The notes beneath the pieces were generated by a model, which was not told where the DNA came from, searched no databases, and worked only from the letters and a program-made list of their open reading frames with translations. From positions 1 to 64,000 of the forward strand of contig NZ_JAMQOQ010000008.1 of the NCBI RefSeq assembly GCF_031624635.1: DNA of 64,000 bases, written 5' to 3'. Made by a program: the position numbers and the translations under genes. Positions 1 to 64,000 of the stretch are shown piece by piece. How positions within the stretch are numbered: position 1 is the stretch's first letter; the number at the start of each line of letters is the position of its first letter. Source of the DNA: Halogeometricum sp. S3BR5-2. GTDB lineage: Archaea; Halobacteriota; Halobacteria; Halobacteriales; Haloferacaceae.

Positions 1-114
1 CAGCTGCAAAAGGCACTGAGCAACCGATTCTTTGACTCACTCGACGAGCTAACAACAGCGATCGACACCGCTCTCGACAAACTCTCCGTCCCTAAAGTGA
101 GCAATTACTTCTAG
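1..114 (+). pseudogene. IS630-family transposase, C-terminal end (cut by window edge)
   Basis: The first frame is open from base 1 to a TAG at 112-114 and reads as 37 residues ending in SVPKVSNYF. From memory this is the usual C-terminus of haloarchaeal IS630-type DDE transposases. Only the tail is visible, so the catalytic DDE residues cannot be judged. It lies 6 bp from the stop codon of the convergent copA-like gene and marks the left edge of the window as an insertion-sequence boundary. Confidence 0.6.
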
Positions 115-120
115 TGTCTA

Positions 121-2349
121 CTATAGGGCGAACTCGGTGTTGACACCCTCACCGGAGAGGAGTTGACCAGCGAAGCTGTTGGCGAGGACGGCCGAGACGG
201 ACAACACCATCGCAAGCATCGCGAACACCGGGTGAACGAGCCCCGTGGTCGCCGCGGCGACGCCGACGCCGTTGAACGCGAAGGCTGTCACGAGATTCTG
301 GCGAGTCTTCCGGTAGCTCTCCGTGCCAATCTCGTACGCGTCCATCACGCCGCCGAGCCGGTTGCCCATCAGAACGATATCCGCTGACTCGATGGCGATG
401 TCGGTCCCTGCGCCGATGGCGATGCCGATGTCCGCCTGAGTGAGTGCAGGGGCGTCGTTGATGCCGTCGCCGACCATCGCCACGCGGTGGCCGGCTTCCT
501 GCAGGCGACCGATCTCCTCGCGTTTCTCGTCGGGCAGCACGTCGGCCATGACGCGGTCGATGCCGACCTCCTCGGCGACCGCGTTCGCGGTGCGCTCGTT
601 GTCGCCAGTGATTATCACGGGCGTGATGCCGGCGTCTCGCATCCGCCGGATGGTCTCGGCGGCGTCGGCTTTGATTTCGTCGCCGATGCCGATCAGGCCG
701 ATCAGGTCACCATCACGGACGACCCCGGAGACGGTGAGCCCGCGGCCCTGGAGTCGCTCGATGTCGTCGCCCGCCTTCGACAGGTCGATCCCCTCGTCGC
801 TAAGCCATCCCGGTTTCCCGACCAGCACGTCGTCGCTGGCAACGGTTGCCCGGACGCCCTTGCCGGTCACGGAGTCGAAATCATCGGGGTCAGCGTACTC
901 GACATCTTGCTCGTCGGCGAACTCGAGGATCGCATCAGCGAGAGGATGCTCGGAGAACGCCTCTGCACTGGCCCCAGTCGTGAGTACGTCCACCTCGTCG
1001 GTGTCGAACGCGACGACCTCACTGATGGCGGGTTCGCCGACGGTGATGGTGCCGGTCTTGTCCAGCACGATGTGGTCGACGTCGGGGAAGATCTGGAAGG
1101 CGTCACCGGAGCGCATCAGGATGCCGCGGTTCGCGGCCTTCCCGCCGCCCCGGATTAGGGCCAGTGGTGTCGCCATCCCGAGCGCACACGGATAGCCGAG
1201 GACGAGAATGGCCAGCGCTGCGAACGCTCCGCGCTGGACGTTCGGACCACCGCCCCACGCGAGCGGTGCGACCACCCAGAAGAGGAACGAGAGCGCGGCA
1301 ATCGTCAGGACGCCCGGAACGAAGTACTTGAGGACGCGGTCGGCAAGCTGGATGATGCCGGGCTTCATCGCCCGCGCTTCCTCGATCTCGCGGGCCACCT
1401 GATTGAGGAACGCGTCCTCTCCGGTTGCAGTCACCTCGATGAGCAGCGTGCCGGTCTCGTTGACGCTGCCGCCAATAACCTCGTCACCGGCGGCCTTCTC
1501 TTCAGGGATAGACTCGCCGGTGGCGACCGACTCGTCGACCGTTGATTCACCCTCGACGACTGTCCCATCGACGGGTATACTCTCGCCGGGCTTGACGCGG
1601 ACGCGATCGCCGACGTCGAGGTCGTCGAGGGGCACCTCCTCGACGCTACCATCCTCACCGACGCGACGGGCCGTATCGGGTTGGAGATCGAGAAGGCTCT
1701 GGACGGCCTGTGAGGCCCGCGTGCGAACGATGAGGCTGGTGTATTCCGAGAGGATGTGGTACGTAGTGATGAACACGGAGACGGCGAAAAAGTGGACGGT
1801 CGGGAAGCTCGGGAAGACAAACAGGCCGAGTAACCCACCGAGGAGCCCGGCGAAGGCGCCCGCCTCCAGAAGGACGTGCTGGTTGAAGATTCTCCGGCGA
1901 AGGCTCTGGAACGCCTTCTGTTTGATGTAGCGCCCGGGACCGAACATCGTCCCGAGCGCTAGCCCCAGCGTCACTAGGTCCATCGCGAGCGATGCCGACT
2001 CGAAGCGTCCCATTACGAGAATCATCCACCCCATCAGAGCAGCGACAACGATAGATGCGCCGCCGGCGATGAGGAGACGGCGCTTCCCGTCGGCGAGTTC
2101 GGCCTGCTGCTGCTCGTATCGTTTTGCCTTGTCCGGATCTCGGATGGTGTAGCCGAGGTCCCGGAGCGTGTCCTTCACCTCGACCTCACTCAGCAGGTCG
2201 TCGTCGTATTCGACGAGAACTTCCTCGTGGGCGAGACTCACGTCGACGTCCTCGACGCCGTCTGTCCGGCTGTAGGCCTTCTTGATGCTCTCGGCGCAGA
2301 ACGAGCAGGACATCCCCCCGACGTTGAATTGGCCGTGTGTCGTTCCCAT
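121..2349 (-). CDS. Heavy-metal P1B-type ATPase, CopA-like, with a YPC motif
   Basis: This 742-residue membrane pump should export a soft metal ion at the cost of ATP. Order of parts: an N-terminal HMA domain with the Cys pair GMSCSFC (residues 12-18), transmembrane helices, the actuator loop TGES (277-280), the metal-site helix, the phosphorylation motif DKTGT (430-434), the nucleotide-domain EHP (467-469) and GDGIND (627-632). The odd point is the metal-site helix, which reads YPC (386-388) where Cu(I) pumps have CPC. The seventh and eighth helices keep FN and M..S residues reminiscent of Cu(I) pumps. A divergent winged-helix regulator lies upstream. Copper export is the best guess, but the YPC site leaves the ion open. 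Confidence 0.85.
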   Translation of the reverse strand: MGTTHGQFNVGGMSCSFCAESIKKAYSRTDGVEDVDVSLAHEEVLVEYDDDLLSEVEVKDTLRDLGYTIRDPDKAKRYEQQQAELADGKRRLLIAGGASIVVAALMGWMILVMGRFESASLAMDLVTLGLALGTMFGPGRYIKQKAFQSLRRRIFNQHVLLEAGAFAGLLGGLLGLFVFPSFPTVHFFAVSVFITTYHILSEYTSLIVRTRASQAVQSLLDLQPDTARRVGEDGSVEEVPLDDLDVGDRVRVKPGESIPVDGTVVEGESTVDESVATGESIPEEKAAGDEVIGGSVNETGTLLIEVTATGEDAFLNQVAREIEEARAMKPGIIQLADRVLKYFVPGVLTIAALSFLFWVVAPLAWGGGPNVQRGAFAALAILVLGYPCALGMATPLALIRGGGKAANRGILMRSGDAFQIFPDVDHIVLDKTGTITVGEPAISEVVAFDTDEVDVLTTGASAEAFSEHPLADAILEFADEQDVEYADPDDFDSVTGKGVRATVASDDVLVGKPGWLSDEGIDLSKAGDDIERLQGRGLTVSGVVRDGDLIGLIGIGDEIKADAAETIRRMRDAGITPVIITGDNERTANAVAEEVGIDRVMADVLPDEKREEIGRLQEAGHRVAMVGDGINDAPALTQADIGIAIGAGTDIAIESADIVLMGNRLGGVMDAYEIGTESYRKTRQNLVTAFAFNGVGVAAATTGLVHPVFAMLAMVLSVSAVLANSFAGQLLSGEGVNTEFAL

Positions 2350-2358
2350 CGTACCTGT

Positions 2359-2384
2359 TGGTTATCGTGGGACGCGGATAACCA
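2359..2384. promoter_or_regulatory. Inverted repeat in the copA-like/regulator intergenic region
   Basis: TGGTTAT (2359-2365) is mirrored by ATAACCA (2378-2384), with 12 bp between. The repeat begins 10 bp upstream of the pump gene's ATG, where an archaeal TATA box and operator would lie, and faces the divergent regulator. It is a plausible operator. No binding evidence exists. Confidence 0.4.
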
Positions 2385-2435
2385 TTACGACAAACGTTAT
2401 AGCGGTTTCGAGATGCTAATACTGCTGTCGGGTGC

Positions 2436-3035
2436 ATGGCGTTACTCTTACTGTTGTCGTCCGCTTATGTCGTAACAAGAATGGCGCTCCTCGAATCTGA
2501 TGTGCCGATCCGCGAAGTCGTGACGACAGACCCGGAAAAAGCGAAAGCGCTGGAGAACGACGTCCGGGCGAAGATCCTCGATATGCTCGCGACCGATGAA
2601 ATGACGATCGAGGAGATTCACGACGAACTGCATCGTCGCGGCGAGCAGAAGGCGGAAACAACGGTCCGCCACCACGTGAACGTCCTGAAGGACGCGGGGA
2701 TGGTTGAAATCGCCCGTCTCGAGGAAGCTGGTGGGGGGACGCGGAAGTACTACAAGTCGAACACGCGAGTCTTCTCCTACGATCTTCCAGAGAAAGCCGA
2801 CGAAACCCTCGCAGAGGCGCAGTCTACCGCGTCCGAAGAATTGACCGGCCTCATCGAGACGTTGTATGCGGACCACGGTACCGAGATTGAGGCGGTTGCC
2901 CGCGAGATGAAGCCCTGCGAGTACTGCGACACCCAGCACTACGAGGAGTTCATAGTTCGCGAACTCCTGAACCGTGCCCTCATCGATTTAGGCGAGAGCG
3001 GCACACTTGACGATGTGTTCTCGACTGAGAACTGA
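2436..3035 (+). CDS. ArsR-like winged-helix regulator with a C-terminal Cys motif
   Basis: A 199-residue protein. A winged-helix segment (about residues 40-110) contains 'AKILDMLATDEMTIEEI' and 'TTVRHHVNVLKDAGMVEI', typical of ArsR-type DNA binding. The C-terminal part has CEYCDTQH, a small Cys/His cluster able to bind metal. It is divergent from the CopA-like pump, so metal-responsive control of the pump is the natural inference. The start is uncertain. ATG at 2481 gives a 184-residue protein beginning MALLESDVP and removes a hydrophobic leader that looks untranslated. ATG at 2436 would suit a near-leaderless message from the TATA-like GTTATAG at 2396. Confidence 0.75.
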   Translation: MALLLLLSSAYVVTRMALLESDVPIREVVTTDPEKAKALENDVRAKILDMLATDEMTIEEIHDELHRRGEQKAETTVRHHVNVLKDAGMVEIARLEEAGGGTRKYYKSNTRVFSYDLPEKADETLAEAQSTASEELTGLIETLYADHGTEIEAVAREMKPCEYCDTQHYEEFIVRELLNRALIDLGESGTLDDVFSTEN

Positions 3036-3038
3036 CAC

Positions 3039-4493
3039 TCACTCGATACAGCAGCTCATTTTGGACGTATCCCGACGGAACGCCTGACAGGCCTGTTTGA
3101 ACCCCTCGGAGAACGTCGGGAATGGGTGGACAGTATCGATGATATCGTCAACAGTCAGTCCGAACCTCACAGCCAGCGTGGCTTCCATGATCATGTCGGC
3201 GGCACGCGGCCCGACCATGTGGACACCGACGATCTCGTCGGTCTCGTGGTGTTTGACGACCTGGACGAGGCCATCGTTGTTCCTGACTGCCTTCGCCCTC
3301 GGGACGTCCGCCATCTGGACAGTCCGGCACGAACAGGTGCCGTGCTCGTCCATATACTCGAGTTCGGTCGTCCCAACGACTGCTACCTCGGGACTGGTGA
3401 ACACGACTGCGGGGACTGCATCGTAGTCGATGCTGACGCCCTCGTTGCCGAAGGCGTTCTTGACGGCGTGATTGCCCTCCTTGGCGGCGACCGTCTCCAG
3501 TTCGGGTTCGCCGATCACGTCCCCCGCCGCGTAGATGTCGGGATTGGTCGTCTGGAGATGCTCGTCGACGCGAATCGCGCCATCGGATTCGGTCTCGACG
3601 CCGACTGCTTCCAAGCCGATGTTCTCGCTGTTGGGCTGGACGCCGGTCGCGACGAATAACGCCTCTGCGGTGAATGCTCGCTCCTCGCCCTCGATGACAG
3701 TCTCCACAGCGACGCCCTTCTGACCAGGGTCAGCACCACTGTCGATAGCCACATCCTGAACCTGCTGGAAGTCGTTACTGGTCACGACGTCGATTCCCTC
3801 CTCGTTGAAGGCTCGTTGCATCTCCCGGCCGAGCTGACCTTCCATATCTGAGAGCACGTGACCGGAGCGCTGGAGAACCGTCACGTCGACGCCGACGCGG
3901 TGGAGGATCTGTCCCCACTCCAGCGCGATGTATCCGCCACCAAGCATCACGATGCTCTCGGGGAGGTCGCGCTCCTCGAGGATTGTTTCGCTCGTGTAGT
4001 AGTCAATGTCGTCGAGGCCGTCGATGGGTGGCGCCCACGGTGAACTTCCAGTCGCGACGAGCGCCTTCTTCCCAGTGATGCGTGCGCCCTCGTCGTCGCC
4101 GTCGACGACCTCAATAGTCGTGTCGTCGACCAGCTGGCCGTAGCCCTCGTAGATGTCGGTCTCGAAGTGTTCTGCGACGTCGACGTAGTTCTCCTGCCGG
4201 AACCGTTCGACGAGTTCGTCGGTGCCGTCGAGTGCGTCGGCCCAGTCGACAGTCGGTTCCTCAGGGTATCGAACGGCATCGAAGGGATTCTCCGACGCTG
4301 CAGCGCCGCTCTCGGCGACGGCGAGCAGATGCTTACTCGGGACACAGCCGACGTTCACGCATGTCCCGCCGATTGGCAGGCCGGTGTTCACCATCGCTGT
4401 CGAGAGGTCCCGCCGGCTTGCTTCAGTGATCGCGGCGAACGCTGCGGCGCCACCGCCGAGAATCACGAGATCATAGTCGGAGGTGTGAGTCAT
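3039..4493 (-). CDS. merA: Mercuric reductase MerA (lacks the N-terminal NmerA domain)
   Basis: A 484-residue flavoprotein of the pyridine nucleotide-disulfide oxidoreductase family. Residues 13-20 (GGGAAAFA) bind FAD, the redox pair is C45/C50 in GGTCVNVGCVPSK, and a second Rossmann motif GGGYIA binds NADPH. The C-terminus ends SCCIE, the vicinal Cys pair (481-482) that hands Hg(II) to the active site in MerA and is absent from lipoamide dehydrogenases. This supports reduction of Hg(II) to volatile Hg(0) in the cytoplasm. The HMA-type N-terminal domain of many bacterial MerA proteins is missing. An HxlR regulator is divergent, and the promoter carries the box shared with merB. Confidence 0.9.
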   Translation of the reverse strand: MTHTSDYDLVILGGGAAAFAAITEASRRDLSTAMVNTGLPIGGTCVNVGCVPSKHLLAVAESGAAASENPFDAVRYPEEPTVDWADALDGTDELVERFRQENYVDVAEHFETDIYEGYGQLVDDTTIEVVDGDDEGARITGKKALVATGSSPWAPPIDGLDDIDYYTSETILEERDLPESIVMLGGGYIALEWGQILHRVGVDVTVLQRSGHVLSDMEGQLGREMQRAFNEEGIDVVTSNDFQQVQDVAIDSGADPGQKGVAVETVIEGEERAFTAEALFVATGVQPNSENIGLEAVGVETESDGAIRVDEHLQTTNPDIYAAGDVIGEPELETVAAKEGNHAVKNAFGNEGVSIDYDAVPAVVFTSPEVAVVGTTELEYMDEHGTCSCRTVQMADVPRAKAVRNNDGLVQVVKHHETDEIVGVHMVGPRAADMIMEATLAVRFGLTVDDIIDTVHPFPTFSEGFKQACQAFRRDTSKMSCCIE

Positions 4494-4514
4494 CTATACT
4501 GATACTTTACGACG

Positions 4515-4542
4515 GGAAGTTCTTATACTCCAGAGTCCGAAG
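4515..4542 (-). promoter_or_regulatory. Mercury-regulon promoter box, copy 1 (merA)
   Basis: Read toward merA, the box begins CTTCGGACT, has AGTATAAG as TATA element and ends ACTTCC. The left edge is 49 bp before the merA start codon. The same arrangement occurs before merB (35468-35495) and before the Cys-Cys gene (36968-36995). The spacing fits a leaderless or nearly leaderless transcript. Confidence 0.7.
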
Positions 4543-4551
4543 CTATGGAGT
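4527..4551. promoter_or_regulatory. Inverted repeat between merA and the HxlR gene
   Basis: ACTCCA (4527-4532) and TGGAGT (4546-4551) face each other across 13 bp. The repeat overlaps the mer box and lies within 50 bp of both divergent start codons. It could be an HxlR dimer site. It was found by eye only. Confidence 0.35.
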
Positions 4552-4571
4552 AGGTTGGAGGCCACGAAGCT

Positions 4572-4916
4572 ATGGCAGATACTACTTCATCGGCGCCCAC
4601 GTGTGATGTTGGGGGGACGTGCTACTGCCCGCTCACAGGAGTTATCGACACGTTGAGCCGGAAATACGCGATGCAACTCGTTAGCATCATCGGCGCACAC
4701 GATTCACTGCGGTTCGCGGAGATCGAAGACCACCTCCCGACAGCGAGCACGTCGACAATCTCGAAACGCCTCGACGAGTTCGAGGAGGCAGGGCTCGTCT
4801 CACGGACGCAGTACAACGAAATCCCGCCACGTGTCGAGTATGCGCTGACGGACGACGGCGACGAGGTTCGAACACGCCTGGAACCGCTACTCGAGTGGGC
4901 CACGGAAAACAGCTGA
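4572..4916 (+). CDS. HxlR-family regulator, candidate mercury sensor 1
   Basis: A 114-residue winged-helix protein of the HxlR family, with the usual 'GVIDTLSRKYAMQLV' start, the recognition segment 'STISKRLDEFEEAGLVSR' and the wing 'PPRVEYALT'. Cysteines 11, 17 and 19 lie just before the HTH, a position where HxlR proteins such as YodB and HypR sense thiol-reactive compounds. It is divergent from merA. A clear paralogue (36555-36938, minus strand) shares CPL, 'YAMQLV', 'EIPPRVEY' and 'LEPLL'. The pair probably controls the mercury genes. MerR is the bacterial counterpart and is absent here. Confidence 0.8.
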   Translation: MADTTSSAPTCDVGGTCYCPLTGVIDTLSRKYAMQLVSIIGAHDSLRFAEIEDHLPTASTSTISKRLDEFEEAGLVSRTQYNEIPPRVEYALTDDGDEVRTRLEPLLEWATENS

Positions 4917-4934
4917 GATACGGCAGTTCGAGGT

Positions 4935-6095
4935 TCAGCCCATTGCCTCTTGGAATCGCTCACGCAACGCGTCCTCGCGTTCTTCGAACTGCTCGACTTT
5001 CTCCTGCAGGTCGTCGCTGACGCGTTCGATGCTCGCCAGCGCTCGTTCGCCGGCCAGTGAGGCCTGTGACCCGTCGTCGCCGTCCGCCTCTAACTGCTGC
5101 TCGTACGCCTGCTCGACGCGCTCGATGGTGCCTTCCGGGTTGAACAGGATGTCGTTGGCGATGCGGACGTACTGATCTAGGGATGCCCCCTCTTTCCCCT
5201 GGAAGAAGTGAGTGAGGGCGTACGTCGCACCGGAATGCAGCGTCCACATGTCGATCTCGAAGGGGGACGCCGCATTGGCTTCTGCATCGCCGGCGGCACG
5301 CTCGGCCAGGTAGTCCGGGAACCCCAGCAGGGTGTAGAACTCCGTGACGGTGAACGGAAGTTCGGAGAAGTCGAGTTCGATGTCCTGGGCGTCCCGGATG
5401 AACTCGAAGAGGTCATCGGCGACGAGTTCGACCTGTGCGAGGAGTTCCTCCCACCAGGTGCGGAAGTTCCGGACGTCGCCAACGTGCTTGATAACCTCCT
5501 TGTCGGTGAGCGAGCGCATCGTGTTCGAGCAGTAGCCGTCTTGGGCAAACCCTTCCACGTAGACGGCGTGCTCGCCGAAGAAGTCGTAGCCCGACGTGAC
5601 GCCCATCGAAATCGGGTCCGACCGACCGGGAAGGCGAACCTCGAGGCCGTCGAACATGATGTCCATATGGACTTCGCCGCCGCCCCGGTAGCGCCGAATC
5701 TCGCCGAACATCACCTCGCCCAACGGCGTCCCGTCGATGGTCTCCTCGCGGAGGACCTCCTCCAGCGGCCCGTAGACATCGACCGGGTTGATGATCGCGT
5801 AGCTGTCAGTGGGAACGTGGAACAGCGGATCCGTCTCGGCGTCGCCATCTCGGGTCTGCTCCCGAGCGCGACTCGGCTCGACGAGCGCGTTGAACCGCTC
5901 TGTCTCGACCCACTCGTCGGTGTAGGGATTCTGGTACGCCACGGTCGTCTCGACGGCCTTCGGAAGATCGCGAATCGCCTCGGCGAAGGTCACGGAGTTT
6001 TCGCCCCCGTGCCCCTGTCGGTACCACTCGGGCAGTTCGGTGTCGGTACGTCCATCGACGCCAGCGAAGATGGTTCTCGACTCTGGGTCTTTCAT
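4935..6095 (-). CDS. DUF932-family phage/plasmid-like protein
   Basis: A 386-residue protein resembling the DUF932 family (phage/plasmid-related proteins of unknown function). Recognisable stretches are 'SYAIINPVDVYGPLEEVL', the Asp/Gly-rich middle and 'YVEGFAQDGYCSNTMRSLTDKEVIKHVGD'. The C-terminus (last about 60 residues) is a charged coiled coil. A start at 6095 is chosen because GAGGTGA, a good Shine-Dalgarno match, lies a few bases upstream. An in-frame ATG at 6140 directly follows the hairpin element at 6147-6172 and is the alternative. No partner gene is adjacent. Confidence 0.7.
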   Translation of the reverse strand: MKDPESRTIFAGVDGRTDTELPEWYRQGHGGENSVTFAEAIRDLPKAVETTVAYQNPYTDEWVETERFNALVEPSRAREQTRDGDAETDPLFHVPTDSYAIINPVDVYGPLEEVLREETIDGTPLGEVMFGEIRRYRGGGEVHMDIMFDGLEVRLPGRSDPISMGVTSGYDFFGEHAVYVEGFAQDGYCSNTMRSLTDKEVIKHVGDVRNFRTWWEELLAQVELVADDLFEFIRDAQDIELDFSELPFTVTEFYTLLGFPDYLAERAAGDAEANAASPFEIDMWTLHSGATYALTHFFQGKEGASLDQYVRIANDILFNPEGTIERVEQAYEQQLEADGDDGSQASLAGERALASIERVSDDLQEKVEQFEEREDALRERFQEAMG

Positions 6096-6146
6096 TTCGG
6101 TCACCTCAACACAGGAACGCTCATCGACGGCCGCCTGCATCGTCTC

Positions 6147-6172
6147 GCGCCCTGCGCCCCTCTGCCGGGCGC
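6147..6172 (-). promoter_or_regulatory. Hairpin element E1
   Basis: Arms GCGCCC/GGGCGC pair around a loop holding AGAGGGGCGC. The 5' flank is GTTGTT. It lies 6 bp before an in-frame ATG (6140) and 52 bp before the preferred start of the DUF932 gene. It belongs to the repeated backbone element. Confidence 0.6.
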
Positions 6173-6183
6173 AACAACACCAC

Positions 6184-6226
6184 GTTAACCAACACTGACC
6201 CAGGAAACGACTGGTTGTTGGTTAAT
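6184..6226. repeat. Long-spaced inverted repeat, copy 1
   Basis: GTTAACCAAC (6184-6193) and GTTGGTTAAT (6217-6226) are separated by 23 bp, with one arm mismatch. The same 10-bp arms with 22-23 bp spacers recur at 40099-40140 and 42421-42463. The spacer sequences differ. Function unknown. Confidence 0.75.
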
Positions 6227-6498
6227 CGAACCACCGGCGGGAAACTGCCGCACTGTCGTTACTCGGTGGTGGAGCAGCGTAGCCATCTTGTGATGTCCTC
6301 AGAACGCGACGTGTACTGACTAGTAGCGGAAAATCATCGATTTTCGGCGTGCTAATTGGACTCATACATCAAATTGATAGATGGTATGTTTATGCTGAAA
6401 GGCGATACCTTTCGTTGTGGACTAGCGTGCCAGCGAAGGATTGACCCGTCGGAAGCAACTATATTTTCGAGGAATCAATTAGACGGAGATGAATCACT
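6227..6498. other. Intergenic region before the APC permease gene
   Basis: No convincing gene on either strand. It becomes A/T-rich toward the permease start and holds TATA-like words near 6375-6395 and 6458-6470. Confidence 0.5.
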
Positions 6499-7848
6499 AT
6501 GAGTGATACCCTCGGACTAAAGGAGGGCGTCTCGATGGCACTCGGCGGTATGATCGGGGGCGGCATCTACGCCGTCCTCGGTGTGGTGGCGGGGATAACG
6601 ATGTCTGCCATCTGGGTTGCATTTCTGGTCGCCGGTGTCGTCGCCATGTGTGCGGGCTACTCGTACAATAAACTCAACAGCCTCACAGACAACCAGGGCG
6701 GCTCTGTGACGTTCGTCCAGTGTTATCTCGGTAACTCCACCGTGGCCGGGATCGTCGGCTGGACGCTTCTGTTCGGCTACATCGGCTCCATGGCGATGTA
6801 CGCGTTCGCCTTCGGCGAGTTCACGGCCGCGTTCGACATCGTCCCGACGAGCGTAGCCGGCGTCCCGATCCGACCGCTCGTCTCTGTCGTGGCAGTTACC
6901 GGCTTCGTCGGTTTGAACCTGCTCGGGGCACAGACTACTGGCGCCGCGGAGAACATCCTCGTCGCGCTGAAGGTCGGCATCCTCGTCGTGTTCGGTCTCC
7001 TCGGATTGGTGTATGCATTCGGCTTCAGCGGAGCGCCGTTCGCGTACGGTGTCAGCCAGATCGGCGGCTTCGGACCCATAATGGCGGCTGCCATCTCGTT
7101 CGTCGCCTTCCAGGGGTGGCAACTCCTGTACTACGATCAGGAAAGCGTCGAGAATCCCGTCGAGACCATCCGAAAAGCGGTCTACATCTCGATCCCAGTC
7201 GCCGTTGCGATCTACATCCTCGTGGGAATGGTGACGGTGAACCTCGTTCCGCAGGCGTTAGAGTCCCATCCACACGTCGCGCTGAAGGACGCCGCGTCGA
7301 TGATGATGGAACCGTACGGACTGGCGCGCGTCGGGGCGGTCCTCCTCGCGCTGTCGGCGCTGTTCTCGACGGGGAGTGCGATCAACGCCACTCTCTTCTC
7401 GTCGGCACACTTCGCAAAGGGGATGCTCAGCGACGATCTGCTGCCGGATCAGATCGGGAACTCAAGCGCTGACGGCATCCCGGAACGGACGGTGCTTGTC
7501 CTTGGGGCTATCACCGCGGCGTTCACGTGGTACGGGAGTCTTGGGGCCATCACGTCGTTTGCTTCGCTGTCGTTCATCCTCATCTTCGGTTCGATGAGCT
7601 ATCTCGCGTTCCGACAGCGCGATCATGACGAGGTGAATGCAGTTATCCCCGCTGTCGGCACTGCCGGCGCGCTAGCGTTCTTCCCGTTGATGCTGTACAA
7701 TCTCTATACTCGCGAGCCGAACACGTTCTATATGGTGCTCGGCATCGCCGCTGTCGTGCTCGCAGTCGAGCTCCTCTATTTCGAGCGTGACCTACTCGAG
7801 GAGGAAATCACCGAGTTCGATGTTGGAACTGCCGCTGATGGTGACTGA
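6499..7848 (+). CDS. APC-superfamily amino acid permease
   Basis: A 449-residue integral membrane protein with about 12 hydrophobic helices. The N-terminal 'VSMALGGMIGGGIYAVLG' is the helix-1 signature of APC-superfamily transporters, where the Gly-rich break binds the substrate backbone. Residues near 'GFVGLNLLGAQTTGAAENILVALKVGILVVFG' also match. It should be a proton- or cation-coupled amino acid or amine carrier. The substrate cannot be read from the sequence. It is monocistronic and has no C-terminal stress domain, unlike the permease at 13789-16161. Confidence 0.85.
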   Translation: MSDTLGLKEGVSMALGGMIGGGIYAVLGVVAGITMSAIWVAFLVAGVVAMCAGYSYNKLNSLTDNQGGSVTFVQCYLGNSTVAGIVGWTLLFGYIGSMAMYAFAFGEFTAAFDIVPTSVAGVPIRPLVSVVAVTGFVGLNLLGAQTTGAAENILVALKVGILVVFGLLGLVYAFGFSGAPFAYGVSQIGGFGPIMAAAISFVAFQGWQLLYYDQESVENPVETIRKAVYISIPVAVAIYILVGMVTVNLVPQALESHPHVALKDAASMMMEPYGLARVGAVLLALSALFSTGSAINATLFSSAHFAKGMLSDDLLPDQIGNSSADGIPERTVLVLGAITAAFTWYGSLGAITSFASLSFILIFGSMSYLAFRQRDHDEVNAVIPAVGTAGALAFFPLMLYNLYTREPNTFYMVLGIAAVVLAVELLYFERDLLEEEITEFDVGTAADGD

Positions 7849-7995
7849 TTTGGACCTCCAGTATCTCTCCACAGTATTCGTAGAAACGGAAAACCCAGTT
7901 GTCGGTCAGTGACTTAACGACATTACTATTCTGCATAAGACGATACGAGGTCACCCAACACCGGACTTACGTCGTTTGAGACACAGACACTAGGT

Positions 7996-8325
7996 ATGGT
8001 TCTTGACTCTGGAGTCAAGACCCCCGGTTCGCTGCACACCAGTCTCACTACCGCAATCGAACGGGCACTCTCATTGGAGGCTTGGGTATCTAGTTCCCGC
8101 GAACACGTCGCCTCAGAGTCGTTCATTTGTCGCCACACGCAGTTTGACTCGGTGGATGAATTCTGCGGGGCCAGTCCGTCCTGCGAGGATACTATTGGGG
8201 GCGTCGAACGACTCTCAACGGACGAACGTAACGCGTTCATCGCGCGGACAACTGATTTCGAGACGTGGGCAGCAATGAAGGACAGTGCAGCTCTCGAAGA
8301 CTTGGTCACGCTTCAGAACGTCTAA
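7996..8325 (+). CDS. Hypothetical protein, 109 residues
   Basis: I do not recognise it. The frame has the acidic composition expected of halophile proteins and ends exactly where the convergent phosphate transporter gene ends (8326). The overlapping minus-strand frame at 7926-8309 is Ser/Arg-rich and less likely. The protein has three scattered Cys and no clear domain, signal peptide or membrane segment. It may be a degraded gene. Confidence 0.4.
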   Translation: MVLDSGVKTPGSLHTSLTTAIERALSLEAWVSSSREHVASESFICRHTQFDSVDEFCGASPSCEDTIGGVERLSTDERNAFIARTTDFETWAAMKDSAALEDLVTLQNV

Positions 8326-9534
8326 TTACCCCAGCCCCGGGAGTGCAGCGAGCACGTGGTAGAGCGCAAAGCTGATCGCGCCCCCACCGACCATTGAGGC
8401 AATCCATGCGGCGACCGTATACCCCGTCTTCGTAGCGGAGACTCCGTCCGAGTTCGACGACCCGCCGACCAGTCCGGCCCCGACGATACTGGAGATCATC
8501 ACCTTGTTGAACGAGATGGGATACCCGAGCGCGATTGCGGCTTGCGCGACGAGAAATGCGGGAATGAACGCAGCAATTGATCGCTTCGGCCCGAGCGACG
8601 CGTACTCCCGAGCCACAGCCTGAATGAGGCGTGGTGACCGGAACCAGCCACCGAGGAGAATGCCGAGTCCTCCGAGCCCGAGCAGGTACAGTGAGGGCAG
8701 GCCGAGCGACGATTCGAACACGGATTCCAGCGGTCCGGTGGCGAGGCCAACCTGCGACCCGCCGCTTGTGAACACGACGACGAGGGCAAGTGCGACCAGC
8801 ATCCGGTTGATTCCGGTCGTGACGTCACGCCGGAGTTGCCAATAGACGACCGCGAGCGTTAGTAGACTGATTGCACTCCCAACTAATACGATTCCAGCCT
8901 CACCGATGCCCGTCGATGTGAGGTTGAATTGACGGGTGAGGACGCCCGCGATCGACCCTTGCTTGCTCTGCGGGGCCGGGAGAAACGATAGCTGGATGTT
9001 GGCGAGTGTGTAGCCGACGCCGCCGGCAAGGAGTGGAATACTAAGCGTATCGGAGATGGTATCGTCCAGTAACAGCCACGCGAGACCGTACGCGAGGACG
9101 CCCTCGACGACCGGAATCGCGAACCAGAACCCCAAAATCTTGGCGTACGTCACGACCGCAAAACCGCCACCGAGAGCGACACCCGCGCCGATCGCTGCAC
9201 CAGTCACCGTGAACGCAGAGGGGATGGGGTAGCCGCGGGAGTTGCCGATGGTGATGAGCGTGGCTGCCGTGAGAAGCGTCGCAGTGGCGGCCAGCGGGGT
9301 AATCGTCACGCCGGTCACCAGCCCGTGGCCGATCGTCTCCGAGATGCTGCCACCCTGTGCGACAGCTCCGAGGGCGGCAACGACCCCGACCACCAGCGCT
9401 CCGCGCAAGGTGGATAGCGCGTTCGCCCCGACGGCTGGCGCGATCGGGGCGGAGTTACTGTTTGCTCCGACCGTGAATGACATGAACAGCGATGCAACGA
9501 GCGCGACAGCGACGATCCCAATAAGTGAAGACAT
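8326..9534 (-). CDS. Inorganic phosphate transporter, PiT family
   Basis: A 402-residue membrane protein with about 10 hydrophobic helices. The N-terminal 'FMSFTVGANSNSAPIAPAVGANAL' and the second-half 'AIALGYPISFNKVMISSIVGAGLVGG' are the duplicated signature loops of PiT permeases, which take up phosphate with a cation. The canonical GAND reads GANS here and the second repeat has SFNK, as in some archaeal members, so specificity could be altered. It is convergent with the 7996-8325 frame and stands alone, with no PhoU-like neighbour in the window. Confidence 0.8.
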   Translation of the reverse strand: MSSLIGIVAVALVASLFMSFTVGANSNSAPIAPAVGANALSTLRGALVVGVVAALGAVAQGGSISETIGHGLVTGVTITPLAATATLLTAATLITIGNSRGYPIPSAFTVTGAAIGAGVALGGGFAVVTYAKILGFWFAIPVVEGVLAYGLAWLLLDDTISDTLSIPLLAGGVGYTLANIQLSFLPAPQSKQGSIAGVLTRQFNLTSTGIGEAGIVLVGSAISLLTLAVVYWQLRRDVTTGINRMLVALALVVVFTSGGSQVGLATGPLESVFESSLGLPSLYLLGLGGLGILLGGWFRSPRLIQAVAREYASLGPKRSIAAFIPAFLVAQAAIALGYPISFNKVMISSIVGAGLVGGSSNSDGVSATKTGYTVAAWIASMVGGGAISFALYHVLAALPGLG

Positions 9535-9840
9535 AGATGTCTGGGTGTAGGCGGTATTGCGACTCGGCGATAGGGTTTCGATACCTCACTTCCGAACAAA
9601 CGCGTATCACTCTGTTGGTAGCGTTCGTTTCTGTAACTTGGATTATCAGCGGCGAATCAACCTGACCCTCATCGTCCTCCCACCTACGCTCGATAACTCA
9701 CTCAATTCTGTCATTTCACGATACGTTACTGTTTCAGGGTGGTCGACTGCTCAGCGCTTGCGTTCGGTGAACTGCATCCCTTCGAATCAGTTCAGTCAAT
9801 CGGGAGTCACTTCATTTAGCCGAGCGTATCTCACGGTGTT
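9535..9840. other. Intergenic region between the phosphate transporter and membrane-protein genes
   Basis: I see no supported gene. An open plus-strand frame at 9557-9844 has a composition unlike a halophile protein. Promoters for the two divergent genes must lie here. Confidence 0.5.
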
Positions 9841-10278
9841 ATGAATCGAGATTTCGTCCGAAATCTCATTGTCGAGGAGTCGTTCGCGTACGGGTTTACG
9901 ATTGCGTTCTGGGGATCGGGCCTGCTCCTCATCAACGAGTTTGGCTTGCTCCACACGCTCGGCATCGTCGAGTATGCGAGCGGTGCAATCACCGGTTTCG
10001 GGGTTCTCGCAGTAGCCACGTTCGGTGGCGCCGTGGATACTGTCGATATGGATGAATCGCCATCGTATTTCATTCTCGCTGGCATCCACTACCTCTCGGG
10101 GCTTGTTCCAATCGCCGTTACACATGGACTCATCGCACTTGCGTTCGGCAAGGCAGTGACGCTCTTTTTGACAGGTATGACGGTTTCGATCTGTTACAAC
10201 GTTTTCGCTACGTTCGAAGAAGTCCTCTCGGAAATGGCGTGGCGGGCTGAACAAACGGTCTTAGATGAATGGAAATGA
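9841..10278 (+). CDS. Membrane protein of unknown function, 145 residues
   Basis: Four hydrophobic segments are visible (about residues 18-35, 42-62, 76-100 and 105-122) in a short protein without motifs I recognise. The start ATG is close to the upstream A/T-rich promoter region. Its end overlaps the start of the DUF106-like gene by 10 bp, so the two are co-translated and probably act in the same membrane process. Confidence 0.65.
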   Translation: MNRDFVRNLIVEESFAYGFTIAFWGSGLLLINEFGLLHTLGIVEYASGAITGFGVLAVATFGGAVDTVDMDESPSYFILAGIHYLSGLVPIAVTHGLIALAFGKAVTLFLTGMTVSICYNVFATFEEVLSEMAWRAEQTVLDEWK

Positions 10279-11270
10279 CCGTACGACTCGGTGGGCCTAT
10301 TCGTTCAGTATTGGGCCTGCTGGGAAACGAAATAGTTGATAAAAACCTAGTTCAAACAGTCGGTATCGGCATGCCAGTCGAACAGTTAGAGTTGTTCCTT
10401 GATAACCCGGCGATGCATGAGGCCTTATCGGTGGTATTCGAACGGAGTGATGGGGGAAGTGAGGAACTGCAGTGGGACGACGTCAGGGATGCGTTGTCAA
10501 CCAATCAATGGGGTCGACTGATCGAAAGCGGAGTGCTTGTGAGTGGAGGCACTGGATTTACGCTTGCGAACCCCGAGCGTGTCCGACAGACGCTGGAAGA
10601 GCAGGGAGACGTCTCTACCGAGACAACGGGCGGAAATGAGATCGAGTCCGAGTCCTGGGCCTGGTATGACAAGGCAGCTGGAATAACTGCCCTCGCGTTG
10701 TTTGCTGGGTACTGGAATCAAGGCATCCGTGATGTAATCGCGTCTTTCGACAATATCCTTCTTGCGCCAATCACCGACGCACTTCCATTTTATGCGGTCA
10801 TCATCGTCCTTGCAGTCGTCACCGGGCTGTATTCGACCGTCCTGCAGGCACGACTCATGGATCACGAGAAAATGCAGGCGTATCAGGACCGGATGACCGA
10901 ACTGAAAGAGCGAAAAGAGGCGGCCAAAGAACGCGGTGACGACGAAGCGCTGGACCGGATACAGGAGGAACAGATGGAGGCAGCCGGCGATCAGCTTGGG
11001 ATGTTCAAACTGCAGTTCCGGCCGATGGTCTGGATCATGTTGTTGACGATCCCCGTCTTCCTCTGGCTTCGCTGGAAGGTTCGTGGCGGCCACCTCGGTG
11101 TCGGCGAGACCGGGCTGATCGTTCCCCTTGCCGGCGCCGTCTCGTGGCAGGAACCACTTCTCGGACCGATGTCGACGTGGATCGTCTGGTATTTCGTCTG
11201 TTCGATGGCGTCACGGCAGATCATTCAGAAGACGTTCAATATCCAGACCTCTTCCACCTCGTCCTCGTAA
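10269..11270 (+). CDS. DUF106-like (Oxa1/EMC3-superfamily) membrane protein with N-terminal extension
   Basis: A 333-residue protein. Residues about 1-115 are a soluble region resembling a small helical/HTH fold. Hydrophobic helices follow near 135-155 and 178-198, then a charged coiled coil (about 205-245) and two further helices near 260-278 and 305-325. The helix/coiled-coil/helix core, with 'QLGMFKLQFRPMVWIMLLTIPVFLWL', fits the archaeal DUF106 family, relatives of YidC/Oxa1/EMC3 insertases. The chromosomal copy usually sits by adk and secY; this one pairs with a four-helix protein and has an extra domain. An internal ATG at 10275 is an alternative start. Confidence 0.7.
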   Translation: MEMTVRLGGPIRSVLGLLGNEIVDKNLVQTVGIGMPVEQLELFLDNPAMHEALSVVFERSDGGSEELQWDDVRDALSTNQWGRLIESGVLVSGGTGFTLANPERVRQTLEEQGDVSTETTGGNEIESESWAWYDKAAGITALALFAGYWNQGIRDVIASFDNILLAPITDALPFYAVIIVLAVVTGLYSTVLQARLMDHEKMQAYQDRMTELKERKEAAKERGDDEALDRIQEEQMEAAGDQLGMFKLQFRPMVWIMLLTIPVFLWLRWKVRGGHLGVGETGLIVPLAGAVSWQEPLLGPMSTWIVWYFVCSMASRQIIQKTFNIQTSSTSSS

Positions 11271-11488
11271 CACCGTCCAACAGATTGGTCTAGCGTTGAG
11301 TAGCCCCGAATTGGATCTCTCTGTGCTTTACTCATTCGAGAGATCTGTTCAGATTTACCAGTTCGCGGGAGAGACGCTTGTGTTCTAGAGCTATTGTCCC
11401 CAGAACTATTGCCGTGTCGTGATACCAACGTGCCTCGATTCAATCGGCCGTCGAGTTTCCTCGCCCGAACTCCCGTTCGATGAAAGAA

Positions 11489-11746
11489 TCACTCAGCCGA
11501 GTCAGCGAATTCGCGCTTGACCTTCGCGAAGCTGTTCGCGGCTTTGTCCGTCGCCATAAGATATGCGAAGGCGAGAACGACACACCCAATCACAGCGGCC
11601 CAAACCGCGATTACGGTCCTGCCAGTCTGTGCTGACGTGAGTGCGAACTGTTCGATGTACAGTCCCGCCACGGACAGACCTGCTGAGCCGAGGCCGAACA
11701 CGATAAGTTCGAGTAGTTCTGGGAGGACCTCTAGCACTGAGCTCAT
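11489..11746 (-). CDS. Small membrane protein, 85 residues
   Basis: Two hydrophobic stretches (about residues 13-32 and 40-65) are followed by a charged tail 'DKAANSFAKVKREFADSAE'. There is no recognised family. It is divergent from the next small membrane gene and may be part of a group of small membrane proteins with the two genes at 9841-11270. Confidence 0.55.
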   Translation of the reverse strand: MSSVLEVLPELLELIVFGLGSAGLSVAGLYIEQFALTSAQTGRTVIAVWAAVIGCVVLAFAYLMATDKAANSFAKVKREFADSAE

Positions 11747-11828
11747 GATTGATTTTGAATCCGGAATCAGTGGGCTTCACTTTTTCCAAACAGAAATCTA
11801 CTTGTCGCTGAGCAAGTGACCTACGGAT

Positions 11829-12059
11829 ATGCATGGACGATACGGTAATCTCGACTACTCACGCCTCACGAAGCTGAGCTTCTTATTTGGTGTCGGGATG
11901 TTCGTTGTAGGTGAACTCGGCGAGTTCGGGATTGAAAAAGCCGGGATGTCTGTCCCGGCTTGGGAACACAGTCTGTTGATGACGATGGCGGCAATCGGCG
12001 TCCTCGTCGCGCTTCTCTCGCCGTTTGTGTTCGGTATCGTCCTCCCCCTGACGGAGTAG
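11829..12059 (+). CDS. Small membrane protein, 76 residues
   Basis: After a basic/aromatic N-terminus ('MHGRYGNLDYSRLTKL') there are two hydrophobic helices, about residues 18-34 and 48-72. No family recognised. It is divergent from the 11489-11746 gene across 82 bp that must hold both promoters. Confidence 0.5.
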   Translation: MHGRYGNLDYSRLTKLSFLFGVGMFVVGELGEFGIEKAGMSVPAWEHSLLMTMAAIGVLVALLSPFVFGIVLPLTE

Positions 12060-12114
12060 ACAGCCCGACGTGATCACCAGGCTGCTCCCGTCCAACGTTC
12101 CCTCTGACAGCGAG

Positions 12115-12882
12115 TTACACCTGCTCGTTTGCGGGTCGTGGCTCGCTGTCGAAGGCATTGACGAGTTGCTCCGGGAGCGTTTCCGGCGAGAACACCGAGA
12201 CGAGATCTCCCGGCGTGATCTGGGTATCACCATTCGGTGTTATGTGGGTGCCATCTCGCTCGATCCCCACGACAAGAATCTCATCCGGTAGCAGACCCTC
12301 CTGATTGGCAGCTTTGAGCGTCAGTCCGGCGATGTCTGCAGTCTCCGAGACGGTGAACTCCACGACTTCTCCACCACCCACGACGGTCTGGAAGTCTGTC
12401 ACTGCCGACGGCGCCCGATCCTCTTCGGGAGCGAACTCGTGGTACGGTTGGAACGTTTCATCGAGGACGATGTCCTCCCGTTCGATCGTCACCCCCGCTG
12501 CCGAGAGTTGCTGGGCGATGCGGTTGATGTCGGTCGTGTCCTCACCGACGGCGGTGATTACGAGGTTTTCCTGTCCGGCGAGGAGTTCCCGGACGTGAAT
12601 CACCCCCGGGGTCGACAGCGCCTCGTTAGCGAGCGCTGAGCGCTTGCTGACGGGAGCCGTACAGGTGAACTGTGTCGTGACCTTGCCGTTGGAGTTCTCG
12701 TAATCGATGTCGGCATGATAGCCCCGAATGATTCCGTGTTCTTCCAACCGATTGATCCGGTTGCGTACCGTCGCCGGGGTGACATCCACCTCTTCGGCGA
12801 TCATCGGAGCGGACGTGTCTCTCGCATTCATTCCGAGGTAGTAGAGGATCCGCCGATCAATCTCGTCGGGGCGGTAGGTCAT
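12115..12882 (-). CDS. Lrp/AsnC-type regulator with C-terminal TrkA-C (RCK_C) domain
   Basis: A 255-residue protein. Residues 5-60 are an AsnC-type HTH ('IDRRILYYLGMNARDTSAPMIAEEV...RINRLEEHGIIRGY'), then an Lrp-like middle. Residues about 165-245 are a TrkA-C/RCK_C domain ('EFTVSETADIAGLTLKAANQ...ITPGDLVSVFSP'), which binds nucleotides or ions in potassium channels and transporters. This pairing is common in haloarchaea and suggests control of cation or amino acid transport by a ligand. The neighbouring permeases are possible targets. Confidence 0.85.
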   Translation of the reverse strand: MTYRPDEIDRRILYYLGMNARDTSAPMIAEEVDVTPATVRNRINRLEEHGIIRGYHADIDYENSNGKVTTQFTCTAPVSKRSALANEALSTPGVIHVRELLAGQENLVITAVGEDTTDINRIAQQLSAAGVTIEREDIVLDETFQPYHEFAPEEDRAPSAVTDFQTVVGGGEVVEFTVSETADIAGLTLKAANQEGLLPDEILVVGIERDGTHITPNGDTQITPGDLVSVFSPETLPEQLVNAFDSEPRPANEQV

Positions 12883-13042
12883 GGTTCTAGCTACTGGCTA
12901 TCCGGGCAAAGACGTTGTGCCCTCCACGCGACACCGATGGTTGTCGAGAGCGATTGCGAACACACTCTCTAATCATATTCAGAATACTGATTCAATAATA
13001 TAAGCCACCACTTTTTTGCGCTACGAAAATAGACTGGGTGGT

Positions 13043-13279
13043 ATGACATCGAATGGTAGCCGCTCCCCGTTCGAACGGCTCAAAGAGCATTACGACCACG
13101 AGGAGTTAGTCTGCCGAGAGTGTGGATTCGAAGACGAAGGCGGCGAGTGGGATGCTGAGGCCGACGGCGCCGACATCGTGTACACTCACACCTGCCCTAG
13201 ATGCGGTGCGGAACGGGAACACACGTTAGGGCTTTCGGACCGCGAAACTGCACAGGAGCACGTGCAAGACCAACGGTGA
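13043..13279 (+). CDS. Small zinc-finger protein (HVO_0649-like)
   Basis: A 78-residue protein with two CxxC knuckles (CREC and CPRC) separated by an acidic segment, ending '...GLSDRETAQEHVQDQR'. This layout resembles the haloarchaeal HVO_0649-type single zinc-ribbon proteins, thought to act as small adaptors or regulators. The start at 13043 is preferred over 13016 because the upstream nine residues are unlike the family. Confidence 0.7.
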   Translation: MTSNGSRSPFERLKEHYDHEELVCRECGFEDEGGEWDAEADGADIVYTHTCPRCGAEREHTLGLSDRETAQEHVQDQR

Positions 13280-13322
13280 AACCCCGTCAGTTTCGTTTGA
13301 GCGGGACCCTCTTTTTCAACGA

Positions 13323-13562
13323 TCAGCTCTCCTCGTGTGACTCTCCCAGATAGCTCCAGTGGGTTTCTTCGGATCCGTCAGGCCGTGCTTCAAGCGTAAC
13401 CAGATACGTCTCAACGATTCCCTCCTGTTCGAGTTCGGCAACGATTCTGCCGGCCTCGGCGTCCCGGAATTCGAACGCTGTAACGTCCTCTCGTTGTTCG
13501 AGGTCCGCTCGAACGAGTTCTTCGAGCTTTTGGCTCCGCTCCGACTCATCTTCGCCCGTCAT
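13323..13562 (-). CDS. Hypothetical acidic protein, 79 residues
   Basis: Charged protein ('MTGEDESERSQKLEELVRADLEQREDVTAFEFRDA...') with no motif I can name. The composition is typical for a real halophile protein. The ATG at 13562 is chosen because the upstream extension is Arg/Ser-rich. It is convergent with the zinc-finger gene. Confidence 0.5.
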   Translation of the reverse strand: MTGEDESERSQKLEELVRADLEQREDVTAFEFRDAEAGRIVAELEQEGIVETYLVTLEARPDGSEETHWSYLGESHEES

Positions 13563-13788
13563 CGAATCCGCCTCCGTTTGATTCGATCTCGGGCTTCCGT
13601 CTCGTCTAAACGGCACTGTCTGGCACAGTGAAGATGCTCAGTCGTCGGGCGTCCGGATCGTATGCTGTCTGTCACGGACCGCTTCCATCGCTGACAGCGT
13701 CGCTGGCCGTGTGCCGGACTCTGGGCGAGTCGCTGCTGTGTCGTACCATCTATTGGGTGTTTTCGGGACATTTCCTGTGTCGATGTGG

Positions 13789-16161
13789 TTAGTCGCCCTC
13801 AATCGAGGATCCGTCAGCGGATGCCTCTGTACGCTGGCGACCAGTCAGCGAGCGGTAGATGGGGTAGAGATAATCCTCGATCGGCCCCTGGACGCCGCGA
13901 GCGCCGGCATAGACGATGACGGGGACACCGGCCCCATCTGCGAGGTCGATGACACGGTCGGGCGTACTCCCGAATACCCAGCGTCTGAGTCTGCGGGTCC
14001 GGGTCGCACCGATAACGAGGATGCCCCCGTTCGAAGCAGCCGTCTCGACCAATCCCTCTGCCACGGTCGGTGCCTGTACGTTGTGGAGCTGTACTTCGGG
14101 TGCGTCGGAGAGTCCAGCAACGGTCGCGTCTGCGGACTCCGCACGGCCGCCGCCACCGTTGGGATCGACACTAATGACGTGGAGTTCTGCGCCGTTCCGC
14201 CCGAGTTGTTCGACCACCGGCAGCAACGCCTTGTGGTGGGGTCCGCCACCTGCGCCGACGTTGATGACCGAGGTGTCCGTCTCGTCGGTGAATCCGCGAA
14301 CGAACATCACGCCACAGGGTGCTTTGTATTCGATGGTCTCGGCGACGTCGGTGTGCTCCTCGGGATATCCCATGAGGATCTGATCGACGTCACCCTCTCG
14401 GGCGGTCTGCAGGATGTCGAAGGCGACGTCCTGACAGATGTGCCCCTCGACGGTGTAGTCGGCGTCGAGCTGCTGTTCCGACAGTAGTTCCTGGATTCGG
14501 GTGACGCGCCCTTCCGCGGTCTCACGCACTGCTTCCGACGGCGTCTGTTCCGGAATCTGTGTGACGTTCAGCACACGGATGTGGGGATTGTCGTGTTGTA
14601 GCTTCCCCAGGGTATCGGCGAGCTTGATGTAGCGCGCGGCCCTGTCTGGTCGAGCGACCGCGACAAGCACCTGATACCGGTCGCCATCAGTCTCCTCGGT
14701 ATCGCTACCACCACCTGTTCCCTCGGTAGTAGCTGGTTGTGGTTCGACAACCCGTTCGAATAGGTCGTCGACAGCCGGCGCGCCGCCCCACGCCAAATAC
14801 GCTACCAGCAACACACCGACAAGGAAGACACCGACCAGGACACCCTTCAGTGGAAGGTTGTAGATCAGGGCGAGGTTCGCGAGGATGCCCACCACCGGCA
14901 CAACAGGCACCCCGGGAACCCGGAACCCGCGCTTAATGTCCGGGTACCGCCGGCGCGAATAGATGAGTGCGAGGTTGACGACCGAGAGCGGCAACAGGAG
15001 GTTCAGTGTCGCGAACCCGGTCAGTGTCGTCAGTCCCAGCTCAGTGAGCGTTAGTGAGCCGACCACGGGGGCTGGAACGGTGACCTGGAACGGGAGTACA
15101 CCCCCTTCTGCCGGGAACAGCATGATGAACGTGACGATCAGGAGGATGATGGTGCCCGTCGCAGTGGCGACACTCCAGAACGGGGTGTTGTACTGCGGAT
15201 GAATCCGCGAGAACGGCCGAGGGGCCTGTCCCTGACGGCCCATCAGCGAACCGATGCCGCTGGCAGCGAGAATCGACGCGTTCGAGGCGCTGACCATACT
15301 GAAGATGGCGCCGGCGACGATGAGCGACCGCCCGATGGGCCCGAGGAAGCCGGCAGCGACTCGTCCCATGGCAGTTTCGCCCTCGCGGGCGATGACCTCC
15401 GCGGGCACCGGCGAGTTGACCATCGCGATGATCACCAGCGCATACAGTACGGTGACGGTGATGATCGAGGCGGCGATGGCTCGCGGGACGGTCCGCTTTG
15501 GTTCGATGATCTCGCCGGCGCTGGCGGCGATTGCGGAGAAGCCAAAGAAGGTGATGAACGCTAGCGCGGCGATGGTGACGATGCCGACCAGGTCCGTCGA
15601 GAAGTTCGCCGCGAAGGTTCCGACCGCCGTCGAAGGCCCTCGGAACGACAAGGCGCCGCCGATGAACGCAAACAGCACCGCCACCTTCGCACCGGTCACC
15701 AGCAGCTGGAAGGTCCCGCTTTCCTCAGTTCCCTGGGCGTTTAGTGTGCCCAGCAGGAGCGCAGCGAGCACCCCTGTTGTCCCGTGGGGCAAGGCATGGA
15801 GCGGCTCGGGGAGTACGAACCGGAAGAACCACTCGTCCATCGTCGCGAGATAGAACGCTGTCGTGCCGGTGTATCCGAGGAACAGCATCGCGCCGATGGC
15901 GTAGACGAGTGTGTCGTTCTCGAACGTGCGCGAGGAAAACAGGTAGCCACCACCGTTCTCGGAGTAAATCGAGGCGAACTCGGAGTAGCCGGCGGCGGTG
16001 ATGCTGGCGACGATAGCTGCGATGACGAACGCGATGACGGCACTGGAGCCGATCGCCGCGACAGCAGTCCCGGAGAGAGAGAAGATGCCAGCGGCGATCA
16101 TCGTTCCTAAGCCGATAGCGAACGCGATTTTGAAGTCCAGCGTTCGAGTGTGCTCGACCAT
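13789..16161 (-). CDS. APC-superfamily permease fused to two universal stress domains
   Basis: A 790-residue protein. Residues 1 to about 470 are a 12-helix APC transporter with 'IAFAIGLGTMIAAGIFSLSG' as helix 1. After a Thr/Gly-rich linker, two UspA-like domains follow: one from about 490 ('YQVLVAVARPDRAARYIKLA') and one from about 640 ('TSVINVGAGGGPHHKALLPVVEQLG'), the latter with a 'VIGATRTRRLRRWVFGSTPDRVI' nucleotide-binding loop. The USP tail probably lets ATP or stress state gate cationic amino acid flux. No operon partner. Confidence 0.9.
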   Translation of the reverse strand: MVEHTRTLDFKIAFAIGLGTMIAAGIFSLSGTAVAAIGSSAVIAFVIAAIVASITAAGYSEFASIYSENGGGYLFSSRTFENDTLVYAIGAMLFLGYTGTTAFYLATMDEWFFRFVLPEPLHALPHGTTGVLAALLLGTLNAQGTEESGTFQLLVTGAKVAVLFAFIGGALSFRGPSTAVGTFAANFSTDLVGIVTIAALAFITFFGFSAIAASAGEIIEPKRTVPRAIAASIITVTVLYALVIIAMVNSPVPAEVIAREGETAMGRVAAGFLGPIGRSLIVAGAIFSMVSASNASILAASGIGSLMGRQGQAPRPFSRIHPQYNTPFWSVATATGTIILLIVTFIMLFPAEGGVLPFQVTVPAPVVGSLTLTELGLTTLTGFATLNLLLPLSVVNLALIYSRRRYPDIKRGFRVPGVPVVPVVGILANLALIYNLPLKGVLVGVFLVGVLLVAYLAWGGAPAVDDLFERVVEPQPATTEGTGGGSDTEETDGDRYQVLVAVARPDRAARYIKLADTLGKLQHDNPHIRVLNVTQIPEQTPSEAVRETAEGRVTRIQELLSEQQLDADYTVEGHICQDVAFDILQTAREGDVDQILMGYPEEHTDVAETIEYKAPCGVMFVRGFTDETDTSVINVGAGGGPHHKALLPVVEQLGRNGAELHVISVDPNGGGGRAESADATVAGLSDAPEVQLHNVQAPTVAEGLVETAASNGGILVIGATRTRRLRRWVFGSTPDRVIDLADGAGVPVIVYAGARGVQGPIEDYLYPIYRSLTGRQRTEASADGSSIEGD

Positions 16162-16619
16162 TAGTAGTAATCAGCGTTAGTCACGTCTGCGAGGGTGGAT
16201 CCCGTTTACATCTCTCCCGTCGACGTTGAGGTCACCTTCACGTATCGATTGTCCGTCAACTGGGGCACCAATTCCAGGTTCCATCTACCGCAATCTCTGT
16301 GGCCGACGGTTTGGGATCTCACCCTTCGAAGCGGTTGACATCCGCTTGCTGACTCCGGTCGTGTTACCTGTCGATGGCGGTCACTTGTACTAAACTGCGG
16401 TTCTGTCCTTATCCCGGTGAGCATTGATGTGCGGGACTTGGAATCTCGAATACAAAATTCCCTTTGGTGCGTGTTATTCATAGCTCCGCTAAGTGGCTCT
16501 CGATATTACTGAATCAAAAATAGATGGTGGTTTCGGACAGAGGAGTACATCGTCCATATAAGCGACGGGCTTCGTGAATCGCCTCGGGGGAACGCCCCGA
16601 GGCACTCGGCCTGCCCCGC
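16162..16619. other. Gene-free region with a stem-loop
   Basis: About 460 bp without a supported gene; the open frame at 16206-16481 (minus) has non-halophile composition. GCCTCGGGG (16581-16589) pairs perfectly with CCCCGAGGC (16595-16603) around five bases, 17 bp downstream of the minus-strand operon that ends at 16620. It could be an RNA 3' end, though no T-run follows. Confidence 0.5.
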
Positions 16620-16805
16620 CTAGTAACTCGCGCCGGCGACGTGGCGCGGGACCGATTCGATATGGACGCGCTCTGCGAACCGCAAACCGAGCGGCGCCGT
16701 AACCGGCTGGCCTTCCCGATGGATGGGACACGAGCACCCCTCGGGGGTGGGCGTATACTGAAAGCCGGTACTCCGTATTTGGTCGAGAGAGTGAGTTCCG
16801 GTCAC
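16620..16805 (-). CDS. Small Cys protein, 61 residues, GTG start
   Basis: The GTG start overlaps the stop of the 43-residue gene in GTGA, so translation is probably coupled. The protein carries CSCPIH, then 'TAPLGLRFAERVHIESVP'. A CxCxxH cluster may bind zinc. No family recognised. It is last in the HNH/DUF6166 operon. Confidence 0.5.
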   Translation of the reverse strand: MTGTHSLDQIRSTGFQYTPTPEGCSCPIHREGQPVTAPLGLRFAERVHIESVPRHVAGASY

Positions 16806-16933
16806 GAGTCGGTGTCGTCGGTGCGCTCCTGTCGGTCGTTGTACCGCTCCAGTTCACGCCCGATTTTCTCGAGTGCCTCGACACCACGTTCGAGGAGCTG
16901 ATGGGTGGCTCGCGCCAGTCGAAGCGTCTCCAT
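16802..16933 (-). CDS. Micro-protein, 43 residues
   Basis: ATG at 16931-16933 overlaps the DUF6166 stop codon by one base. The product begins METLRLARATHQLLERGVEA and ends in an acidic tail; it is almost all helix with heptad-like leucines. Frame, overlap and composition all support a real gene. Function unknown; it may bind one of its operon neighbours. Confidence 0.55.
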   Translation of the reverse strand: METLRLARATHQLLERGVEALEKIGRELERYNDRQERTDDTDS

Positions 16934-17550
16934 CAGTACTCCCCTTCCGGGGATTCGATGAGGTTGTTGCTCTCTTCAGCGAGTTCCCGGATTACCCGTT
17001 CTAGGTCAGCATCCTCGGCAACCGTCAGATGTGCGAGCGGGGCAGGATATGCCCGGTCGCCCTGGCTACAGAGCACGACCAGCCACTCCTCGCTTCCATC
17101 CCCGAGTACGATGTAGTGGTCGCGATCAGCGCGCTGGAAGACCCGCCGGTCCGGGCGAGAGACGGCTCGCCAGTTCCCGGGGAGCGACGGTGACGGCCGT
17201 CCGCCGTCCGCGAGCGCGACGACGTCGTCGGTAAGGGTCGCCATCGCGGCGTCGATCTCCTCGCCAGTGAGGTGCCAGCACGCCGCGGCACCGTCGCACT
17301 CCAGCTGTGAGACCACCTGATTCCGGAACGCGATGTAGTGCTCACGGGCGAACTGTTCATCGTCGTAGTAGTCGAGCAGGAGTGCGCACGCGAGCTGGGC
17401 GGGCCCACTGCCTCGATACCCGATCTCGAAGCCACTCGGACTGTGGTTGACGAGATCGAGACTGCGGTCGGGCGTGAGCTCTGTGCCTTCAGGACGGCGA
17501 GTGACAACGAGCTCTCCTCGTTGACGTCGGCCGACGTACGCCGTCGTCAT
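16933..17550 (-). CDS. DUF6166-like plasmid protein 1
   Basis: A 205-residue protein. The N-terminal segment 'YVGRRQRGELVV...RSLDLVNHSPSGFEIGYRGSGPAQLACALL' and the following 'EHYIAFRNQVVSQL' match the DUF6166 pattern of haloarchaeal plasmids. The C-terminal half (residues 110-205) has a Trp-rich beta-like stretch. The ATG at 17550 overlaps the HNH stop in ATGA. Relatives in the window are 22649-23203 and the fragment at 18714-18923. Function unknown. Confidence 0.7.
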   Translation of the reverse strand: MTTAYVGRRQRGELVVTRRPEGTELTPDRSLDLVNHSPSGFEIGYRGSGPAQLACALLLDYYDDEQFAREHYIAFRNQVVSQLECDGAAACWHLTGEEIDAAMATLTDDVVALADGGRPSPSLPGNWRAVSRPDRRVFQRADRDHYIVLGDGSEEWLVVLCSQGDRAYPAPLAHLTVAEDADLERVIRELAEESNNLIESPEGEY

Positions 17551-18032
17551 TTGAATCGCCCCCGTTCGTCCCGCTCGCGATCGGACACGTCCCACTCGTG
17601 GTCTGTTGGTTTAATCTCGGACCCGAAGCCGTGTCGTTCGGCGTGTTCGGTGCGACTGAGGAGTTCGAGGTTTTCTGGTCTGTTGTCCCACCTGACACCA
17701 TTCTTATGATGAACGTGCTTGTCAGCGACGGCGTCGAATCCGCGCTCTGCCACCATTACGAGTCGGTGGATACCGACCGAGTCTGTCGTCCCACGATAGT
17801 TTGTGGCACAGATGACGTAGCCACGGTCGGTGAACACGGCGGGATGCCGTCGACGGTTCGGGGCCGCCTCACGTGCGTCTCGACGAGGAATGTCGAACTT
17901 CTGCATCCACTTATGAACCGTCGGTTGCGTACAGTCGAGCTTATCTGCGATCTCGTTCGTACTCAGCTCCTGTTCCCAGTAGAGTTCGTAGAGGAGCGAT
18001 TCGTCTCGCCAGGGGTACTCTGAATCGGTCAT
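17547..18032 (-). CDS. HNH-type nuclease with N-terminal HTH
   Basis: A 161-residue protein from the preferred ATG at 18032. Residues about 10-45 form an HTH ('LLYELYWEQELSTNEIADKL..TQPTVHKWMQ'). The C-terminal part has the HNH pattern 'IHRLVMVAERGF...HVHHKNGVRWDNRPENLELLSRTEH', with HHKNG and DNRPENL as metal-site segments. It resembles standalone haloarchaeal and phage HNH endonucleases. It heads a four-gene operon with overlapping stops and starts, 24 bp downstream of hairpin element E2. A homing or restriction role is possible. Confidence 0.8.
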   Translation of the reverse strand: MTDSEYPWRDESLLYELYWEQELSTNEIADKLDCTQPTVHKWMQKFDIPRRDAREAAPNRRRHPAVFTDRGYVICATNYRGTTDSVGIHRLVMVAERGFDAVADKHVHHKNGVRWDNRPENLELLSRTEHAERHGFGSEIKPTDHEWDVSDRERDERGRFK

Positions 18033-18055
18033 GGCTCGGTAACGGGGAGTGGTTT

Positions 18056-18076
18056 CCCCCGCGCCCCTCTCGGGGG
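18056..18076 (-). promoter_or_regulatory. Hairpin element E2
   Basis: Arms CCCCCG/CGGGGG around the loop AGAGGGGCG; 5' flank GTGTTTATTG. It ends 23 bp before the HNH gene's ATG. Confidence 0.65.
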
Positions 18077-18159
18077 CAATAAACACTACCGAGCGGATTC
18101 GTACTTGAATCTCAGATCCAGTTCGTCACCGACCCGAGCAGGTCTGCAGACAGCGTGAG

Positions 18160-18423
18160 TTACGGTGGGAGGTGACGGTCGTAGATATTCCGCCGATGCC
18201 CGACCGCTTCGACGATGAGGACATCCTCGTCTCGGTCCCACGTGATGATCGCACGGTAGTCACCGGCACGAAGCTTGTAGTACGTGTAGCCGGTGAGCTT
18301 TTCGAGTCGGTGGGAGGTCCAGTCTTTCGCCTCGTCGAGTTTCTTCACCAACCGCTCTTGCGCTTCCGATTCGAGCCCCTCCAGCAAATCGAGTGCTTTC
18401 GGTGTCCACTCGACCTCAGTCAT
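18160..18423 (-). CDS. RelE/ParE-type toxin
   Basis: An 87-residue basic protein: 'VEWTPKALDLLEGLESEAQERLVKKLDEAKDW', then 'KLTGYTYYKLRAGDYRAIITWDRDEDVLIVEAVGHRRNIYDR'. The 'KLRAGDYRAI' and 'VGHRRNIY' segments are the classic RelE-fold strands and C-terminal basic tail. It probably cleaves mRNA on the ribosome (RelE) or targets gyrase (ParE); the residues cannot decide. It overlaps the antitoxin gene by 8 bp. Confidence 0.85.
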   Translation of the reverse strand: MTEVEWTPKALDLLEGLESEAQERLVKKLDEAKDWTSHRLEKLTGYTYYKLRAGDYRAIITWDRDEDVLIVEAVGHRRNIYDRHLPP

Positions 18424-18694
18424 CGATGCCCAGCCGGTCCTTCACGTCGTCCTGCGATACCGTCTCGCCCTGCTCCCGCTGCTTGCGGCTCTCGGCCAGA
18501 TGCGCCAGCGCTTCCTCGGACAGCTGCGTTGGCGGATTGACGGCGTCTCGAAGCGCGTCGCGGATGAACTCGGATTTGTTCGCGTAGCCACGCTCCTCCC
18601 AGACGTCGTCGACCTGTGCCAGCAGCGACTGGGGCACCCGGACGTTGATTTTCTCCATTTCACCGTCGCCGCCGGCGTCGCTGTCAGTGCTCAT
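18416..18694 (-). CDS. Ribbon-helix-helix antitoxin
   Basis: A 92-residue protein with 'KINVRVPQSLLAQVDDVWEERGYANKSEFIRDALRDAV', the N-terminal strand and two helices of a ribbon-helix-helix DNA-binding domain, and an acidic C-terminal tail that should wrap the toxin. It lies upstream of the RelE-type gene. A perfect palindrome just before its ATG is the likely autoregulatory operator. Confidence 0.85.
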   Translation of the reverse strand: MSTDSDAGGDGEMEKINVRVPQSLLAQVDDVWEERGYANKSEFIRDALRDAVNPPTQLSEEALAHLAESRKQREQGETVSQDDVKDRLGIDD

Positions 18695-18700
18695 ATACTG

Positions 18701-18716
18701 TGATACGCTCGTATCA
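18701..18716. promoter_or_regulatory. Candidate operator of the toxin-antitoxin operon
   Basis: TGATACG-CT-CGTATCA is a perfect 7-bp inverted repeat 6 bp before the antitoxin ATG, between the likely TATA element and the start of a leaderless message. RHH antitoxins usually bind such sites. It also contains the stop codon of the truncated DUF6166 gene. Confidence 0.6.
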
Positions 18717-18923
18717 CGTAAGTACCTTCGGTCCGATACGCAGACTGTGGTTGACGAGGTCCAGACTGCGCTCGAGGGAGAGTCGCCGATGCTCCGAGAG
18801 GTTCAGGACGACGGCTTGGCCGTCGACGCGGAAGCCGACGTATTCGACTGCGTCTCGGTGAGACTGACCTGGCGATGCGACTGGAACCGATTCCGAACTG
18901 GCCATAGGTACATTCCCGTTCAT
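18714..18923 (-). pseudogene. Truncated DUF6166-like gene
   Basis: A 69-residue frame in which 'YVGFRVDGQAVVLNL...RSLDLVNHS' aligns with the first 40 residues of the DUF6166-like protein at 16933-17550. The conserved remainder is missing, and the frame ends inside the toxin-antitoxin operator. It keeps hairpin element E3, 25 bp before its ATG. Arrival of the toxin-antitoxin module probably cut the gene. Confidence 0.6.
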
Positions 18924-18948
18924 TCGTTGCTCGTGGGCGGTTCGGTGA

Positions 18949-18969
18949 CCCCCGCACCCCTCTCGGGGG
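18949..18969 (-). promoter_or_regulatory. Hairpin element E3
   Basis: Arms CCCCCG/CGGGGG around the loop AGAGGGGTG; 5' flank GTGTTTATTG, nearly identical to E2. Confidence 0.65.
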
Positions 18970-19125
18970 CAATAAACACCACCAGTCCAGAATTGTCCTT
19001 GAGTTACAACGGATCAGCTGATTTGCTCTACGAGGGTGGGGTTGCTCAGACCATCTCCTGTCGGAGTAATCCCTGTAAACACGGGAGTCCCGAACGTTAA
19101 CTACCGGGGAAGCATACGTCTATGT

Positions 19126-19803
19126 ATGACAATTACGACTGAGTTTTCCCTCAGTTCACCGTCTCTCCCGCTGGTCAGTATCACTGAGAGACTCCCACCG
19201 GACCAAATTGAGTGCGTCCATGGGCTCTGTTTCGAACAGGACGCCCGGATGTTCATCGTCAAAATCGATTCCGATGTCAACGTTTCAGAAGCCGACTTGG
19301 AATCGCTGGACGAAGTCCAAGAGGCGACAACGATCGGCTACGCGGGCGAGCAAACCGTCCACAACCTTACGATAGACCTCGCCGACGCGATCTCGGAAGT
19401 ATTCAGTGGGGGCAGTTCCGTAGCGGCCAAACTCGAGCCGACCGTCGTCACACCGGACGGATGGTACGAAAGGAAAGTGTACAAGGACCGTGATGCGTTC
19501 ATGGAGTCCCGGACCCGCTGTGAGAACTACGGGATCTCGCTCGACCTCATCTCGATGACCTCCACTTCCGCTGCATCGGACGATGCTATCCCGTTTGGGT
19601 TGACTGAACGGCAATACGAGGCGCTGACACTCGCGCTCTCTCGTGGCTACTACGAGAGCCCACGACAGACCTCGACTGAGGAGCTCGCTACGGAACTCGG
19701 CATCTCACAACCCTCGCTCTCGAGACTCCTCAGGCGGGGTGAGCGTCAGCTACTCTCTTCGGCACTCCAAACACAGGAGCACTTAAACACGGTTTCCAAT
19801 TAG
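19126..19803 (+). CDS. HTH_10 (bacterio-opsin activator-like) regulator
   Basis: A 225-residue protein. The C-terminal 'LTERQYEALTLALSRGYYESPRQTSTEELATELGISQPSLSRLLRRGERQLL' is the HTH_10 domain found in Bat-type haloarchaeal regulators. The N-terminal about 150 residues are a sensor-like region without a clear family. The start at 19126 (MTITTEFSL) is preferred, since the longer frame begins inside non-coding-looking DNA. It is the first gene of a plus-strand cassette with two aldo-keto reductases and a flavodoxin and probably controls them. Confidence 0.8.
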   Translation: MTITTEFSLSSPSLPLVSITERLPPDQIECVHGLCFEQDARMFIVKIDSDVNVSEADLESLDEVQEATTIGYAGEQTVHNLTIDLADAISEVFSGGSSVAAKLEPTVVTPDGWYERKVYKDRDAFMESRTRCENYGISLDLISMTSTSAASDDAIPFGLTERQYEALTLALSRGYYESPRQTSTEELATELGISQPSLSRLLRRGERQLLSSALQTQEHLNTVSN

Positions 19804-19855
19804 CACCGTCGCTATCTGGCCGTAGTCCCTCTGATTTTGTAGACAGAGACCTACT

Positions 19856-20707
19856 ATGAAGACAGTTGAACTCAACAACGGTGTAGAGATGCCGATTCTC
19901 GGATTCGGCACGTATCAAATCGAGGACCTCGACGAGTGCGAACGAAGTGTTTCGGAAGCCCTCGAAACAGGGTATCGACTCATCGATACTGCGGCGTCGT
20001 ATGAGAACGAGGAGGCGGTCGGGCGGGCAATCGAGAAGAGCGACGTGCCGCGAGACGAGGTGTTCGTGACGTCGAAGCTCTGGGTGCAGGACACTGGCTA
20101 CGAAGCCACCTTGGACGCGTTCGAGCGGTCGCTGGACCGACTGGGCCTCGACTACCTCGACCTGTTTCTGATTCATCAGCCCTACGGCGACGTCCACTGT
20201 TCGTGGCAGGCTATGGAAGACCTCTACGAGGACGGCAAGATCAGGGCGATCGGGGTCAGCAACTTCCATCCCGACCGCGTGATGGACCTTATGGTCCACA
20301 ACGATGTCGTCCCGGCCGTCAATCAGATTGAGACGCATCCCTTCTACCAGCGAACCGAGGATGCAGCATTCCTTGAGGAACACGGCATCCAACACGAGTC
20401 GTGGGGGCCGTTCGCCGAAGGCCAGAACAACATCTTCGAGCACGACGTGCTGACCACGATTGGAGACCGCTACGACAAATCCGCTGCACAGGTGGTGCTT
20501 CGATGGCTTATTCAGCGCGAGATTGTCGCCATTCCGAAGTCGGTCCACGCCGACCGGATCGCCGAGAACTTCGAGGTCTTTGACTTCGAACTCACCGACG
20601 AGGAAATGGAGACGATCGCCGAACTAAACCAGGGCGAAAGCCAGTTCTTCGACCACCGAGATCCGGAGATGGTGAAGTGGCTGGGGGAAGCTGAGCGCGA
20701 GACCTAA
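19856..20707 (+). CDS. Aldo/keto reductase 1
   Basis: A 283-residue NADPH-dependent TIM-barrel enzyme. '[10 protein letters not shown]' and '[16 protein letters not shown]' hold the catalytic Asp and Tyr; 'VTSKLW' supplies the Lys; '[11 protein letters not shown]' and '[26 protein letters not shown]' bind cofactor. It reduces aldehydes or ketones in the cytoplasm; the substrate is unknown. It sits between the HTH_10 regulator and a second, distinct reductase. Confidence 0.9.
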
Positions 20708-20840
20708 GTCTCAATTACAGAGCGATCCCCTTCGGCCAGCACTCAACGTGACTGCGCATCGGTCATAAGTACTTAAACGCGGTATTCCGTTAGCATCACG
20801 CCAAAGCGATTCACGTCCTTTGTTCAAACTGAGCACGACG

Positions 20841-21854
20841 ATGGAATACACGACTCTTGGTTCGACCGGAATGGAAGTCAGCCGCATCTGTCTCGGCGGA
20901 ATGAGTTTCGGCGTAAGCGACTACCACGACTGGACGCTCGACGAGGAGGGCTCGCGAGAGATCATCGAACGCGCGATTGACCTCGGTATCAACTTCTTCG
21001 ACACGGCCAACGCGTACTCGAACGGGGAGTCCGAGGAGATCATCGGGGACGTTCTCGGAGAGTACGACCGCGACGAACACGTCGTCGCCACGAAATGCTA
21101 CTTCCCCACGAACCTCTTCTCCGATGCAGACGAACCACACCCGAACGCGTCGGGACTCTCCCGGAAGACTGTCGAACAGGAACTGGAGAATTCGCTAGAC
21201 CGACTGGGGATGGATACCGTTGACCTCTACCAGATCCACCGGTGGGACTACGAGACACCCATCGAGCAAACGCTGCGTGCCCTTGATGACGCAGTTCGAC
21301 GCGGGAAGGTTCGATACATCGGCGCGTCGTCGATGTGGACCCACCAGTTCGCCGAGGCACTGTACACCAGCGAGCACCTGGATCTCGAACAGTTCGTGAC
21401 GATGCAGGACCACTACAACCTCGTCTACCGCGAGGGTGAACGGGAGATGTTCCCCTTCTGCGAGAAAGAAGACATCGGCGTCATTCCGTGGAGTCCATTG
21501 GCCCAAGGATATCTCACCCGTCCCCACGAGGAGATGACGGCGACGACTCGCGGTGAAGAGCTCACCGAGACGCACGAGGAGTACCGGATGGGGGGCGGGC
21601 CAGCCGTAAACGAGCGAGTTGAGGAACTCGCTGCGGAGAAGGGGGTGACGATGGCACAGCTCTCGCTGGCGTGGTTACTCCACCAGGATGTCGTTGATGC
21701 GCCGATCATCGGCACCACCAGCGTCGAACATCTCGAACAAGCCGTCGAAGCACTCGATATCGACCTGACGGATTCAGAGCTAGAGTACTTGGAAGAACCG
21801 TACGAGCCCCTGCCGATTACTGGCGCTCCTGTCCCTGGGTCGGAAGCCAACTAG
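20841..21854 (+). CDS. Aldo/keto reductase 2
   Basis: A 337-residue reductase of the longer 'general stress/Kvbeta-like' branch: 'MEYTTLGSTGMEVSRICLGGMSFG', 'FFDTANAYSNGESEEIIGD', 'VATKCYF', 'GKVRYIGASSMW' and 'IIGTTSVEHLEQAVEALDIDL'. The Asp, Tyr and Lys of the catalytic set are present, and the His lies in 'QIHRWD'. The start at 20841 fits the family N-terminus. It probably shares a transcript with the flavodoxin that starts 34 bp downstream. Confidence 0.9.
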   Translation: MEYTTLGSTGMEVSRICLGGMSFGVSDYHDWTLDEEGSREIIERAIDLGINFFDTANAYSNGESEEIIGDVLGEYDRDEHVVATKCYFPTNLFSDADEPHPNASGLSRKTVEQELENSLDRLGMDTVDLYQIHRWDYETPIEQTLRALDDAVRRGKVRYIGASSMWTHQFAEALYTSEHLDLEQFVTMQDHYNLVYREGEREMFPFCEKEDIGVIPWSPLAQGYLTRPHEEMTATTRGEELTETHEEYRMGGGPAVNERVEELAAEKGVTMAQLSLAWLLHQDVVDAPIIGTTSVEHLEQAVEALDIDLTDSELEYLEEPYEPLPITGAPVPGSEAN

Positions 21855-21888
21855 CGCCTCAGTAATCTGAGGACTCAGTCACTCCACA

Positions 21889-22572
21889 ATGAGAGAGAAT
21901 ACCCTAAGCACTTCGAACGATTCAGAGATCGATAGAACGAGTCGGCGTAAACTGCTAGGGGCAGCTGCAGTGGCAGGAGGGGGCTTCCTTGCGGGATGTA
22001 TACACCAGAGCGGGTCCGAGACGGAAGAGCAGAATACCCCCTCCCAAACTGCGGATGAGGACAGCGTACTGATCGTGTTTTTCTCTCGTACGGAAAACAC
22101 CCAAGCTGTCGCTGAAATCATTCAGCAAGAAGTGGGTGGAGAGCTGTTCGAAGTGTTGCCGGCAGACCCGTACCCCGTCGATTACGACACGCTCGTCTCA
22201 CAGGTAGACCAAGAAAACGAAGAGGGCTACACCCCACCTCTCCAATGTAACGTGGAGAATATCGAGGCGTATGACACCGTATTTTTCGGTGCCCCGACGT
22301 GGGATATGCAGTTGCCACCGCCGATGAAGACCCTTCTGAGTGAACACGATTTGGGCGGGAAGACTGTGGTCCCCTTCAATACGAATGGTGGGTATGGCGT
22401 CGGGAGTAGCTTTCAAACGATCGAAGACCGCTGTCCAGATGCCGACGTACGGGAGGGCTTCTCCACGAGGGGTGGAATGGAGAGAGATGGTGTGTACCTG
22501 GCAATCAAGGAGGATCGGCGGGAGGAAGTCAGGGCAGAAGTGACTGACTGGTTGCGAAGGATCCAGATGTAA
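21889..22572 (+). CDS. Exported flavodoxin-like lipoprotein
   Basis: A 227-residue protein. 'RTSRRKLLGAAAVAGGGFLAGC' contains the twin-arginine motif and a lipobox Cys, so the folded, FMN-loaded protein is probably exported by Tat and lipid-anchored. The rest is a flavodoxin: 'VLIVFFSRTENTQAVAEII' (phosphate loop), 'VFFGAPTWDMQLPPPMKTLL' and 'VVPFNTNGGYGVGSS' (FMN rings). It ends the aldo-keto reductase cassette. An extracytoplasmic electron-transfer or quinone-reducing role is inferred. Confidence 0.85.
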   Translation: MRENTLSTSNDSEIDRTSRRKLLGAAAVAGGGFLAGCIHQSGSETEEQNTPSQTADEDSVLIVFFSRTENTQAVAEIIQQEVGGELFEVLPADPYPVDYDTLVSQVDQENEEGYTPPLQCNVENIEAYDTVFFGAPTWDMQLPPPMKTLLSEHDLGGKTVVPFNTNGGYGVGSSFQTIEDRCPDADVREGFSTRGGMERDGVYLAIKEDRREEVRAEVTDWLRRIQM

Positions 22573-22600
22573 CCTCAGCCCTGTCAGCGACGCGGCCGCA

Positions 22601-22613
22601 CCCCTCTCGGGGG
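22601..22613 (-). promoter_or_regulatory. Orphan hairpin element E4
   Basis: The core CCCC-CGAGA-GGGG with TGCGG and the 5' flank GTTTGTAG match E2/E3, but the outer arms no longer pair and no minus-strand gene starts to its left. It lies 29 bp after the flavodoxin stop codon. It looks like a relic at the edge of the reductase cassette. Confidence 0.45.
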
Positions 22614-22648
22614 TTCTACAAACAGAGCTGGAAACGCCCTCACCGTCC

Positions 22649-23203
22649 CTACTGGCTAGCTGCGGGGAACTCGAACCCGCCGGTGTCGGTCTGTGACTCC
22701 TCCGAGTCGGTAGTTTCTGATTGGACTGCCTGGCGGGCGTCTTCCAGTTCCTCGCGGCGGTCGTCGACGCTCTGGTGGATGCTAATGTCGTGCTGCTCGC
22801 AGAGCGCTCGCTCGACCGCGAAGGTCATCTCGTCGAAATCGACTGCCGTGATGTCGACGTCTTCCGGTGAGGGCGTCTCATCAGCGACGTCGATGTCTCG
22901 CGACCAGGTATCGGCCGAAATGTCGCTGGTCGGGAGCCGCCACTCGTCACCCTCGAGCTCTTCACGCAGGTACTGCGCGAACTCCTTGTAGTGGTCGAGC
23001 GCGATGTTCTTCGTCGCTGAATCGGCCAGCAGCGCGATCGCGAGCTGATCGATGCGGGCCTCGTCAGCCTGTGGTCCCCAGTCGAACCCGCCAGGGGCGC
23101 GGCGTAGGACGTGGAGGTGCTTGTCCAGCACGTCGCCATCGGGCGTGTACACCAGCTGTCCACCCATACAGCGTTCACCGCGGTACGCTCGGCCGCCGGT
23201 CAT
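22649..23203 (-). CDS. DUF6166-like plasmid protein 2
   Basis: A 184-residue protein from ATG 23203, which overlaps the upstream stop in ATGA. 'RAYRGERCMGGQLVY...GGFDWGPQADEARIDQLAIALLAD...ALDHYKEFAQYLREEL' follows the DUF6166 pattern. The C-terminus has an acidic linker and ends GGFEFPAASQ. Second gene of an operon headed by element E5. Function unknown. Confidence 0.65.
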   Translation of the reverse strand: MTGGRAYRGERCMGGQLVYTPDGDVLDKHLHVLRRAPGGFDWGPQADEARIDQLAIALLADSATKNIALDHYKEFAQYLREELEGDEWRLPTSDISADTWSRDIDVADETPSPEDVDITAVDFDEMTFAVERALCEQHDISIHQSVDDRREELEDARQAVQSETTDSEESQTDTGGFEFPAASQ

Positions 23204-23646
23204 CGGAACCCACCCTCCCAGTGACCCATGCCTCGTGGTCGTTCTAGGGGCTGACGGGGACGGGAGTCCAACGGTCGACGGGCGGTGTCTGGACCACGTC
23301 CGGCTTCTTGATTGCTCGCACTCGCGGTCCCGGTTGGTCGGGACCCGACGTACATTGGCTTTCGCGCTTGGCTCCGCTCCGTGACGACCTCCTGATGGAG
23401 CAGCGTACAGAGCTCCATGACGCTCTCGGCGAGCGCGAATGCTGCCTCTCGGGACCGGAGGTCGTGCTGGCTGAAGAGGATCGTCCCATCGGCTCGATCG
23501 ACCCGGACCAGCCAGTCCGAGGATTGCTGGACGTGGCAGAGGACGGATTTCGAGAACTCGTAGGCGAACACGAAATGGTCGTCGTCTGTTCGTCGATACA
23601 ACCACCAGTTGTCGGGGGCGCTCTCGCTGTTGCTCTCAGAACTCAT
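23200..23646 (-). CDS. Hypothetical plasmid protein, 148 residues
   Basis: The first 95 residues ('WWLYRRTDDDHFVFAYEFSKSVLCHVQQSSDWLVRVDRADG...FALAESVMELCTLLHQEV') look like a compact alpha/beta domain. The C-terminal about 50 residues are Arg/Pro/Gly-rich and probably disordered, or may reflect a frame change. No family recognised. It starts 22 bp after hairpin element E5 and overlaps the DUF6166 gene. Confidence 0.55.
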   Translation of the reverse strand: MSSESNSESAPDNWWLYRRTDDDHFVFAYEFSKSVLCHVQQSSDWLVRVDRADGTILFSQHDLRSREAAFALAESVMELCTLLHQEVVTERSQARKPMYVGSRPTGTASASNQEAGRGPDTARRPLDSRPRQPLERPRGMGHWEGGFR

Positions 23647-23668
23647 CGGTTACCCGGGACGGATGTGT

Positions 23669-23691
23669 CGTCCCGCACCCCTTGCGGGACG
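23669..23691 (-). promoter_or_regulatory. Hairpin element E5
   Basis: Eight-base arms CGTCCCGC/GCGGGACG are perfect around the loop AAGGGGT. The 5' flank is a run of GTT. The arms differ from those of E2 and E3 while pairing and loop core are kept. Confidence 0.7.
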
Positions 23692-23780
23692 AACAACAAC
23701 AACGCTCATGTCGTTGCGACTTCGTCGCCACTGTCGGCAACGTATATAGTCATAGCAAGATACTGTCCAATTACATTCGG

Positions 23781-25145
23781 ATGGCTGTACTGGACGACCT
23801 CTCTGGATTCGAGTTCGAGGACTTGATGGAGGACGTCTTCCGGAACTTCGGCTACGAAAACGTCCGCCAGGCCGAGCGGACGGCCGACGAGGGGCGCGAC
23901 GTCATCATGGAGGAGGTCGTCGACGGCACGCGACGGGCGATCATCGTCGAGTGTAAGCACACCGGGACGGTCGGCCGGCCGGTCGTCCAGAAGCTGCACT
24001 CGGCCATCGCGACGTTCGACTTCGACGGCCCGAAGCGAGGGATGGTCGCCACCACAGGTCGATTTACGAACCCTGCCGAGGAGTACGCTGACCGGCTCCA
24101 GCGGAACGACGATCCCTATCCCATCGAGCTGATCGACGGCGAGGACCTTCGGGAGATCGCCGACGAAATCGGTCTCGATCTCTACAACGGGCGCATCGAG
24201 ATCCTCTGTGACGAGACGCTCCGACCGTACGATCCGGCGGCGGATGTCGACGCACCTGTCCAGGAGGCGTTCCGCGACATCGAGAACATCGAGGCCGCGG
24301 ATCTACCGGTGCCGCACTCGCAAGTGACGTTCCGACCAGTGGTTGCGATCACCGCCGACACGAACGCTGTCTTCGAGACCTCAGTCGGTGTCATCCACCG
24401 GATCAACGACCGCACACAGTTCGTTGTCCACGCTGAGCGCGGCCATCCGAAGGTGGCCGACGACGAAGTCGCGACGCTGGTCACCGAGAACTTCCACGCG
24501 ACGGTCCCCCTCGATACCGGGCAGTTTACCGAGGTATTCGCCGACGTCGATGAGCGCCGGTTCGGCCAGACCCAAACGGAGTACAAGGAGTGGGCTGTTG
24601 ACCGCCTCCAGGATTACCACACGACGACGGTGACCTACACCGGCGACAATAACGTCACGTACAACAAGACGTGTGAGCCGAATCTCTCGGACATCTCAGT
24701 GCAATCGATTGAGCCGGTGTATCTACCTGAGGTTCGGCAGACGACAGAGATACTGGAGTACTCGTATCCGTACGAATACTATGCTGCTGGCCCCTCACGG
24801 GTCACTCTGGAGGACGGGATTCATCGCTGCGTCCACTGCGAAACGAGCGGCGTCGACGAGACGTACACCTACTGTCCGAACTGCGGGGCGATCGCCTGCG
24901 ACACCCACATCAAGACCGAACGGCTCGAAGGGGAGCCGGTCTGTACCGGCTGTGCGGTGACCGAACGGTTCGCGCTGAAGAGGAAGTACTTCTACGACGA
25001 GGAGAACCTCGGCGCGTTCCGCAAGGAGTACGCCGAGATGCCACTCCACGAGAAGGCGATGGAGAACAAGCTGCTTGCTGGAGGGAGCGTGGTTGCGACG
25101 CTGCTGCTCGTCGTCGGACTACTCGTGATCGGCGGCATCATCTAA
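23781..25145 (+). CDS. Mrr-type restriction endonuclease with zinc ribbon and C-terminal membrane helix
   Basis: A 454-residue protein. Residues 1-115 form an Mrr-like PD-(D/E)xK nuclease: 'FEDLMEDVFRNFGYENVRQ', then D40, E57 and K59 in 'GRDVIMEEVVDGTRRAIIVECK'. A long middle region has no family I can name. A zinc-ribbon segment ('CVHC...CPNCGAIACDTH...CTGC') follows, and the last 20 residues are one hydrophobic helix. ATG 23781 is preferred over an upstream start inside element E5. Type IV restriction of modified DNA is likely; the membrane tether is unusual. Confidence 0.8.
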   Translation: MAVLDDLSGFEFEDLMEDVFRNFGYENVRQAERTADEGRDVIMEEVVDGTRRAIIVECKHTGTVGRPVVQKLHSAIATFDFDGPKRGMVATTGRFTNPAEEYADRLQRNDDPYPIELIDGEDLREIADEIGLDLYNGRIEILCDETLRPYDPAADVDAPVQEAFRDIENIEAADLPVPHSQVTFRPVVAITADTNAVFETSVGVIHRINDRTQFVVHAERGHPKVADDEVATLVTENFHATVPLDTGQFTEVFADVDERRFGQTQTEYKEWAVDRLQDYHTTTVTYTGDNNVTYNKTCEPNLSDISVQSIEPVYLPEVRQTTEILEYSYPYEYYAAGPSRVTLEDGIHRCVHCETSGVDETYTYCPNCGAIACDTHIKTERLEGEPVCTGCAVTERFALKRKYFYDEENLGAFRKEYAEMPLHEKAMENKLLAGGSVVATLLLVVGLLVIGGII

Positions 25146-25181
25146 CCCGTCGCAATTTTCCGCCAGACTGCGGGGTTGGGG

Positions 25182-26132
25182 TTACGAGACACCGTACTGC
25201 TCTTTGAGTGCCATATATTCGTCCTTCTTTGGGAGGATGACTGGCAGATCATCTGTTCTGTCGAAGTCGCCCTGAAGTGGCCGATACAACGCTTTCACAG
25301 TGGGTTCCAGGTCGTACCACTGTGCGGTCTCGACGAGTGTCTCCTGATCGATATCCTCCGCCTCGATCAGCAGCATCGAATAGCTAACCCGCCGAGATCC
25401 GCTATCCAGAAGGAGCGTATGGCATACGACTTCAGCAGCCGTTAGCTCCTCACCTGGAGCATACCAGAACGGAGGCTCGCCGGCGAGGAAAAACTGTAGA
25501 CCATACGCTGCAAACCGACCCAGTCCGGTCATCTCCCAGCCCGGAGCTGCTTGGAGTGCGTCCGTATCCTCGTCGGTCTGCAGGCGGACGAGAGATCGGT
25601 TCGGATCGCACCACGTGATCGTGGCGCTGGGGGCGATTTTCCGGACTCGGGCTCGATGTTCGTGCTCTACAGTAGCCCGGGCGAACGCCAACAGTGGCGA
25701 GACTTCGTCATGAAGGGCGTACTTCGAATCGGATCTGGAGAGTAGTGCTCGGTGCTTGAGCGGTGATAACGCGCTGTGGACACCTTGTCGAGTGATTCCG
25801 AGCCGGTCTGCGATATCAGCGATGTGTCGTGGTCTATCGAGATACCAACACACGCGGAGTGTGGCTGGGGAGAGCAGTTCCGTCCAGTCTACGTGGCTGA
25901 ACTCCGACTGCAGCGTTCGATACGCTTCGGTAACTGGATGTTCCGCGATGCGGACACGACGCTGATTGCTGGACCCACGGGTTTCTGTGAGCAATCCCGC
26001 TGCGAGCAATTCGTCGAGTACGTCGTACAGATGGTCTCGTGAATATCCGGTTTCGGCCGCGAGTTCCGCCGGTGTTGCTTCACGGCCGGTACTCAGCGCG
26101 TCAAGCACGGCGAGTCCGGCCTTCGAAATCAT
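25182..26132 (-). CDS. Two-HTH transcription regulator
   Basis: A 316-residue protein with one winged helix at residues 1-60 ('SKAGLAVLDALSTGREATPAELAAETGYSRDHLYDVLDELLAAGLL') and another near 90-140 ('LRVCWYLDRPRHIADIADRLGITRQGVHSALSPLKHRALL'). The remainder is probably a sensor or oligomer domain. This repeated-HTH layout occurs in haloarchaeal TrmB/MarR-like regulators. Targets unknown; it is convergent with the Mrr gene. Confidence 0.75.
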   Translation of the reverse strand: MISKAGLAVLDALSTGREATPAELAAETGYSRDHLYDVLDELLAAGLLTETRGSSNQRRVRIAEHPVTEAYRTLQSEFSHVDWTELLSPATLRVCWYLDRPRHIADIADRLGITRQGVHSALSPLKHRALLSRSDSKYALHDEVSPLLAFARATVEHEHRARVRKIAPSATITWCDPNRSLVRLQTDEDTDALQAAPGWEMTGLGRFAAYGLQFFLAGEPPFWYAPGEELTAAEVVCHTLLLDSGSRRVSYSMLLIEAEDIDQETLVETAQWYDLEPTVKALYRPLQGDFDRTDDLPVILPKKDEYMALKEQYGVS

Positions 26133-26176
26133 CTGGGTCTTTCTAAATCCTAACTATATAAATACGATTTGGGATT

Positions 26177-26761
26177 TTACTTGACGACTGCTTCGTCCCG
26201 GACCAGTTCTGCGAGCGCGTCCTCGAGCGACCCGTGGAACTGCCAGCTCGCCTGCTCGAAGGCCTCGTCGGTCGGGCCGTCCCAGCGGGGGAACGCGGAG
26301 TGACCGCTCACTTTGACTGTCCACTCGGTCGGCTCGTCGAACGGGTTCTCCGTCGGGAGTTCCACGACGTAGAGGTATTCCTCGTCGCCGTGGATGCCAT
26401 CGGCCGGATTCTCGACGCCGTGGCCCAGCAGGAACAGCGGCTGGTCGAGATGCTCCATATTGGACGGCTCGAGGAGATCCGCTGGCTGAGCCGCGTCGAT
26501 CGTTCGCTCTGGGTCGCCATCCAGATAGAGGTCGACCGTCGAGAGCTTGTCGAGGAACACGAACGTCGCGGCCGTGTAGCCCGGTCCGCGCTCGGCACGG
26601 GTCGCATCGAGCAGCTCTTTCAGCTGTGCGAGGTCCCGGAGGACGCTCCCCGGGTAGCCATCCGAATGCCGATACACCTGCGCGACGCGGTCGGCGCCGC
26701 CATCCGTCTCACCGGGCTGTTCGACTCGTTGGACGAATCGGAGTTGGCTCCGTGTCGACAT
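26177..26761 (-). CDS. Hypothetical plasmid protein, 194 residues
   Basis: Acidic protein beginning MSTRSQLRFVQRVEQPG, with 'AQVYRHSDGYPGSVLRDLAQLKELLDATRAERGPGYTAATFVFLDKL'. I do not recognise a named family, though it has the style of plasmid-encoded haloarchaeal proteins. The ATG at 26761 lies 20 bp after hairpin element E6. No partner gene follows. Confidence 0.65.
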   Translation of the reverse strand: MSTRSQLRFVQRVEQPGETDGGADRVAQVYRHSDGYPGSVLRDLAQLKELLDATRAERGPGYTAATFVFLDKLSTVDLYLDGDPERTIDAAQPADLLEPSNMEHLDQPLFLLGHGVENPADGIHGDEEYLYVVELPTENPFDEPTEWTVKVSGHSAFPRWDGPTDEAFEQASWQFHGSLEDALAELVRDEAVVK

Positions 26762-26781
26762 CGGTACTCGCCGGCGCGTGT

Positions 26782-26804
26782 GCGCCGGCACCCATCGCCG
26801 GCGC
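26782..26804 (-). promoter_or_regulatory. Hairpin element E6
   Basis: Perfect 8-bp arms GCGCCGGC/GCCGGCGC around the loop GATGGGT; 5' flank GTTTATTCT. Arms and loop are the same as in E7, but the flanks differ. Confidence 0.7.
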
Positions 26805-27122
26805 AGAATAAACAGGCGCCTTCACGGCACCCGTTAGGATCTTGTCCCTTTCTCGCTACGGCGATGATAGGGCGTACGATGAACACGTCGAGAGAGTCCG
26901 GAGCTCCATTGGTGTTGCTGGAGACGTGACGAAGTCGGCAGTTCGAGATTGGAGAGCCCACTCGTCACTGAATCAACTGTGTATGGGTCCCCAGTGGGGA
27001 CTACATCGTAGAACGATTCTCGCCGCTCTGTTGCCGAATGCAGGTGATGTCTGTCGGTCACCGGTAAGGTACGTGCCGTGGGAACTCCTTTGTGACTGTT
27101 CACCGTAGCGGCCGGTAGTGAC
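26805..27122. other. Intergenic region before the universal stress gene
   Basis: No supported gene; short open frames have poor composition. It separates the minus-strand E6 gene from the plus-strand stress protein. Confidence 0.5.
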
Positions 27123-27992
27123 ATGTACGATTCGATTCTCCTCCCAGTTGACGGCAGCGAACACGCAGCCAAAATCGTCCATCATGCGGCCGAGCTCGCG
27201 CAGTGGACCGGGACGACGATTCAGCTGCTGTTCGTTGCCGATACGACTCAGGACAGCGTCACTGTTGTCGACGGGACCGTCGTTGATGCACTGGAACAGG
27301 AGGGAGAGACGATCGTCGCGGATGTCGCGGAGACGCTCGAAACTCTCGGTGTCGAGCACGACACCGACGTCGTTCAGGGCAGCCCAGCACCAACAATTGT
27401 CGACTACGCCGAGCGATACGACCACGACCTAATCGTCTTGCCCACCCACGGCCGGACCGGCATCTCACGCTATCTCCTTGGAAGCGTCACGGAGAAAGTG
27501 GTGCGCTTGTCCGATGTCCCCGTTCTGACCGCTCGAATGCAATCTGATGAGCAGCTAGCATTCCCGTACGAGAATATTCTTATCCCGACCGATGGGAGTC
27601 CTGCTTCGACTGCTGCCGCCAAGCATGGGCTGACACTTGCGGCGGCGCTTGACGCCACTGTCCACATCCTTTCTGTCGTGGATGTTACATCGCTGGGCCC
27701 TGACGTGCGCTCTGTGCTTTCAGATGACGAACTCGAGCGACCGGCAGTAGAGGCTGTCGAGGAGGTGGCCACGAAAGCCGATGAACACGATCTGGCATCC
27801 GTCCAAACGTACGTCGAACATGGGTCGCCTGCGGAAATGATCCGTGAACATATTGAAACGAATGAGGTCCATGCCGTCGTGATGGGGGCTAGTGGCCGCC
27901 GTGGCGTCGATCGAGTTCTTCTCGGGAGTGTCGCGGAAAAGACGGTCCGATCAGCACCTGTGCCGGTTATCACCGTCCACGATCAGTCGTAG
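27123..27992 (+). CDS. Tandem universal stress protein
   Basis: A 289-residue cytoplasmic protein of two UspA domains: residues 1-140 ('MYDSILLPVDGSEHAAKIV...LPTHGRTGISRYLLGSVTEKVVRLSDVPVL') and 150-289 ('ENILIPTDGSPASTAAAKHGL...MGASGRRGVDRVLLGSVAEKTVRSAPVPVI'). Both keep the G-2x-G-9x-G(S) ATP-binding pattern. It is expected to help survival under stress; a tie to the APC-USP permease at 13789-16161 is possible but unproven. Confidence 0.9.
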   Translation: MYDSILLPVDGSEHAAKIVHHAAELAQWTGTTIQLLFVADTTQDSVTVVDGTVVDALEQEGETIVADVAETLETLGVEHDTDVVQGSPAPTIVDYAERYDHDLIVLPTHGRTGISRYLLGSVTEKVVRLSDVPVLTARMQSDEQLAFPYENILIPTDGSPASTAAAKHGLTLAAALDATVHILSVVDVTSLGPDVRSVLSDDELERPAVEAVEEVATKADEHDLASVQTYVEHGSPAEMIREHIETNEVHAVVMGASGRRGVDRVLLGSVAEKTVRSAPVPVITVHDQS

Positions 27993-28016
27993 CCGGTTGC
28001 GTTGGTCTTCCTGTGT

Positions 28017-28304
28017 TTATTCGATCTCGAGACTATCTGAGCCCCCCTCAGCACTCTTACTGTTCTCATCCCATTCGAGTTCGAATTCGATGCTTAGCTC
28101 ACCGGGGCCATCGGCCGGCCCTTCCCGTTCGGCTTTGACTTCGAATGTCGGACGTCCCGGGGGGTCCATCGTGACGGACTCTTCCCCCGCCCTCAGGGTG
28201 ATGGAATCTCCTTGCTCGAGCTTTTCGGCGACGTTCCGAAGGTACGACGCGATTTCGTCTCGGTTCTGGGCACTCTCGGATTTGAACAGGACTTCTTCAG
28301 GCAT
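28017..28304 (-). CDS. amphi-Trp domain protein
   Basis: A 95-residue acidic protein: 'EEVLFKSESAQNRDEIASYLRNVAEKLEQGDSITLRAGEESVTMDPPGRPTFEVKAE' followed by an acidic strand and tail. This matches the small amphi-Trp domain family common in haloarchaea. Function unknown. It is convergent with the stress protein. Confidence 0.75.
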   Translation of the reverse strand: MPEEVLFKSESAQNRDEIASYLRNVAEKLEQGDSITLRAGEESVTMDPPGRPTFEVKAEREGPADGPGELSIEFELEWDENSKSAEGGSDSLEIE

Positions 28305-28370
28305 ACACTCCCACTTACACCCTCTACTCCGATAAGTGGTCCTCTCAATCTCACAACGAAAATTTTCTCG

Positions 28371-28766
28371 TTACGCTAGGTGGGAGACCTCCTTAGGCTC
28401 CTCGACATCGTCGAACTCTCCGCGCTTGACCGGCTCCCAATCCTCCCCAGGTGCTGGACTCCACCAGTCGACTTTGTAGGCCCCCGGTGCGCCGAGGATT
28501 TTCACCCGTGCCGAGCCGTCAGGCAGGTCGCGACGGAGCTTCTCGTCGACGTGAAGGTTCCACGTCGAGTCGGTGTCGAAGCACGCGAGCACAGCCTCCT
28601 CGTAGCCACGGTTTTCTTGGGACTCTCGGAGGACGACCTGCGTATTGCAGTTCTTGCAGAACACTCCCTCGAAGGGAATGTGGGTGAACAATTCCTGACC
28701 GCAGACGGGGCACCAGAGGAACTCGAACAGTGCCTCGCTGTGTCGGTCGAGTACTTCAAGACTCAT
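28371..28766 (-). CDS. Zinc-ribbon protein, 131 residues
   Basis: Two CxxC knuckles (CPVC and CKNC) lie in 'FLWCPVCGQELFTHIPFEGVFCKNCNTQVVLRES', followed by an alpha/beta region ending 'KVDWWSPAPGEDWEPVKRGEF'. It resembles small haloarchaeal plasmid proteins of unknown function. The start at 28766 (MSLEVLDRH) is preferred. A perfect stem-loop directly precedes it (28771-28789). Confidence 0.65.
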   Translation of the reverse strand: MSLEVLDRHSEALFEFLWCPVCGQELFTHIPFEGVFCKNCNTQVVLRESQENRGYEEAVLACFDTDSTWNLHVDEKLRRDLPDGSARVKILGAPGAYKVDWWSPAPGEDWEPVKRGEFDDVEEPKEVSHLA

Positions 28767-28770
28767 TGTT

Positions 28771-28789
28771 GGGCCGACCCGGTTCGACC
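28771..28789 (-). promoter_or_regulatory. Perfect stem-loop before the zinc-ribbon gene
   Basis: GACCCGGT and ACCGGGTC (8 bp each) face each other across three bases, 4 bp upstream of the ATG. It resembles the E elements in position but lacks the GGGGTG loop. Confidence 0.5.
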
Positions 28790-28838
28790 GGGTCACTCTC
28801 TCCGCCCCGGCCGAAAAACACCCTACGTGCGTCCGTTT

Positions 28839-29204
28839 TCAGCGTTCAGGGCCGTAGACGATACGTGAGGGGGCTTCGTACCCACAGTCCGGGCAGTTGT
28901 ACCAGCGCTGGACCTTCGCCCCGTCTGCTGCCTTCTCGCCGACGAGGACGTCGTTGTTCGGACACTCCGAACAGTTCAGTTCGGGCGCTGGCCGCTCTCG
29001 AAGCGCATCCCGGAACGTTGTCGCCTCCTTCGTCTCGAAGCCTCGCGACCAGACCGGATAGCCGTCGACGAGGATCGCTCCCCGCCACTTGTATCGATAG
29101 GAGTCCGGAGCCCGGTGTAGCACGGCTCGGGCACCGGTCTCGGTGTTACGATACGCAAGTGTTGGCGTACGACTCTCCCGGGACCAGTTGGTGATTCTGG
29201 GCAT
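28839..29204 (-). CDS. Zinc-ribbon protein, 121 residues
   Basis: Begins MPRITNWSRESRTPTLAYRN; the middle has 'RYKWRGAILVDGYPVWSRGFETKEATTFRDAL' and the C-terminus carries two knuckles, CSEC and CPDC, in 'LNCSECPNNDVLVGEKAADGAKVQRWYNCPDCGYEAPSR'. The ribbon resembles that of transcription-factor and topoisomerase-like zinc domains. It starts 6 bp after the upstream gene ends, so both share an operon. Confidence 0.65.
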   Translation of the reverse strand: MPRITNWSRESRTPTLAYRNTETGARAVLHRAPDSYRYKWRGAILVDGYPVWSRGFETKEATTFRDALRERPAPELNCSECPNNDVLVGEKAADGAKVQRWYNCPDCGYEAPSRIVYGPER

Positions 29205-29210
29205 TGTCAA

Positions 29211-29711
29211 TCAGAAGTGAACGTCTGCGGGGACGATCCAGAGCGTCTGGCTGTCCTCGACTTCCTCGAGGACACGATCGAGCTGATCGCGGTGGCGAAT
29301 CCCCATCGCGTGCTGGTCGTACATCGGGATGGAGGGCCCGTCGTACGCGCCGACCTGGTGGAAGGCGTGGCGGGCGAGGTCCTCGTCGCGCATGATCGCC
29401 TCGTCGCTGAGCTCGTCGAGCGCCTCCTTCACGCGGTCGAGATTCCGCTGGAACTCTTCCTTTGTGGCGTTCCAGGCTCGATCGAGCAGTTCACCGCCCT
29501 CCTCTGAATTGATGGGTGCTGCAGTCGGTAGGTCTCCCCAGCGAGCCTTCCCAGCTACCGTGGTATCCTCTTCGTCGAAGGTGCAGTAGTAATCAAACAC
29601 GGCGCAGCCGTGGGGATTCGCGCCGACGAGACGGTCGAAGACTGCTTTTCCTTCGACCAGGGCGTCGTGCTGTGTCGGTGCCTCGACTAACGCGTAGATG
29701 ACCATATGCAT
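29211..29711 (-). CDS. Hypothetical plasmid protein, 166 residues
   Basis: The ATG at 29711 has a strong Shine-Dalgarno, GAGGTGA, 6 bp upstream, which fixes the start. 'MVIYALVEAPTQHDALVEGKAVFDRLVG' suggests an alpha/beta fold, with 'HGCAVFDYYCTFDEEDTTVAGKARWGDL' next. No family recognised. Hairpin element E7 lies upstream. Confidence 0.65.
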   Translation of the reverse strand: MHMVIYALVEAPTQHDALVEGKAVFDRLVGANPHGCAVFDYYCTFDEEDTTVAGKARWGDLPTAAPINSEEGGELLDRAWNATKEEFQRNLDRVKEALDELSDEAIMRDEDLARHAFHQVGAYDGPSIPMYDQHAMGIRHRDQLDRVLEEVEDSQTLWIVPADVHF

Positions 29712-29767
29712 CTGGTTCACCTCGGAACGCCGACTCACCGGGCGCTGCTCGACACTGTCTGTTCGGT

Positions 29768-29790
29768 GCGCCGGCACCCATCGCCGGCGC
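29768..29790 (-). promoter_or_regulatory. Hairpin element E7
   Basis: Arms GCGCCGGC/GCCGGCGC and loop GATGGGT, as in E6; 5' flank GTTTTTCGA. It lies in the gap after the 29819-30241 gene. Confidence 0.7.
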
Positions 29791-29818
29791 TCGAAAAACT
29801 CGCTTCGCGAGATCGCGT

Positions 29819-30241
29819 TCAGGAATCGCCTGTCTGCTCGACGGTGATCGTCAGGTCGCCCGACTCGTAGTCGGCCTCGAAGTCGACGCTAAACGCGTCG
29901 GAGTCGTAGGCGGCGTGGTAGGCACGGTGCAGTTCGAGCGACCCGGTCGCCTTGAAGTGGAAGAACGCAGCCGAGGTGTAGGGTTTGCTCTGGGTTTCGA
30001 TCTGCGTCTCGACAGAGGCCGGGAGCGCGATTTGTGGTGTGTCCGTATCGATACTCGCAGCGAACGCCTTCGCTTCCTCGACGGTTGCTTGCGAATGTGC
30101 GGGCGTCTCGCCGGTCAGCACGTTCACCGGTGTCTCCGTGTCGTCGGTGAACAGGACATCGTGGAAGGTGCGGGTCCCGAGGACTGCGTCGGGACCGAAC
30201 TCGCAATCGTGGAATGGGTCGTCGTCTGGTTTCTCGGGCAT
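29819..30241 (-). CDS. Hypothetical protein, 140 residues
   Basis: Acidic soluble protein ('MPEKPDDDPFHDCEFGPDAVLGTRTFHDVLF...'), ending in beta-rich 'FSVDFEADYESGDLTITVEQTGDS'. No domain recognised. It precedes E7 on the same strand and probably belongs to the same backbone block. Confidence 0.55.
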   Translation of the reverse strand: MPEKPDDDPFHDCEFGPDAVLGTRTFHDVLFTDDTETPVNVLTGETPAHSQATVEEAKAFAASIDTDTPQIALPASVETQIETQSKPYTSAAFFHFKATGSLELHRAYHAAYDSDAFSVDFEADYESGDLTITVEQTGDS

Positions 30242-30363
30242 CCAATCACGAGCCTACGGAGGGGCTCAGTCTCTACTGCCCCAGACAAACTGCAAATTGT
30301 CTCGATATAGCGAAGGAAAGTCGCGAAAGAGGAGCGTCCTGACCGCACTTTCCGCGTGCAGAG

Positions 30364-32730
30364 TCAGGTGTCGGAGAACCGGTCGGGCTCGATTCGCGAC
30401 AATCGCATCGCGTTCCCAGTGACACCGAGGCTCATCCCCATATCACCGACAACGACCGCCAACGCAACGCTGACCAGCCCCAGTGGCACGCCCAGCGCGA
30501 GCAGGAACTTCACGCCGAGACTCGCCCAGATGTTCTGCCGGATCACACCGTTGGCCGTATGCGACAGATCGTACAGGTACGGGAGTTTCCCGATGTCGTC
30601 GCCCATCAACGCAATATCGGCCGTCTCAAGAGCGGTGTCGGTGCCGGCCGCGCCCATCGCGATGCCGACCTCCGCGGTGGCGAGCGCGGGCGCGTCGTTG
30701 ATGCCGTCACCGACCATCGCGACCTCACCGTACTCCGCCTGTAACTCCTCGACAGCGTCGACCTTCTCGTCGGGCAGGAGTTCTGCGCGATACTCATCGA
30801 CACCGACCTGCTCGGCGATGGCGCGGGCGGTGCCCTCGTTGTCGCCGGTGAGCATCACCACGCGCTCGACGCCCAGCTCGTGCAGGCGTTCGACGGCCCA
30901 CTTCGAGGCCGGGCGCACCTCGTCGGCGATGGCGATCGCACCCAGCAGTTCCGACTCCGTCCCGACGATAACGACCGTCTTGCCCTCCCGCTCCAGCGCG
31001 GTGAGTGCATTCTCGGCGAACGCCCCGTCGTCGGCCTCGGCCGCCTCTTCCGCCACGACGCCGCCGTCCGTCTCGCGGCGTGCTCGAGCGAGGTCGAAGC
31101 CCAGCTCCTCGAAGAGCGCGGGCTTGCCCGCGTAGTACGTCTCGCCATCAATCTCCCCGCTGATGCCCTTTCCGGTGAGGCTCTCGAAGCCACTCGGGTC
31201 GGGCAGGTCGCCCACGCCCGCCTCCTCAGCACGGGCGAGAATCGCCGCAGCGATGGGGTGCTCACTGCGACGCTCCAGCCCGGCGGCGCGACGGAGCAGA
31301 TCGTCCTCCGTGGTGTCACCGACCGGGACCACGTCGGTGACGGCGAGTTCGCCCTTCGTGAGCGTCCCCGTCTTGTCGAGCGCGACGGCATCGACTTCGC
31401 CCATCGCTTCGAGGTAGTTGCCGCCCTTGATCAGGACGCCGTTCTTCGCGGCGCTGGTGATGCCCGACACCACCGAGACGGGTGTGGAGATGACGAACGC
31501 ACACGGGCAGGCGATCACCAGCAGAGTGAGCCCCCGGATGAACCACGTCTGCCAGTCGCCGGCGAAAGTGAACCCGTACCCGGCCACGTCCACCGAGATG
31601 GGGTCGGCGATAACCAGCGGCGGGATAGCGGCGGTCAGGATTGCCAGCACGACGACGAGGGGTGTGTAGTAGCCGGAGAAGCGGTCGACGAACTGCTCAG
31701 ACTCGGTCTTCTTCGCCTGTGCGCCCTGTACCATCTCGATGATGCGCGAGAGCGTCGAATCGCCAGCAGTCGAGGCGACCTCTACCTCGAGGTACCCCTC
31801 TTCGTTGATCGCGCCGGCGTAGACCTCGTCGCCGGCAGTCTTGTCGACGGGGACGCTCTCGCCCGTGATCGGCGACTGGTCGACTGCACTCTCGCCGTCG
31901 ATGACCGTTCCGTCGAGCGGAATCTTGTCGCCGGGGCGGACGACGACGGTCTCGCCAACGTCGACCTCCTCGGCGGGAACGGTCACTTCCTCACCATCGC
32001 GAAGGACGGTCGCCTCGTCGGGCGAGAGTTCCATCAGCTCGCGCAGGGAGTCCCGTGCCCTGTCCATCGCGTAGTCCTCGAGCAGCTCGGCGATGCTGAA
32101 TAGGACGGCCAGCGTGGCGGCCTCGACGAAGTAGCCGATACCGGTCGCCGCGATGATCGCCGTTCCCATCAGTAGGTCGATGTCGAGGCTTCGGTTCTTC
32201 GCGGAGTAGTACCCGCTACGGACGACCGGGATGCCACTGGCGACGGTTGCCACGAGGAAGAGTACGTCCGCAATGTGAAGCGGGTAGTTGAGGACACTTG
32301 CGATGGCGATGTTCTGTCCTGCGAGGAGGAACTCGAAGAGGAGCCCGACGGTGAGGAACGCCGCTCCAATCCACGTCTTCTTCGCTCGCGGGCTCGTCCA
32401 CACCTCTGACGGGGGAGCAATCTCCATCCCGCCTTCCGATGTCTCTTCGGTGTTGTGTCCACCGTTGACGACCTCGTAGCCTGCGTTCTCGATTGCCTGA
32501 ACAACCTCCGCCTCGGTCGTGCGGTCGGAATCGTAGGTGACGCTGGCTGTCCCGGTTGTCGGTTGGAGCGTGGCGTCGACGACACCGTCGACGCGCTGGA
32601 GGCTCTTGTCGACCTTTTGGGCACACGAGGGACAGTCCATCTCGGGGACGGTGAGGCGGGCGGTCAGCTCCCGTCGCTGCCCGCCGCCGCTCGCTGGCCC
32701 CGTTGTATCCGCATCCGGGTTCTCTGCCAT
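30364..32730 (-). CDS. Zn/Cd-type P1B ATPase, ZntA-like
   Basis: A 788-residue export pump. An N-terminal HMA domain has C33/C36 in MDCPSC, then transmembrane helices, TGES (289-292), the metal-site CPC (408-410) in 'VIACPCAFVISTPVSV', DKTGT (452-456) and GDGIND near the C-terminal third. The sequence after CPC, 'FVISTPVSVVSGITSAAKNGVLIKGG', is the ZntA/CadA pattern and points to Zn(II), Cd(II) or Pb(II). ATG 32730 (MAENPDADTTG) is preferred, since a 14-bp palindrome and likely TATA box lie in the longer frame's start region. An HTH_10 regulator is immediately upstream. Confidence 0.9.
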   Translation of the reverse strand: MAENPDADTTGPASGGGQRRELTARLTVPEMDCPSCAQKVDKSLQRVDGVVDATLQPTTGTASVTYDSDRTTEAEVVQAIENAGYEVVNGGHNTEETSEGGMEIAPPSEVWTSPRAKKTWIGAAFLTVGLLFEFLLAGQNIAIASVLNYPLHIADVLFLVATVASGIPVVRSGYYSAKNRSLDIDLLMGTAIIAATGIGYFVEAATLAVLFSIAELLEDYAMDRARDSLRELMELSPDEATVLRDGEEVTVPAEEVDVGETVVVRPGDKIPLDGTVIDGESAVDQSPITGESVPVDKTAGDEVYAGAINEEGYLEVEVASTAGDSTLSRIIEMVQGAQAKKTESEQFVDRFSGYYTPLVVVLAILTAAIPPLVIADPISVDVAGYGFTFAGDWQTWFIRGLTLLVIACPCAFVISTPVSVVSGITSAAKNGVLIKGGNYLEAMGEVDAVALDKTGTLTKGELAVTDVVPVGDTTEDDLLRRAAGLERRSEHPIAAAILARAEEAGVGDLPDPSGFESLTGKGISGEIDGETYYAGKPALFEELGFDLARARRETDGGVVAEEAAEADDGAFAENALTALEREGKTVVIVGTESELLGAIAIADEVRPASKWAVERLHELGVERVVMLTGDNEGTARAIAEQVGVDEYRAELLPDEKVDAVEELQAEYGEVAMVGDGINDAPALATAEVGIAMGAAGTDTALETADIALMGDDIGKLPYLYDLSHTANGVIRQNIWASLGVKFLLALGVPLGLVSVALAVVVGDMGMSLGVTGNAMRLSRIEPDRFSDT

Positions 32731-32766
32731 CACCTTACGGTAGGAGCGGGAGTTCGATATGTCTTT

Positions 32767-32780
32767 GTTGGAATATTCCA
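32767..32780. promoter_or_regulatory. 14-bp palindrome upstream of the ZntA-like gene
   Basis: TTGGAATATTCCAA is a perfect palindrome about 37 bp before the preferred start codon, in the gap after the HTH_10 gene. Its A/T centre could also serve as TATA element. A metal-responsive operator is inferred. Confidence 0.45.
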
Positions 32781-32790
32781 AACCCGTGCG

Positions 32791-33537
32791 TTAGCGCGAT
32801 GCCAGCTGTTCTTCCGTGACCCGCTCGCCGGCGACGTGTTGCTTCGCCAAATGTTCTTCCGCCCGACGGAGTCGGTAGGTGAGTGTTGACCGTGGCACGT
32901 CGAGATGCTCTGCGAGTTCTCCGACGTCGACCTCGCGGGGTGATTCGTAGTAGCCGTGTTCGACTGCGGCCTGGAGAGCAGCCTCTTGGGCTGGAGGCAA
33001 TCCACTCGGTGTTCCGTCGCTTCCCCTAGCTGATGTTGTGTCCGCTGTGCGGAGCATCTCCATCTGGGCGCACTCCCCGACGGCGACTTTGAGAGCGTCG
33101 AAGAACGCCGCCACGTCGCCCTCACCGGAGTGGATGAGTCGCCACGTGTAGTGGCGGCCCTCGTGACGAGTCTCGAACAGCACGCCGTCGCCGAGGTGGT
33201 CGCGAGCGATGTGGGGGACTGAGGCGCAGGTCGGAGTGCGCTCCCAATCTGAGTAGAGGATGAGCGCGTCGTCCGTGCGGTCGAGGACGCGGGTGGTCTG
33301 TGTGGCGTTGCAGTCCTCGGTGGCGAGACAGTCAGCGTAGTAATCGCCGTTGAGAAAGGCGTCCTCGATGGCGTCGAGCGCCTCAGGAGTTCCGGTGGCG
33401 TGGTCGACCCGCCAGAGCTGCTCGGCAGTGGCGTGCAGCGAGAGCGAGCGAACGCGAGCGTCGGGGTGGTCGGCGAGGGCGTCCGCCACCCTGTTGCAGC
33501 CGGGCTCGTATTCGAGGGCGAAGACGAGTTCGCGCAT
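32791..33537 (-). CDS. HTH_10 regulator with Cys-bearing sensor region
   Basis: A 248-residue protein. The C-terminal 'LPPAQEAALQAAVEHGYYESPREVDVGELAEHLDVPRSTLTYRLRRAEEHLAKQHV' is the HTH_10 domain. The N-terminal 165 residues contain several Cys, including CLATEDC, PTCAS and GECAQ, which could bind a soft metal. It lies just upstream of the Zn/Cd-type pump on the same strand, so it is the likely activator of that pump. Confidence 0.8.
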   Translation of the reverse strand: MRELVFALEYEPGCNRVADALADHPDARVRSLSLHATAEQLWRVDHATGTPEALDAIEDAFLNGDYYADCLATEDCNATQTTRVLDRTDDALILYSDWERTPTCASVPHIARDHLGDGVLFETRHEGRHYTWRLIHSGEGDVAAFFDALKVAVGECAQMEMLRTADTTSARGSDGTPSGLPPAQEAALQAAVEHGYYESPREVDVGELAEHLDVPRSTLTYRLRRAEEHLAKQHVAGERVTEEQLASR

Positions 33538-33599
33538 ATCCTCGTGTACGGCCTACTACGACATAACCCATGGCCTGCAGCGTTGTCGACCAGTGGACC

Positions 33600-33884
33600 T
33601 CAGATCACGTCGTCCGGGTCGTGGACCTCCTCCATTCGCTGCGCTTCGGCCGCGTATTGTTCTTGGAGGTCGGAGTCATTGACCGTGCCGAGATTGTCGG
33701 GTTCAGCGTCGACTGCTGCCGTCGTATCTCGGACGTCGGTGAATGAGGTTAGTGCTCGTTCCTTCCGATAGTACTGTTCGCCATCGGGTGTTGCGTAGGT
33801 GAGGATAATCAGGTTCTGTTCATCATCGGAGTACGTCCGTTCGACAAGCCAAACACGAATGTCGCCTTTAGGTTGATTTGACAT
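33600..33884 (-). CDS. Hypothetical protein, 94 residues
   Basis: Begins MSNQPKGDIRVWLVERTYSD, then 'NLIILTYATPDGEQYYRKERALTSF' and an acidic tail. Probably a small beta-rich domain. No family recognised. It lies 37 bp after the DUF6735-like gene on the same strand and is probably co-transcribed with it. Confidence 0.55.
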   Translation of the reverse strand: MSNQPKGDIRVWLVERTYSDDEQNLIILTYATPDGEQYYRKERALTSFTDVRDTTAAVDAEPDNLGTVNDSDLQEQYAAEAQRMEEVHDPDDVI

Positions 33885-33921
33885 ACTGGGGAGTTTCCCG
33901 GTATCCACTAAGGGATTGGTG

Positions 33922-34584
33922 TTACGTCTTGCCGAGGCTCGCCTTCTCGAAGGGTGATTCCCCGGTCGGAATGCGAAGCTCCTGTCGGTCTCCGACCCGC
34001 TCGGCCAGCTTCCGTTTTAGGTACTGTCTCGCCGTCGACGGCGTGAAGACGCCCTTGTCGAGCATGTCGCCGACGACGTCTTTGAGGGCCGCGAACTGTC
34101 CCTGTAGGTGGCCGTCGCCGACCGGCTCGCCGTCGTACCAGCGCACCGTCGCGAGCGCGCCGTTCCCGACCGTCTCTCCCTGTTCGACTGTCTCCGAGTC
34201 GTACTGCAGGCCGAACCACAGCGTCCGGTAGGCGGTCACCTCGAACGTCGTCGACACCACGAAGAACGCCTCGTGGTGGAGGTAGTCGAGATGGTCAGCG
34301 ACGATCTCGTCGAGGGTGAGCGCGGTGGCGCGGGGCTTCGGCTCGACGACCGTCGACGGTCGGTCCTCGTCAGCGAGGTAGCCGTCGACCGCATCTGCCT
34401 CGAGGCCATCGGCCAGTTCCGCCAGCAGCTGCTTCGCCCACTTCGAGTCGGTATCCTCGCCACCGAACGGCGACTTAGCCGAGATTCGGTGCTTGAGCTT
34501 CAGGTTCGCAGCACCCCAATGAGAGTAGTGGAGCGTGTACTGTCCGTCCGTGCGTTCGTACGCAACGAGTGCGCGGTGGCCCAT
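33922..34584 (-). CDS. DUF6735-like plasmid protein
   Basis: A 220-residue protein starting MGHRALVAYERTDGQYTLHY, then 'SHWGAANLKLKHRI', the N-terminus I associate with the haloarchaeal DUF6735 family. The Shine-Dalgarno GAGGTGAT lies 7 bp upstream of ATG 34584 and decides the start. The middle has a Trp/Phe-rich beta region and the C-terminus is basic. Preceded by hairpin element E8. Function unknown. Confidence 0.75.
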   Translation of the reverse strand: MGHRALVAYERTDGQYTLHYSHWGAANLKLKHRISAKSPFGGEDTDSKWAKQLLAELADGLEADAVDGYLADEDRPSTVVEPKPRATALTLDEIVADHLDYLHHEAFFVVSTTFEVTAYRTLWFGLQYDSETVEQGETVGNGALATVRWYDGEPVGDGHLQGQFAALKDVVGDMLDKGVFTPSTARQYLKRKLAERVGDRQELRIPTGESPFEKASLGKT

Positions 34585-34623
34585 TTGAACAATCACCTCG
34601 CAGGGCGACCCACGACTGAATCG

Positions 34624-34642
34624 CCCCGCACCCCTCCCGGGG
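34624..34642 (-). promoter_or_regulatory. Hairpin element E8
   Basis: CCCCG/CGGGG arms around the loop GGAGGGGTG; 5' flank GTTGTTCGT. It lies in the 69-bp gap between two minus-strand genes, 39 bp before the DUF6735-like start. Confidence 0.6.
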
Positions 34643-34653
34643 GACGAACAACG

Positions 34654-35034
34654 CTACTCGTCGATCGGGTCGGGGGAACTGAGGTCCGCGTGGAGGACTT
34701 CGCCGTCGCGAACGACGTACCGCCTGGCCAGCACGGGGAAGCGGCACTTGGTGAACCCCGCTGTCTGGATATTGAACTCTTCGTCGGCTTCGAGCTGGTT
34801 GGCGAGTTCTTGCAGGAATTCGTGGGTCACGATGCCGCCCTTGTAGTCTGGGAGGCCGTTCTCCCGCGCCTCGTACACCTCGAAACCGTCGTATCCCCAA
34901 ATGGTGAGTTCTCCGTCTTCGGTCACCTCCCAGTCGAGCGTCCCGAAGCAGTAGCTCTCACAGAGCTCGCGGACTACCTGCGGATCCGATACGATCGCGC
35001 CGGTCGACGTCGTCGCAGCTTGCAGTGTCGCCAT
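34654..35034 (-). CDS. Hypothetical plasmid protein, 126 residues
   Basis: 'MATLQAATTSTGAIVSDPQVVRELCESYCFGTLDWEVTEDGELTIWGYDGFEVYEAR' and 'FTKCRFPVLARRYVVRDGEVLHADL' suggest a compact alpha/beta protein. No family recognised. It starts 17 bp after E9. It is conserved in style with the other E-element genes. Confidence 0.65.
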   Translation of the reverse strand: MATLQAATTSTGAIVSDPQVVRELCESYCFGTLDWEVTEDGELTIWGYDGFEVYEARENGLPDYKGGIVTHEFLQELANQLEADEEFNIQTAGFTKCRFPVLARRYVVRDGEVLHADLSSPDPIDE

Positions 35035-35051
35035 GTCTGGACCTCACGGGG

Positions 35052-35078
35052 TCGCCCCCGCACCCCTATCGGGGGCGA
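35052..35078 (-). promoter_or_regulatory. Hairpin element E9
   Basis: The longest perfect arms of the set: TCGCCCCCG/CGGGGGCGA (9 bp) around the loop ATAGGGGTG; 5' flank GGTTTA. Confidence 0.7.
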
Positions 35079-35125
35079 TAAACCAACGCGAGAGGTGCCT
35101 CCCTGGGAGTGGTCGGCGACTCCCG

Positions 35126-35314
35126 TTAGGAGTCTGCGTGGGCGTCCGCCCCGGCTCCGTCGCCCGGCCGCGTGAGAAGGCTTACCTCTTCCAGGAGGTC
35201 TCTCGCGGTCTCGACTCGTTCTCGATCCGCGTCGTCTAATCGGTCGACATCGAGTCGGTTGAGATTGCTGAGTACACGATGCATCCGGTAGCCCTGTTTG
35301 AACTCTTGCTCCAT
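35126..35314 (-). CDS. Hypothetical protein, 62 residues
   Basis: 'MEQEFKQGYRMHRVLSNLNRLDVDRLDDADRERVETARDLLEEVSLL' is helical and charged. ATG 35314 is preferred because the hairpin element at 35320-35341 directly precedes it. No family recognised. Confidence 0.5.
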   Translation of the reverse strand: MEQEFKQGYRMHRVLSNLNRLDVDRLDDADRERVETARDLLEEVSLLTRPGDGAGADAHADS

Positions 35315-35319
35315 CGGAA

Positions 35320-35341
35320 GCGCCTCACCGCTCGCCGGCGC
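35320..35341 (-). promoter_or_regulatory. Hairpin element E16 (divergent member)
   Basis: GCGCC/GGCGC arms around a loop containing GAGCGGTGA, 5 bp before ATG 35314. The loop is a weaker match to the consensus. Confidence 0.45.
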
Positions 35342-35467
35342 GGAAAGACTCAACGTTGCGTCTATTAACAGCAATAATAGCTCGCTTTCTCAGTTCGTGT
35401 AGGACCCCAAGGTTCCTGTCGGTTCTAGTCCGGCCACTAACTTCGACTGGTCGAAGCGAATTCAACA

Positions 35468-35495
35468 CTTCGGACTTGGCAGTATAATTACTTCG
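35468..35495 (+). promoter_or_regulatory. Mercury-regulon promoter box, copy 2 (merB)
   Basis: CTTCGGACTTGG, then AGTATAAT as TATA element, then ACTTCG. The left edge is 47 bp before the merB ATG (35515). TATA position suggests a leaderless message. Confidence 0.75.
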
Positions 35496-35514
35496 AGTAT
35501 AGATGTATAGGCGC

Positions 35515-36174
35515 ATGTCTAACCAAGACTGCAATTGCACCGACCCTTCGGTTGGCGAGAGTGACGCACAGACCCTCGCAACAGACAGTTGGATCGAAGC
35601 ACGACCGGTGAAGACCGCAGAATTCCCGACCCCAGTCGCAGACAACATGAGCCGGTTCTTCGGCGCCTCGATCGACACGTTCGACGACATGGTCGCGGCG
35701 ATCCGCAAAGTGGTCGAGGGGGACGGGATTGCTATCGACGAACTCTGTCACGTCGACGGCGAGACCCCGCACTACGCGAAGACGGCGGACGAAACCTACT
35801 ACTTCCGGTGTTTCTACGACGGGATCGCGCTCGCACATCTCGTGGACGAACCCGTCGAAATCCGGACTGAAACTCCCACGGAGGAGCCGATCGAGATCCA
35901 GATGTCACCCGCGGACGGTGTCGACGTCACGCCGCCAGACGCGGTCATGTCCTTCGGGGTGACCACTGAGAGCGACGTACCCGCTGACGAGACGCCTTCC
36001 GCGCCCGATGTCTACGGCGCTGTCTGTCCGTACGTGAAGGCGTTCTACACTCGCGAGGACTACGAGCGCTGGGCGGAAGACGTGGCGGCCACCACGGTCG
36101 GTATTCCCCTCGACGCCGGCGTTCCTATTGCCGCCGCACTGACGGCACCCGCACCGTCGGAGGGTGCCCAATGA
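35515..36174 (+). CDS. merB: Organomercurial lyase MerB
   Basis: A 219-residue protein of the alkylmercury lyase family, which cleaves the carbon-mercury bond and passes Hg(II) to MerA. The catalytic set is visible: C99 and D102 in 'FRCFYDGIALAHLV' and C171 in 'YGAVCPYVKAFYTREDYERWA', matching the Cys96/Asp99/Cys159 arrangement of the E. coli plasmid enzyme. Extra Cys occur at the N-terminus (C6, C8). ATG 35515 fits the promoter box. The DoxX-like gene overlaps its stop in ATGA. Confidence 0.9.
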   Translation: MSNQDCNCTDPSVGESDAQTLATDSWIEARPVKTAEFPTPVADNMSRFFGASIDTFDDMVAAIRKVVEGDGIAIDELCHVDGETPHYAKTADETYYFRCFYDGIALAHLVDEPVEIRTETPTEEPIEIQMSPADGVDVTPPDAVMSFGVTTESDVPADETPSAPDVYGAVCPYVKAFYTREDYERWAEDVAATTVGIPLDAGVPIAAALTAPAPSEGAQ

Positions 36175-36542
36175 GTCTGGAGAGTATCGCGCTCGCCGGT
36201 TCCCAAGCTCTGCTCGGACTCGTGGGCGTGGCCGTCGGCGGTGCGAAGGTCACCCATCAGGAGGACCAGATCGAAGACTTCCAGCGATTCGGATATCCAC
36301 AGTGGTTCCGAATCCTCACCGGTCTCATCGAGATTGGCGCCGGTCTCGCGTTGCTCGCGGGCCTGGTGTGGCTCTCCGCGTTCACCGTGGCGGGTGGGCT
36401 TCTCCTGAGTAGCGTGATGGTGGGCGCAGTGGCCACGCACATCCGTACTGGCGACCCACTATCGAAAACTGCCGTGCCAGCGGTCCTCTTCGCCTTCACA
36501 GCGGGGCTGCTCATAATCCGTGACGTGACGATCCCGCTGTAA
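36171..36542 (+). CDS. DoxX-like membrane protein in the merB operon
   Basis: A 123-residue protein with four hydrophobic helices; 'GGAKVTHQEDQIEDFQRFGYPQWFRILTGLIEIGAGLALLAGL' is the DoxX/DoxD-like pattern. It is translationally coupled to merB. A membrane role linked to mercury or thiol stress is likely, perhaps as a carrier or quinone-linked partner. It is not one of the known Mer transporters (MerT, MerC), which have Cys pairs in the first helix. Confidence 0.75.
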   Translation: MSLESIALAGSQALLGLVGVAVGGAKVTHQEDQIEDFQRFGYPQWFRILTGLIEIGAGLALLAGLVWLSAFTVAGGLLLSSVMVGAVATHIRTGDPLSKTAVPAVLFAFTAGLLIIRDVTIPL

Positions 36543-36554
36543 CGTTACCTCTCC

Positions 36555-36938
36555 TTACTCCTGGCCAGTAGCGAGTTCCGTCTCGTCGATTTCTTCGGCC
36601 CACGTGAGCAGTGGTTCCAGACGTTCTCCCAGTTCTTCACCGGTCTCTGTGAGTTCGTATTCGACCCGTGGCGGGATTTCGTCGTATTGCTCACGGGAGA
36701 GGATGCCGGCGTCGACGAGTTCCTCGAGTCGCGTCGAGAGCGTCGAGCTGCTCACCTCCTCGAACGTCGCTTCGATGTCGCCGTAGCGGGCTGGGCCGAT
36801 CGCGTCGACCACGCAGACGAGTTGCATCGCGTACCGGCGGCTGAGGAGGTCCATCACACCACCCAGTGGACAGAGGCAGTCGTGTCCGGGAGGCGACGAG
36901 TCGGCCGTTTCAGTCGCTGAGTCGGGGGTTTCTGCCAT
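36555..36938 (-). CDS. HxlR-family regulator, candidate mercury sensor 2
   Basis: A 127-residue paralogue of the regulator at 4572-4916. Cys21 and Cys23 in HDCLCPLGGVMDLLSRRY sit just before the HTH; recognition segment 'SSSTLSTRLEELVDAGILSREQYDEIPPRVEYELTETG'. It faces the box-bearing promoter of the Cys-Cys gene and follows merB-doxX convergently. It should be a repressor of the mercury genes. Confidence 0.8.
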   Translation of the reverse strand: MAETPDSATETADSSPPGHDCLCPLGGVMDLLSRRYAMQLVCVVDAIGPARYGDIEATFEEVSSSTLSTRLEELVDAGILSREQYDEIPPRVEYELTETGEELGERLEPLLTWAEEIDETELATGQE

Positions 36939-36967
36939 AGCTTTCGTTCACCAGACCTTGTCCGATA

Positions 36968-36995
36968 CTTCGGAGTTGACAGTATAAATAGTTCC
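36968..36995 (+). promoter_or_regulatory. Mercury-regulon promoter box, copy 3 (Cys-Cys gene)
   Basis: CTTCGGAGTTGAC, AGTATAAA, then AGTTCC. The left edge is 50 bp before ATG 37018. The same A/T core reads TTTATAC toward the divergent HxlR gene, so it may serve both. Confidence 0.75.
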
Positions 36996-37017
36996 GTATT
37001 CAAAGTAAAAACGCATC

Positions 37018-37356
37018 ATGAGTCAGAACGACTCCAAGCGCGAGGTCGCGTGCACGCTCACCGAGGAACAAGAAGCGGAACGGCGGGAGGAAGTTCGGGC
37101 CCGCCTCGTCGATCACTACCTCGGGTACGAGGAACACGAGAACGGCGTCGTCGTTCGCTTCGACGGAACGGACGAGTCACTCGAAGCACTCGCTGAGTTC
37201 ACGTCGAACGAGTTGCAGTGCTGTTCGTTCGCCGAATACGAGATCGCCGTCTCGCCCCCGTACGAGGAAACCCGCTTGACCGTCACCGGTCCCGACGGGA
37301 CGACGGAGATGTTCCAAGACGGGTTCGTCGACCGGCTGGACGTCGAATCAGCCTGA
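37018..37356 (+). CDS. Cys-Cys protein of the mercury regulon, 112 residues
   Basis: Acidic protein: 'VACTLTEEQEAERREEVRARLVDHYLGYEEHENGVVVRFDGTDESLEALAEFTSNELQCCSFAEYEIAVSPPYEETRLTVTGPDG'. The 'E-x-x-CC-x-F' motif in this setting recalls small proteins found in bacterial mercury and arsenic operons. I do not recognise a named family. With the mer box in its promoter, a cytoplasmic Hg(II)-binding or trafficking role is inferred. Confidence 0.75.
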   Translation: MSQNDSKREVACTLTEEQEAERREEVRARLVDHYLGYEEHENGVVVRFDGTDESLEALAEFTSNELQCCSFAEYEIAVSPPYEETRLTVTGPDGTTEMFQDGFVDRLDVESA

Positions 37357-37357
37357 C

Positions 37358-38284
37358 TCACTCTGTCCGGTCGAACCACTTGGCAAGCCCGGCACTCGTC
37401 GTCATCTCGACCACGCCGAAGACGACCGCGGGAAGCGACGCGATCGTCGGGAGGCCGGCCGCGATCACAAGTGCGGCCGCAACTGCGAAATCGCGCATCC
37501 CGACGGAGAGAACTGACGCGATACGAGTGGCTCGCTCCGCACGGTGACTCACGAGAAAGCCCACGCCGTATCCGAGCCCATTCAGGACCACGACGCCTGC
37601 AATGACACTTCCCAGGAGTCCCAGGTTCGAGCGGATGACGGCGGCGTTCGCGGCGGTTACACCGCCGATAATCAGGATCACCATTATGGCAGAGACGGCC
37701 GGGTAATGGGCATCATACGCGCCGACGCGCTCGGGCCACCGTGCTCGCAGACCGACGGCAAGTAACATAGGCGCAACGACCGCCACGACGAGCTGTTCGA
37801 CGATCGGCAGCGTCGGAACGGTCACGCCCCCAGCGAGCGCGGTGACGACCGCGGGAACGAACCCGAGACTCCCGACGCCGATGACCACCAGGGCCGTCGT
37901 CGAGAGCGCTGTATCGCCGCCTGCGAGTTCGGTCATCACCGGCGTCACGAGTTCCGGCGTCACAGCTCCGAGCACGACGAACCCCACAGTCAACTCGGGC
38001 GACAGCCCGAGGCCACGGGCGATGCCGAACGCCAAAACGGGCATCGCGACGTGACCCAGCAGGACGAGCGCGACCGCCCGGCCGCCGATCTGGCTGAACT
38101 GCTCGACCGAGAGCGTCAACGAGATGCTCCCGATCATCACCGCAAGAATAACCGTCGAGAAGCCGGTCACGACGGCAAGGTCCGTGACAGTGAGCCCGAG
38201 GGCCACCGAGAGCAGAATCCACACGAGGAGGTAGTCCTCGACGAGGGCCGAAAGCGATTGAAGTCGTCCGTAGAATGGTGCCAT
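37358..38284 (-). CDS. BASS-type (bile acid:Na+ symporter-like) carrier
   Basis: A 308-residue membrane protein with about ten helices. 'LAVVTGFSTVILAVMIGSISLTLSVEQF' and 'GFVVLGAVTPELVTPVMTELAGGDTALSTTALVVIGVGS' hold the crossover-helix pattern of the BASS/arsenite-permease-like fold. ATG 38284 (MAPFYGRLQ) suits the family. It is last in a SelW-like/Grx-like/Cys-protein/DoxX operon and probably exports an anion or thiol adduct. Na+ coupling is inferred from the family. Confidence 0.75.
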   Translation of the reverse strand: MAPFYGRLQSLSALVEDYLLVWILLSVALGLTVTDLAVVTGFSTVILAVMIGSISLTLSVEQFSQIGGRAVALVLLGHVAMPVLAFGIARGLGLSPELTVGFVVLGAVTPELVTPVMTELAGGDTALSTTALVVIGVGSLGFVPAVVTALAGGVTVPTLPIVEQLVVAVVAPMLLAVGLRARWPERVGAYDAHYPAVSAIMVILIIGGVTAANAAVIRSNLGLLGSVIAGVVVLNGLGYGVGFLVSHRAERATRIASVLSVGMRDFAVAAALVIAAGLPTIASLPAVVFGVVEMTTSAGLAKWFDRTE

Positions 38285-38393
38285 CGACGTTATCCCGTGG
38301 TGACGCAACCCTCTAGGGGTGGGAAACCCGCTCGGTTCGTAACCGGACTCAAACGGTGCCCGTCGAAAGATGCGCCTGGGGGACGGCGGGCGG

Positions 38394-38768
38394 TTATGTG
38401 TACCGGCGTACCTCCGGGGTGTCGAGGGCGATCAGGACGAGTGCGGCCGCGAGGACGCCGACGTTCTGCCATGTCGGGCCGGCCGTTCCCGCGGCGACGA
38501 CCATGATCGGCACCGCGATGAGCGCCGCGATTCGCGGGGCTCTGTCAAGGAGGAACAGCGCCGCCGCGCCGAGTTCGAGTGTGCCGACGATCGGGACGAG
38601 GATGGATGGTGCCGGTAGGCCGAGTGACTCGAAAAACCGGACCGATGTTCCGTAGGTGAGGAACTTGCTCGCGCCGGGGGCCAGCAGGAGCCCCGCCATT
38701 CCGTACCGGAGGAGTGGTCGAAGGTGCTGTCCGATGGCGAGGTCAGTTTCCTCAGTCTCGTGACTCAT
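38394..38768 (-). CDS. DoxX-family membrane protein
   Basis: A 124-residue four-helix protein: 'LLRYGMAGLLLAPGASKFLTYGTSVRFFESLGLPAPSILVPIVGTLELGAAALFLL' matches DoxX. In mycobacteria a DoxX protein forms a membrane complex with thiol and superoxide enzymes; here the neighbours are redox-type proteins too. Start 4 bp after the upstream gene ends. Confidence 0.8.
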   Translation of the reverse strand: MSHETEETDLAIGQHLRPLLRYGMAGLLLAPGASKFLTYGTSVRFFESLGLPAPSILVPIVGTLELGAAALFLLDRAPRIAALIAVPIMVVAAGTAGPTWQNVGVLAAALVLIALDTPEVRRYT

Positions 38769-38771
38769 CGG

Positions 38772-38981
38772 TCAATTCCGGGGACGACTATGTTCCGTCA
38801 GTGCCTCGCGGATTTCAGAGAGCGTGCCGTTCGTAGTGTGTTCCTCGACCCATGCTCGGTGGGTGTCGTCCCGGCGCGCTTTCTCCTTGATATGCTCGGC
38901 GACCTTCGCCGTCGCAAACTGTTCTTTTGCGCTCTCTGAGGAGTTACAGACCGGACAGTCTTCCTCGACGGCACCACTCAT
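38772..38981 (-). CDS. Small Cys protein, 69 residues
   Basis: 'MSGAVEEDCPVCNSSESAKEQFATAKVAEHIKEKARRDDTHRAWVEEHTTNGTLSEIREAL' has one CxxC followed by a helical region. The ATG overlaps the glutaredoxin-like stop in ATGA, supporting the start. A zinc knuckle or redox adaptor is possible. No named family. Confidence 0.7.
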   Translation of the reverse strand: MSGAVEEDCPVCNSSESAKEQFATAKVAEHIKEKARRDDTHRAWVEEHTTNGTLSEIREALTEHSRPRN

Positions 38982-39232
38982 GCGTAGTGTTCCTGGAGAT
39001 ATTCGACGATGTCGTCGGATTCGTACATTGTCACGTCGCGCTCGCGGTCGACGAGGAACGGGATCTGATCCTCGCCGCCCAGCGCTCGGAGGTGGTCGTG
39101 GGTCTGCTCGTTGCGCGTTTCGCCGGCGGCAGAGCGGGGGTTGTGGATGACGTACGAGACGCCGAGTTCGGTCAGCGCCTCGCGGACCTTCGCTGAGTAT
39201 CCACACCCTTCTGCCTGGTAGAGTTCTAACAT
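38978..39232 (-). CDS. Glutaredoxin-like / GST N-terminal-like protein
   Basis: An 84-residue thioredoxin-fold protein: 'MLELYQAEGCGYSAKVREALTELGVSYVIHN', 'IPFLVDRERDVTMYESDDIVEYLQEHYA'. The active site is C-G-Y-S (monothiol type), with the cis-Pro in 'QIPFLV' and the Glu-Ser that binds the thiol tripeptide backbone. In haloarchaea the thiol would be gamma-glutamylcysteine rather than glutathione. Confidence 0.85.
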   Translation of the reverse strand: MLELYQAEGCGYSAKVREALTELGVSYVIHNPRSAAGETRNEQTHDHLRALGGEDQIPFLVDRERDVTMYESDDIVEYLQEHYA

Positions 39233-39267
39233 GGTTGCGTGACTGGAGGGCCGTGTAGTTAGCGGGC

Positions 39268-39516
39268 TCAGGCGTGGGCGTGAACCCGGTCGTGGACGGT
39301 CTCAGTGATGGCCTCGAGGTCGATTTCGCCGCCGTGCTCGTCTTTGTCCCAGACGAGGTCGTCGTCGACCTGGATTTTGAACACGCCGCCGTGTCCGGGT
39401 TGTAGTCGAACGCCATCGAGATCCTGCCCGAACTCGTCAAGTAGCGTTTCCTGCGTTTCCACCGCGTGGTCACGGAGTCCGCACGGGACACAGTATTCGA
39501 TGTTGACTTCCGTCAT
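39268..39516 (-). CDS. SelW/SelT/SelH-family (Rdx) selenoprotein-like protein with CxxC
   Basis: An 82-residue thioredoxin-like protein: 'VNIEYCVPCGLRDHAVETQETLLDEFG' has the family's CxxC, and 'PGHGGVFKIQVDDDLVWDKDEHGGEIDLEAI' the strand-turn segment G.F.V. Cys replaces selenocysteine. It is first in the redox operon; palindromes upstream (39567-39600) lie between it and the divergent HxlR gene. Confidence 0.85.
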   Translation of the reverse strand: MTEVNIEYCVPCGLRDHAVETQETLLDEFGQDLDGVRLQPGHGGVFKIQVDDDLVWDKDEHGGEIDLEAITETVHDRVHAHA

Positions 39517-39566
39517 TGCAGTTCAACCAACGGCCGCCCCGCGGATAAGTATCAGGTATATGTTAC

Positions 39567-39600
39567 GAAACGACGTTTCATGCGCGAAACCGTGGTTTCG
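39567..39600. promoter_or_regulatory. Two tandem palindromes between the redox operon and its HxlR regulator
   Basis: GAAAC-GAC-GTTTC (39567-39579) and CGAAACC-GT-GGTTTCG (39585-39600) share the half-site GAAAC and have centres 20 bp apart, about two helical turns. Likely binding sites for the four-Cys HxlR at 39659. Confidence 0.6.
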
Positions 39601-39658
39601 TTTGTATACAACGTATCGAAGAGATACTCCTTTCAATCCAGCCGTTCGAGATACGTCT

Positions 39659-40048
39659 ATGAGTGATTCGGGCGGAGTCCCAGAGGACGAGTGCTTGGCG
39701 GTCTGGTGCGCGGGCGATGACTGGTGTGCAGTCACGTGTGCGATGGACATCATCGGCAAGAAGTGGCATCCCGTCATCGTTCACCGACTCTTGCAACACG
39801 GAGCGTTACGGTTCAACGAGCTCAGCAAGGAAGTCGATGGCATCACGAACAAGATGCTCTCACAGAGTCTCGAGGACTTAGAAGAGAAGGAACTCGTCGA
39901 CAGGGAGATCGTGAGCGAAAAACCCGTCGCGGTCGAGTATTCGCTCACTGAACGTGGTCAGTCCTTAGAGCCAGTCATCGACTCACTTGAGGAGTGGGGG
40001 AAGACGTATCTCCGGCCCACAGAGGATCAAGATCAATCTGTTTGCTGA
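39659..40048 (+). CDS. HxlR-family regulator with four N-terminal Cys
   Basis: A 129-residue winged-helix protein: 'AMDIIGKKWHPVIVHRLLQHGALRFNELSKEVDGITNKMLSQSLEDLEEKELVDR'. Cys12, 17, 23 and 27 precede the DNA-binding helices, twice the number in the mercury-linked HxlR proteins; a fifth Cys ends the protein. It is divergent from the SelW-like/Grx-like/DoxX/BASS operon. A disulfide or metal switch is likely. Confidence 0.85.
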   Translation: MSDSGGVPEDECLAVWCAGDDWCAVTCAMDIIGKKWHPVIVHRLLQHGALRFNELSKEVDGITNKMLSQSLEDLEEKELVDREIVSEKPVAVEYSLTERGQSLEPVIDSLEEWGKTYLRPTEDQDQSVC

Positions 40049-40098
40049 GCCAAATCTCATTTACAGAGCTGACTGATGAGACGCTAGTAGTGACTTCG

Positions 40099-40140
40099 AT
40101 TAACCAACGTACTCGTCACTTCTTCTCTGTGTTGGTTAAT
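40099..40140. repeat. Long-spaced inverted repeat, copy 2
   Basis: ATTAACCAAC (40099-40108) and GTTGGTTAAT (40131-40140), 22 bp apart, extending by one more pair outward. It overlaps the stop codon of the frameshifted zinc-ribbon gene. Confidence 0.75.
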
Positions 40141-41050
40141 CGATGCTTCCAGCTCTGCGCTCCTCCAGACTGGGTCCGTAGCGAGCCGAGCCACACACCC
40201 GGCACTCCCAGATCGGTTGCCCCGTCCACGCCTCATCCGGAACCGACTCGTGGGTCTGGAACCGATGGTCGGTCGCCCGTCCACAGGTTTGACAGTCGAG
40301 TTCCTGAATCGTCGGTACCGACGACACCTGGCGATCAGCCGCAGCCTCGCCACTGGATTCGGTCAACGCCATCGCTGGAACCAGCCACACCGCGTCATCG
40401 GCGTCGTCGAGGACCGCGTCGAGACGCGACGCGTCGCGGATGCCGTCCTCACGCTGGTCGTAGAGCCGCGTCGGGCCCTGCTCCGGATCCTCCGACGCTT
40501 CCTGCCCGTGCCACCCAGTCCGGTCACGGGCGACACTGAGAAGCCGCTCTCCCTCCTCTGACGACACCTGTACTGCGCCGGGGAGGGCCATTGCTCGGCC
40601 AGCTGGCGCGCCGGCGCCTCATCCAGATCGTAGATGAGCGTGTAGTCGTCGACGGCCGGCTCCGCCTCGTTGGCAGAGAGGAGGTTCGCCGCGGCGCCGC
40701 CCTTCGCGACGGCGCCGTAGAACGTGGTCGACTCGACGACCAGGTGGACGATGCCGAGGCACGTCGTCGAAGCTGACTCGTCCGTGCCAGTCGCGTCACC
40801 ACCGAGATGATTGGTGAGACAGAACCGGCATTTCGTCTGGCCGTCTGGGACTGACGCCCCACAGGACCGGCACTCGCCATCGGGTACCGTCGGCGCATCA
40901 GCGTCGCCACCAGTGCTCGTCGCGACGCGTTGGCGCCGGGAGGGCACTCTCACACCCGTCGTCCAGCCTCGTGTCCGGGCTGTGGGAAGCCTCGCCGGTC
41001 GGCCGTAGTTCTGCAAAGTCAGAATAGCGGTCGTACATCGGTTGGCTCAT
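40136..41050 (-). pseudogene. Frameshifted double-zinc-ribbon protein (paralogue of 42483-43352)
   Basis: Three frames together match the intact protein: from ATG 41050 (MSQPMYDRYSDFAELRPTGE), then 'ECRSCGASVPDGQTKCRFC...ESTTFYGAVAKGGAAANLL...DYTLIYDLDEAPARQLAEQWP', and after a shift near 40585 'GAVQVSSEEGERLLSVARDRTGW...IQELDCQTC...AWTGQPIWECRVCGSARYGP'. The first shift is near 40925, the second within a C-run. The outer two segments are in the same frame, so the shifts compensate. Sequencing error is possible but two shifts favour decay. Confidence 0.75.
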
Positions 41051-41174
41051 AACTTCTATCGGTATCGCATTTCAACGTCCGGACGCCTTCGCCCGCAAGG
41101 AACTCTTGATTATGCGAGACAGTACAAACATATATGAGAGCAGGGCGCGAACACTGTCCCAAGAGGTGCCAACC

Positions 41175-41726
41175 ATGACCGAATCCCCGCGAGATGGGGT
41201 CCAATCGTGGACTGAGTCGATGAGCGCCCGCGACCGCATTCGGGCGGTCGCCGAGTCACTTCGCGAACCCCGCTCAGTTAACTGGATCAGCGAGCAGGCC
41301 GACGCCGCTTGGAGTACGACCAACGAGGAACTTCAGGATCTCGTCGACCAGGGCCAGTTGCGTCGCGTCGAGGCCGGCGAGACCACGCGCTACCAGCCGG
41401 ACTACACGCGCCTGCTCTTCGAGGAGATCCGCACGCTCATCGAGGAAAATACCCGCGAGGAGCTGCGGAGTGAATTGGCCGCGATTACCGAGGAGATCGA
41501 GGAGTGGCAGGCGACCTACGACGTCGAGACGTGGGAGGAGCTCGAACAGTCGCTCGCTGACGGCGACCTCGCAAGTGCGGAGCTCCGGGACCGCCGCGAC
41601 GTCATCGCGTTCTGGCGCGAGAACGAGGAGGATCGCCGCCTCATCAAGCACGCACTGGAACTCTACTCCGACGTCGAAGCCGCCCGCGAGCAGATGACCG
41701 ACGTGGCTGACCGCGCCACGAGCTAA
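41175..41726 (+). CDS. Winged-helix protein, candidate antitoxin
   Basis: A 183-residue protein: 'MSARDRIRAVAESLREPRSVNWISEQADAAWSTTNEELQDLVDQGQLRRVEAGETTRYQPD' is a winged HTH, followed by a long acidic coiled coil ('FEEIRTLIEENTREELRSELAAITEEIEEWQATYDVETWEEL'). ATG 41175 follows the upstream A/T-rich promoter. Co-oriented with the next gene 17 bp away. Such HTH/small-protein pairs in haloarchaea resemble TumA/TumE-type toxin-antitoxin systems. Confidence 0.7.
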   Translation: MTESPRDGVQSWTESMSARDRIRAVAESLREPRSVNWISEQADAAWSTTNEELQDLVDQGQLRRVEAGETTRYQPDYTRLLFEEIRTLIEENTREELRSELAAITEEIEEWQATYDVETWEELEQSLADGDLASAELRDRRDVIAFWRENEEDRRLIKHALELYSDVEAAREQMTDVADRATS

Positions 41727-41743
41727 TCCTCCTCTCTCACAGA

Positions 41744-42232
41744 ATGATCTTTCTTGCCGGTCGCGACCGCTATACACAGCGGACCCTCCTCCGCGACGTT
41801 CACGACCGATTGACGAACCAGCCAGGGTGTGAAGAGGTCCGCTATCGCCCGTCTCGACGCCGACCCCGCTACGTCATCGCGGATGTCGATCCGACGACGT
41901 TCCTGAGTGACTCTTACGATGCGGCGACAGCACGACTGGAGATTCGCTTCTGGTACCCCGCCGGCGTCGACCACGCATACTACCGCATAAACTGGGTCGA
42001 ACCGGACCGCAATCTGATGCTCGGCTTCCACCAAGATGCCGACCATCCGGACCTTGGGCCCTGTCATATCCAACTCAATCACGAAGACACGCCGGTTGAT
42101 CGGCACAAGGCGACGTTTCTCGATGCCCATCCACTCGCCGTCCTCGATGACCGACTACAACAGTTCCCGCCCGCGCTAGATGCGATTCACTGGAAGAATG
42201 GAGCGCCCTCGCTCCCGACCTGGCCCGTCTAG
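41744..42232 (+). CDS. Small basic/His-rich protein, candidate TumE-like toxin
   Basis: A 162-residue protein: 'ARLEIRFWYPAGVDHAYYRINWVEPDRNLMLGFHQDADHPDLGPCHIQLNHEDTPVDRHKATFLDAHPL'. The beta-strand followed by His-rich 'FHQDADHPDLGPCHIQL' recalls DUF6516/TumE proteins. It follows the HTH gene and ends before a gene-free gap. Toxicity is an inference only. Confidence 0.55.
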   Translation: MIFLAGRDRYTQRTLLRDVHDRLTNQPGCEEVRYRPSRRRPRYVIADVDPTTFLSDSYDAATARLEIRFWYPAGVDHAYYRINWVEPDRNLMLGFHQDADHPDLGPCHIQLNHEDTPVDRHKATFLDAHPLAVLDDRLQQFPPALDAIHWKNGAPSLPTWPV

Positions 42233-42482
42233 ACAGCGAGTTCATCGAGCGTCTGGTGATGCGTCCGTGCCGTGGTCGGCGTGACGTTCCGGACTCGTCG
42301 ATGTCACGGTGCGTTACCCACTACCCCTGTTCCCGCCGCGATTTGTGGAGGCAAGCTGTTGCGACCCCTGCCGAATGAACGCCCGCCGTGACTGACATCG
42401 GACTTGAGGGTACTCACCGTATTAACCAACAGAAGCCATCTCTATCGGCGACTGTTGGTTAATCGGCGAGATTCCTCCTGCC
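42233..42482. other. Gap between the candidate toxin and the zinc-ribbon gene
   Basis: No supported gene. A short minus-strand frame near 42233-42306 reads like the C-terminal end of a protein but has no start. The third long-spaced inverted repeat lies at 42421-42463. Confidence 0.4.
42421..42463. repeat. Long-spaced inverted repeat, copy 3
   Basis: ATTAACCAAC and GTTGGTTAAT, 23 bp apart, ending 20 bp beyond the stop codon of the intact zinc-ribbon gene. Confidence 0.75.
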
Positions 42483-43352
42483 CTATTCGGGAGCAGGCCC
42501 GTAGCGACCTGTGCCACACACCTGGCACTCCCAGATTGGTTGGCCCGTCCAGGTCTCGTCAGGGAGCGACTCGCGTGTCCTGAACCGATGTTCTGTTTCT
42601 CTCGTACAGTGCTGGCACTCGAGGGCTGTCACGGTCGGAATATCGGCCCCGGTACTGGTGGATTCCGTTTCACGAGGAACTGTTTCAACAGCGATTGCTG
42701 GGACGATCCACAGCTGGTCGCCGTCGTCGAGAGCGTGCTTGAGGGATGACTCATCACGAATTCCCTGGCCACGCTCGTCATAGACGCGTGGAATCTCCGT
42801 CTGAGAACCATCGCTCCTCTCGTCCCACGCTGTCCGCTCACGGGTCGCTGTTAGCAACGCCTCACCGGCCGCTGCGGTCACCTCGGCGGCCGCGGGGAGC
42901 GTAGGCCAGCGTTCGGTTAACTGGGGTGCGGGCTCGTCTTCGAGATCGTAGATGAGCGTACAGTCGTCGATCGGCTCGTCGTGACCTGACGTAAGAAGTG
43001 TCGCTGCAGCTGCTCCCTTTGCCACGGCGCCGTAGAACGTCGACGACTTGACGAGGAACTGGATCACACCACGAAGTGTTTGCTCGGAATTCGCAGCACC
43101 CGACTCTGACGCGGCGTCGAGTTCGTGTTCGAGACAGAACCGGCATTTTCGTTGCGACGCCGGGATCGATGCGCCACAGGAGACACAGGCTCGGTCTGTG
43201 TCGGTAGTTCCATCCGGATACCCATCCGAATGCGAGGCCTCACGCTGGCGGGTGGGCTGGCCGTCTGCTGGCTGATCCAGTGCTGGGTCCGGCACCAGAG
43301 CGCCCTCTCCGACAGGTTGGAACGCGTCTCGGTCTGAGTTGCGGTTCGTCAT
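42483..43352 (-). CDS. Double-zinc-ribbon protein of unknown function
   Basis: A 289-residue protein. Knuckle pair one lies in 'ACVSCGASIPASQRKCRFC' and pair two in 'LECQHC...WECQVC' at the C-terminus. Between them is a conserved core 'IQFLVKSSTFYGAVAKGAAAATLL...DCTLIYDLEDEPAPQLTERWPTLPAAAEV'. ATG 43352 (MTNRNSDRD) fits. It is the intact relative of the broken gene at 40136-41050, with the candidate toxin-antitoxin pair between them. No named family. Confidence 0.75.
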   Translation of the reverse strand: MTNRNSDRDAFQPVGEGALVPDPALDQPADGQPTRQREASHSDGYPDGTTDTDRACVSCGASIPASQRKCRFCLEHELDAASESGAANSEQTLRGVIQFLVKSSTFYGAVAKGAAAATLLTSGHDEPIDDCTLIYDLEDEPAPQLTERWPTLPAAAEVTAAAGEALLTATRERTAWDERSDGSQTEIPRVYDERGQGIRDESSLKHALDDGDQLWIVPAIAVETVPRETESTSTGADIPTVTALECQHCTRETEHRFRTRESLPDETWTGQPIWECQVCGTGRYGPAPE

Positions 43353-43518
43353 CGATTCGCTCCGCGTTTCCCCCGGTTTGGTATTTAAACTCTTACAGGC
43401 TAAGTCCCCGTTCTCAAGGAGCAACGCGAGTGAGTAGCGCAGTAGGGCGGGGATACAGCCGTAAGCTATCGTCACTCTCCACCGAAACACATAATATATA
43501 CTTGATATATATTCGTGT

Positions 43519-43677
43519 ATGGGCACGTTCGAACTGGAAGGCGAAGAAATCATTGACCGTGAAGCGAAGGAGTTCGGCGGGAGTGCCCACGTTACCGTTC
43601 CCAAAGACTGGCGCGGCGCAGACGTGAAAGTCATCCGCGTCAGCAACCCCGACGAAACCGACGACCAAGACGAGTAA
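43519..43677 (+). CDS. DUF2080-like transposase-associated protein, 52 residues
   Basis: 'MGTFELEGEEIIDREAKEFG', then 'GSAHVTVPKDWRGADVKVIRVSNPDETDD', is the small SpoVT/AbrB-like DUF2080 protein that commonly precedes haloarchaeal tnpB genes. It ends 4 bp before tnpB, so the two are co-transcribed. It may bind the element's DNA or control tnpB. Confidence 0.8.
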   Translation: MGTFELEGEEIIDREAKEFGGSAHVTVPKDWRGADVKVIRVSNPDETDDQDE

Positions 43678-43681
43678 CACG

Positions 43682-44941
43682 ATGAACTACAACTACAGGT
43701 ATCGCATCGAACCCGACGAAGCCGTTCAATCTGAACTAGAACGGCACATAGATGCCTGTAGGCAACTCTACAACCACTACTTGTACGAACTCCGTAACAC
43801 GGACGAGTACCTGTCGTACACCGCGATGCAGAATATGCTTCCCGACCTGAAAGATTGGTGGGACGATCTCAACGACGTGTACTCGAAAGTGTTACAGATG
43901 GTTGCCCGCCGCGTCAGCGACAACCTCGACCGCCTCAAAGAAAAGAAAGACAACGGGCGCAAAGTCGGGATGCTCAAGTGGAAGTCACCGCGAGAGTATC
44001 GGAGCCTCACCTACAACCAGTCTGGTTTCGAACTCAAGAACACGAGTGACCAGACCATCCTTTCTCTTTCCAAGATTGGTGAGATGCCGATACACCTCCA
44101 CCGCGACATCCCCGATAACGCCCGCGTGAAACAAGTCACAGTCAAACAAGAGAAAACGGGTGAGTGGTACGCCATCTTCGGCATCGAAACAGAAGATGAC
44201 GTGCCCGAAAAACCCGCTCTGGATGAGGTTGACCGCGAGGATATGGTTGGTATCGACGTGGGTATCATCAAGTACGCTCACGACACCGACAGCACGATGG
44301 TCGGCAGTCTTGACCTCGAATCCGAGTACGAGCGGCTCGAACGCGAGCAACGAGCGTTGAGTCGCAAACAGGAAGGCTCGCAGAACTGGCACGAGCAACG
44401 CCGCCGCGTGGCCTGTATCCACGCTCGTATTGTACGAAAACGCCGCGACTTCCTGCACAAACTCTCAAACTACTACGCTCAGGAGTACGACCTCATGGCG
44501 GTCGAAGACCTCGACGTTCACGGGATGATGCAACTGCCGTCGAACAGTCGCAACCGAGCGTCGGCGTCGTGGCGGACATTCATCGACTTCCTCGAATACA
44601 AATGCGAGCGCGAGGGCACGCACTTCATAAAAGTCGAACCTGAGGGCACGACGCAAGAGTGTGCCGAGTGCGGGGTTGAGGTTGAGAAAGAACTGTGGGT
44701 GCGCGAGCATTCCTGCCCGACCTGTGGGTTCGAGACCGACCGCGACGAGAACGCCGCCTACAACGTGCTACAACGCGGTCTTTCAGAGTTAGGTGTGGGA
44801 CACGCCGAAGTGACGCCTGCGGAGACTGCACTCCCTACGTCCGCGACTGGTGGGTCGCCCACCGTCGTGGATGCAAAGTGCGTCGTTGAAACAGGAAGCC
44901 CCACCCTCAAGGAGCGAACGGCGTTAGCCGTGAGCGAGTAG
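43682..44941 (+). CDS. tnpB: RNA-guided endonuclease TnpB
   Basis: A 419-residue protein. The RuvC residues are all present: D192 in 'MVGIDVGIIKYA', E275 in 'LMAVEDLDVHGM' and D355 in 'DRDENAAYN'. The zinc finger has C327, C330, C345 and C348 ('CAEC...CPTC'). The N-terminal wedge/REC region starts 'YNYRYRIEPDEAVQSELERHIDACRQLYNHYLYEL'. All catalytic parts are intact, so a working guide-directed nuclease is likely. The gene's 3' end overlaps its own guide-RNA region. Confidence 0.95.
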   Translation: MNYNYRYRIEPDEAVQSELERHIDACRQLYNHYLYELRNTDEYLSYTAMQNMLPDLKDWWDDLNDVYSKVLQMVARRVSDNLDRLKEKKDNGRKVGMLKWKSPREYRSLTYNQSGFELKNTSDQTILSLSKIGEMPIHLHRDIPDNARVKQVTVKQEKTGEWYAIFGIETEDDVPEKPALDEVDREDMVGIDVGIIKYAHDTDSTMVGSLDLESEYERLEREQRALSRKQEGSQNWHEQRRRVACIHARIVRKRRDFLHKLSNYYAQEYDLMAVEDLDVHGMMQLPSNSRNRASASWRTFIDFLEYKCEREGTHFIKVEPEGTTQECAECGVEVEKELWVREHSCPTCGFETDRDENAAYNVLQRGLSELGVGHAEVTPAETALPTSATGGSPTVVDAKCVVETGSPTLKERTALAVSE

Positions 44942-44966
44942 GGTGGGGTAGTTCACACTCAAGGGT
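44899..44966 (+). ncRNA. Probable right-end guide RNA (omega/reRNA) hairpin of TnpB
   Basis: CCCCACCCT (44899-44907) pairs perfectly with AGGGTGGGG (44940-44948), and an inner ACGGC-GTTA-GCCGT stem stacks within. It overlaps the last tnpB codons and the right end, as expected of TnpB guide RNAs. The guide would start near 44966 and run into flanking DNA. Confidence 0.55.
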
Positions 44967-45025
44967 GAGAAAACGCGGGGACGGATTCGGCGACCACGAA
45001 ATAAATCCGGTTGCCTGCGACGGAG

Positions 45026-45130
45026 TCAGTCACGGAGCTCGGCGACCGCTCGACCGACCTCGCGAACGTGCTCACTCCGCTCGATATCGAGTTCTGTCGA
45101 CAGATACTCGACAGTCTCGTCCAGATCCAT
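45026..45130 (-). CDS. Possible micro-protein, 34 residues
   Basis: 'MDLDETVEYLSTELDIERSE' followed by 'HVREVGRAVAELRD' is acidic and helical like a genuine halophile protein. It lies 53 bp after the TFB gene on the same strand. It could be a real small gene or the tail of a lost one. Confidence 0.35.
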   Translation of the reverse strand: MDLDETVEYLSTELDIERSEHVREVGRAVAELRD

Positions 45131-45183
45131 ACCCCCTGGTAGACTCTCTGCCTGTATGTAGGTATTCCTCTACCGGAGGCGTC

Positions 45184-46104
45184 TCAGATCGCTTGGAGTT
45201 CGTCTCGCCGGCTTCGGAGCGTCACGACTGACACCTCTGCTGCCGACGCGACGGTGGATTGGGTAATCAGCGCGCCCTGCTCTTGGGCAGCCAGATAGAC
45301 ACAGGCGGCCGCGACGCCCGATGGCTGACAGCCGTTCGCGAGGGTTGTCCCCTCGGTGCGTTCTGCGAGTTTGTTCGCGCGTCGACGAATGTCGTGGTCC
45401 AACTCCAGCGCCGAGATCAGGCGTGGAATGAATGACGTCGGGCGCATTGGTGGTGCCGGAAGCTCCAATTCGCGATTCAGTGTTCGGTAGGCGTTGGTGA
45501 TACGAGTGGACTCGACTCGGGCGGCGTCGACGACATCCTCGAGGAGGAGCGGGTGTTGGTTACACCGGCAGGTACCGTAAACACTCGCTGCGCCGATGGC
45601 CTCGATGGATCTGCCTCGAAGTAGATCCTCGCTCTGGGCGCTCCGGAAGAGCTGGCACGCCTGGTCACGAATCGATTCGGAAAGCTCGAGCGCACTTGCC
45701 AGCCGGCGTACCTCGCCCAACCCGTGTGCAAGATTCCGTTCCGCTTTGGACCGCCAGCGACCACGGGTCTGCTCACGTCGCATCCGGGCCAGCCGTCGGC
45801 GTTTCTGGCCTGAGAGTTCGTTCCCGTGCGCATCGGTTCCGTGGCCGATCTCGGTCGAGAGGCCTCGATCGTGACGGGCTGCAGTGAGTGGTGCCCCTGT
45901 TCGCTCGCGCTCGTCTGCATCGTACGCCCGCCACTCCGGCCCGTGATCGATACGTTGTTCCTCGATAACGAGTCCACAGTCCTCACAGACCGTTTCGACC
46001 GCGTTCGTAGTGACGTGTCCGTCGCACTCGGGACACTGGTTGGCGCTCGACTCCGTTTGGACGTCTTCGTCGAAGCCCGTTTCGTAGATGTCTCTGGTTG
46101 CCAT
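45184..46104 (-). CDS. Transcription initiation factor TFB (plasmid type)
   Basis: A 306-residue TFIIB homologue. The N-terminal zinc ribbon has CPEC and CEDC; the B-reader region follows ('RAYDADERERTGAPLTAARHDRGLSTEIG'). Two cyclin repeats are visible: 'LASALELSESIRDQACQLFRSAQSEDLLRGRSIEAIGAASVYGTCRC' and 'LISALELDHDIRRRANKLAERTEGTTLANGCQPSGVAAACVYLAAQ'. It recruits RNA polymerase to TBP-bound promoters, and extra TFBs redirect expression. Its own promoter carries hairpin element E10. Confidence 0.9.
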   Translation of the reverse strand: MATRDIYETGFDEDVQTESSANQCPECDGHVTTNAVETVCEDCGLVIEEQRIDHGPEWRAYDADERERTGAPLTAARHDRGLSTEIGHGTDAHGNELSGQKRRRLARMRREQTRGRWRSKAERNLAHGLGEVRRLASALELSESIRDQACQLFRSAQSEDLLRGRSIEAIGAASVYGTCRCNQHPLLLEDVVDAARVESTRITNAYRTLNRELELPAPPMRPTSFIPRLISALELDHDIRRRANKLAERTEGTTLANGCQPSGVAAACVYLAAQEQGALITQSTVASAAEVSVVTLRSRRDELQAI

Positions 46105-46145
46105 GAATACACACGAGGGGACGCACGCGAATCGCGCTCTCGGAA

Positions 46146-46168
46146 TGCCCCTCACCCATCACGGGGCA
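46146..46168 (-). promoter_or_regulatory. Hairpin element E10
   Basis: TGCCCC/GGGGCA arms around a loop with GATGGGTGA; 5' flank GTGTGTATT. It precedes the TFB gene by about 40 bp. Confidence 0.6.
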
Positions 46169-46400
46169 AATACACACCACACGGGACGGCGCTGACTCCG
46201 ATGGACTGCGGTGGCGAAAGCCCGGCCGCGCAACGGCGCGCAGCGCCGTGAGCAGCCCGGACCGTGGAGGTGGTGGGAGGTGGCGGTGACCGCTACACAC
46301 CAGCAAAAAAGGGGCGCGTCGCCCTGGCTCCTCCTCGACCGGGATGTCTGAATCCCAACCAGACTACATTTATTGGTGCCCAAGTCGTAGTTTTCCCGTT

Positions 46401-46796
46401 ATGAAACCCGATACGCGCGAAATCATCAACGAGGAGCTCTGGCGGAGCGTCGTCTGGCTGGCCATCGGCCTGTTTGGCTGGTCGCTTATTCTCACGTCGA
46501 CGGATGTGCTTGCGGCATCAGCACTCACCGCGCTGGGATTACCTCTCCTCACGGCTGCGGTGCTGGCAGCCCTAATGGTTGGGATCCGTCTCGCGACTGG
46601 CTTGGAGTTAAAAGCGAAGACCGAAGGCAGCCAGCTCCTCTGGTTGATTGTCGGGAGTGTGCTCGGTGGATTCGTCGTGCTCTACGACGTGCTCGTGAAC
46701 GGACGTGGCCCACTCATCATCCTCGGCTACGCTGTCGCTGTCGGGTTCGGGGTCCTGATCTGGCGTGTTGCTCGGCGACAACAGTCGACAGTGTGA
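46401..46796 (+). CDS. Membrane protein, 131 residues
   Basis: Four hydrophobic helices ('VVWLAIGLFGWSLIL', 'ALTALGLPLLTAAVLAALMVGI', 'LLWLIVGSVLGGFVVLYDVLV' and 'LIILGYAVAVGFGVLIWRV'). No named family. ATG 46401 follows an A/T-rich promoter. Its stop overlaps the region of the next gene's GTG/ATG start. Confidence 0.6.
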   Translation: MKPDTREIINEELWRSVVWLAIGLFGWSLILTSTDVLAASALTALGLPLLTAAVLAALMVGIRLATGLELKAKTEGSQLLWLIVGSVLGGFVVLYDVLVNGRGPLIILGYAVAVGFGVLIWRVARRQQSTV

Positions 46797-46798
46797 GA

Positions 46799-47014
46799 AT
46801 GGATTGGCTCACTGCATACAACGGCCTCCTCGTTCGTATGGGACTGTATCTTTTGATTTTCTGGCCGACGGTCGGGTACTATGTGTACCGGGATTCGGTG
46901 AAACGAGGATTGTCCTCGCCGCAACTTCGCGGGGTCACGTATGGGTTCCTGGGAGTACCGGGGCTGCTCGTCTATTTGTACCGGAAATCTCGTGCAGAGA
47001 CGCAGTCAGCGTAG
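46799..47014 (+). CDS. Membrane protein, 71 residues
   Basis: Two hydrophobic segments ('GLYLLIFWPTVGYYVY' and 'GVTYGFLGVPGLLVYLY') and a charged tail. It starts right after the preceding membrane gene (ATG 46799; GTG 46793 overlaps the stop) and is probably co-expressed. No family recognised. Confidence 0.55.
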   Translation: MDWLTAYNGLLVRMGLYLLIFWPTVGYYVYRDSVKRGLSSPQLRGVTYGFLGVPGLLVYLYRKSRAETQSA

Positions 47015-47189
47015 CCGTCGAGGTATAGCCACAGAGAACGGTTCGAACAGCAGCATCTGCGGACAGTTGGACCCTATCAAACGAGCGCTATGTACGATAA
47101 GCCTCCCTCAACTCACCATCGCCTGTTTTCATCCCATAACATCGACCGACCACTCTAATTGGTAGTTACAGGGTATTGAGTGAGCCATC

Positions 47190-47573
47190 TCAATTGACAA
47201 TTGACGGCCCATACTGAAGAACCAGCCCAGGAATAATTACGCCGACGAGAATGAGGACGCCGACAAGCACCGTATACGGAAGAGCAGTGAAGGTACTCAA
47301 TCCGAGGAAGAGGGCCACCGCTACGAATACACAGACTGAAATCACAACGTTCTCGCGGGAAACAAGTGGTTCGTTCCGTACAATGATGACCATCGAAACA
47401 GCCAGCAGTACTAAAATCGCGATTACTGCAGCGGTGAACACCTGCATTGAGTCGATTGCAAGTCCGTAGAACAACCCCAGACCGGCGAGCACGTACGCAA
47501 GCCCCAAGGCTGCGAGCCCGGCCAACTCTGTGCGTGAACGGTCGGTTTCCTCGTTGTCCACAGTTGTTGGCAT
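47190..47573 (-). CDS. Membrane protein, 127 residues
   Basis: A charged 20-residue N-terminus precedes four hydrophobic helices. No family recognised. It faces the plus-strand small membrane gene at 47719 across a 145-bp A/T-rich gap. Confidence 0.6.
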   Translation of the reverse strand: MPTTVDNEETDRSRTELAGLAALGLAYVLAGLGLFYGLAIDSMQVFTAAVIAILVLLAVSMVIIVRNEPLVSRENVVISVCVFVAVALFLGLSTFTALPYTVLVGVLILVGVIIPGLVLQYGPSIVN

Positions 47574-47718
47574 GTGATTATTTTGATGGCCACGATATAA
47601 AACACCCTGTGCATTGTCGGGGAATTGATCGCTGAGACCAGCCTACAGTATTCGTTTGATAGAATCTCCATGTTGCATACAGGGAAAGTATTTCCCTCTC
47701 ACAGACAAGTATTAAGAT

Positions 47719-47964
47719 ATGCGATTTATGGGACTGGGGAAGTGGGAGATCGCCTCGATTCTGGCAATGGCGGCCGTTGCCGGTATTTTCGCGTATTCCC
47801 GGGCGGGGATGGGAGGTATCTCACTCCTTGTTAACGTACTTCTACAAGTCGTGATAGTTCTCGTCGTTGGAATCGGGTTCTTCCTGCTATTACATCATCT
47901 TGGCTTCTATCCCGGCATTGCGGACGACTACTTCGCTCGTCGAAAAGAGGACAAGAAAAAATAA
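47719..47964 (+). CDS. Membrane protein, 81 residues
   Basis: Two helices ('WEIASILAMAAVAGIFAY' and 'LVNVLLQVVIVLVVGIGFFLLL') and a basic C-terminal tail RRKEDKKK, likely cytoplasmic. No family recognised. Confidence 0.55.
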   Translation: MRFMGLGKWEIASILAMAAVAGIFAYSRAGMGGISLLVNVLLQVVIVLVVGIGFFLLLHHLGFYPGIADDYFARRKEDKKK

Positions 47965-48559
47965 GCACGCTCTACGTACCAGTCACGTCAGGAAGCATAG
48001 ATTGATCTCGACCTCTGGAGGGACTGTCTATGATCTCCTCTGTTAGTCCGTCTACAAGGTCGTGGCTGCGCGCGCAGCGAAGCGAGCACGGAGCGGAGGG
48101 TGGGGCGGTGGGGCTTGGGTCGGTCTGGCACACAGCAAAAAAGAGGGTTGCTTCGACTGGCTATTCTTCCCACCACCGACCGCGCTCTGGGAATTCGATC
48201 CGACTCCAGCCCGTGATCGCGAGACTGCACCGACCTTGGTACCAATTTCTTAGCGTACTTGAATTGGGCTTCCTCAATTCTTGAACCACCGCCTGCTCCG
48301 AAGGATGTTCTTCCTTGATATTCTGTAGATCAGGTACTATACAAATCTATGAACGGATTGTGGGAGAAGCTGTCAGTTCCGGTGGGTATTTCTAAGCCCG
48401 TGCTGTATAAACAGCGCATATTCAGCACGGAGGGGATGTCAGAATCATGCTGTCCGAATCGCTCAGTGTAGAGCCTACATTCAGCACGACTAGTCCTTTA
48501 TTTCACCCACTTCCTTCTGAACCAGCCGTTAGGTAGGTGTGCGAACTGAACGAGATGGT
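47965..48559. other. Gene-free region with a decayed RPA copy and IS-like repeats
   Basis: Contains a block (48057-48250) closely similar to the 3' end and downstream flank of the RPA gene (about 49985-50195), then a stretch with CGTGCTG/CAGCACG repeats near 48399-48490 that look like insertion-sequence ends. No functional gene seen. Confidence 0.6.
48161..48250 (-). pseudogene. Remnant of an RPA gene 3' end
   Basis: The frame ends 'GRCSLAITGWSRIEFPERGR' plus WWEE and a stop, nearly identical to the C-terminus of the RPA at 50104-50970. The upstream part of the gene is lost. Confidence 0.65.
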
Positions 48560-48757
48560 TCACCAGCGACGAGCGACTTCATAGGCTACTGTGGTTGGGA
48601 GGAGGACAACCAGTAAGACGAACGTGATTTCACCTGTTGTTGGGCCAGACTGCGTGAGGGCACTATAGACATAGAGTGCGGCGACAGCAAGCACACCGAC
48701 GATAGCTGTGACGTATTGAGGGTCGCTCCACGAGGACGGAAATTCTGAGCCGGACAT
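48560..48757 (-). CDS. Small membrane protein, 65 residues
   Basis: 'MSGSEFPSSWSDPQYVTAIVGVLAVAALYVYSALTQSGPTTGEITFVLLVVLLPTTVAYEVARRW': two hydrophobic helices with a short loop. No family recognised. Confidence 0.5.
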   Translation of the reverse strand: MSGSEFPSSWSDPQYVTAIVGVLAVAALYVYSALTQSGPTTGEITFVLLVVLLPTTVAYEVARRW

Positions 48758-48925
48758 ACCTTTCTAGTCTCCCGCTGATATGATATATCCTTCCTCTGTC
48801 TCGGTCACGACGCTTCTGACGGGAATCAGGGATGTTATGACCTAGTTTGTTCTATCGTTCATCTGTACTCACCTTTCGTTTGGTGGTTGCGCTGAAGGGT
48901 GTGCGAACTATCTCATTATCTGCTC

Positions 48926-49138
48926 TCAATTAGTGCATTTATGCTGCTGAATCCGTTCCGGTAGTCCGACTTTCCCACAGATAGGACACTCTTGCAGCGG
49001 TGTCGGCGGCAAGTTCTCCCATTCTCGCAACGCAGCCTTGAGATGCCACTGGACATCGTCTGATTCTGTACGAGTCAGTGCCTGCACGAGATACATTCGC
49101 AGCCGTTCGCGGCTTGTCGTTGTCTGTTGATCACTCAT
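48926..49138 (-). CDS. Small zinc-knuckle protein, 70 residues
   Basis: A helical N-terminus ('SRERLRMYLVQALTRTESDDVQWHLKAALREWENLPP') is followed by 'CPICGKVGLPERIQQHKC', a C2HC-type finger. Start ATG 49138. Hairpin element E13 lies 29 bp upstream. DNA- or protein-binding adaptor likely. Confidence 0.65.
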   Translation of the reverse strand: MSDQQTTTSRERLRMYLVQALTRTESDDVQWHLKAALREWENLPPTPLQECPICGKVGLPERIQQHKCTN

Positions 49139-49166
49139 AACTGGGTCCGAGAGGACGAATTGTATC

Positions 49167-49187
49167 GCCCTCCACCCTTTTGAGGGC
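49167..49187 (-). promoter_or_regulatory. Hairpin element E13
   Basis: GCCCTC/GAGGGC arms (6 bp) around the loop AAAAGGGTG; 5' flank GTTTGTCCT. The arms are unlike E2/E6, but pairing and loop tail are kept. Confidence 0.65.
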
Positions 49188-49271
49188 AGGACAAACCTCA
49201 CGCTGCACGCTCACCTTCCTCGTCTTGGGAGCGCGTACACCGAAGCAAGTACTGAGTCGAGCTCGATCTGA

Positions 49272-49901
49272 CTACTTCGGTGAGTACTCCATCCCCCAGA
49301 GTTCCTCGAAATACTCGAGTGTGTATTTCCCTCGACTGCCACCTTTGTACGAGTTGAACCGGTCGACGTAGTACATCACCTCAAGAAAGCCTTCTTTCTC
49401 GTGATGGACGCCCTGGTCCATCCGGGGCAGAATCTCGTCGAGGAGGAGATCGACCTGTTCGCGCTTGACGATGAACTGATCGCGGAGCGGGGTCAGGAGC
49501 GTCCGTGTATTGCTGATACCCTGCACGCCCCAAATGTACTGATCGCTCCGGTTCTCATTGGATTCGAGACTGGACACATGACAGTTCACGCCGCGAGCAT
49601 CACAGTACGCACAAAGCGCCTCCATCAGGTGGTCACGATACGTCTCGGTGACCTCGATCTGCGGCTGAAGTCGATGGTCGACTCGATACTCACTATTCTG
49701 ATCTACTTTCACGCCAATCCAGCCTTCTGCGTCGAGAGTTCCAGTCAACTGTTCGTGGGTGATTCGGAGCATTGGTGCAAGTTCAAAGCCGGTACTGTAC
49801 CGCTCTCGGTCGGCAATTGAGATACGGATACAGCCCTCGCCGTCGAAGAAGCCAGTGAACCACGCATCGAAATCATGGGTCTCGGATGAACTGTTGGACA
49901 T
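49272..49901 (-). CDS. LAGLIDADG-type endonuclease-like protein
   Basis: A 209-residue protein: 'FDAWFTGFFDGEGCIRISIADRERYSTGFELAPMLRITHEQ' carries the LAGLIDADG helix (FTGFFDGEG) with its acidic residue. A second, weaker motif may be 'DGV'-less, so it could act as a homodimer or be a degraded two-motif enzyme. Standalone rather than in an intron or intein as far as visible. It may be a homing nuclease or plasmid-specific factor. Element E11 directly precedes its ATG. Confidence 0.75.
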   Translation of the reverse strand: MSNSSSETHDFDAWFTGFFDGEGCIRISIADRERYSTGFELAPMLRITHEQLTGTLDAEGWIGVKVDQNSEYRVDHRLQPQIEVTETYRDHLMEALCAYCDARGVNCHVSSLESNENRSDQYIWGVQGISNTRTLLTPLRDQFIVKREQVDLLLDEILPRMDQGVHHEKEGFLEVMYYVDRFNSYKGGSRGKYTLEYFEELWGMEYSPK

Positions 49902-49925
49902 CGCGCTGCGCCCATCGGCGGCGCG
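49902..49925 (-). promoter_or_regulatory. Hairpin element E11
   Basis: CGCGC/GCGCG arms around a loop with CCGATGGGCGCA; 5' flank GTTTGTC. It ends directly at the ATG of the LAGLIDADG gene. Confidence 0.6.
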
Positions 49926-49984
49926 GACAAACTCTCACTGCTACACATTGACCTCCCAGAAGAGGTCAACTCACCTTCCCATCC

Positions 49985-50100
49985 TACCTCACGGTCGTGG
50001 CTGCGCGCGCAGCGACCATTGGGAGCGAGCACGGAGCGGAGGGTGGGGCGGCGGGGCTTGGGTCTGGTCCGGCACACAAAAAAGAAAGAGACTGCGTCGC
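49985..50100. repeat. GC-rich repeat downstream of the RPA gene
   Basis: The block (GCTGCGCGCGCAGCG, then GAGGGTGGGGCGG, GGGGCTTGGGT and CACACAAAAAAG) recurs at 48057-48140 and in weaker form at 46214-46305. High similarity outside coding DNA suggests a functional RNA or DNA element, or recent duplication. Confidence 0.6.
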
Positions 50101-50103
50101 TCG

Positions 50104-50970
50104 CTATTCTTCCCACCAACGGCCGCGTTCTGGGAACTCGATACGCGACCACCCGGTCAGCGCGATTGAGCACCGGCCTTCGTACCAGTTCTTGGCTGCT
50201 GCCCGGAACCGGACCGTTTCGCCTTCCTGCACCACTGTCTGCTGCGATTTCTCCCAGCAGGTGAACTTGATTTTTCCACTGTCATCCGCTATCAGCCCGA
50301 CTTGCTGGATGCTTGAGGAGGAAGGCTCCCAGAGGGTCTCGATTGTTCCTTCGACCGTCACTTCCCCGACGGGCACGTCCGGCACATCTGCGACGGGCAC
50401 GATTGCACCGGGAACTGCCTTCAGTTCCTCCAACGTCTCCAGCACCGCCTTGGTCACGTCCTGGCCGCGTTCCACCCTCTCGGCCAACTGCTTCGCGACG
50501 ACCGCTCTCGACCAGCCGCCCTGCACTTCGTCGCTGATCCGCATCGCCTGCTCGTTGACCGCCGCGAGTTCCTCCTGCGTCAGCTTCTCTCGGGGATCCG
50601 TGCGCTCCACCGGTTCGGGCTCGTCTCGGCCACACTGCTCGACGACGACCTTTCGCGTCCGCTTCGCGCGTCCCTCCTGCTGACTGAGTTCCGCCTGGGC
50701 ACTGATGTGCTCCAGCTCGGCTTCCCGGGCCTCGATGCGCTCTTCCTGTTCGAGGGTCTTCCCGAACAGGTGATCCGGGCCTTCCTCGACCCGCGCGTCC
50801 GGATGGTTGGAATCGACTTTCGCCTGCACTTCCATGTCGACCGTCGCCCGGAACTCCGGCGTCCCGTCGACGACCTCGAACCCATCCTCGTCGACCTCGA
50901 CGTCATCGTGTTTCTCGAAAGCCTGTTCATCGACCGAAACTACATCCGTGGTGACGTTCTTACTTGACAT
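50104..50970 (-). CDS. Replication protein A-like single-stranded DNA-binding protein
   Basis: A 288-residue RPA relative. The N-terminal half is charged ('EVVDGTPEFRATVDMEVQAKVD...KTLEQEERIEAREAELEHISAQAELSQQEGRAKRTRKVVVEQC'). The C-terminal OB fold spans 'VTVEGTIETLWEPSSSSIQQVGLIADDSGKIKFTCWEKS...VRFRAAAKNWYEGRCSIALTGWSRIEFPERGRWWEE'. ATG 50970 (MSSKNVTTD) fits. It coats single strands during plasmid replication. A remnant copy is at 48161-48250, and two large hairpins lie upstream. Confidence 0.85.
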   Translation of the reverse strand: MSSKNVTTDVVSVDEQAFEKHDDVEVDEDGFEVVDGTPEFRATVDMEVQAKVDSNHPDARVEEGPDHLFGKTLEQEERIEAREAELEHISAQAELSQQEGRAKRTRKVVVEQCGRDEPEPVERTDPREKLTQEELAAVNEQAMRISDEVQGGWSRAVVAKQLAERVERGQDVTKAVLETLEELKAVPGAIVPVADVPDVPVGEVTVEGTIETLWEPSSSSIQQVGLIADDSGKIKFTCWEKSQQTVVQEGETVRFRAAAKNWYEGRCSIALTGWSRIEFPERGRWWEE

Positions 50971-51017
50971 TGGAATCACTCACAGGTGATTTCCGACGAA
51001 GGCGCTCACGCGCCGAC

Positions 51018-51041
51018 ACCGCGATGCTCCTACATCGCGGT
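51018..51041 (-). repeat. Perfect 9-bp stem-loop upstream of RPA
   Basis: ACCGCGATG/CATCGCGGT around TAGGAG (on the RPA strand), about 48 bp before the RPA ATG. The loop has a Shine-Dalgarno-like AGGAG. A smaller GGCGC/GCGCC stem (51001-51014) lies between it and the gene. Confidence 0.55.
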
Positions 51042-51072
51042 TTTCCGACGACAACGACCGACAGAACCATCT

Positions 51073-51128
51073 GCGCGCTCTCGCTCGCGCCTTCGCGAGC
51101 GCCCTACCGGGCGCGAGCGAGAGCGCGC
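51073..51128. repeat. Large perfect inverted repeat 1
   Basis: GCGCGCTCTCGCTCGCGCC (51073-51091) and its exact complement (51110-51128), 18 bp apart. A 19-bp perfect stem of this GC content is exceptional. Confidence 0.75.
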
Positions 51129-51182
51129 CTGCATGAGGTGGCCCCAACCAGCTCCGCGCGCCGACCCGCCCGGAGCGAGCGG

Positions 51183-51245
51183 CCAGCGGAGTAAGCGTGG
51201 GGGGTGAGCAGCCACGCCGCGCAACCCCCCGCGCTTACCCGCTGG
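51183..51245. repeat. Large imperfect inverted repeat 2
   Basis: The arm CCAGCGGAGTAAGCG plus a GGGGGGT tail (51183-51205) matches the complement of ACCCCCC...CCGCTGG (51224-51245) with one bulge and one mismatch. Confidence 0.65.
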
Positions 51246-51556
51246 CGTCGAGGGCACATTCACTTTAGCCCGGCAGCCCGCCCGCTACTGCAGGCAGGCA
51301 GCCCGGAATGGTCGGTCGCGAGCGACGCGGAGGGCGGCAGCGGCGAGCGGGGCGGGCCGGTACGCACACACCTGTCCAGCCGGCCGCGACACTCGGCGAC
51401 CCAGCTACCGTCCTGGCGGACTCAGAAAGGGCGAGGCCGCCTCGGCCGTCCCCCGACCCCGTAAGCACCGCAGGGACGAGGAGCGCAGCGGTGGTCGCGG
51501 GATGCCGAGCGGCCGAGGGCTTTCAGGGAACGTCGCTGTCGACGAATTCGATCGCG

Positions 51557-51817
51557 TTACTGATCCGGTGCTCCGGCTGGCTCGTCGAGAAGGACATCGA
51601 CGCCGTCGTGGGTGACAGCGAGCTGAATCCCTTCCACAGTGAACCGGACTTCTACGTCGCCGGCTGAGGATGCGAGAAGCTGCTCGAGTGCCTCGACGTC
51701 GACGGCGTCGTGGAGCTGATACGAATCACTCGCCAACCCGTGGGCTTCCAGTGTCTCGACGATTTCAACGAGTAGATCAGGGGATGTATCTGAGTCTCGG
51801 GGGGTGGAGGGAGCCAT
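51557..51817 (-). CDS. HalOD1 (halobacterial output) domain protein
   Basis: An 86-residue protein: 'PDLLVEIVETLEAHGLASDSYQLHDAVDVEALEQLLASSAGDVEVRFTVEGIQLAVTHDGVDVL' matches the haloarchaeal output domain HalOD1, here alone. HalOD1 proteins are thought to act in signalling. The A/T-rich run at 51850 is its likely promoter. Confidence 0.8.
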   Translation of the reverse strand: MAPSTPRDSDTSPDLLVEIVETLEAHGLASDSYQLHDAVDVEALEQLLASSAGDVEVRFTVEGIQLAVTHDGVDVLLDEPAGAPDQ

Positions 51818-51901
51818 TGTGGCCTTAGCGGGTACATAGGGCGAATAGGAATTAAAAATAGGGATTCGACGAACCGTCGCTGCGGGCTTTCAACCGGTCC
51901 C

Positions 51902-52231
51902 TCAGTAGTCGTCCTGTGCGTTCAGCTCCTCGAGGAACCAGCTGGCGGCGGTCCCGATCCGAACGCCGTCGACGTTGCGCATCTCAAGGCCGTTCGTGGC
52001 GGTCCGAAACGGCTCGTCGTCGACGAGGATGCGATGGATGACTGTCCGGACCGATTCCGTTCCATACCTGTCGACGAGCGCCGCGACCGCCGTATCGAAA
52101 TGCGCATCCTCGTGCCCAGCTCGCGGGTTCTGCGCCCGGTGGATCACGAGGTCAACCACATCGTCGACCGATGCGTGCTCGGGATTCCCGGTTTGCTCAC
52201 GAACGTCATAGTTGGACTCTATATCAGGCAT
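51902..52231 (-). CDS. Hypothetical plasmid protein, 109 residues
   Basis: Acidic helical protein: 'EHASVDDVVDLVIHRAQNPRAGHEDAHFDTAVAALVDRYGTESVRTVIHRILVDDEPFRTATNGLEMRNVDGVRIG'. No family recognised. It follows the zinc-finger gene by 6 bp on the same strand, so it is in the 53.4-51.9 kb operon. Confidence 0.65.
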   Translation of the reverse strand: MPDIESNYDVREQTGNPEHASVDDVVDLVIHRAQNPRAGHEDAHFDTAVAALVDRYGTESVRTVIHRILVDDEPFRTATNGLEMRNVDGVRIGTAASWFLEELNAQDDY

Positions 52232-52237
52232 TGCGAG

Positions 52238-52594
52238 TCACTCCGCCGCGTCGTCCGTATCGGTCCTCGCAGGGTCGGTTTCTCGTTGCCGGCGGATCGC
52301 AGCCAGCGTCTCCTCAAGCGTACCCACACTCTCGATCGACGCGAGCTCGTCGGTAATCTCGTCGATGAGTGCGACTCGCTCGCCGGCGGTCTCGTCGCCG
52401 GCGGTCGTGTCGATCGATGCGACGCGAAGCGCCCGCGTTTCGTGCCAGCCACAGTCCCAACAGTCACGGGTCACCTCGATATGCTCGTCCTCTTCCGCTG
52501 CGAGGACGGCGTCGGACAGCGACGTTGAAAGCGGCCGGTCCGGTCCGACCTCGAGGGTGACTGGGGACCCGCACGCGGGGCAGTCCATAGTCAT
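52238..52594 (-). CDS. Zinc-knuckle protein, 118 residues
   Basis: 'MTMDCPACGSPVTLEVGPDRPLSTSLSDAVLAAEEDEHIEVTRDCWDCGWHETRALRVASIDTTAGDETAGERVALIDEITDELASIESVGTL' has two CxxC knuckles (CPAC and CWDC) and a helical tail. ATG 52594 or 52588 are both possible. Part of the minus-strand operon that E12 precedes. Confidence 0.65.
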   Translation of the reverse strand: MTMDCPACGSPVTLEVGPDRPLSTSLSDAVLAAEEDEHIEVTRDCWDCGWHETRALRVASIDTTAGDETAGERVALIDEITDELASIESVGTLEETLAAIRRQRETDPARTDTDDAAE

Positions 52595-52743
52595 CCCGAG
52601 GAGCGCCCGTCTGTTGAAGATAGCGGAGCGACGGGACAGCGACACAAACAGTGCCGATAGGCCGTGGGACGGTGTAGCCACGGCCAACTGTGATCCTCCC
52701 CCCGTGGTCGCCGTACCACTCGCGTCGAAGAGCGCTCGGCGGG

Positions 52744-53073
52744 TCAGTCAGAGACAATGTGCGCGTCGAGGTCGCGCGTCCAGTACGTTGCTGGCCCGCT
52801 TGGACTACACCGCGCACAGACCTGTATCGGACCTTCGAGATGGCCGAGTTCGATCCGAAACCGTGTGAGCGCTGCGAGCGCGTCGACGACGAGGCCACAG
52901 CTGTCACAGGCGTAGTGATCACAATCATCGGGATCCGGCGTCTCTTGGATCGCACAGTCGACGCAAATCGGGTGGTTGACCCGCTCTTCCTTCCCCCACG
53001 TGTAGGCGATCCCGGTTTCTGTCCCGGGTGGAGCCTCGCAGAAGGCACAGCCGGCCAGCGTCTGCTGCATCAC
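52744..53073 (-). CDS. Four-knuckle zinc protein, 109 residues
   Basis: CxxC knuckles at CAFC, CVDC, CDSC and CARC form two zinc sites in 'CAFCEAPPGTETGIAYTWGKEERVNHPICVDC...YACDSCGLVVDAL...VCARC'. Its ATG overlaps the upstream stop in ATGA. Possibly a zinc-binding adaptor. No named family. Confidence 0.7.
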   Translation of the reverse strand: MMQQTLAGCAFCEAPPGTETGIAYTWGKEERVNHPICVDCAIQETPDPDDCDHYACDSCGLVVDALAALTRFRIELGHLEGPIQVCARCSPSGPATYWTRDLDAHIVSD

Positions 53074-53360
53074 TCATCCCCCTCGCCGGCGTCCCGGGCG
53101 GCCGTCCAGCCCTCGTGGAAGACGGCGAGCTGCTGCATCGATTCGAACGCTGTGTCGCTGGGCTCGTGAACGAGGAGCCGCTGGTCGACGACCGGTGTGA
53201 CTGTCCCGGCATCGTATAGCTCTCGAACCAGCTGGCGGGCCGTCTCGTCGTCAAGATCCGCCGTCGATGGTGACCGCGCATCCCGATCCTGAGCGAGCAA
53301 TTCCGCTTCGAACCGTTCGTGATCGTCTGCCGTATCGTCGTATCTATCCGGACCAGACAT
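53070..53360 (-). CDS. Hypothetical plasmid protein, 96 residues
   Basis: 'MSGPDRYDDTADDHERFEAELLAQDRDARSPSTADLDDETARQLVRELYDAGTVTPVVDQRLLVHEPSDTAFESMQQLAVFHEGW' is acidic; the middle resembles a winged helix. ATG 53360 lies 25 bp after element E12. First gene of the operon. Confidence 0.65.
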   Translation of the reverse strand: MSGPDRYDDTADDHERFEAELLAQDRDARSPSTADLDDETARQLVRELYDAGTVTPVVDQRLLVHEPSDTAFESMQQLAVFHEGWTAARDAGEGDE

Positions 53361-53385
53361 ACGAATCAGGGGCAACGCACGAACC

Positions 53386-53407
53386 GCCCCGCACCCCATT
53401 CTGGGGC
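53386..53407 (-). promoter_or_regulatory. Hairpin element E12
   Basis: GCCCC/GGGGC arms around the loop AGAATGGGGTGC; 5' flank GTTTATTGT. Confidence 0.65.
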
Positions 53408-53876
53408 ACAATAAACAGTCGCCATAGCCATCCATTCTCAGGCACGATGTCGACCTGCTCCCTCACCCTCCACGCCCCACGCCATCGTCTGGGTGGCAGC
53501 CTACTCTCGCTTGGCCTGCGGCCTGGCACCTCGGCCCTGTTGGCCGCGAACGCAACTTTGGGCGGCCACCCCCACCATATATCGGTTGATTTTTCGGCTG
53601 TCAGGTCTCCTCAAATCGCAAGACGGCGTGGCCTGACAGCTGATTTGATAGAGCAGGCGAGATCACACCTATTCGGAGACAGCTGTCTAGTGGAGCCGTC
53701 TTGCGGTTTTGGATGTAGATTCCGGTAGAGTTCTGACGGCTGTCTAGTGCCGTTCGGAGGAGGTGTCAGGTTACTACGTCGGCCGAATGATTCCATATCT
53801 CATCCTCTCAAAGTGGTCTACTATTGTCCGGATTTCTTCTCCCGAATACCACTTCTCGAAAGCTGAGGATTGGATT
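53408..53876. other. Gene-free region with clustered inverted repeats
   Basis: Holds GCTGTCAGG (53597-53605)/CCTGACAGC (53632-53640), GCAAGACGGC (53618-53627)/GCCGTCTTGC (53695-53704) and the palindrome GACAGCTGTC (53678-53687), plus a repeated GGCTGTCTAGTG-like word near 53682 and 53741. No gene. A recombination, origin or partition site is possible. Confidence 0.5.
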
Positions 53877-56800
53877 TCAATCGTCCTGCTCGTCAGAAAT
53901 AAGATCCAGAGAGTAGCGAATGGCCTCCTCGGTGCGATATGGATCTATCGAAGCTTTCCGCTTAACCGCGTCTCCATGTGCTAACGGATTCTCGAGTACT
54001 GCCAGTTCATACGACCCGTCCTCGCTGGATCCATCATACACTCGATAGAGATAGAACCGGTCTTGATGGGTCAGGGCTTGTTGGACCTGGCCGTCATCCA
54101 AAGTTACGTATCCCTGTTGACTTGTACTGCTTTTCACCTCGATATATCGATCTATGAGGGTTCTGTCAGGGTCTGATTCGAATGCCTCTTTGCGTTCCTC
54201 CGTCTCAAAACTCAATACGTCACACCCATAGCTTTCGCTTCCTTGGATATGTGAAACGAGGATTGGGAAACGTCCCGCGTCAATTTCGAACCAGTATGCG
54301 AGTTTTTCGGCTCCTTCAGAATCGGGTACATCGTATGTTCCCGATGTCGACCGGCTCTGTGATGTCTGGGATGTTCGGCGAATCGTGATGGATCTTCCCT
54401 TCACCGGGTCGAAGCCCTGTTGCTTTGATGAGACGCCCTCTATCGATTCGTCGATGCCAGATTGTGCTGTCGAAGCAGATGTTTCGTCAGCTGTCTGTTG
54501 GGAATTGACAGCCGATCCGTCACGCGAGGGGGTATCTCCCGATCGCTCTCTTTCTGTTTTCTTGGTTCGATCCATTCCGTCCGTGACTTCAGGCGCAGTG
54601 AAAACCGAGTCCGACTCTACAGAGGTTTCACCTGTGAGGTGCGCTCTAGATTCACGTAAGCGCTTATGCGCGGATTCGTCACCTAAGAGCACCTCCAAAC
54701 GCTGACTCCGATCATTTGCTGTTGCGAGCGAGAGAATATCCTTGCTCAGCTTCTTATCAAGGATATCTGAAAAAACATCTCCGACCAACCGAGCAAGATG
54801 GTCATCAGTCACCTGTGGTCTCCCGTCGAGAATATCGGGCACAACATACACTGTCGAATCGTCAATGAGGTACGATCCTGGTTGAAGTTCGATATCGAAG
54901 GTATCGCTACCAACTGATGCAGTCGCCTTTACCGCGTTACATAGGACGATCTCTGCGTCGCGTATCGCCCGTAGCTCCCGGCGATTATCGTCGCCATCAA
55001 CTCTGAAGGCGTAAATGAACGGCTTCAACTCTTCAACCTCCTGCGAAAACTCGTCCATATACAGGTGGTGGTCGTAGTCGACGTCTGAAATGTTGATATC
55101 AGAGTTTGTGAGCCCCTCTACGCCGAAGAACTGTTTCACCTTCTCAGTACCTTGGCGGTTATCGAGCCTCAGTGAGGGGTATCTGTCCTCAACTGGTGCA
55201 GGAATTGAGTCGGTGTTTGTGTATCGCAGCTCGGACACCGGATAGTACCCTTCGACTCCCTCGTGAGTTCCGAACATTTCCCCATTCTCAACGAAATCAG
55301 CACGCAGAGATGCTGGTGGAGTCTCGTCACTTTCGCGGTTCTTTAGCAAGGTTCGATAGACCCGCTTTGCCACCTTGCCGTCCGGATCCCGATCAGGAAG
55401 GTTAAACAGAATTTCGTAGAACGATTCCCACGAAAGATCGGCGAGTGTATTCGTTACACCCAGGTCTCGGAGCGTTTTGGAGATGTCAGTTTCGTCAACA
55501 CCCAGTTCGGAGAAGAGCGGATATTCTGGATCTACTGCCGGATATCCAACTAATGGCGAGATATCCTCCGCTAACGATGCTGTCGAGCAAGTCTGTGGAG
55601 TCTGAAGATCCGTCTCCCCACTTTGGACAGGAAGCCACATGCTCGTTCGGAGAATCCAGTAAGGGTGGGATGGTACAGACTGCTCGTTAAGCGATTTCCA
55701 ATTTTGGTGGTACTTGGGTTTGATCTCAAGTATCGCGTCTGATCCATTCTTCCGCCACCGATTGGTCGTCTCTGGAATCGTCGCAAGCCACGCGAGTATC
55801 GCATACGGATGTGCGCTTTCGACGATCTCCTCAAGTCGGTCGACTGTCTCGACCCTTCGTAGCCGATAATTCCGTGTCGACGTAACGTCATTCGGGGTTT
55901 CTTTTGTTTCACTCCCGAACTCAGCTGGATAGTCTAATGTCTCGAGGACGTGGTCAAAGAAGTCAGAATTACTCATCTCATGTTGCTCTAATCGCGGCTC
56001 ATCGGCGACACCCAACCAAAGCAAGAACGACTCTAGCCTGCTCAAATCGTCACAGAAGTCTAATTCTGTGGGACTTACGACGAACAGCTCCTGATCTACT
56101 GACTCATACAGATGTTCGACCAATTTGCCGTTGGGGTACTCACCCGTTAGATAGAGAGAGTTGGCCTTTGCGAAAGTCCCGGTACGTGTCGGAATAAAAA
56201 TCGAGACTTCTGAGAGGCTCACGCCCTTAGCACCGGCTTCGTAGAGGTTCCATAGCCCCCGTAGCATCTTTCGGCGCCAATGTGCCTCTGACTCCGGATC
56301 CTGAGAAACGCGGTCGTTCGCTTCAGTGACAACCGCTTGGACTAACCCTGAAAGCTCGTACTCACGAATATTAAACGACGATAGCTTCATTCGCAAATCT
56401 CGAATACTGGTTAATCCCCAGTTCGACTGCAGCTTTGATGCAAGATCGGGGTGAAGAATATCTCTTGGAACCCATGAAGGGAGTGTAATCGACTCCCCTT
56501 GTGGTGGGAGGAATGTCGTTCGTTCAGACGGGATTGTAGTACCCTCGCCATCGATCAGAAGACGCGGTGGAGTCTCGTCTCCAATGAGATTATTATCGAC
56601 GAGACGGGTGATGATGCCTGCTCGGGCTGTCATAGACAGGTCGCTTGAAATACTATCGAGTCGGGTTCGTAGGTCTGTGTAGTCGATGTATCCAACGTCT
56701 AGACGATCCAGCTGGTTCCTCACATCATGACTATTCGTGTGCAGACAGACATCGTCGAATAGCTCTCCTTGGAGTAGGTCATCAAAATCACCGGAAATCC

Positions 56801-58112
56801 GCTTTGCCTGTGCGGGGGTTGTAAAGGAACCATCCTGCACTGGAATAAGAGAACGCGTAGCAACTTTTGACTCAAGCAACTGCTTGAACGAGGTTTGGTC
56901 TTCATCCGGTGCTCCGAGGTTGTTTAGCGTAGAACCGATTGGTCCAGTGGGTGAAACTGTACGGAGAGCGGCCCACGGGGTTTCTTTAGATCGGTGGTCC
57001 TCCGCTGCATCAATCATCTTCGACGCTAATCGTTCAGCGACGAATCGATTAGCATCGCTCTCTATCAGGTGATTTCGTGACTCTGTCACCTGAAACGTGG
57101 CGTGCGCCAACATCGGAAATGGGAACGAGACCTTGGTAGGGAAGAAAACAAAGAGATCAGATGGTAGCTTTGTCCATCCGGTGTCCTCGGGGATAGCGAT
57201 TTTAATCTCGTACCGGTCTTTAGTTTGCGAAGTGGTGGTATATTCCTCCGGAATTTCTCCTGAGTCTTCGAATATTTTCCACGTAGTCGGTTCACCGCTG
57301 CCGTGGTCAACAATAACTTTCTCCTCACCGCGTTCGACACTCCAATCCTCTTCTCGTTCTGGACTGCGAATACGAAGATCGTCTACGCTCCGTAGGAACA
57401 GCGTGAGCTCTTTGAAGAGGGAGTTGATCTCCTTCTGAACTTGGTTCCGACTACCGCTGTCAAACAGAGGAATGCAGATTACAGTGTCGTATCCTTGGGC
57501 CTTGATTTGTTGCCCTTGTTTGTAGACTTCCTCAAAACGTGTATCTACAACGTCGCTCTCTGAGAGAAGTCGTGGCGTGCTCAGCGTTGCGATTGGACTT
57601 GAGGCACCCCGCTGCTCGTATCGCTTAGCTTTCCTATCAATTTCGTCGTTTTCGGCACGGAGTTTGTTTAAAAACTCAGATGCGAATTGGTCCGAGAATC
57701 CGATCGATACGTCCCCGCTGTGTATGAGTACGTCCGAACTCCAATTCAAAATAGACCGAAATCCAAGTCCCTTGTAGCCGATACACTCCTCCCGGAATTG
57801 TTTCGGGCTATTGTCGCTGAGCATTAAGGAACTGATTCCCTCGCGGGAGAAGGGGTCCCCACTATTAGCGACGAATAGGCCTTCCTCTGTCAGTTCTATC
57901 AGGACATCAACCGAACCGGACGATTCCCAGCCGGCATCGTCAGCGTTCTGAATGAGCTCCAGTAGTCCACGACCAGAATATCCGTCAATATGCTTCGTCT
58001 CTCGATTATAGTCCGAAAAGAGTCGATCCTCGTCACGATGGTAGACGTCTTCCATCTTCTGGAGTTGGTCTTCCACCCAACTCCCCCATTCTTCAGACGA
58101 AGTATTTGGCAC
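53877..58112 (-). CDS. Giant HSP90-like ATPase (sacsin-type) with C-terminal DUF3883 nuclease-like domain
   Basis: A 1411-residue protein. The GHKL ATPase lies in the first 250 residues: E52 and N55 in 'LLELIQNADDAGW', the ADP-site D86 in 'VANSGDPFSREGI', and the lid 'GYKGLGFRSIL' (112-122). A long helical middle has no named domain. Residues about 1280-1400 resemble DUF3883, with D and E/K in 'YGCDVLSFETEE...RYIEVKSSTSQQ', a PD-(D/E)xK-like set. The gene looks A/T-richer than its neighbours, suggesting recent transfer. Such fusions are suspected defence proteins. Confidence 0.75.
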   Translation of the reverse strand: MPNTSSEEWGSWVEDQLQKMEDVYHRDEDRLFSDYNRETKHIDGYSGRGLLELIQNADDAGWESSGSVDVLIELTEEGLFVANSGDPFSREGISSLMLSDNSPKQFREECIGYKGLGFRSILNWSSDVLIHSGDVSIGFSDQFASEFLNKLRAENDEIDRKAKRYEQRGASSPIATLSTPRLLSESDVVDTRFEEVYKQGQQIKAQGYDTVICIPLFDSGSRNQVQKEINSLFKELTLFLRSVDDLRIRSPEREEDWSVERGEEKVIVDHGSGEPTTWKIFEDSGEIPEEYTTTSQTKDRYEIKIAIPEDTGWTKLPSDLFVFFPTKVSFPFPMLAHATFQVTESRNHLIESDANRFVAERLASKMIDAAEDHRSKETPWAALRTVSPTGPIGSTLNNLGAPDEDQTSFKQLLESKVATRSLIPVQDGSFTTPAQAKRISGDFDDLLQGELFDDVCLHTNSHDVRNQLDRLDVGYIDYTDLRTRLDSISSDLSMTARAGIITRLVDNNLIGDETPPRLLIDGEGTTIPSERTTFLPPQGESITLPSWVPRDILHPDLASKLQSNWGLTSIRDLRMKLSSFNIREYELSGLVQAVVTEANDRVSQDPESEAHWRRKMLRGLWNLYEAGAKGVSLSEVSIFIPTRTGTFAKANSLYLTGEYPNGKLVEHLYESVDQELFVVSPTELDFCDDLSRLESFLLWLGVADEPRLEQHEMSNSDFFDHVLETLDYPAEFGSETKETPNDVTSTRNYRLRRVETVDRLEEIVESAHPYAILAWLATIPETTNRWRKNGSDAILEIKPKYHQNWKSLNEQSVPSHPYWILRTSMWLPVQSGETDLQTPQTCSTASLAEDISPLVGYPAVDPEYPLFSELGVDETDISKTLRDLGVTNTLADLSWESFYEILFNLPDRDPDGKVAKRVYRTLLKNRESDETPPASLRADFVENGEMFGTHEGVEGYYPVSELRYTNTDSIPAPVEDRYPSLRLDNRQGTEKVKQFFGVEGLTNSDINISDVDYDHHLYMDEFSQEVEELKPFIYAFRVDGDDNRRELRAIRDAEIVLCNAVKATASVGSDTFDIELQPGSYLIDDSTVYVVPDILDGRPQVTDDHLARLVGDVFSDILDKKLSKDILSLATANDRSQRLEVLLGDESAHKRLRESRAHLTGETSVESDSVFTAPEVTDGMDRTKKTERERSGDTPSRDGSAVNSQQTADETSASTAQSGIDESIEGVSSKQQGFDPVKGRSITIRRTSQTSQSRSTSGTYDVPDSEGAEKLAYWFEIDAGRFPILVSHIQGSESYGCDVLSFETEERKEAFESDPDRTLIDRYIEVKSSTSQQGYVTLDDGQVQQALTHQDRFYLYRVYDGSSEDGSYELAVLENPLAHGDAVKRKASIDPYRTEEAIRYSLDLISDEQDD

Positions 58113-58267
58113 ACAATCAGACAGTCGGGCAGGGGATTTATTGGTGTTGACCAGATTTCCGATTGAGCGGTTCCTAAGGGCCGAGAGATTGGATCGGTTG
58201 TAAGGAGATGGGGAAATCTTCAGTACTGACTCATATTATATTCTGTAGGTCGTATTGAGGAGCTCCT

Positions 58268-60292
58268 CTACCGGTTGAACGAAACTATTTGTTTCGCTCG
58301 ATCCAGAGGGGACGGACCGTCAGTCTCGTTTTTTTCTTCTCCCGATTTGAGATCCTGTTCCGACTCTCGATCCTTGAGAGCGGACTCCAATCGATTCCGT
58401 TCTGCGCGTACCGTGGTTAGTTCCGTTCGGAGCTGGTCAATCTCCGCTTCCAGATCTTCAATTTCCTCTGATTTCTCGTCCAATTCAGACTCGAGTTGCT
58501 CAACCTTCGCTGACAGCAGCCGGTTCTTTTCGCGAAGGTGAACACGGTTCAGGTCACTCGTTGTCTCACCGCTCTCAGGGGCTTCAGTACCCGTTGTCAA
58601 TTCCTCATCCTCCTCTTCCTCTTCGGGCTGGACTGGCTCTCGGCCGTGCTGCAGCCCCGCCGCTTCGATGGCTTCCAATGTCTCGTTGTAGGTTTCGTAC
58701 CCGGGGAATCCCTCGTAGGTTCCTTCCTCACCCTCACGATCGACGAACGCGTCCTCTGGACAGATCTCGAGCGCGACAGCTGCTTTCCGAACGGCCCAGA
58801 AGGGCATCTGGTCGTAGGTTCCGCCGTCGACGCGGTCTGACCCGACGTCTGGAACCCACACCGGAATGTCGTAGCCGGCGCTCCGCAGTTCATCGACGGC
58901 CGCCCAGTAATCCTCCCCATCGAGATCCGCATCGGCGTCGGAGATAATCCCCGTCGCGAGCGCCATTAGCTTCGCCGGCCCGCCCCCGGCGTTCACCTTC
59001 GAATCGCCGAAGGTGTTGGCCTGCTCGTCGACGAAACAGGACTGCCCGCTTTCGCTGTGCCGCCAGCATGGGTCGAACTGCGGCCGCGGCTGGTTTGGAT
59101 CCGTATCGTAGGCATCGCTCGCGTAGTGCCGGGCGATCTCGGTGATGTCGATATTCTCGACAGCCTCGTAGACGTCCTCTTTGAACGGCGTAATGGGCCG
59201 GCCTTCGAGGGCGCCATCGAGTTCTGCCATCCGCTCCTCACGTCGCTGAAGCGCCGCCTCACGCTGTCGCTCTCGCTCCCGTTCCCGCTCGCGCTCCGCT
59301 TCGATCCACGCCTCCAGCGTTGTCCGCCACCCGTCGTGGTCCTCGTACAGATCCGGCCAGAGCGTCGCGACCAGCGAGTCGACGGAGTCTGTGTGCTCAA
59401 CCTGCGTGAGCTCGTCGGCCCAGCTGACGGCCTGCTCGATGAGGGTGTCATCGACGGTCTCGAACGGACGGAGCTCGTAGCGAACGTCGTCGGTCGTGAT
59501 GGGCGTGACGACAGCATCGTGATCAGCGTGAACCGACAGCGGCGGCTTGTACTGCCGATTCTTGTTGTTCACCCAGTCGGGCTGGATGACGTCGCCGGCG
59601 CCGTCGATGCGTTCGTTCACGCGGGCCTCTGCCTCTTGGAGCCACGCGTTCGAGCGGTCGAGAAACTCGTCGAATACCCGTTGGAGCGCATCCGGATCAT
59701 CGCTGAAGTGATCCGCAATCGGGAGCGTGGCCTCCGGGGCTCCGAAAATGTACGCGCCCCCGACGGAGTCCAGCGCATACACAGCGTCTCGCGTGCCGTA
59801 CAGCGTTGCATACTCCTCGATGTAGGCCTCGAGGGTCCGCTCCACGAGGGTACGCGTCTCGGCATCGAGGTGGTCACGTTGCGGCTTGATATCATCAGCG
59901 AGGTCAATATCGCCCCAAGCGGGAACCGCCCGGATGTCGGCATACCCGGGGGTCGGGGGCTCATCCTGCCAGACGGTCGTCCCCTCGGATTGGTCGTACC
60001 GACAAGGTTCCCACCGCTGGAAGGCCGACGGCGTCTTGTAGGTGGTGACGGCATAGAGGGTCCGTTCGAGGCGGTCGTGAATCTCGTCGTAGTCGCGATC
60101 GAGGCGGGTAACCCGCCCGCGCTGCGGATACCCGGCCTTGATCGCCTCCACGTCGTCGTGGTCGCGTTTGATGTACCACCCGACGAAGTCGTTCAGCCCG
60201 ATGGTTGGATAGTCTTTGACGGCCGCCAGCGCCTCGTAGACGGGTTTGGCGCGACGGTAGTGCTCACTGATAGCTGATTTTGAGAGCGTCAT
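58268..60292 (-). CDS. Large plasmid protein, primase-like candidate, with coiled coil
   Basis: A 674-residue protein. The N-terminal 300 residues contain 'GLNDFVGWYIKRDHDDVEAIKAGYP' and 'YALDSVGGAYIFGAPEATLPIADHF', reminiscent of archaeo-eukaryotic primase-polymerases, but I cannot place the catalytic Asp/His set with certainty. Residues about 330-355 are an Arg/Glu helix. A region 'FDPCWRHSESGQSCFVDEQANTFGDSKVNAGGGPAKLMALATGIISD' resembles primase-associated zinc/C-terminal segments. The last 100 residues are a coiled coil. It follows the ATPase gene by 39 bp, with E14 between. Confidence 0.5.
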   Translation of the reverse strand: MTLSKSAISEHYRRAKPVYEALAAVKDYPTIGLNDFVGWYIKRDHDDVEAIKAGYPQRGRVTRLDRDYDEIHDRLERTLYAVTTYKTPSAFQRWEPCRYDQSEGTTVWQDEPPTPGYADIRAVPAWGDIDLADDIKPQRDHLDAETRTLVERTLEAYIEEYATLYGTRDAVYALDSVGGAYIFGAPEATLPIADHFSDDPDALQRVFDEFLDRSNAWLQEAEARVNERIDGAGDVIQPDWVNNKNRQYKPPLSVHADHDAVVTPITTDDVRYELRPFETVDDTLIEQAVSWADELTQVEHTDSVDSLVATLWPDLYEDHDGWRTTLEAWIEAERERERERERQREAALQRREERMAELDGALEGRPITPFKEDVYEAVENIDITEIARHYASDAYDTDPNQPRPQFDPCWRHSESGQSCFVDEQANTFGDSKVNAGGGPAKLMALATGIISDADADLDGEDYWAAVDELRSAGYDIPVWVPDVGSDRVDGGTYDQMPFWAVRKAAVALEICPEDAFVDREGEEGTYEGFPGYETYNETLEAIEAAGLQHGREPVQPEEEEEDEELTTGTEAPESGETTSDLNRVHLREKNRLLSAKVEQLESELDEKSEEIEDLEAEIDQLRTELTTVRAERNRLESALKDRESEQDLKSGEEKNETDGPSPLDRAKQIVSFNR

Positions 60293-60298
60293 CTCGTG

Positions 60299-60325
60299 TG
60301 CTCCTGCACCTCCTGAGCGGGAGCA
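60299..60325 (-). promoter_or_regulatory. Hairpin element E14
   Basis: TGCTCC/GGAGCA arms around a loop with TCAGGAGGTGCA, the best Shine-Dalgarno-like loop in the set. It ends 6 bp before the start codon, in the 39-bp gap after the ATPase gene. Confidence 0.55.
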
Positions 60326-60331
60326 GAACGA

Positions 60332-63300
60332 TTACACACTGACATCGGTCGATTCCTCCCGGTCGCCGGCGTCGGCCAGCTCGATTCCGACGTAACACCG
60401 TTGCGTCTGTCCGTCCAGCCACTTTTTGCCACGCTCGAACTCAGCGTGGTCACGAAGGGCCTGTGTGAACCGGGTTTTCGGCTTCACCTCGTACTCCTCT
60501 GTCGCCGCATACTGCTCGTACGCATCGTAGACATCGGCGACTGCGACGACCCCGTCGTCGGATTCAACGATGCTATCGCGGACGAATGCTTGGATGCCGA
60601 ACGGATCGTTCTCGTGGTCTTCCTGAGTCATGGATTGCTCATCGGCAGGTTCGTCTGGCTCCACACCTGCCAGATGGAGTTCATTATTTTCGATCGCTTC
60701 TGTGAGCGCAGCGAGGTCTTTGGTCGCGTCAGAGTCCGGGGTGTAGAGCTCGAGATTCTGCTCATCCCCGATGACGCCTATCGCATACGAGTCACCCGTG
60801 TACTCCGGAACGGGTAGGTCGGTACTGGGCACGAACGGGCGCTTGACAGGTACCCAGTCCGCTTCGAATGCCTCGCGGGACTCGTAGGTCTCGGGGAGTT
60901 CTCCCGGCCTGAAGACGGTGTATGTCTCGCTCTCGGCGTCGTAGCTGTATGTCGCCGGGAACTGATCTTTCGACACAGCGTCGAAGGAGTCGATCCGGGC
61001 GTGCTGGTCTCCGGCACTATCCTGGAGGACGAACGCACCGTCCCGCTCGAACCAGCGGGTGTGGCGACTGCCGCCAGTGGCCGGTCGGACGGCCGTCACT
61101 CCATCCGCGGCTCGCGCACCACCGTTGAATGTGACGTTGTGGTTCATCGTATACAGCCGCGTCTCACCGGATGAGAGCTGATTTCGCGGCTCGCGGAGGA
61201 TCTTCGCGAGCCGGTCGGCAATCTCGGCAGCCGGTTGATCGTCGTGGTCTGCGACGACGAACAGCGGGATTCGCTCCTGTTCCTGGGCTTTCCGGAGGTT
61301 CGAGAGGACCTTCGCCGGCCGGACGTGGGTGGTGGTTTCGACCTCCACCTGGAGCTCCCTGTCGAGATCCGGATGCGTCGCGATGGCGTCGGGGCGGGAC
61401 TCCCCGTTCTGATCGAGCACCTCCACGGAGAACCCCGTAGTTGCGAGCGACTGCTCGACCGTTTCAAGAACTGAATCGTGGTGCTCGCCCCCGCCGGTCG
61501 GTGACGTTGACGTGTCGGGCGTGGCTGCCTGCTCACCCTCATCCGTGAGCCGACACTGAACTGACGATCCCCCGTCCGGGAGATCGACCTCGATGAGCGA
61601 GGACGCCTCCCGCACCTCCGGAAGCGTCTCGTAGCCCTGCGCCTCGATAGTGCCTTCCTCGATGCGCGAGAGCAGTTCCTCGTCGACGTCCTCGACAGAC
61701 ACCCAGCCGTTCGTTTCGCGGACGTTGTTCGACAGCTGGACGGCGCGGATCGCACGGGCCATCGCGACCTCCAACGGCAGATCGTCGGCGTTCTCCAGAG
61801 CGACGTCAGTCGCCGCGTCACGGCTCTCCACGGTCGTCCCGCCGGCGACCCCGTACTCCTCGCGGGTATGCTCGTGGACGGCCTCCAGGGCGTCTTGGAA
61901 CCGCTCTTCCTGCGCCCCGGTCAGAGGCTGCTCGCTATCGGGATGCCCGGGCGGAATCGGGAGGGGTTCGATACTGAACGGGTCCGGGCCGGTTTCGCCG
62001 AACTCCGGACTCGGGAGCTGAGCGATCCACTCGCCACGCGGGAGTGAACTGATCCGATTCTTGAACTCGACGGGATCCATCGCCTCGTGTGAGAGTGCCT
62101 CGGCGATGTCGGCGTCGACGGCGATCTTCCCGACGAGCGGACTGCCGATGTTGTTCAGGACGTTCAGATAGACCTCGCGGTTGCCAGCCTCCTTCATCTG
62201 CTCGGGGAACTGCGTCACGAGTTCGATGGATAGCCGGAACTCCCGCCCCTTTTCGAGCAGCGTCGTCAGCGTATCCGAGACGACGACGGAGGACGCTTCG
62301 TCGATGAGCAGGTTCGCCACGTAGTCGTCCGGCTTGCGGGCCAGCTCGTCGCCGTCGCGACGCTTGACGGCGTCGTAAAGCTGCGTCAGAATAACGCCGG
62401 TCATCACACGGGCGGCCTCGTCGCGGAGATCGCCGAGGTCGAAGATGACCACCTTGTCCTCGTCGAGGAGGTCGCGGAAGTCGAACTGCGACTGGGTATT
62501 GTTGAAGATCCGTCGGAGGTGGGCGTCCTGCGTGATGTAGTCCATCCGGTTGCTGATGCCACTCACGACGTTCGAGAACGTCGCCGGGTTCGAGCGCAGG
62601 TGTCGCTCCAGTTTCTCCGCGACTTGCGGGTCGCTGGCTCGCGGTGCATCTTCGGGTGTCGAATCTGGTGGGCCGGCGGCATGGAACTGGGTCACCGCCT
62701 GCTCGAACTGGTCGTGGGTGAAGTAGTTCGTATCCTGCCGGAAGTGTCCGTTTTCGAGGCCGTACTCCTCGTCGTACATCGCCTTAATGAGGTACTTGAT
62801 GAGCGTCGGCGAGGCGATGGCGTCCTCGTACCGCTCCGGCCCCATCACGAGCTTGATGAGCTCCTCGTAGTGGTCGGCTTTATCCTGGATCGCGTCGACG
62901 CGACGGACTCCATCCTCGAGCGCCGGCGTAATGTCGAAGAACGCGAAGCCAGGCAGGATGTCAGGCACCGAGAAGTGGAGGACGTTCTCCTCGAGGTCCT
63001 CAGTCCCGAACCGCTTCGCGTGAGCCCGCATATAGTTCTCGGGGAGGTTCCCGCCCTTGGAGTCGATGAGGAACACTGGGCCCGTGGTATGGTCGTACAG
63101 GGAGAGCGCGTCGTTGATCAGCGCGACCGATTTACCGGCGCCGCTCTTCGCGAACCGGCCGACGTGAAACGGCAGCAAATGCGGAGGAATCCGCATCGGC
63201 TCTGACGTGGGCGTGCCGTCCTCCCCGAGCCCGCGGCCGATCGCCATCCCGGAGTCCGTGAACGCATCCATGTGGTCCTGCGCCGGGAGCGGCAGGGGCG

Positions 63301-63988
63301 TCCGGCTCTCGGGTTCGGCGTCGGACCCCCGCCCGCCCTCGGTCGTGAGGTCAGTCGCCGGTGGAACGACCACGAAGTTCGCCAACTCAGCCGGCCCGAG
63401 GACGAGATCGGGTCGTGTTTTCCGCCAGTCGCTCTTGGTAGCCAACGTAGCGTTGAGTACCCGGTCGGCGTGCTTCTTGGCCCGCCGCCCCTTTCGAAGC
63501 CCACGGCGAATGCGCTTCGGTCGGAGTCGATAGTGTGGCCCGTTCAGGTGGTCAAACACGGACCCGATATCGTCGAGACGATGGTCAACCCGCTCTCGTT
63601 GTCGGTCGGAGGTCACGAGAGAAAGTGCCCGCAAATTCACCGTGAACGTGTGCTGTGGCTCCTTCTCGTCGATAGCCTCGACTCGCTCCCGCCCACCGAT
63701 GTCGAGATACCGACGCTGTCGCCCGGTGTTCGACGGGCTCTGTGGTTCGTTCTCCGTATTCCCGAGGAGTTCTCCGAAGAACCAATCGACGACCCGGTCT
63801 TCGCCTTCACGGAGCTTCCGCTGGCGCTCTCGTGCCTCGTGCGTCCAGTCCGATTTCCGCTGAAAGAGTACCTGGAAGGCGATCGGGTGTTCGGCCCGGG
63901 TCAGCTGATCGATGAGTGACGCGAGCGGGGCCCGAGCGTGATCGTCATCGTCGTCTTCCGTATTCGTGAATTGGGGTAGTGTCGTCAT
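60332..63988 (-). CDS. HerA/VirD4-like DNA-transfer ATPase with nuclease-like and winged-helix C-terminal parts
   Basis: A protein of at least 1218 residues. Walker A is 'GRFAKSGAGKSVALINDALS' (from 277), followed by 'GPVFLIDSKGGNLPENYMRAHAKRFG'; Walker B is 'NLLIDEASSVV' (near 560). This is the pattern of HerA/FtsK/VirD4-type DNA pumps. Near residue 870, 'ESRPDAIATHPDLDRELQVEVETTTH' looks like a PD-(D/E)xK-type core. The C-terminus ('FVRDSIVESDDGVVAVADVYDAYEQYAATEEYEVKPKTRFTQAL') resembles the winged helix of D5/primase-helicases. The frame is open upstream of 63988 to the window edge, so the start may lie outside. Probably the coupling or segregation motor of the element. Confidence 0.75.
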   Translation of the reverse strand: MTTLPQFTNTEDDDDDHARAPLASLIDQLTRAEHPIAFQVLFQRKSDWTHEARERQRKLREGEDRVVDWFFGELLGNTENEPQSPSNTGRQRRYLDIGGRERVEAIDEKEPQHTFTVNLRALSLVTSDRQRERVDHRLDDIGSVFDHLNGPHYRLRPKRIRRGLRKGRRAKKHADRVLNATLATKSDWRKTRPDLVLGPAELANFVVVPPATDLTTEGGRGSDAEPESRTPLPLPAQDHMDAFTDSGMAIGRGLGEDGTPTSEPMRIPPHLLPFHVGRFAKSGAGKSVALINDALSLYDHTTGPVFLIDSKGGNLPENYMRAHAKRFGTEDLEENVLHFSVPDILPGFAFFDITPALEDGVRRVDAIQDKADHYEELIKLVMGPERYEDAIASPTLIKYLIKAMYDEEYGLENGHFRQDTNYFTHDQFEQAVTQFHAAGPPDSTPEDAPRASDPQVAEKLERHLRSNPATFSNVVSGISNRMDYITQDAHLRRIFNNTQSQFDFRDLLDEDKVVIFDLGDLRDEAARVMTGVILTQLYDAVKRRDGDELARKPDDYVANLLIDEASSVVVSDTLTTLLEKGREFRLSIELVTQFPEQMKEAGNREVYLNVLNNIGSPLVGKIAVDADIAEALSHEAMDPVEFKNRISSLPRGEWIAQLPSPEFGETGPDPFSIEPLPIPPGHPDSEQPLTGAQEERFQDALEAVHEHTREEYGVAGGTTVESRDAATDVALENADDLPLEVAMARAIRAVQLSNNVRETNGWVSVEDVDEELLSRIEEGTIEAQGYETLPEVREASSLIEVDLPDGGSSVQCRLTDEGEQAATPDTSTSPTGGGEHHDSVLETVEQSLATTGFSVEVLDQNGESRPDAIATHPDLDRELQVEVETTTHVRPAKVLSNLRKAQEQERIPLFVVADHDDQPAAEIADRLAKILREPRNQLSSGETRLYTMNHNVTFNGGARAADGVTAVRPATGGSRHTRWFERDGAFVLQDSAGDQHARIDSFDAVSKDQFPATYSYDAESETYTVFRPGELPETYESREAFEADWVPVKRPFVPSTDLPVPEYTGDSYAIGVIGDEQNLELYTPDSDATKDLAALTEAIENNELHLAGVEPDEPADEQSMTQEDHENDPFGIQAFVRDSIVESDDGVVAVADVYDAYEQYAATEEYEVKPKTRFTQALRDHAEFERGKKWLDGQTQRCYVGIELADAGDREESTDVSV

Positions 63989-64000
63989 CCAGTCTTCCCG

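What the first reader, a model, noticed from the sequence alone, without database searches (positions are those of the whole stretch)
53877..58112. Giant HSP90-like ATPase fused to a DUF3883 nuclease-like domain: candidate defence gene
GHKL residues and an E-x-K core are both intact in a 1411-residue protein whose base composition seems A/T-richer than the neighbours. Single-gene ATPase-nuclease fusions of this type are found in defence islands, but this one's action is unknown to me.
Basis: inference. Interest (0 to 1): 0.6.

Follow-up and report, generated by a model that had tools for sequence, protein, structure and literature searches.

The report
Plasmid-borne Tiamat defence protein in haloarchaea
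A large plasmid of a salt-loving archaeon carries an intact gene for a giant ATP-using, probably DNA-cutting protein of a known but mechanistically unexplained antivirus family (Tiamat), moved around as a single-gene cassette; it is a new member of a known kind, with useful clues to how the family works.

Summary
In detail: 53877-58112 (-) is an intact 1411-codon gene, the most A/T-rich of the larger genes in the window (GC3 0.52, mean 0.73). It is not an orphan: it is a full-length TmtA, the sole gene of the Tiamat defence system (PADLOC PDLC03964, 950 bits, E 1e-285). Anatomy: a sacsin-type GHKL ATPase (Hsp90's adenine-binding Asp replaced by Asn, as in human sacsin), a ~765-residue middle region of unknown fold, a polar linker, and a C-terminal DUF3883 nuclease-like domain with D...ExK. 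ATP-site residues and ExK are invariant in 14 homologues; dN/dS against three close copies is 0.11-0.17. It sits in a cargo slot of a haloarchaeal plasmid backbone: empty in one relative, holding a 30-nt tmtA scar in another and a very divergent TmtA in a third. In two other haloarchaea the same ~4.3-kb unit lies in a different context, in one near McrBC. Neighbours of ten chromosomal haloarchaeal TmtA genes match defence models more often than control neighbours; a plasmid count showed no excess. Antiviral activity is untested, both structure predictions failed, and the mechanism (ATP-closed clamp gating a tethered nuclease) is inferred. New member of a known kind.

The parts
53877..58112 (-). 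tmtA: Tiamat-family protein, 1411 aa, GTG start
56958..58112 (-). residues 1-385: sacsin-type GHKL ATPase domain plus the following segment with R346, candidate for the Hsp90 Arg380 / sacsin Arg474 position (my assignment)
   Evidence: sacsin comparison from PMC9880540
57933..57959 (-). N-box ELIQNADDA, residues 52-60
54663..56957 (-). residues 386-1150: middle region, no Pfam or PDB match, low-confidence model
54348..54662 (-). residues 1151-1255: polar linker with the highest dN of the protein against the window's close copies
53880..54347 (-). residues 1256-1411: DUF3883 (NOV_C) PD-(D/E)XK-like nuclease domain
54132..54140 (-). E1325-V-K1327 catalytic core; the candidate metal-binding D1298 is at 54219-54221
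58137..58154 (-). 18-bp upstream block, identical in window and L015 and with two changes in L014 and G141, with AATAAA ending 24 nt before the start codon: likely TATA element of a leaderless promoter (inference)
53837..58187 (.). unit shared at 94-95% identity with L014 and G141, where the surroundings differ: the mobile single-gene cassette (right edge 58170 with G141, 58187 with L014)
53712..58264 (.). content of the plasmid cargo slot, bounded by conserved flanks (left flank to 53709-53711 in L039, L040, L041, L057; right flank from 58265-58267 in L037 and L041)
53440..53711 (.). conserved noncoding module bordering the slot, with repeats of the type TGTCTAGTG and a 30-nt inverted repeat (53613-53642 / 53680-53709)
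58268..63988 (-). plasmid backbone genes next to the slot: 674-aa protein and VirD4-like ATPase (T4SS-DNA_transf)

Best explanation
The gene encodes a full-length TmtA protein, i.e. a single-gene Tiamat antiviral system, carried as exchangeable cargo on a haloarchaeal plasmid of the pNG600 type. Proposed working: the sacsin-type GHKL domain binds ATP and closes, with R346 from the next segment completing the site, probably by N-terminal dimerisation as in other GHKL proteins; the middle region senses something made during infection (most likely foreign or replicating DNA); the closed state brings the DUF3883 PD-(D/E)XK nuclease, held on a flexible linker, onto DNA, which it cuts. Shown here: family membership by profile, intact and constrained ATP and nuclease motifs, single-gene mobility, cargo-slot position. 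Inferred: antiviral activity of this copy, dimerisation, the sensed signal, DNA as substrate. The confidence given is for the identification as a Tiamat defence protein; for the mechanism as stated I would say about 0.45.
For: PADLOC TmtA E 1.2e-285 over residues 5-1172. DUF3883 above gathering. ATP-site residues E52 (13 of 13 with a letter), N56, D59, N83, F88, K104, G112, G115, G117, T210, R346 and nuclease E1325/K1327 all 14 of 14; D1298 12 of 14 as aligned. The Asp-to-Asn and Met-to-Phe changes at the adenine site match those in sacsin (PMC9880540, sections read). Best PDB profile hits of the N-terminal part are sacsin structures 5v44-5v47, E 0.008-0.017. dN/dS 0.05-0.12 in the ATPase part and 0.07-0.17 in the nuclease part, leaving out the near-identical pair L014-G141. 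Cassette 53837-58187 in a different context in L014 and G141, where G141 has McrB- and McrC-like genes nearby. Neighbour enrichment: 22 families among 87 proteins against 1 among 90, including two Argonautes. Literature: DUF3883 called a novel REase domain (PMC3710099, passage); GHKL plus nuclease modules in restriction systems proposed to loop DNA (PMC2292703, abstract and passages).
Against: No activity data for this protein. The plasmid annotation count gave no excess of defence genes (4 of 8 TmtA sides against 4 of 8 control sides). The AlphaFold models are too poor to show either fold (pLDDT 39 and 45). The nuclease profile finds no convincing PDB relative (best E 0.03). Nothing identifies the trigger or the substrate. 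The neighbour test covers the whole TmtA family, mostly longer subtypes, not only this one.
Confidence: 0.72

Rival explanations
1. Abortive rather than direct defence: the activated nuclease cuts host nucleic acid (DNA or RNA) and stops the infected cell, with the ATPase acting as a switch.
For: Same anatomy; the single gene has no methylase or other self-marking partner in its cassette, so self/non-self discrimination must come from the trigger. Sequence cannot tell DNase from RNase.
Against: PD-(D/E)XK domains are mostly DNases (general knowledge), and DUF3883 is found fused to a SNF2 helicase in R-M operons (PMC3710099).
Confidence: 0.3
2. Plasmid competition: the protein protects the plasmid by removing rival plasmids or conjugating DNA, not viruses.
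For: It sits between transfer genes and a conserved noncoding module of a conjugative-type plasmid, and other full-length homologues are on plasmids. A bacterial homologue lies next to a T4SS cluster.
Against: Homologues also lie in chromosomes and in a phage-like contig (L070); of the 12 slot loci read 8 carry other cargo and one none, so the backbone does not need it.
Confidence: 0.15
3. A housekeeping chaperone of the sacsin/Hsp90 type with a degenerate nuclease-like tail.
For: Sacsin-type ATPase.
Against: Nuclease motif invariant in 14 of 14 and constrained; patchy distribution, 36 of 194 class genomes and 0 of 14 controls; moved as a cassette.
Confidence: 0.04

Closest known systems
Tiamat (TmtA), PADLOC PDLC03964
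   Same: Profile match at 950 bits over residues 5-1172; single gene; sacsin-like ATPase N-terminus; homologues hitting the same model end in DUF3883.
   Different: Compact version: the best stretch covers 1147 of 1538 profile positions, while several haloarchaeal members of the same model are about 2000 aa and match the full profile. The experimentally tested Tiamat (Millman 2022, recalled; paper not held) was not compared.
Sacsin (human SACS) Hsp90-like ATPase repeats
   Same: ATP-site residues, including the Asn for Hsp90 Asp79 and Phe for Met84.
   Different: One copy, not three; ends in a nuclease-like domain instead of DnaJ and HEPN domains (sacsin architecture from PMC3710099).
Prokaryotic MORC/paraMORC and MutL GHKL-nuclease systems (PMC2292703)
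   Same: A GHKL ATPase coupled to an endonuclease in restriction-type systems.
   Different: No MORC or MutL Pfam match at E <= 1; sacsin-type, with a long middle region without known relatives.
Other DUF3883-like defence proteins (PADLOC PDC-S36, HmaA, PD-T4-1 models)
   Same: The C-terminal domain matches these models: PDC-S36 for the window, HmaA for G173, PD-T4-1 for the Hymenobacter homologue.
   Different: Only the nuclease-like module is shared; E-values are weak (2e-4, 2e-4 and 8e-6).

Membership tests
Tiamat (TmtA) | match to a TmtA profile over most of the protein | tested here: met
   PDLC03964 E 1.2e-285, residues 5-1172
Tiamat (TmtA) | single-gene system | tested here: met
   gene plus flanks of about 40-75 bp is the only shared unit between contexts
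Tiamat (TmtA) | location near other defence genes | tested here: inconclusive
   family in chromosomes: 22 families among 87 proteins against 1 among 90; plasmid annotation count: no excess; this copy itself sits in a plasmid cargo slot
Tiamat (TmtA) | antiviral activity | not testable with these tools
   needs an infection assay
sacsin-type GHKL ATPase | E, N, D of the N-box, Asn at the Hsp90 Asp79 site, GxxGxG box, catalytic Arg | tested here: met
   the Arg346 assignment is mine by position and invariance
Hsp90 chaperone | Hsp90 family domain match | tested here: not met
   no such family at E <= 1
MORC / MutL | MORC S5 or MutL domain match | tested here: not met
   no such family at E <= 1
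PD-(D/E)XK / DUF3883 nuclease | NOV_C match with D...ExK | tested here: met
PD-(D/E)XK / DUF3883 nuclease | PD-(D/E)XK three-dimensional core | tested here: inconclusive
   model pLDDT 45, no fold search made; PDB profile search without a convincing hit
PD-(D/E)XK / DUF3883 nuclease | nuclease activity | not testable with these tools
   needs purified protein

The most novel reading that the evidence does not exclude
Tiamat proteins are sacsin-type ATP clamps that gate a tethered restriction-like nuclease, a further GHKL-nuclease lineage beside MutL and paraMORC; and the slot beside the conserved noncoding repeats of pNG600-type plasmids is a renewing entry point where very different Tiamat subtypes have landed independently as single-gene cassettes.
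Probability: 0.3. Interest if true: 0.55.

Novelty: new member of a known kind. Interest (0 to 1): 0.36.

Why it matters
A 2026 review read here still lists Tiamat among systems of unknown mechanism (PMC12926258, passage). A compact 1411-aa haloarchaeal member with its catalytic residues named, natural copies 5-7% diverged at the DNA level, and an empty-slot plasmid as natural control makes the ATPase-to-nuclease idea directly testable, and it ties the sacsin ATPase to a prokaryotic defence protein.

Tried and rejected
Partner gene: the adjacent 674-aa gene (58268-60292) was considered as a partner and rejected; it belongs to the plasmid backbone and lies outside the unit shared with L014 and G141.

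Plasmid annotation control: counting regions with an annotated restriction, Dnd-type, Druantia, Abi, Argonaute, BREX, DNA-methylase or SIR2 gene gave 4 of 8 on the TmtA side (Agrobacterium, Hymenobacter, Salinigranum, Haloterrigena) and 4 of 8 on the opposite side of the same plasmids (Haematobacter, Methylorubrum, Salinigranum, Haloterrigena). SIR2 alone is the reason for Methylorubrum; other toxin-antitoxin, HEPN and RecB-like genes were not counted. So that test shows no enrichment.

Chromosomal neighbour test: ten TmtA loci were taken from the 36 genomes with a match; proteins over 1200 aa were left out, and genes were called by a home-made codon-score script. Distinct matching proteins are not listed by the tool: three were confirmed as separate defence matches (two Argonautes, one IetA) plus one TPR protein, among ten scanned singly, and the classes named would make up to ten; one-sided Fisher p against 1 of 90 runs from 0.17 (four) to 0.004 (ten).

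Structure: both AlphaFold jobs gave unusable models, so no fold search was run. PDB profile of the middle region: nothing useful. Repeat-motif counts in the window for the noncoding module are no higher than chance; its support is conservation only. Viral contigs: the single-protein search found none, the alignment search one full-length and two partial relatives.
Full report
What is there. The ORF at 53877-58112 (-) is real and complete: 1411 codons from a GTG that is replaced by ATG in two close copies. The copies in L014, L015 and G141 have the same composition (GC 0.503-0.506), below the rest of their loci.

What it is. Against PADLOC, the protein matches TmtA model PDLC03964 at 949.6 bits, E 1.2e-285, over residues 5-1172, with weaker hits to eight other TmtA models. 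Pfam sees NOV_C/DUF3883 at residues 1291-1364 (above gathering) and SACS weakly; NCBIfam sees the sacsin N-terminal ATP-binding domain above its cut-off. That the Tiamat system consists of tmtA alone, and that it was shown to protect bacteria in Millman et al. 2022, is recalled; that paper is not held.

Active sites. In an alignment of 14 homologues (window, three close copies, G173, G182, four bacterial plasmid proteins of the same model, and four more distant ones, including the 2171-aa Halorientalis protein), N56, D59, N83, F88, K104, G112, G115, G117, T210, R346, E1325 and K1327 are present in 14 of 14; E52 in 13 of 13 with a letter (the Hymenobacter row starts too late); D1298 in 12 of 14, with two rows poorly aligned there. 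The four near-identical rows are not independent. A study of sacsin reports the same replacement (Hsp90 Asp79 to sacsin Asn160, 1526, 2592), with Phe in place of Met84 and Lys at the Gly100 position; TmtA has N83, F88 and K104 (PMC9880540; sections 6 and 9 read, passages). R346 is my candidate for the Hsp90 Arg380 / sacsin Arg474 role, by position and invariance only. A profile of the N-terminal part has sacsin crystal structures as its best PDB matches, at marginal E 0.008-0.017.

Constraint. Nei-Gojobori dN/dS between the window gene and L014, L015 and G141 is 0.17, 0.11 and 0.15 over the whole gene; in these comparisons the linker has the highest dN; the very close L014-G141 pair gives 0.27, from few changes. 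The gene is under selection as a protein in several hosts.

Cassette and slot. The window is the first 64 kb of a 148-kb contig. Its right part matches haloarchaeal plasmids such as Haloarcula marismortui pNG600, Halorubrum pCBA1229, Halorientalis marina and Halobellus limi, but none of these DNA matches covers tmtA beyond its last 30 nt. Twelve loci with this backbone stretch were read: tmtA of this type in two (window, Haloarcula japonica L015); a 2171-aa protein in Halorientalis marina that is also TmtA but of another model (PDLC03971, E 1.6e-169), with its own GxD...ExK near the C-terminus; nothing in Halobellus limi (91 bp between the flanks); and other cargo in eight (a 660-aa protein in pNG600, in the H. 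roseum plasmid, whose stretch has the same gene layout, and in G024; 650 aa in Haloplanus rallus; small genes in Halobaculum XH14; 286 aa in G051; permease and regulator in G049; a YcaO/TOMM cluster in pCBA1229). In pCBA1229 the DNA at the slot's left edge keeps the region downstream of tmtA and the last 30 nt of the gene, a scar of a lost copy. So tmtA of either type is in 3 of 12, a scar in 1 of the other 9. Arrival of two so different TmtA proteins in one slot suggests a hot spot, though defence genes are common cargo in any case. In Halorubrum amylolyticum (L014) and G141 only 53837-58187 and 53837-58170 are shared with the window near this gene: from about 40 bp past the stop to about 60-75 bp before the start. 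There the neighbours are an SRAP gene and a Cdc6-type gene, and in G141 an AAA_5 (McrB-like) and a McrC (PF10117) gene follow. The upstream edge holds an 18-bp conserved block with AATAAA ending 24 nt before the start codon, which fits a leaderless haloarchaeal promoter (inference).

Spread and neighbourhood. PDLC03964 matches 36 of 194 genomes of the class at E <= 1e-20 and none of 14 control genomes. Plasmid tblastn finds 27 records, three covering 80% or more, all below 60% identity. A phage-like IMG/VR contig carries a full-length relative (27%) beside an integrase-like ORF (the integrase reading is from the sequence by eye, not from a profile search). Neighbour test: 87 neighbours of ten chromosomal TmtA loci match 22 PADLOC families at E <= 1e-20, among them Argonautes, IetA, a type II enzyme and several candidate systems; 90 neighbours from places 300 kb away in the same contigs match one (HerA). 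The plasmid annotation count did not show an excess (see Tried and rejected). Published: in Pseudomonas, Tiamat and type IV restriction dominate one island hot spot (PMC12629846, passages), which the G141 arrangement resembles; Tiamat was predicted by PADLOC in one Halococcus strain, and the same paper cites 20 of 382 archaeal complete genomes as having it (PMC13321033, passages). No paper on a Tiamat mechanism was found by searches, in a library that lacks most subscription journals and preprints.

How it probably works. GHKL ATPases of MutL, topoisomerases and MORC-like restriction proteins are thought to use ATP to reshape complexes and loop DNA, often with a linked nuclease (PMC2292703, abstract and passages). 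By analogy TmtA would close on ATP and bring its tethered DUF3883 nuclease to foreign DNA. The ATP site and nuclease site are shown to be present and constrained; closure, trigger and substrate are inferred.

Verdict. Confirmed and named: a haloarchaeal Tiamat. Ordinary in kind, useful for mechanism.

Noticed in passing
window 53440-53711: Noncoding module conserved in 7 of 7 loci aligned, with TGTCTAGTG-type repeats and a 30-nt inverted repeat; could be a replication, partition or transfer site beside the cargo slot.
   Followed up: partly
window 46344-50104 and the same place in L036-L041: A second variable slot between the TFIIB-like gene and the OB-fold gene, with different cargo in most of these plasmids.
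   Followed up: no
window 43682-44941 (+): 419-aa protein matching Cas12f models (E 1e-50), probably a TnpB of an IS200/IS605-type element (the TnpB reading is recalled knowledge).
   Followed up: no
window 49272-49901 (-): Homing-endonuclease-like ORF (PADLOC HEase, E 2e-11).
   Followed up: no
L036 and L042: Plasmids of Haloarcula marismortui and Halobaculum roseum, different families, have the same gene layout here and mostly the same protein accessions: recent transfer or a record mix-up.
   Followed up: no
L015 7444-9844: The 674-aa backbone gene is called as two ORFs in Haloarcula japonica: frameshift or draft error.
   Followed up: no
L097 13226-18076 and L068 3049-7893: An Argonaute with a ~706-aa neighbour lies near TmtA-family genes in both G053 and a Salinigranum plasmid.
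   Followed up: no
L062 14410-20721: In Haematobacter a second giant sacsin-like protein (2103 aa, SACS E 6e-20) follows tmtA directly.
   Followed up: no

Follow-up and report, generated by a model that had tools for sequence, protein, structure and literature searches.

What might a DNA pump and a primase do together in a haloarchaeon? The question is raised by the end of our window (the whole stretch of 64,000 nucleotides from Halogeometricum sp. S3BR5-2 that was analysed), where a gene for a large pump-like ATPase (gene A) is followed by one for a primase-like protein (gene B). The preliminary description saw in this pair a possible self-contained replication or conjugation module of a new haloarchaeal element. 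Our analysis favors conjugation: we estimate a probability of about 0.6 that a motor, a possible nuclease, and a primase act together here as a relaxase-less archaeal conjugation module. Both ORFs (60332-63988 and 58268-60292) are present on the minus strand, 39 bp apart, with no gene found between them; the E14 that had been placed there matches nothing in this position. Both genes are under purifying selection (dN/dS about 0.09-0.15 for A and about 0.15-0.17 for B), and they comprise the following features:

60332..63988 (-), gene A, TraG/VirD4-like DNA-pump ATPase (PF02534 and PF03288); the part inside the window, 1218 of ~1456 aa
62087..63166 (-), motor domain of A (PF02534/PF01935 stretches; Walker A GAGKS; Walker B-like NLLIDEA)
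61187..61489 (-), PD-(D/E)xK-like segment of A (column conservation; PD 866-867, ExE 882/884, candidate Lys 893 or 900)
60389..60613 (-), C-terminal D5-like winged helix of A (PF03288; TIGR01613, E 0.0017)
58268..60292 (-), gene B, 674 aa, AEP-like primase carrying a linker domain and ending in a coiled coil (from motifs, fusions, and slot)
59393..60292 (-), AEP-like catalytic region of B (alignment of 12 homologues)
58823..59215 (-), B's linker domain, shared with haloarchaeal PrimPol-helicase-like ORFs (E 1e-17 to 1e-25 by profile)
58271..58564 (-), C-terminal coiled coil of B with its basic tip (coiled-coil HMM; tail charge)

The two-ORF arrangement stands as first described, but the ATG at 63988 is internal to gene A and not its start: the frame continues past position 64000, and followed beyond the window end it is open for 1480 aa. 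The true start likely lies at position 64702 of the host contig (C8); the protein would then be 1456 aa long, and its gene would overlap the stop of the VirB4-like gene by 8 nt, as in a Halorientalis marina plasmid. The HerA/VirD4-type motor proposed for A was confirmed by a match to T4SS-DNA_transf that exceeds the Pfam cut-off (PF02534; 23.3 vs. 20.1 bits, E 3.4e-5). Across the 80 pump loci that we surveyed in genomes of the window's family, Walker A and EA[AS] occur in every pump (80/80), and the GxGK of Walker A is invariant in the pump alignment. No Kyte-Doolittle segment (19 residues, >=1.6), and so no predicted transmembrane helix, was found in full-length A (1456 aa) or in any of 80 relatives. 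We call A VirD4-like rather than VirD4 because the N-terminal transmembrane segment of typical VirD4 proteins is missing. No solved structures matching A by sequence were found. The viral contigs searched held no pump relative and one distant relative of B.

Judged by its sequence, B is likely a primase of the AEP superfamily. The alignment of 12 homologues placed its catalytic motifs at WGDIDL (residues 126-131), LDSVGGAYIF (174-183), and PDWVNNKNRQYKPPLSVH (238-255), conserved across the family as WGDIDL, LDSxGGxY, and PDW..NxNRQYK.PLS.H. The DxD and the D239 region are conserved, and a Tyr replaces the AEP His of motif II in every homologue that covers this motif. Relaxed conservation of the motif II His has been reported for the PrimPol-PV1 supergroup (PMC5862659), of which B is a candidate member at most. 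Our assignment draws on these motifs and on fusions of B homologues to a D5/SF3 helicase (pHTUR06) or to the HBD domain of NrS-1 polymerase (Halococcus dombrowskii), with one Halococcus protein (L022) combining a B-type AEP, HBD, and coil. It also draws on the linker domain, common to haloarchaeal ORFs with a PrimPol-like N-terminus (a PrimPol-helicase reading), on a slot that clear AEPs occupy in related loci, and on a common tail. The primase-like stretches noted earlier in B are thus backed by motifs and fusions but not by a profile: no AEP profile (Pfam primases included) or PDB chain matched B significantly, and direct profile-profile comparison with two clear AEP kinds gave short motif matches alone, which are suggestive at most. 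Both AlphaFold models are poor (mean pLDDT near 42; for B, pLDDT 41 and pTM 0.31), and the folds of A and B therefore rest on sequence. The database name 'ZapB', given on one plasmid, would make B purely a coiled-coil protein; we rejected it, as conservation lies in the first 552 residues. The Haloarcula japonica copy of the B gene (L007 13697-16097) is split into two overlapping frames and for this reason looks broken.

We sorted the 80 pumps by similarity and extent into class P (7 pumps, window type), class Q (33 pumps, about half identical, full length), class R (22 pumps, shorter, without the winged helix), and class S (18 pumps, about one third identical). Besides A, the window's genome encodes two further pump paralogues (L002 and L003, contigs C7 and C10), a class R and a class S pump, each with its own primase type. 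An AEP-type primase gene lies downstream on the same strand in all 62 loci of classes P, Q, and R (62/62); it is in two ORFs at L085, L092, and L107, and is displaced by an inserted gene at some others. Class P pumps are followed by the B-type primase (7/7), class Q pumps by an NrS-1-like PrimPol with an HBD domain and a coiled coil (33/33), and class R pumps by a 294-aa PriS-like protein and then a 'primase-associated protein' (NF038197; 22/22). Class S has a primase near the pump in 12/18 loci, a figure given for the undivided class because its split by presence of a primase arose after the neighbours were seen. An NrS-1-like PrimPol is downstream on the same strand in six of these loci and elsewhere in the fetched stretch in another six (four adjacent and convergent), and the remaining six have none.

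The Q-type primase matches structures of NrS-1 polymerase (6a9w, E 4.9e-34; best match 7ola, E 6.5e-35), and the R-type primase matches PriS (TIGR00335, E 1.6e-8; 1v33, E 0.0013). Three unrelated primase kinds (B-type, NrS-1-like PrimPol, and PriS-like) fill the slot. The 80 loci are kin and not 80 independent cases; the three unrelated kinds are the independent part of the survey. Because at least three such kinds hold the slot, the pairing of pump and primase has been rebuilt more than once.

By HMM comparison, B and the NrS-1-type primases of class Q have homologous coiled-coil tails, with matches of E 1e-20 to 3e-23 in P primases and 5e-16 to 3e-41 in Q primases; the coils of class S primases are weaker or different. 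In a tree of the pump motors, built by a quick method, the P clade nests inside Q, and its sister is a locus with a Q-type primase (L087; SH-aLRT 100). Since the B-type clade nests within the NrS-1-type clade, the catalytic domain appears, on the simplest reading, to have been replaced while the C-terminal coiled coil was retained. A basic, hydrophobic tip closes the primase tails: the mean net charge of the last 16 residues is +0.87 in 46 unique tails, whereas 441 other acidic ORFs from these loci average -1.88. The rows of this comparison are kin and its background takes in unverified ORFs, which leaves its p-value without meaning as such. A basic C-terminal tail is the type of signal carried by some bacterial T4SS substrates. 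By analogy, it is possible that primase B is exported via its tail.

At the C-terminus of A, the D5-like winged helix agrees with the preliminary description, its Pox_D5 score exceeding the Pfam cut-off (PF03288; 23.9 vs. 21.4 bits, E 6e-5). A winged-helix HMM built in this analysis matched 40/40 P/Q pumps and 0/40 R/S pumps, and this split mirrors that of the strong coiled-coil matches in the primases. For the possible PD-(D/E)xK segment also described there, we recovered a conserved pattern, but no profile library puts a name to the segment and the canonical Lys is replaced. Read from aligned columns, PD, ExE, and KxxxNLxKA show little or no variation across 37 aligned P/Q pumps, and a strand comes after them. 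The ExE of A is without the canonical Lys of ExK, a Lys in the next helix being the candidate, and because of this missing Lys the nuclease activity of the segment is uncertain. In the C-terminal segment of R/S pumps, the D and first E are invariant in 40/40 aligned and stand in the same order as in P/Q; in some class S pumps the second acidic residue and the downstream Lys are not conserved. Profiles of the P/Q and R/S segments aligned over 143 columns (single-comparison E 0.00095, probability 9%), which is suggestive of one PD-(D/E)xK-like domain common to all pump classes. The helix and strand order in the AlphaFold model of this C-terminus fits PD-(D/E)xK but is unreliable at a mean pLDDT of 42.

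It could be argued that the segment is a dead DNA-binding remnant and that the primase pairing is mere co-inheritance of a plasmid backbone. The absent canonical Lys, the second acidic residue lost from conservation in some class S pumps, and the close kinship of loci within one class, which are not independent, would all fit such an explanation. Nonetheless, we regard it as doubtful, considering the invariant D and first E in the 40 R/S pumps, the PD/ExE in the 37 P/Q pumps, and a pairing rebuilt more than once, with at least three unrelated primase kinds.

The setting of the pair strongly argues that A and B close a haloarchaeal T4SS operon as its final two genes. The operon genes upstream of A were read on host contig C8 (148 kb), outside the window:

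contig C8 73626-74678, xseA (by gene order and size vs. annotated relatives)
contig C8 73440-73622, xseB (by gene order and size vs. annotated relatives)
after xseB in the T4SS operon, 99-aa ORF
contig C8 71724-72146 (L023 11725-12147), protein of 140 aa at the operon head, with three hydrophobic stretches
between the 140-aa protein and TrbL/VirB6, 567-aa and 311-aa proteins
contig C8 67796-69151, TrbL/VirB6 protein (TrbL_3, E 8.8e-15)
between TrbL/VirB6 and the VirB4-like gene, 337-aa membrane protein
contig C8 64695-66779, VirB4-like ATPase (AAA_10 and P-loop_TraG matches just below their cut-offs)

The order xseA-xseB, membrane proteins, TrbL/VirB6, VirB4-like, A, B is identical on pNG600 and on the Halorientalis marina plasmid. 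The sequence beyond 64000, where the frame of A continues and the VirB4-like and TrbL/VirB6 genes follow, together with the systematic co-occurrence of motor and primase, supports conjugation as it was initially suggested. A self-contained module is not supported, as a larger operon ends with A and B. Nor is a new element supported: several genera have pumps with 88-96% identity to A, including on sequenced plasmids such as pNG600, and the plasmids that carry A and B are already known (pNG600-type). A gene for an RPA-like ssDNA-binding protein (50104..50979, minus strand; PF21473, 23.9 vs. 24 bits; PRK07217 partial match) has homologues of 60-68% identity downstream in P and Q relatives and is a conserved plasmid backbone neighbour outside the operon. 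ArdC-like ssDNA-binding genes are found on two P-type plasmids. Both kinds of gene are consistent with single-stranded transfer without proving it.

A role in plasmid replication or segregation, with A pumping or resolving replicated DNA (HerA/FtsK-like) and B as the replicative primase, has in its favor the D5 type of A's winged helix. Plasmid pHTUR06 (15.8 kb) can be read the same way, its sole annotated replication protein being a fusion of a B-type AEP with a D5/SF3 helicase (L019 4969-8826). B itself, however, has lost the helicase, and A and B are co-directional with the VirB4 and TrbL genes in one operon. On plasmids of relatives, Orc1/Cdc6 and ParA are located away from the A-B operon, which is evidence against A and B as the replicon, and we find replication unlikely as the main role. 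That the operon serves DNA import or chromosomal exchange like Ced/Ted, rather than plasmid export, appears quite improbable: there are archaeal relatives of T4SS that were domesticated to import DNA (PMC9905601) and A has a weak similarity to CedB (NCBIfam, E 0.0064), but the genes are plasmid-borne and occur across many genera with 88-96% identity, a distribution in keeping with a mobile element.

With regard to relaxases, our search covered two families. TrwC (PF08751) was found in 0/167 genomes, and PF03432 gave weak matches (~25 bits, 190-aa ORFs) in 4/167. One of these weak matches is in the window's own genome (190-aa ORF, contig C11 33419-33634 of G000) and the others are in three other genomes. 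Archaeal conjugative elements have been reported without recognisable relaxases (PMC9905601; PMC6563490; PMC12857230), and a 2025 review treats the relaxase-free making or conversion of the transferred DNA in such elements as an open question (PMC12857230).

In our favored reading, A and B form the DNA-processing end of a conjugation-type T4SS operon on haloarchaeal plasmids. A would be the coupling or pump ATPase of plasmid transfer, and its PD-(D/E)xK-like domain and winged helix would bind plasmid DNA and possibly cut or trim it. B may prime complementary-strand synthesis on the exported single strand, in the donor or the recipient, and its basic coiled-coil C-terminal tail may dock B on the pump or send it through. 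A further proposal, which we offer tentatively and with the odds against it, is a relaxase-free conjugation in which the motor-fused nuclease generates the end to be transferred and a neighbouring, exchangeable primase, carried by its conserved tail signal, rebuilds the second strand, the tail being a translocation or docking signal that outlives replacement of the catalytic domain.

Similar to bacterial VirD4/TraG/TraD, A has a P-loop motor, a PF02534 match, and VirB4-like and VirB6/TrbL neighbours; it differs in having no predicted transmembrane helix, in its added nuclease-like segment and D5 winged helix, and in that no relaxase gene was found with it. The Sulfolobus pNOB8-type plasmids, thaumarchaeal ICEs, and Thermococcus pT33-3 also have a VirB4-/VirD4-like pair and no identified relaxase (PMC6563490; PMC12857230), whereas in our operon the motor gene is immediately followed by one for a primase. 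Conserved conjugation genes of the thaumarchaeal ICEs are not syntenic, and some of these ICEs carry AEP-S3H replication proteins (PMC6563490). Integrated elements with the haloarchaeal fusexin Fsx1 come from the same host group and have HerA, VirB4, and TraG/VirD4-type genes, but a primase goes unmentioned in that paper (PMC9259645), unlike the pairing described here. Among NrS-1 phage polymerase and D5-type primase-helicases, the Q partners match NrS-1, and B has the linker and D5 fusions in common; B differs by its coiled-coil tail and its motif II Tyr, and by lacking both a helicase and an AEP profile match. The MOBQ relaxases of RSF1010/R1162 (MobA-RepB') also tie a primase to conjugal mobilization (PMC12857230; PMC5862659), although there the primase is fused to the relaxase, while here it is beside the motor and no relaxase was seen. 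Our literature search, with subscription journals largely outside its scope, found no paper on a motor-primase pairing, and novelty is thereby unproven. The systematic combination of a primase with a nuclease-like, VirD4-like motor offers two concrete proteins testable in genetically tractable haloarchaea, and hints at how these archaea might transmit plasmids without a relaxase of the usual bacterial kind.

Other genes of these loci also deserve mention. The 140-aa protein with three hydrophobic stretches is a candidate conjugative pilin. The xseA/xseB pair (contig C8 73440-74678; L023 13441-14679), for the ssDNA exonuclease VII, heads the transfer operon in several relatives. After B, the window encodes a Sacsin-like/NOV_C protein (53877-58112, minus strand) that matches TmtA of PADLOC (E 1.2e-285). 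On the H. marina plasmid this slot is taken by a different TmtA (L021 22918-29433) and in other relatives by other genes, and by this varied content it has the appearance of a cargo or defence hot spot.
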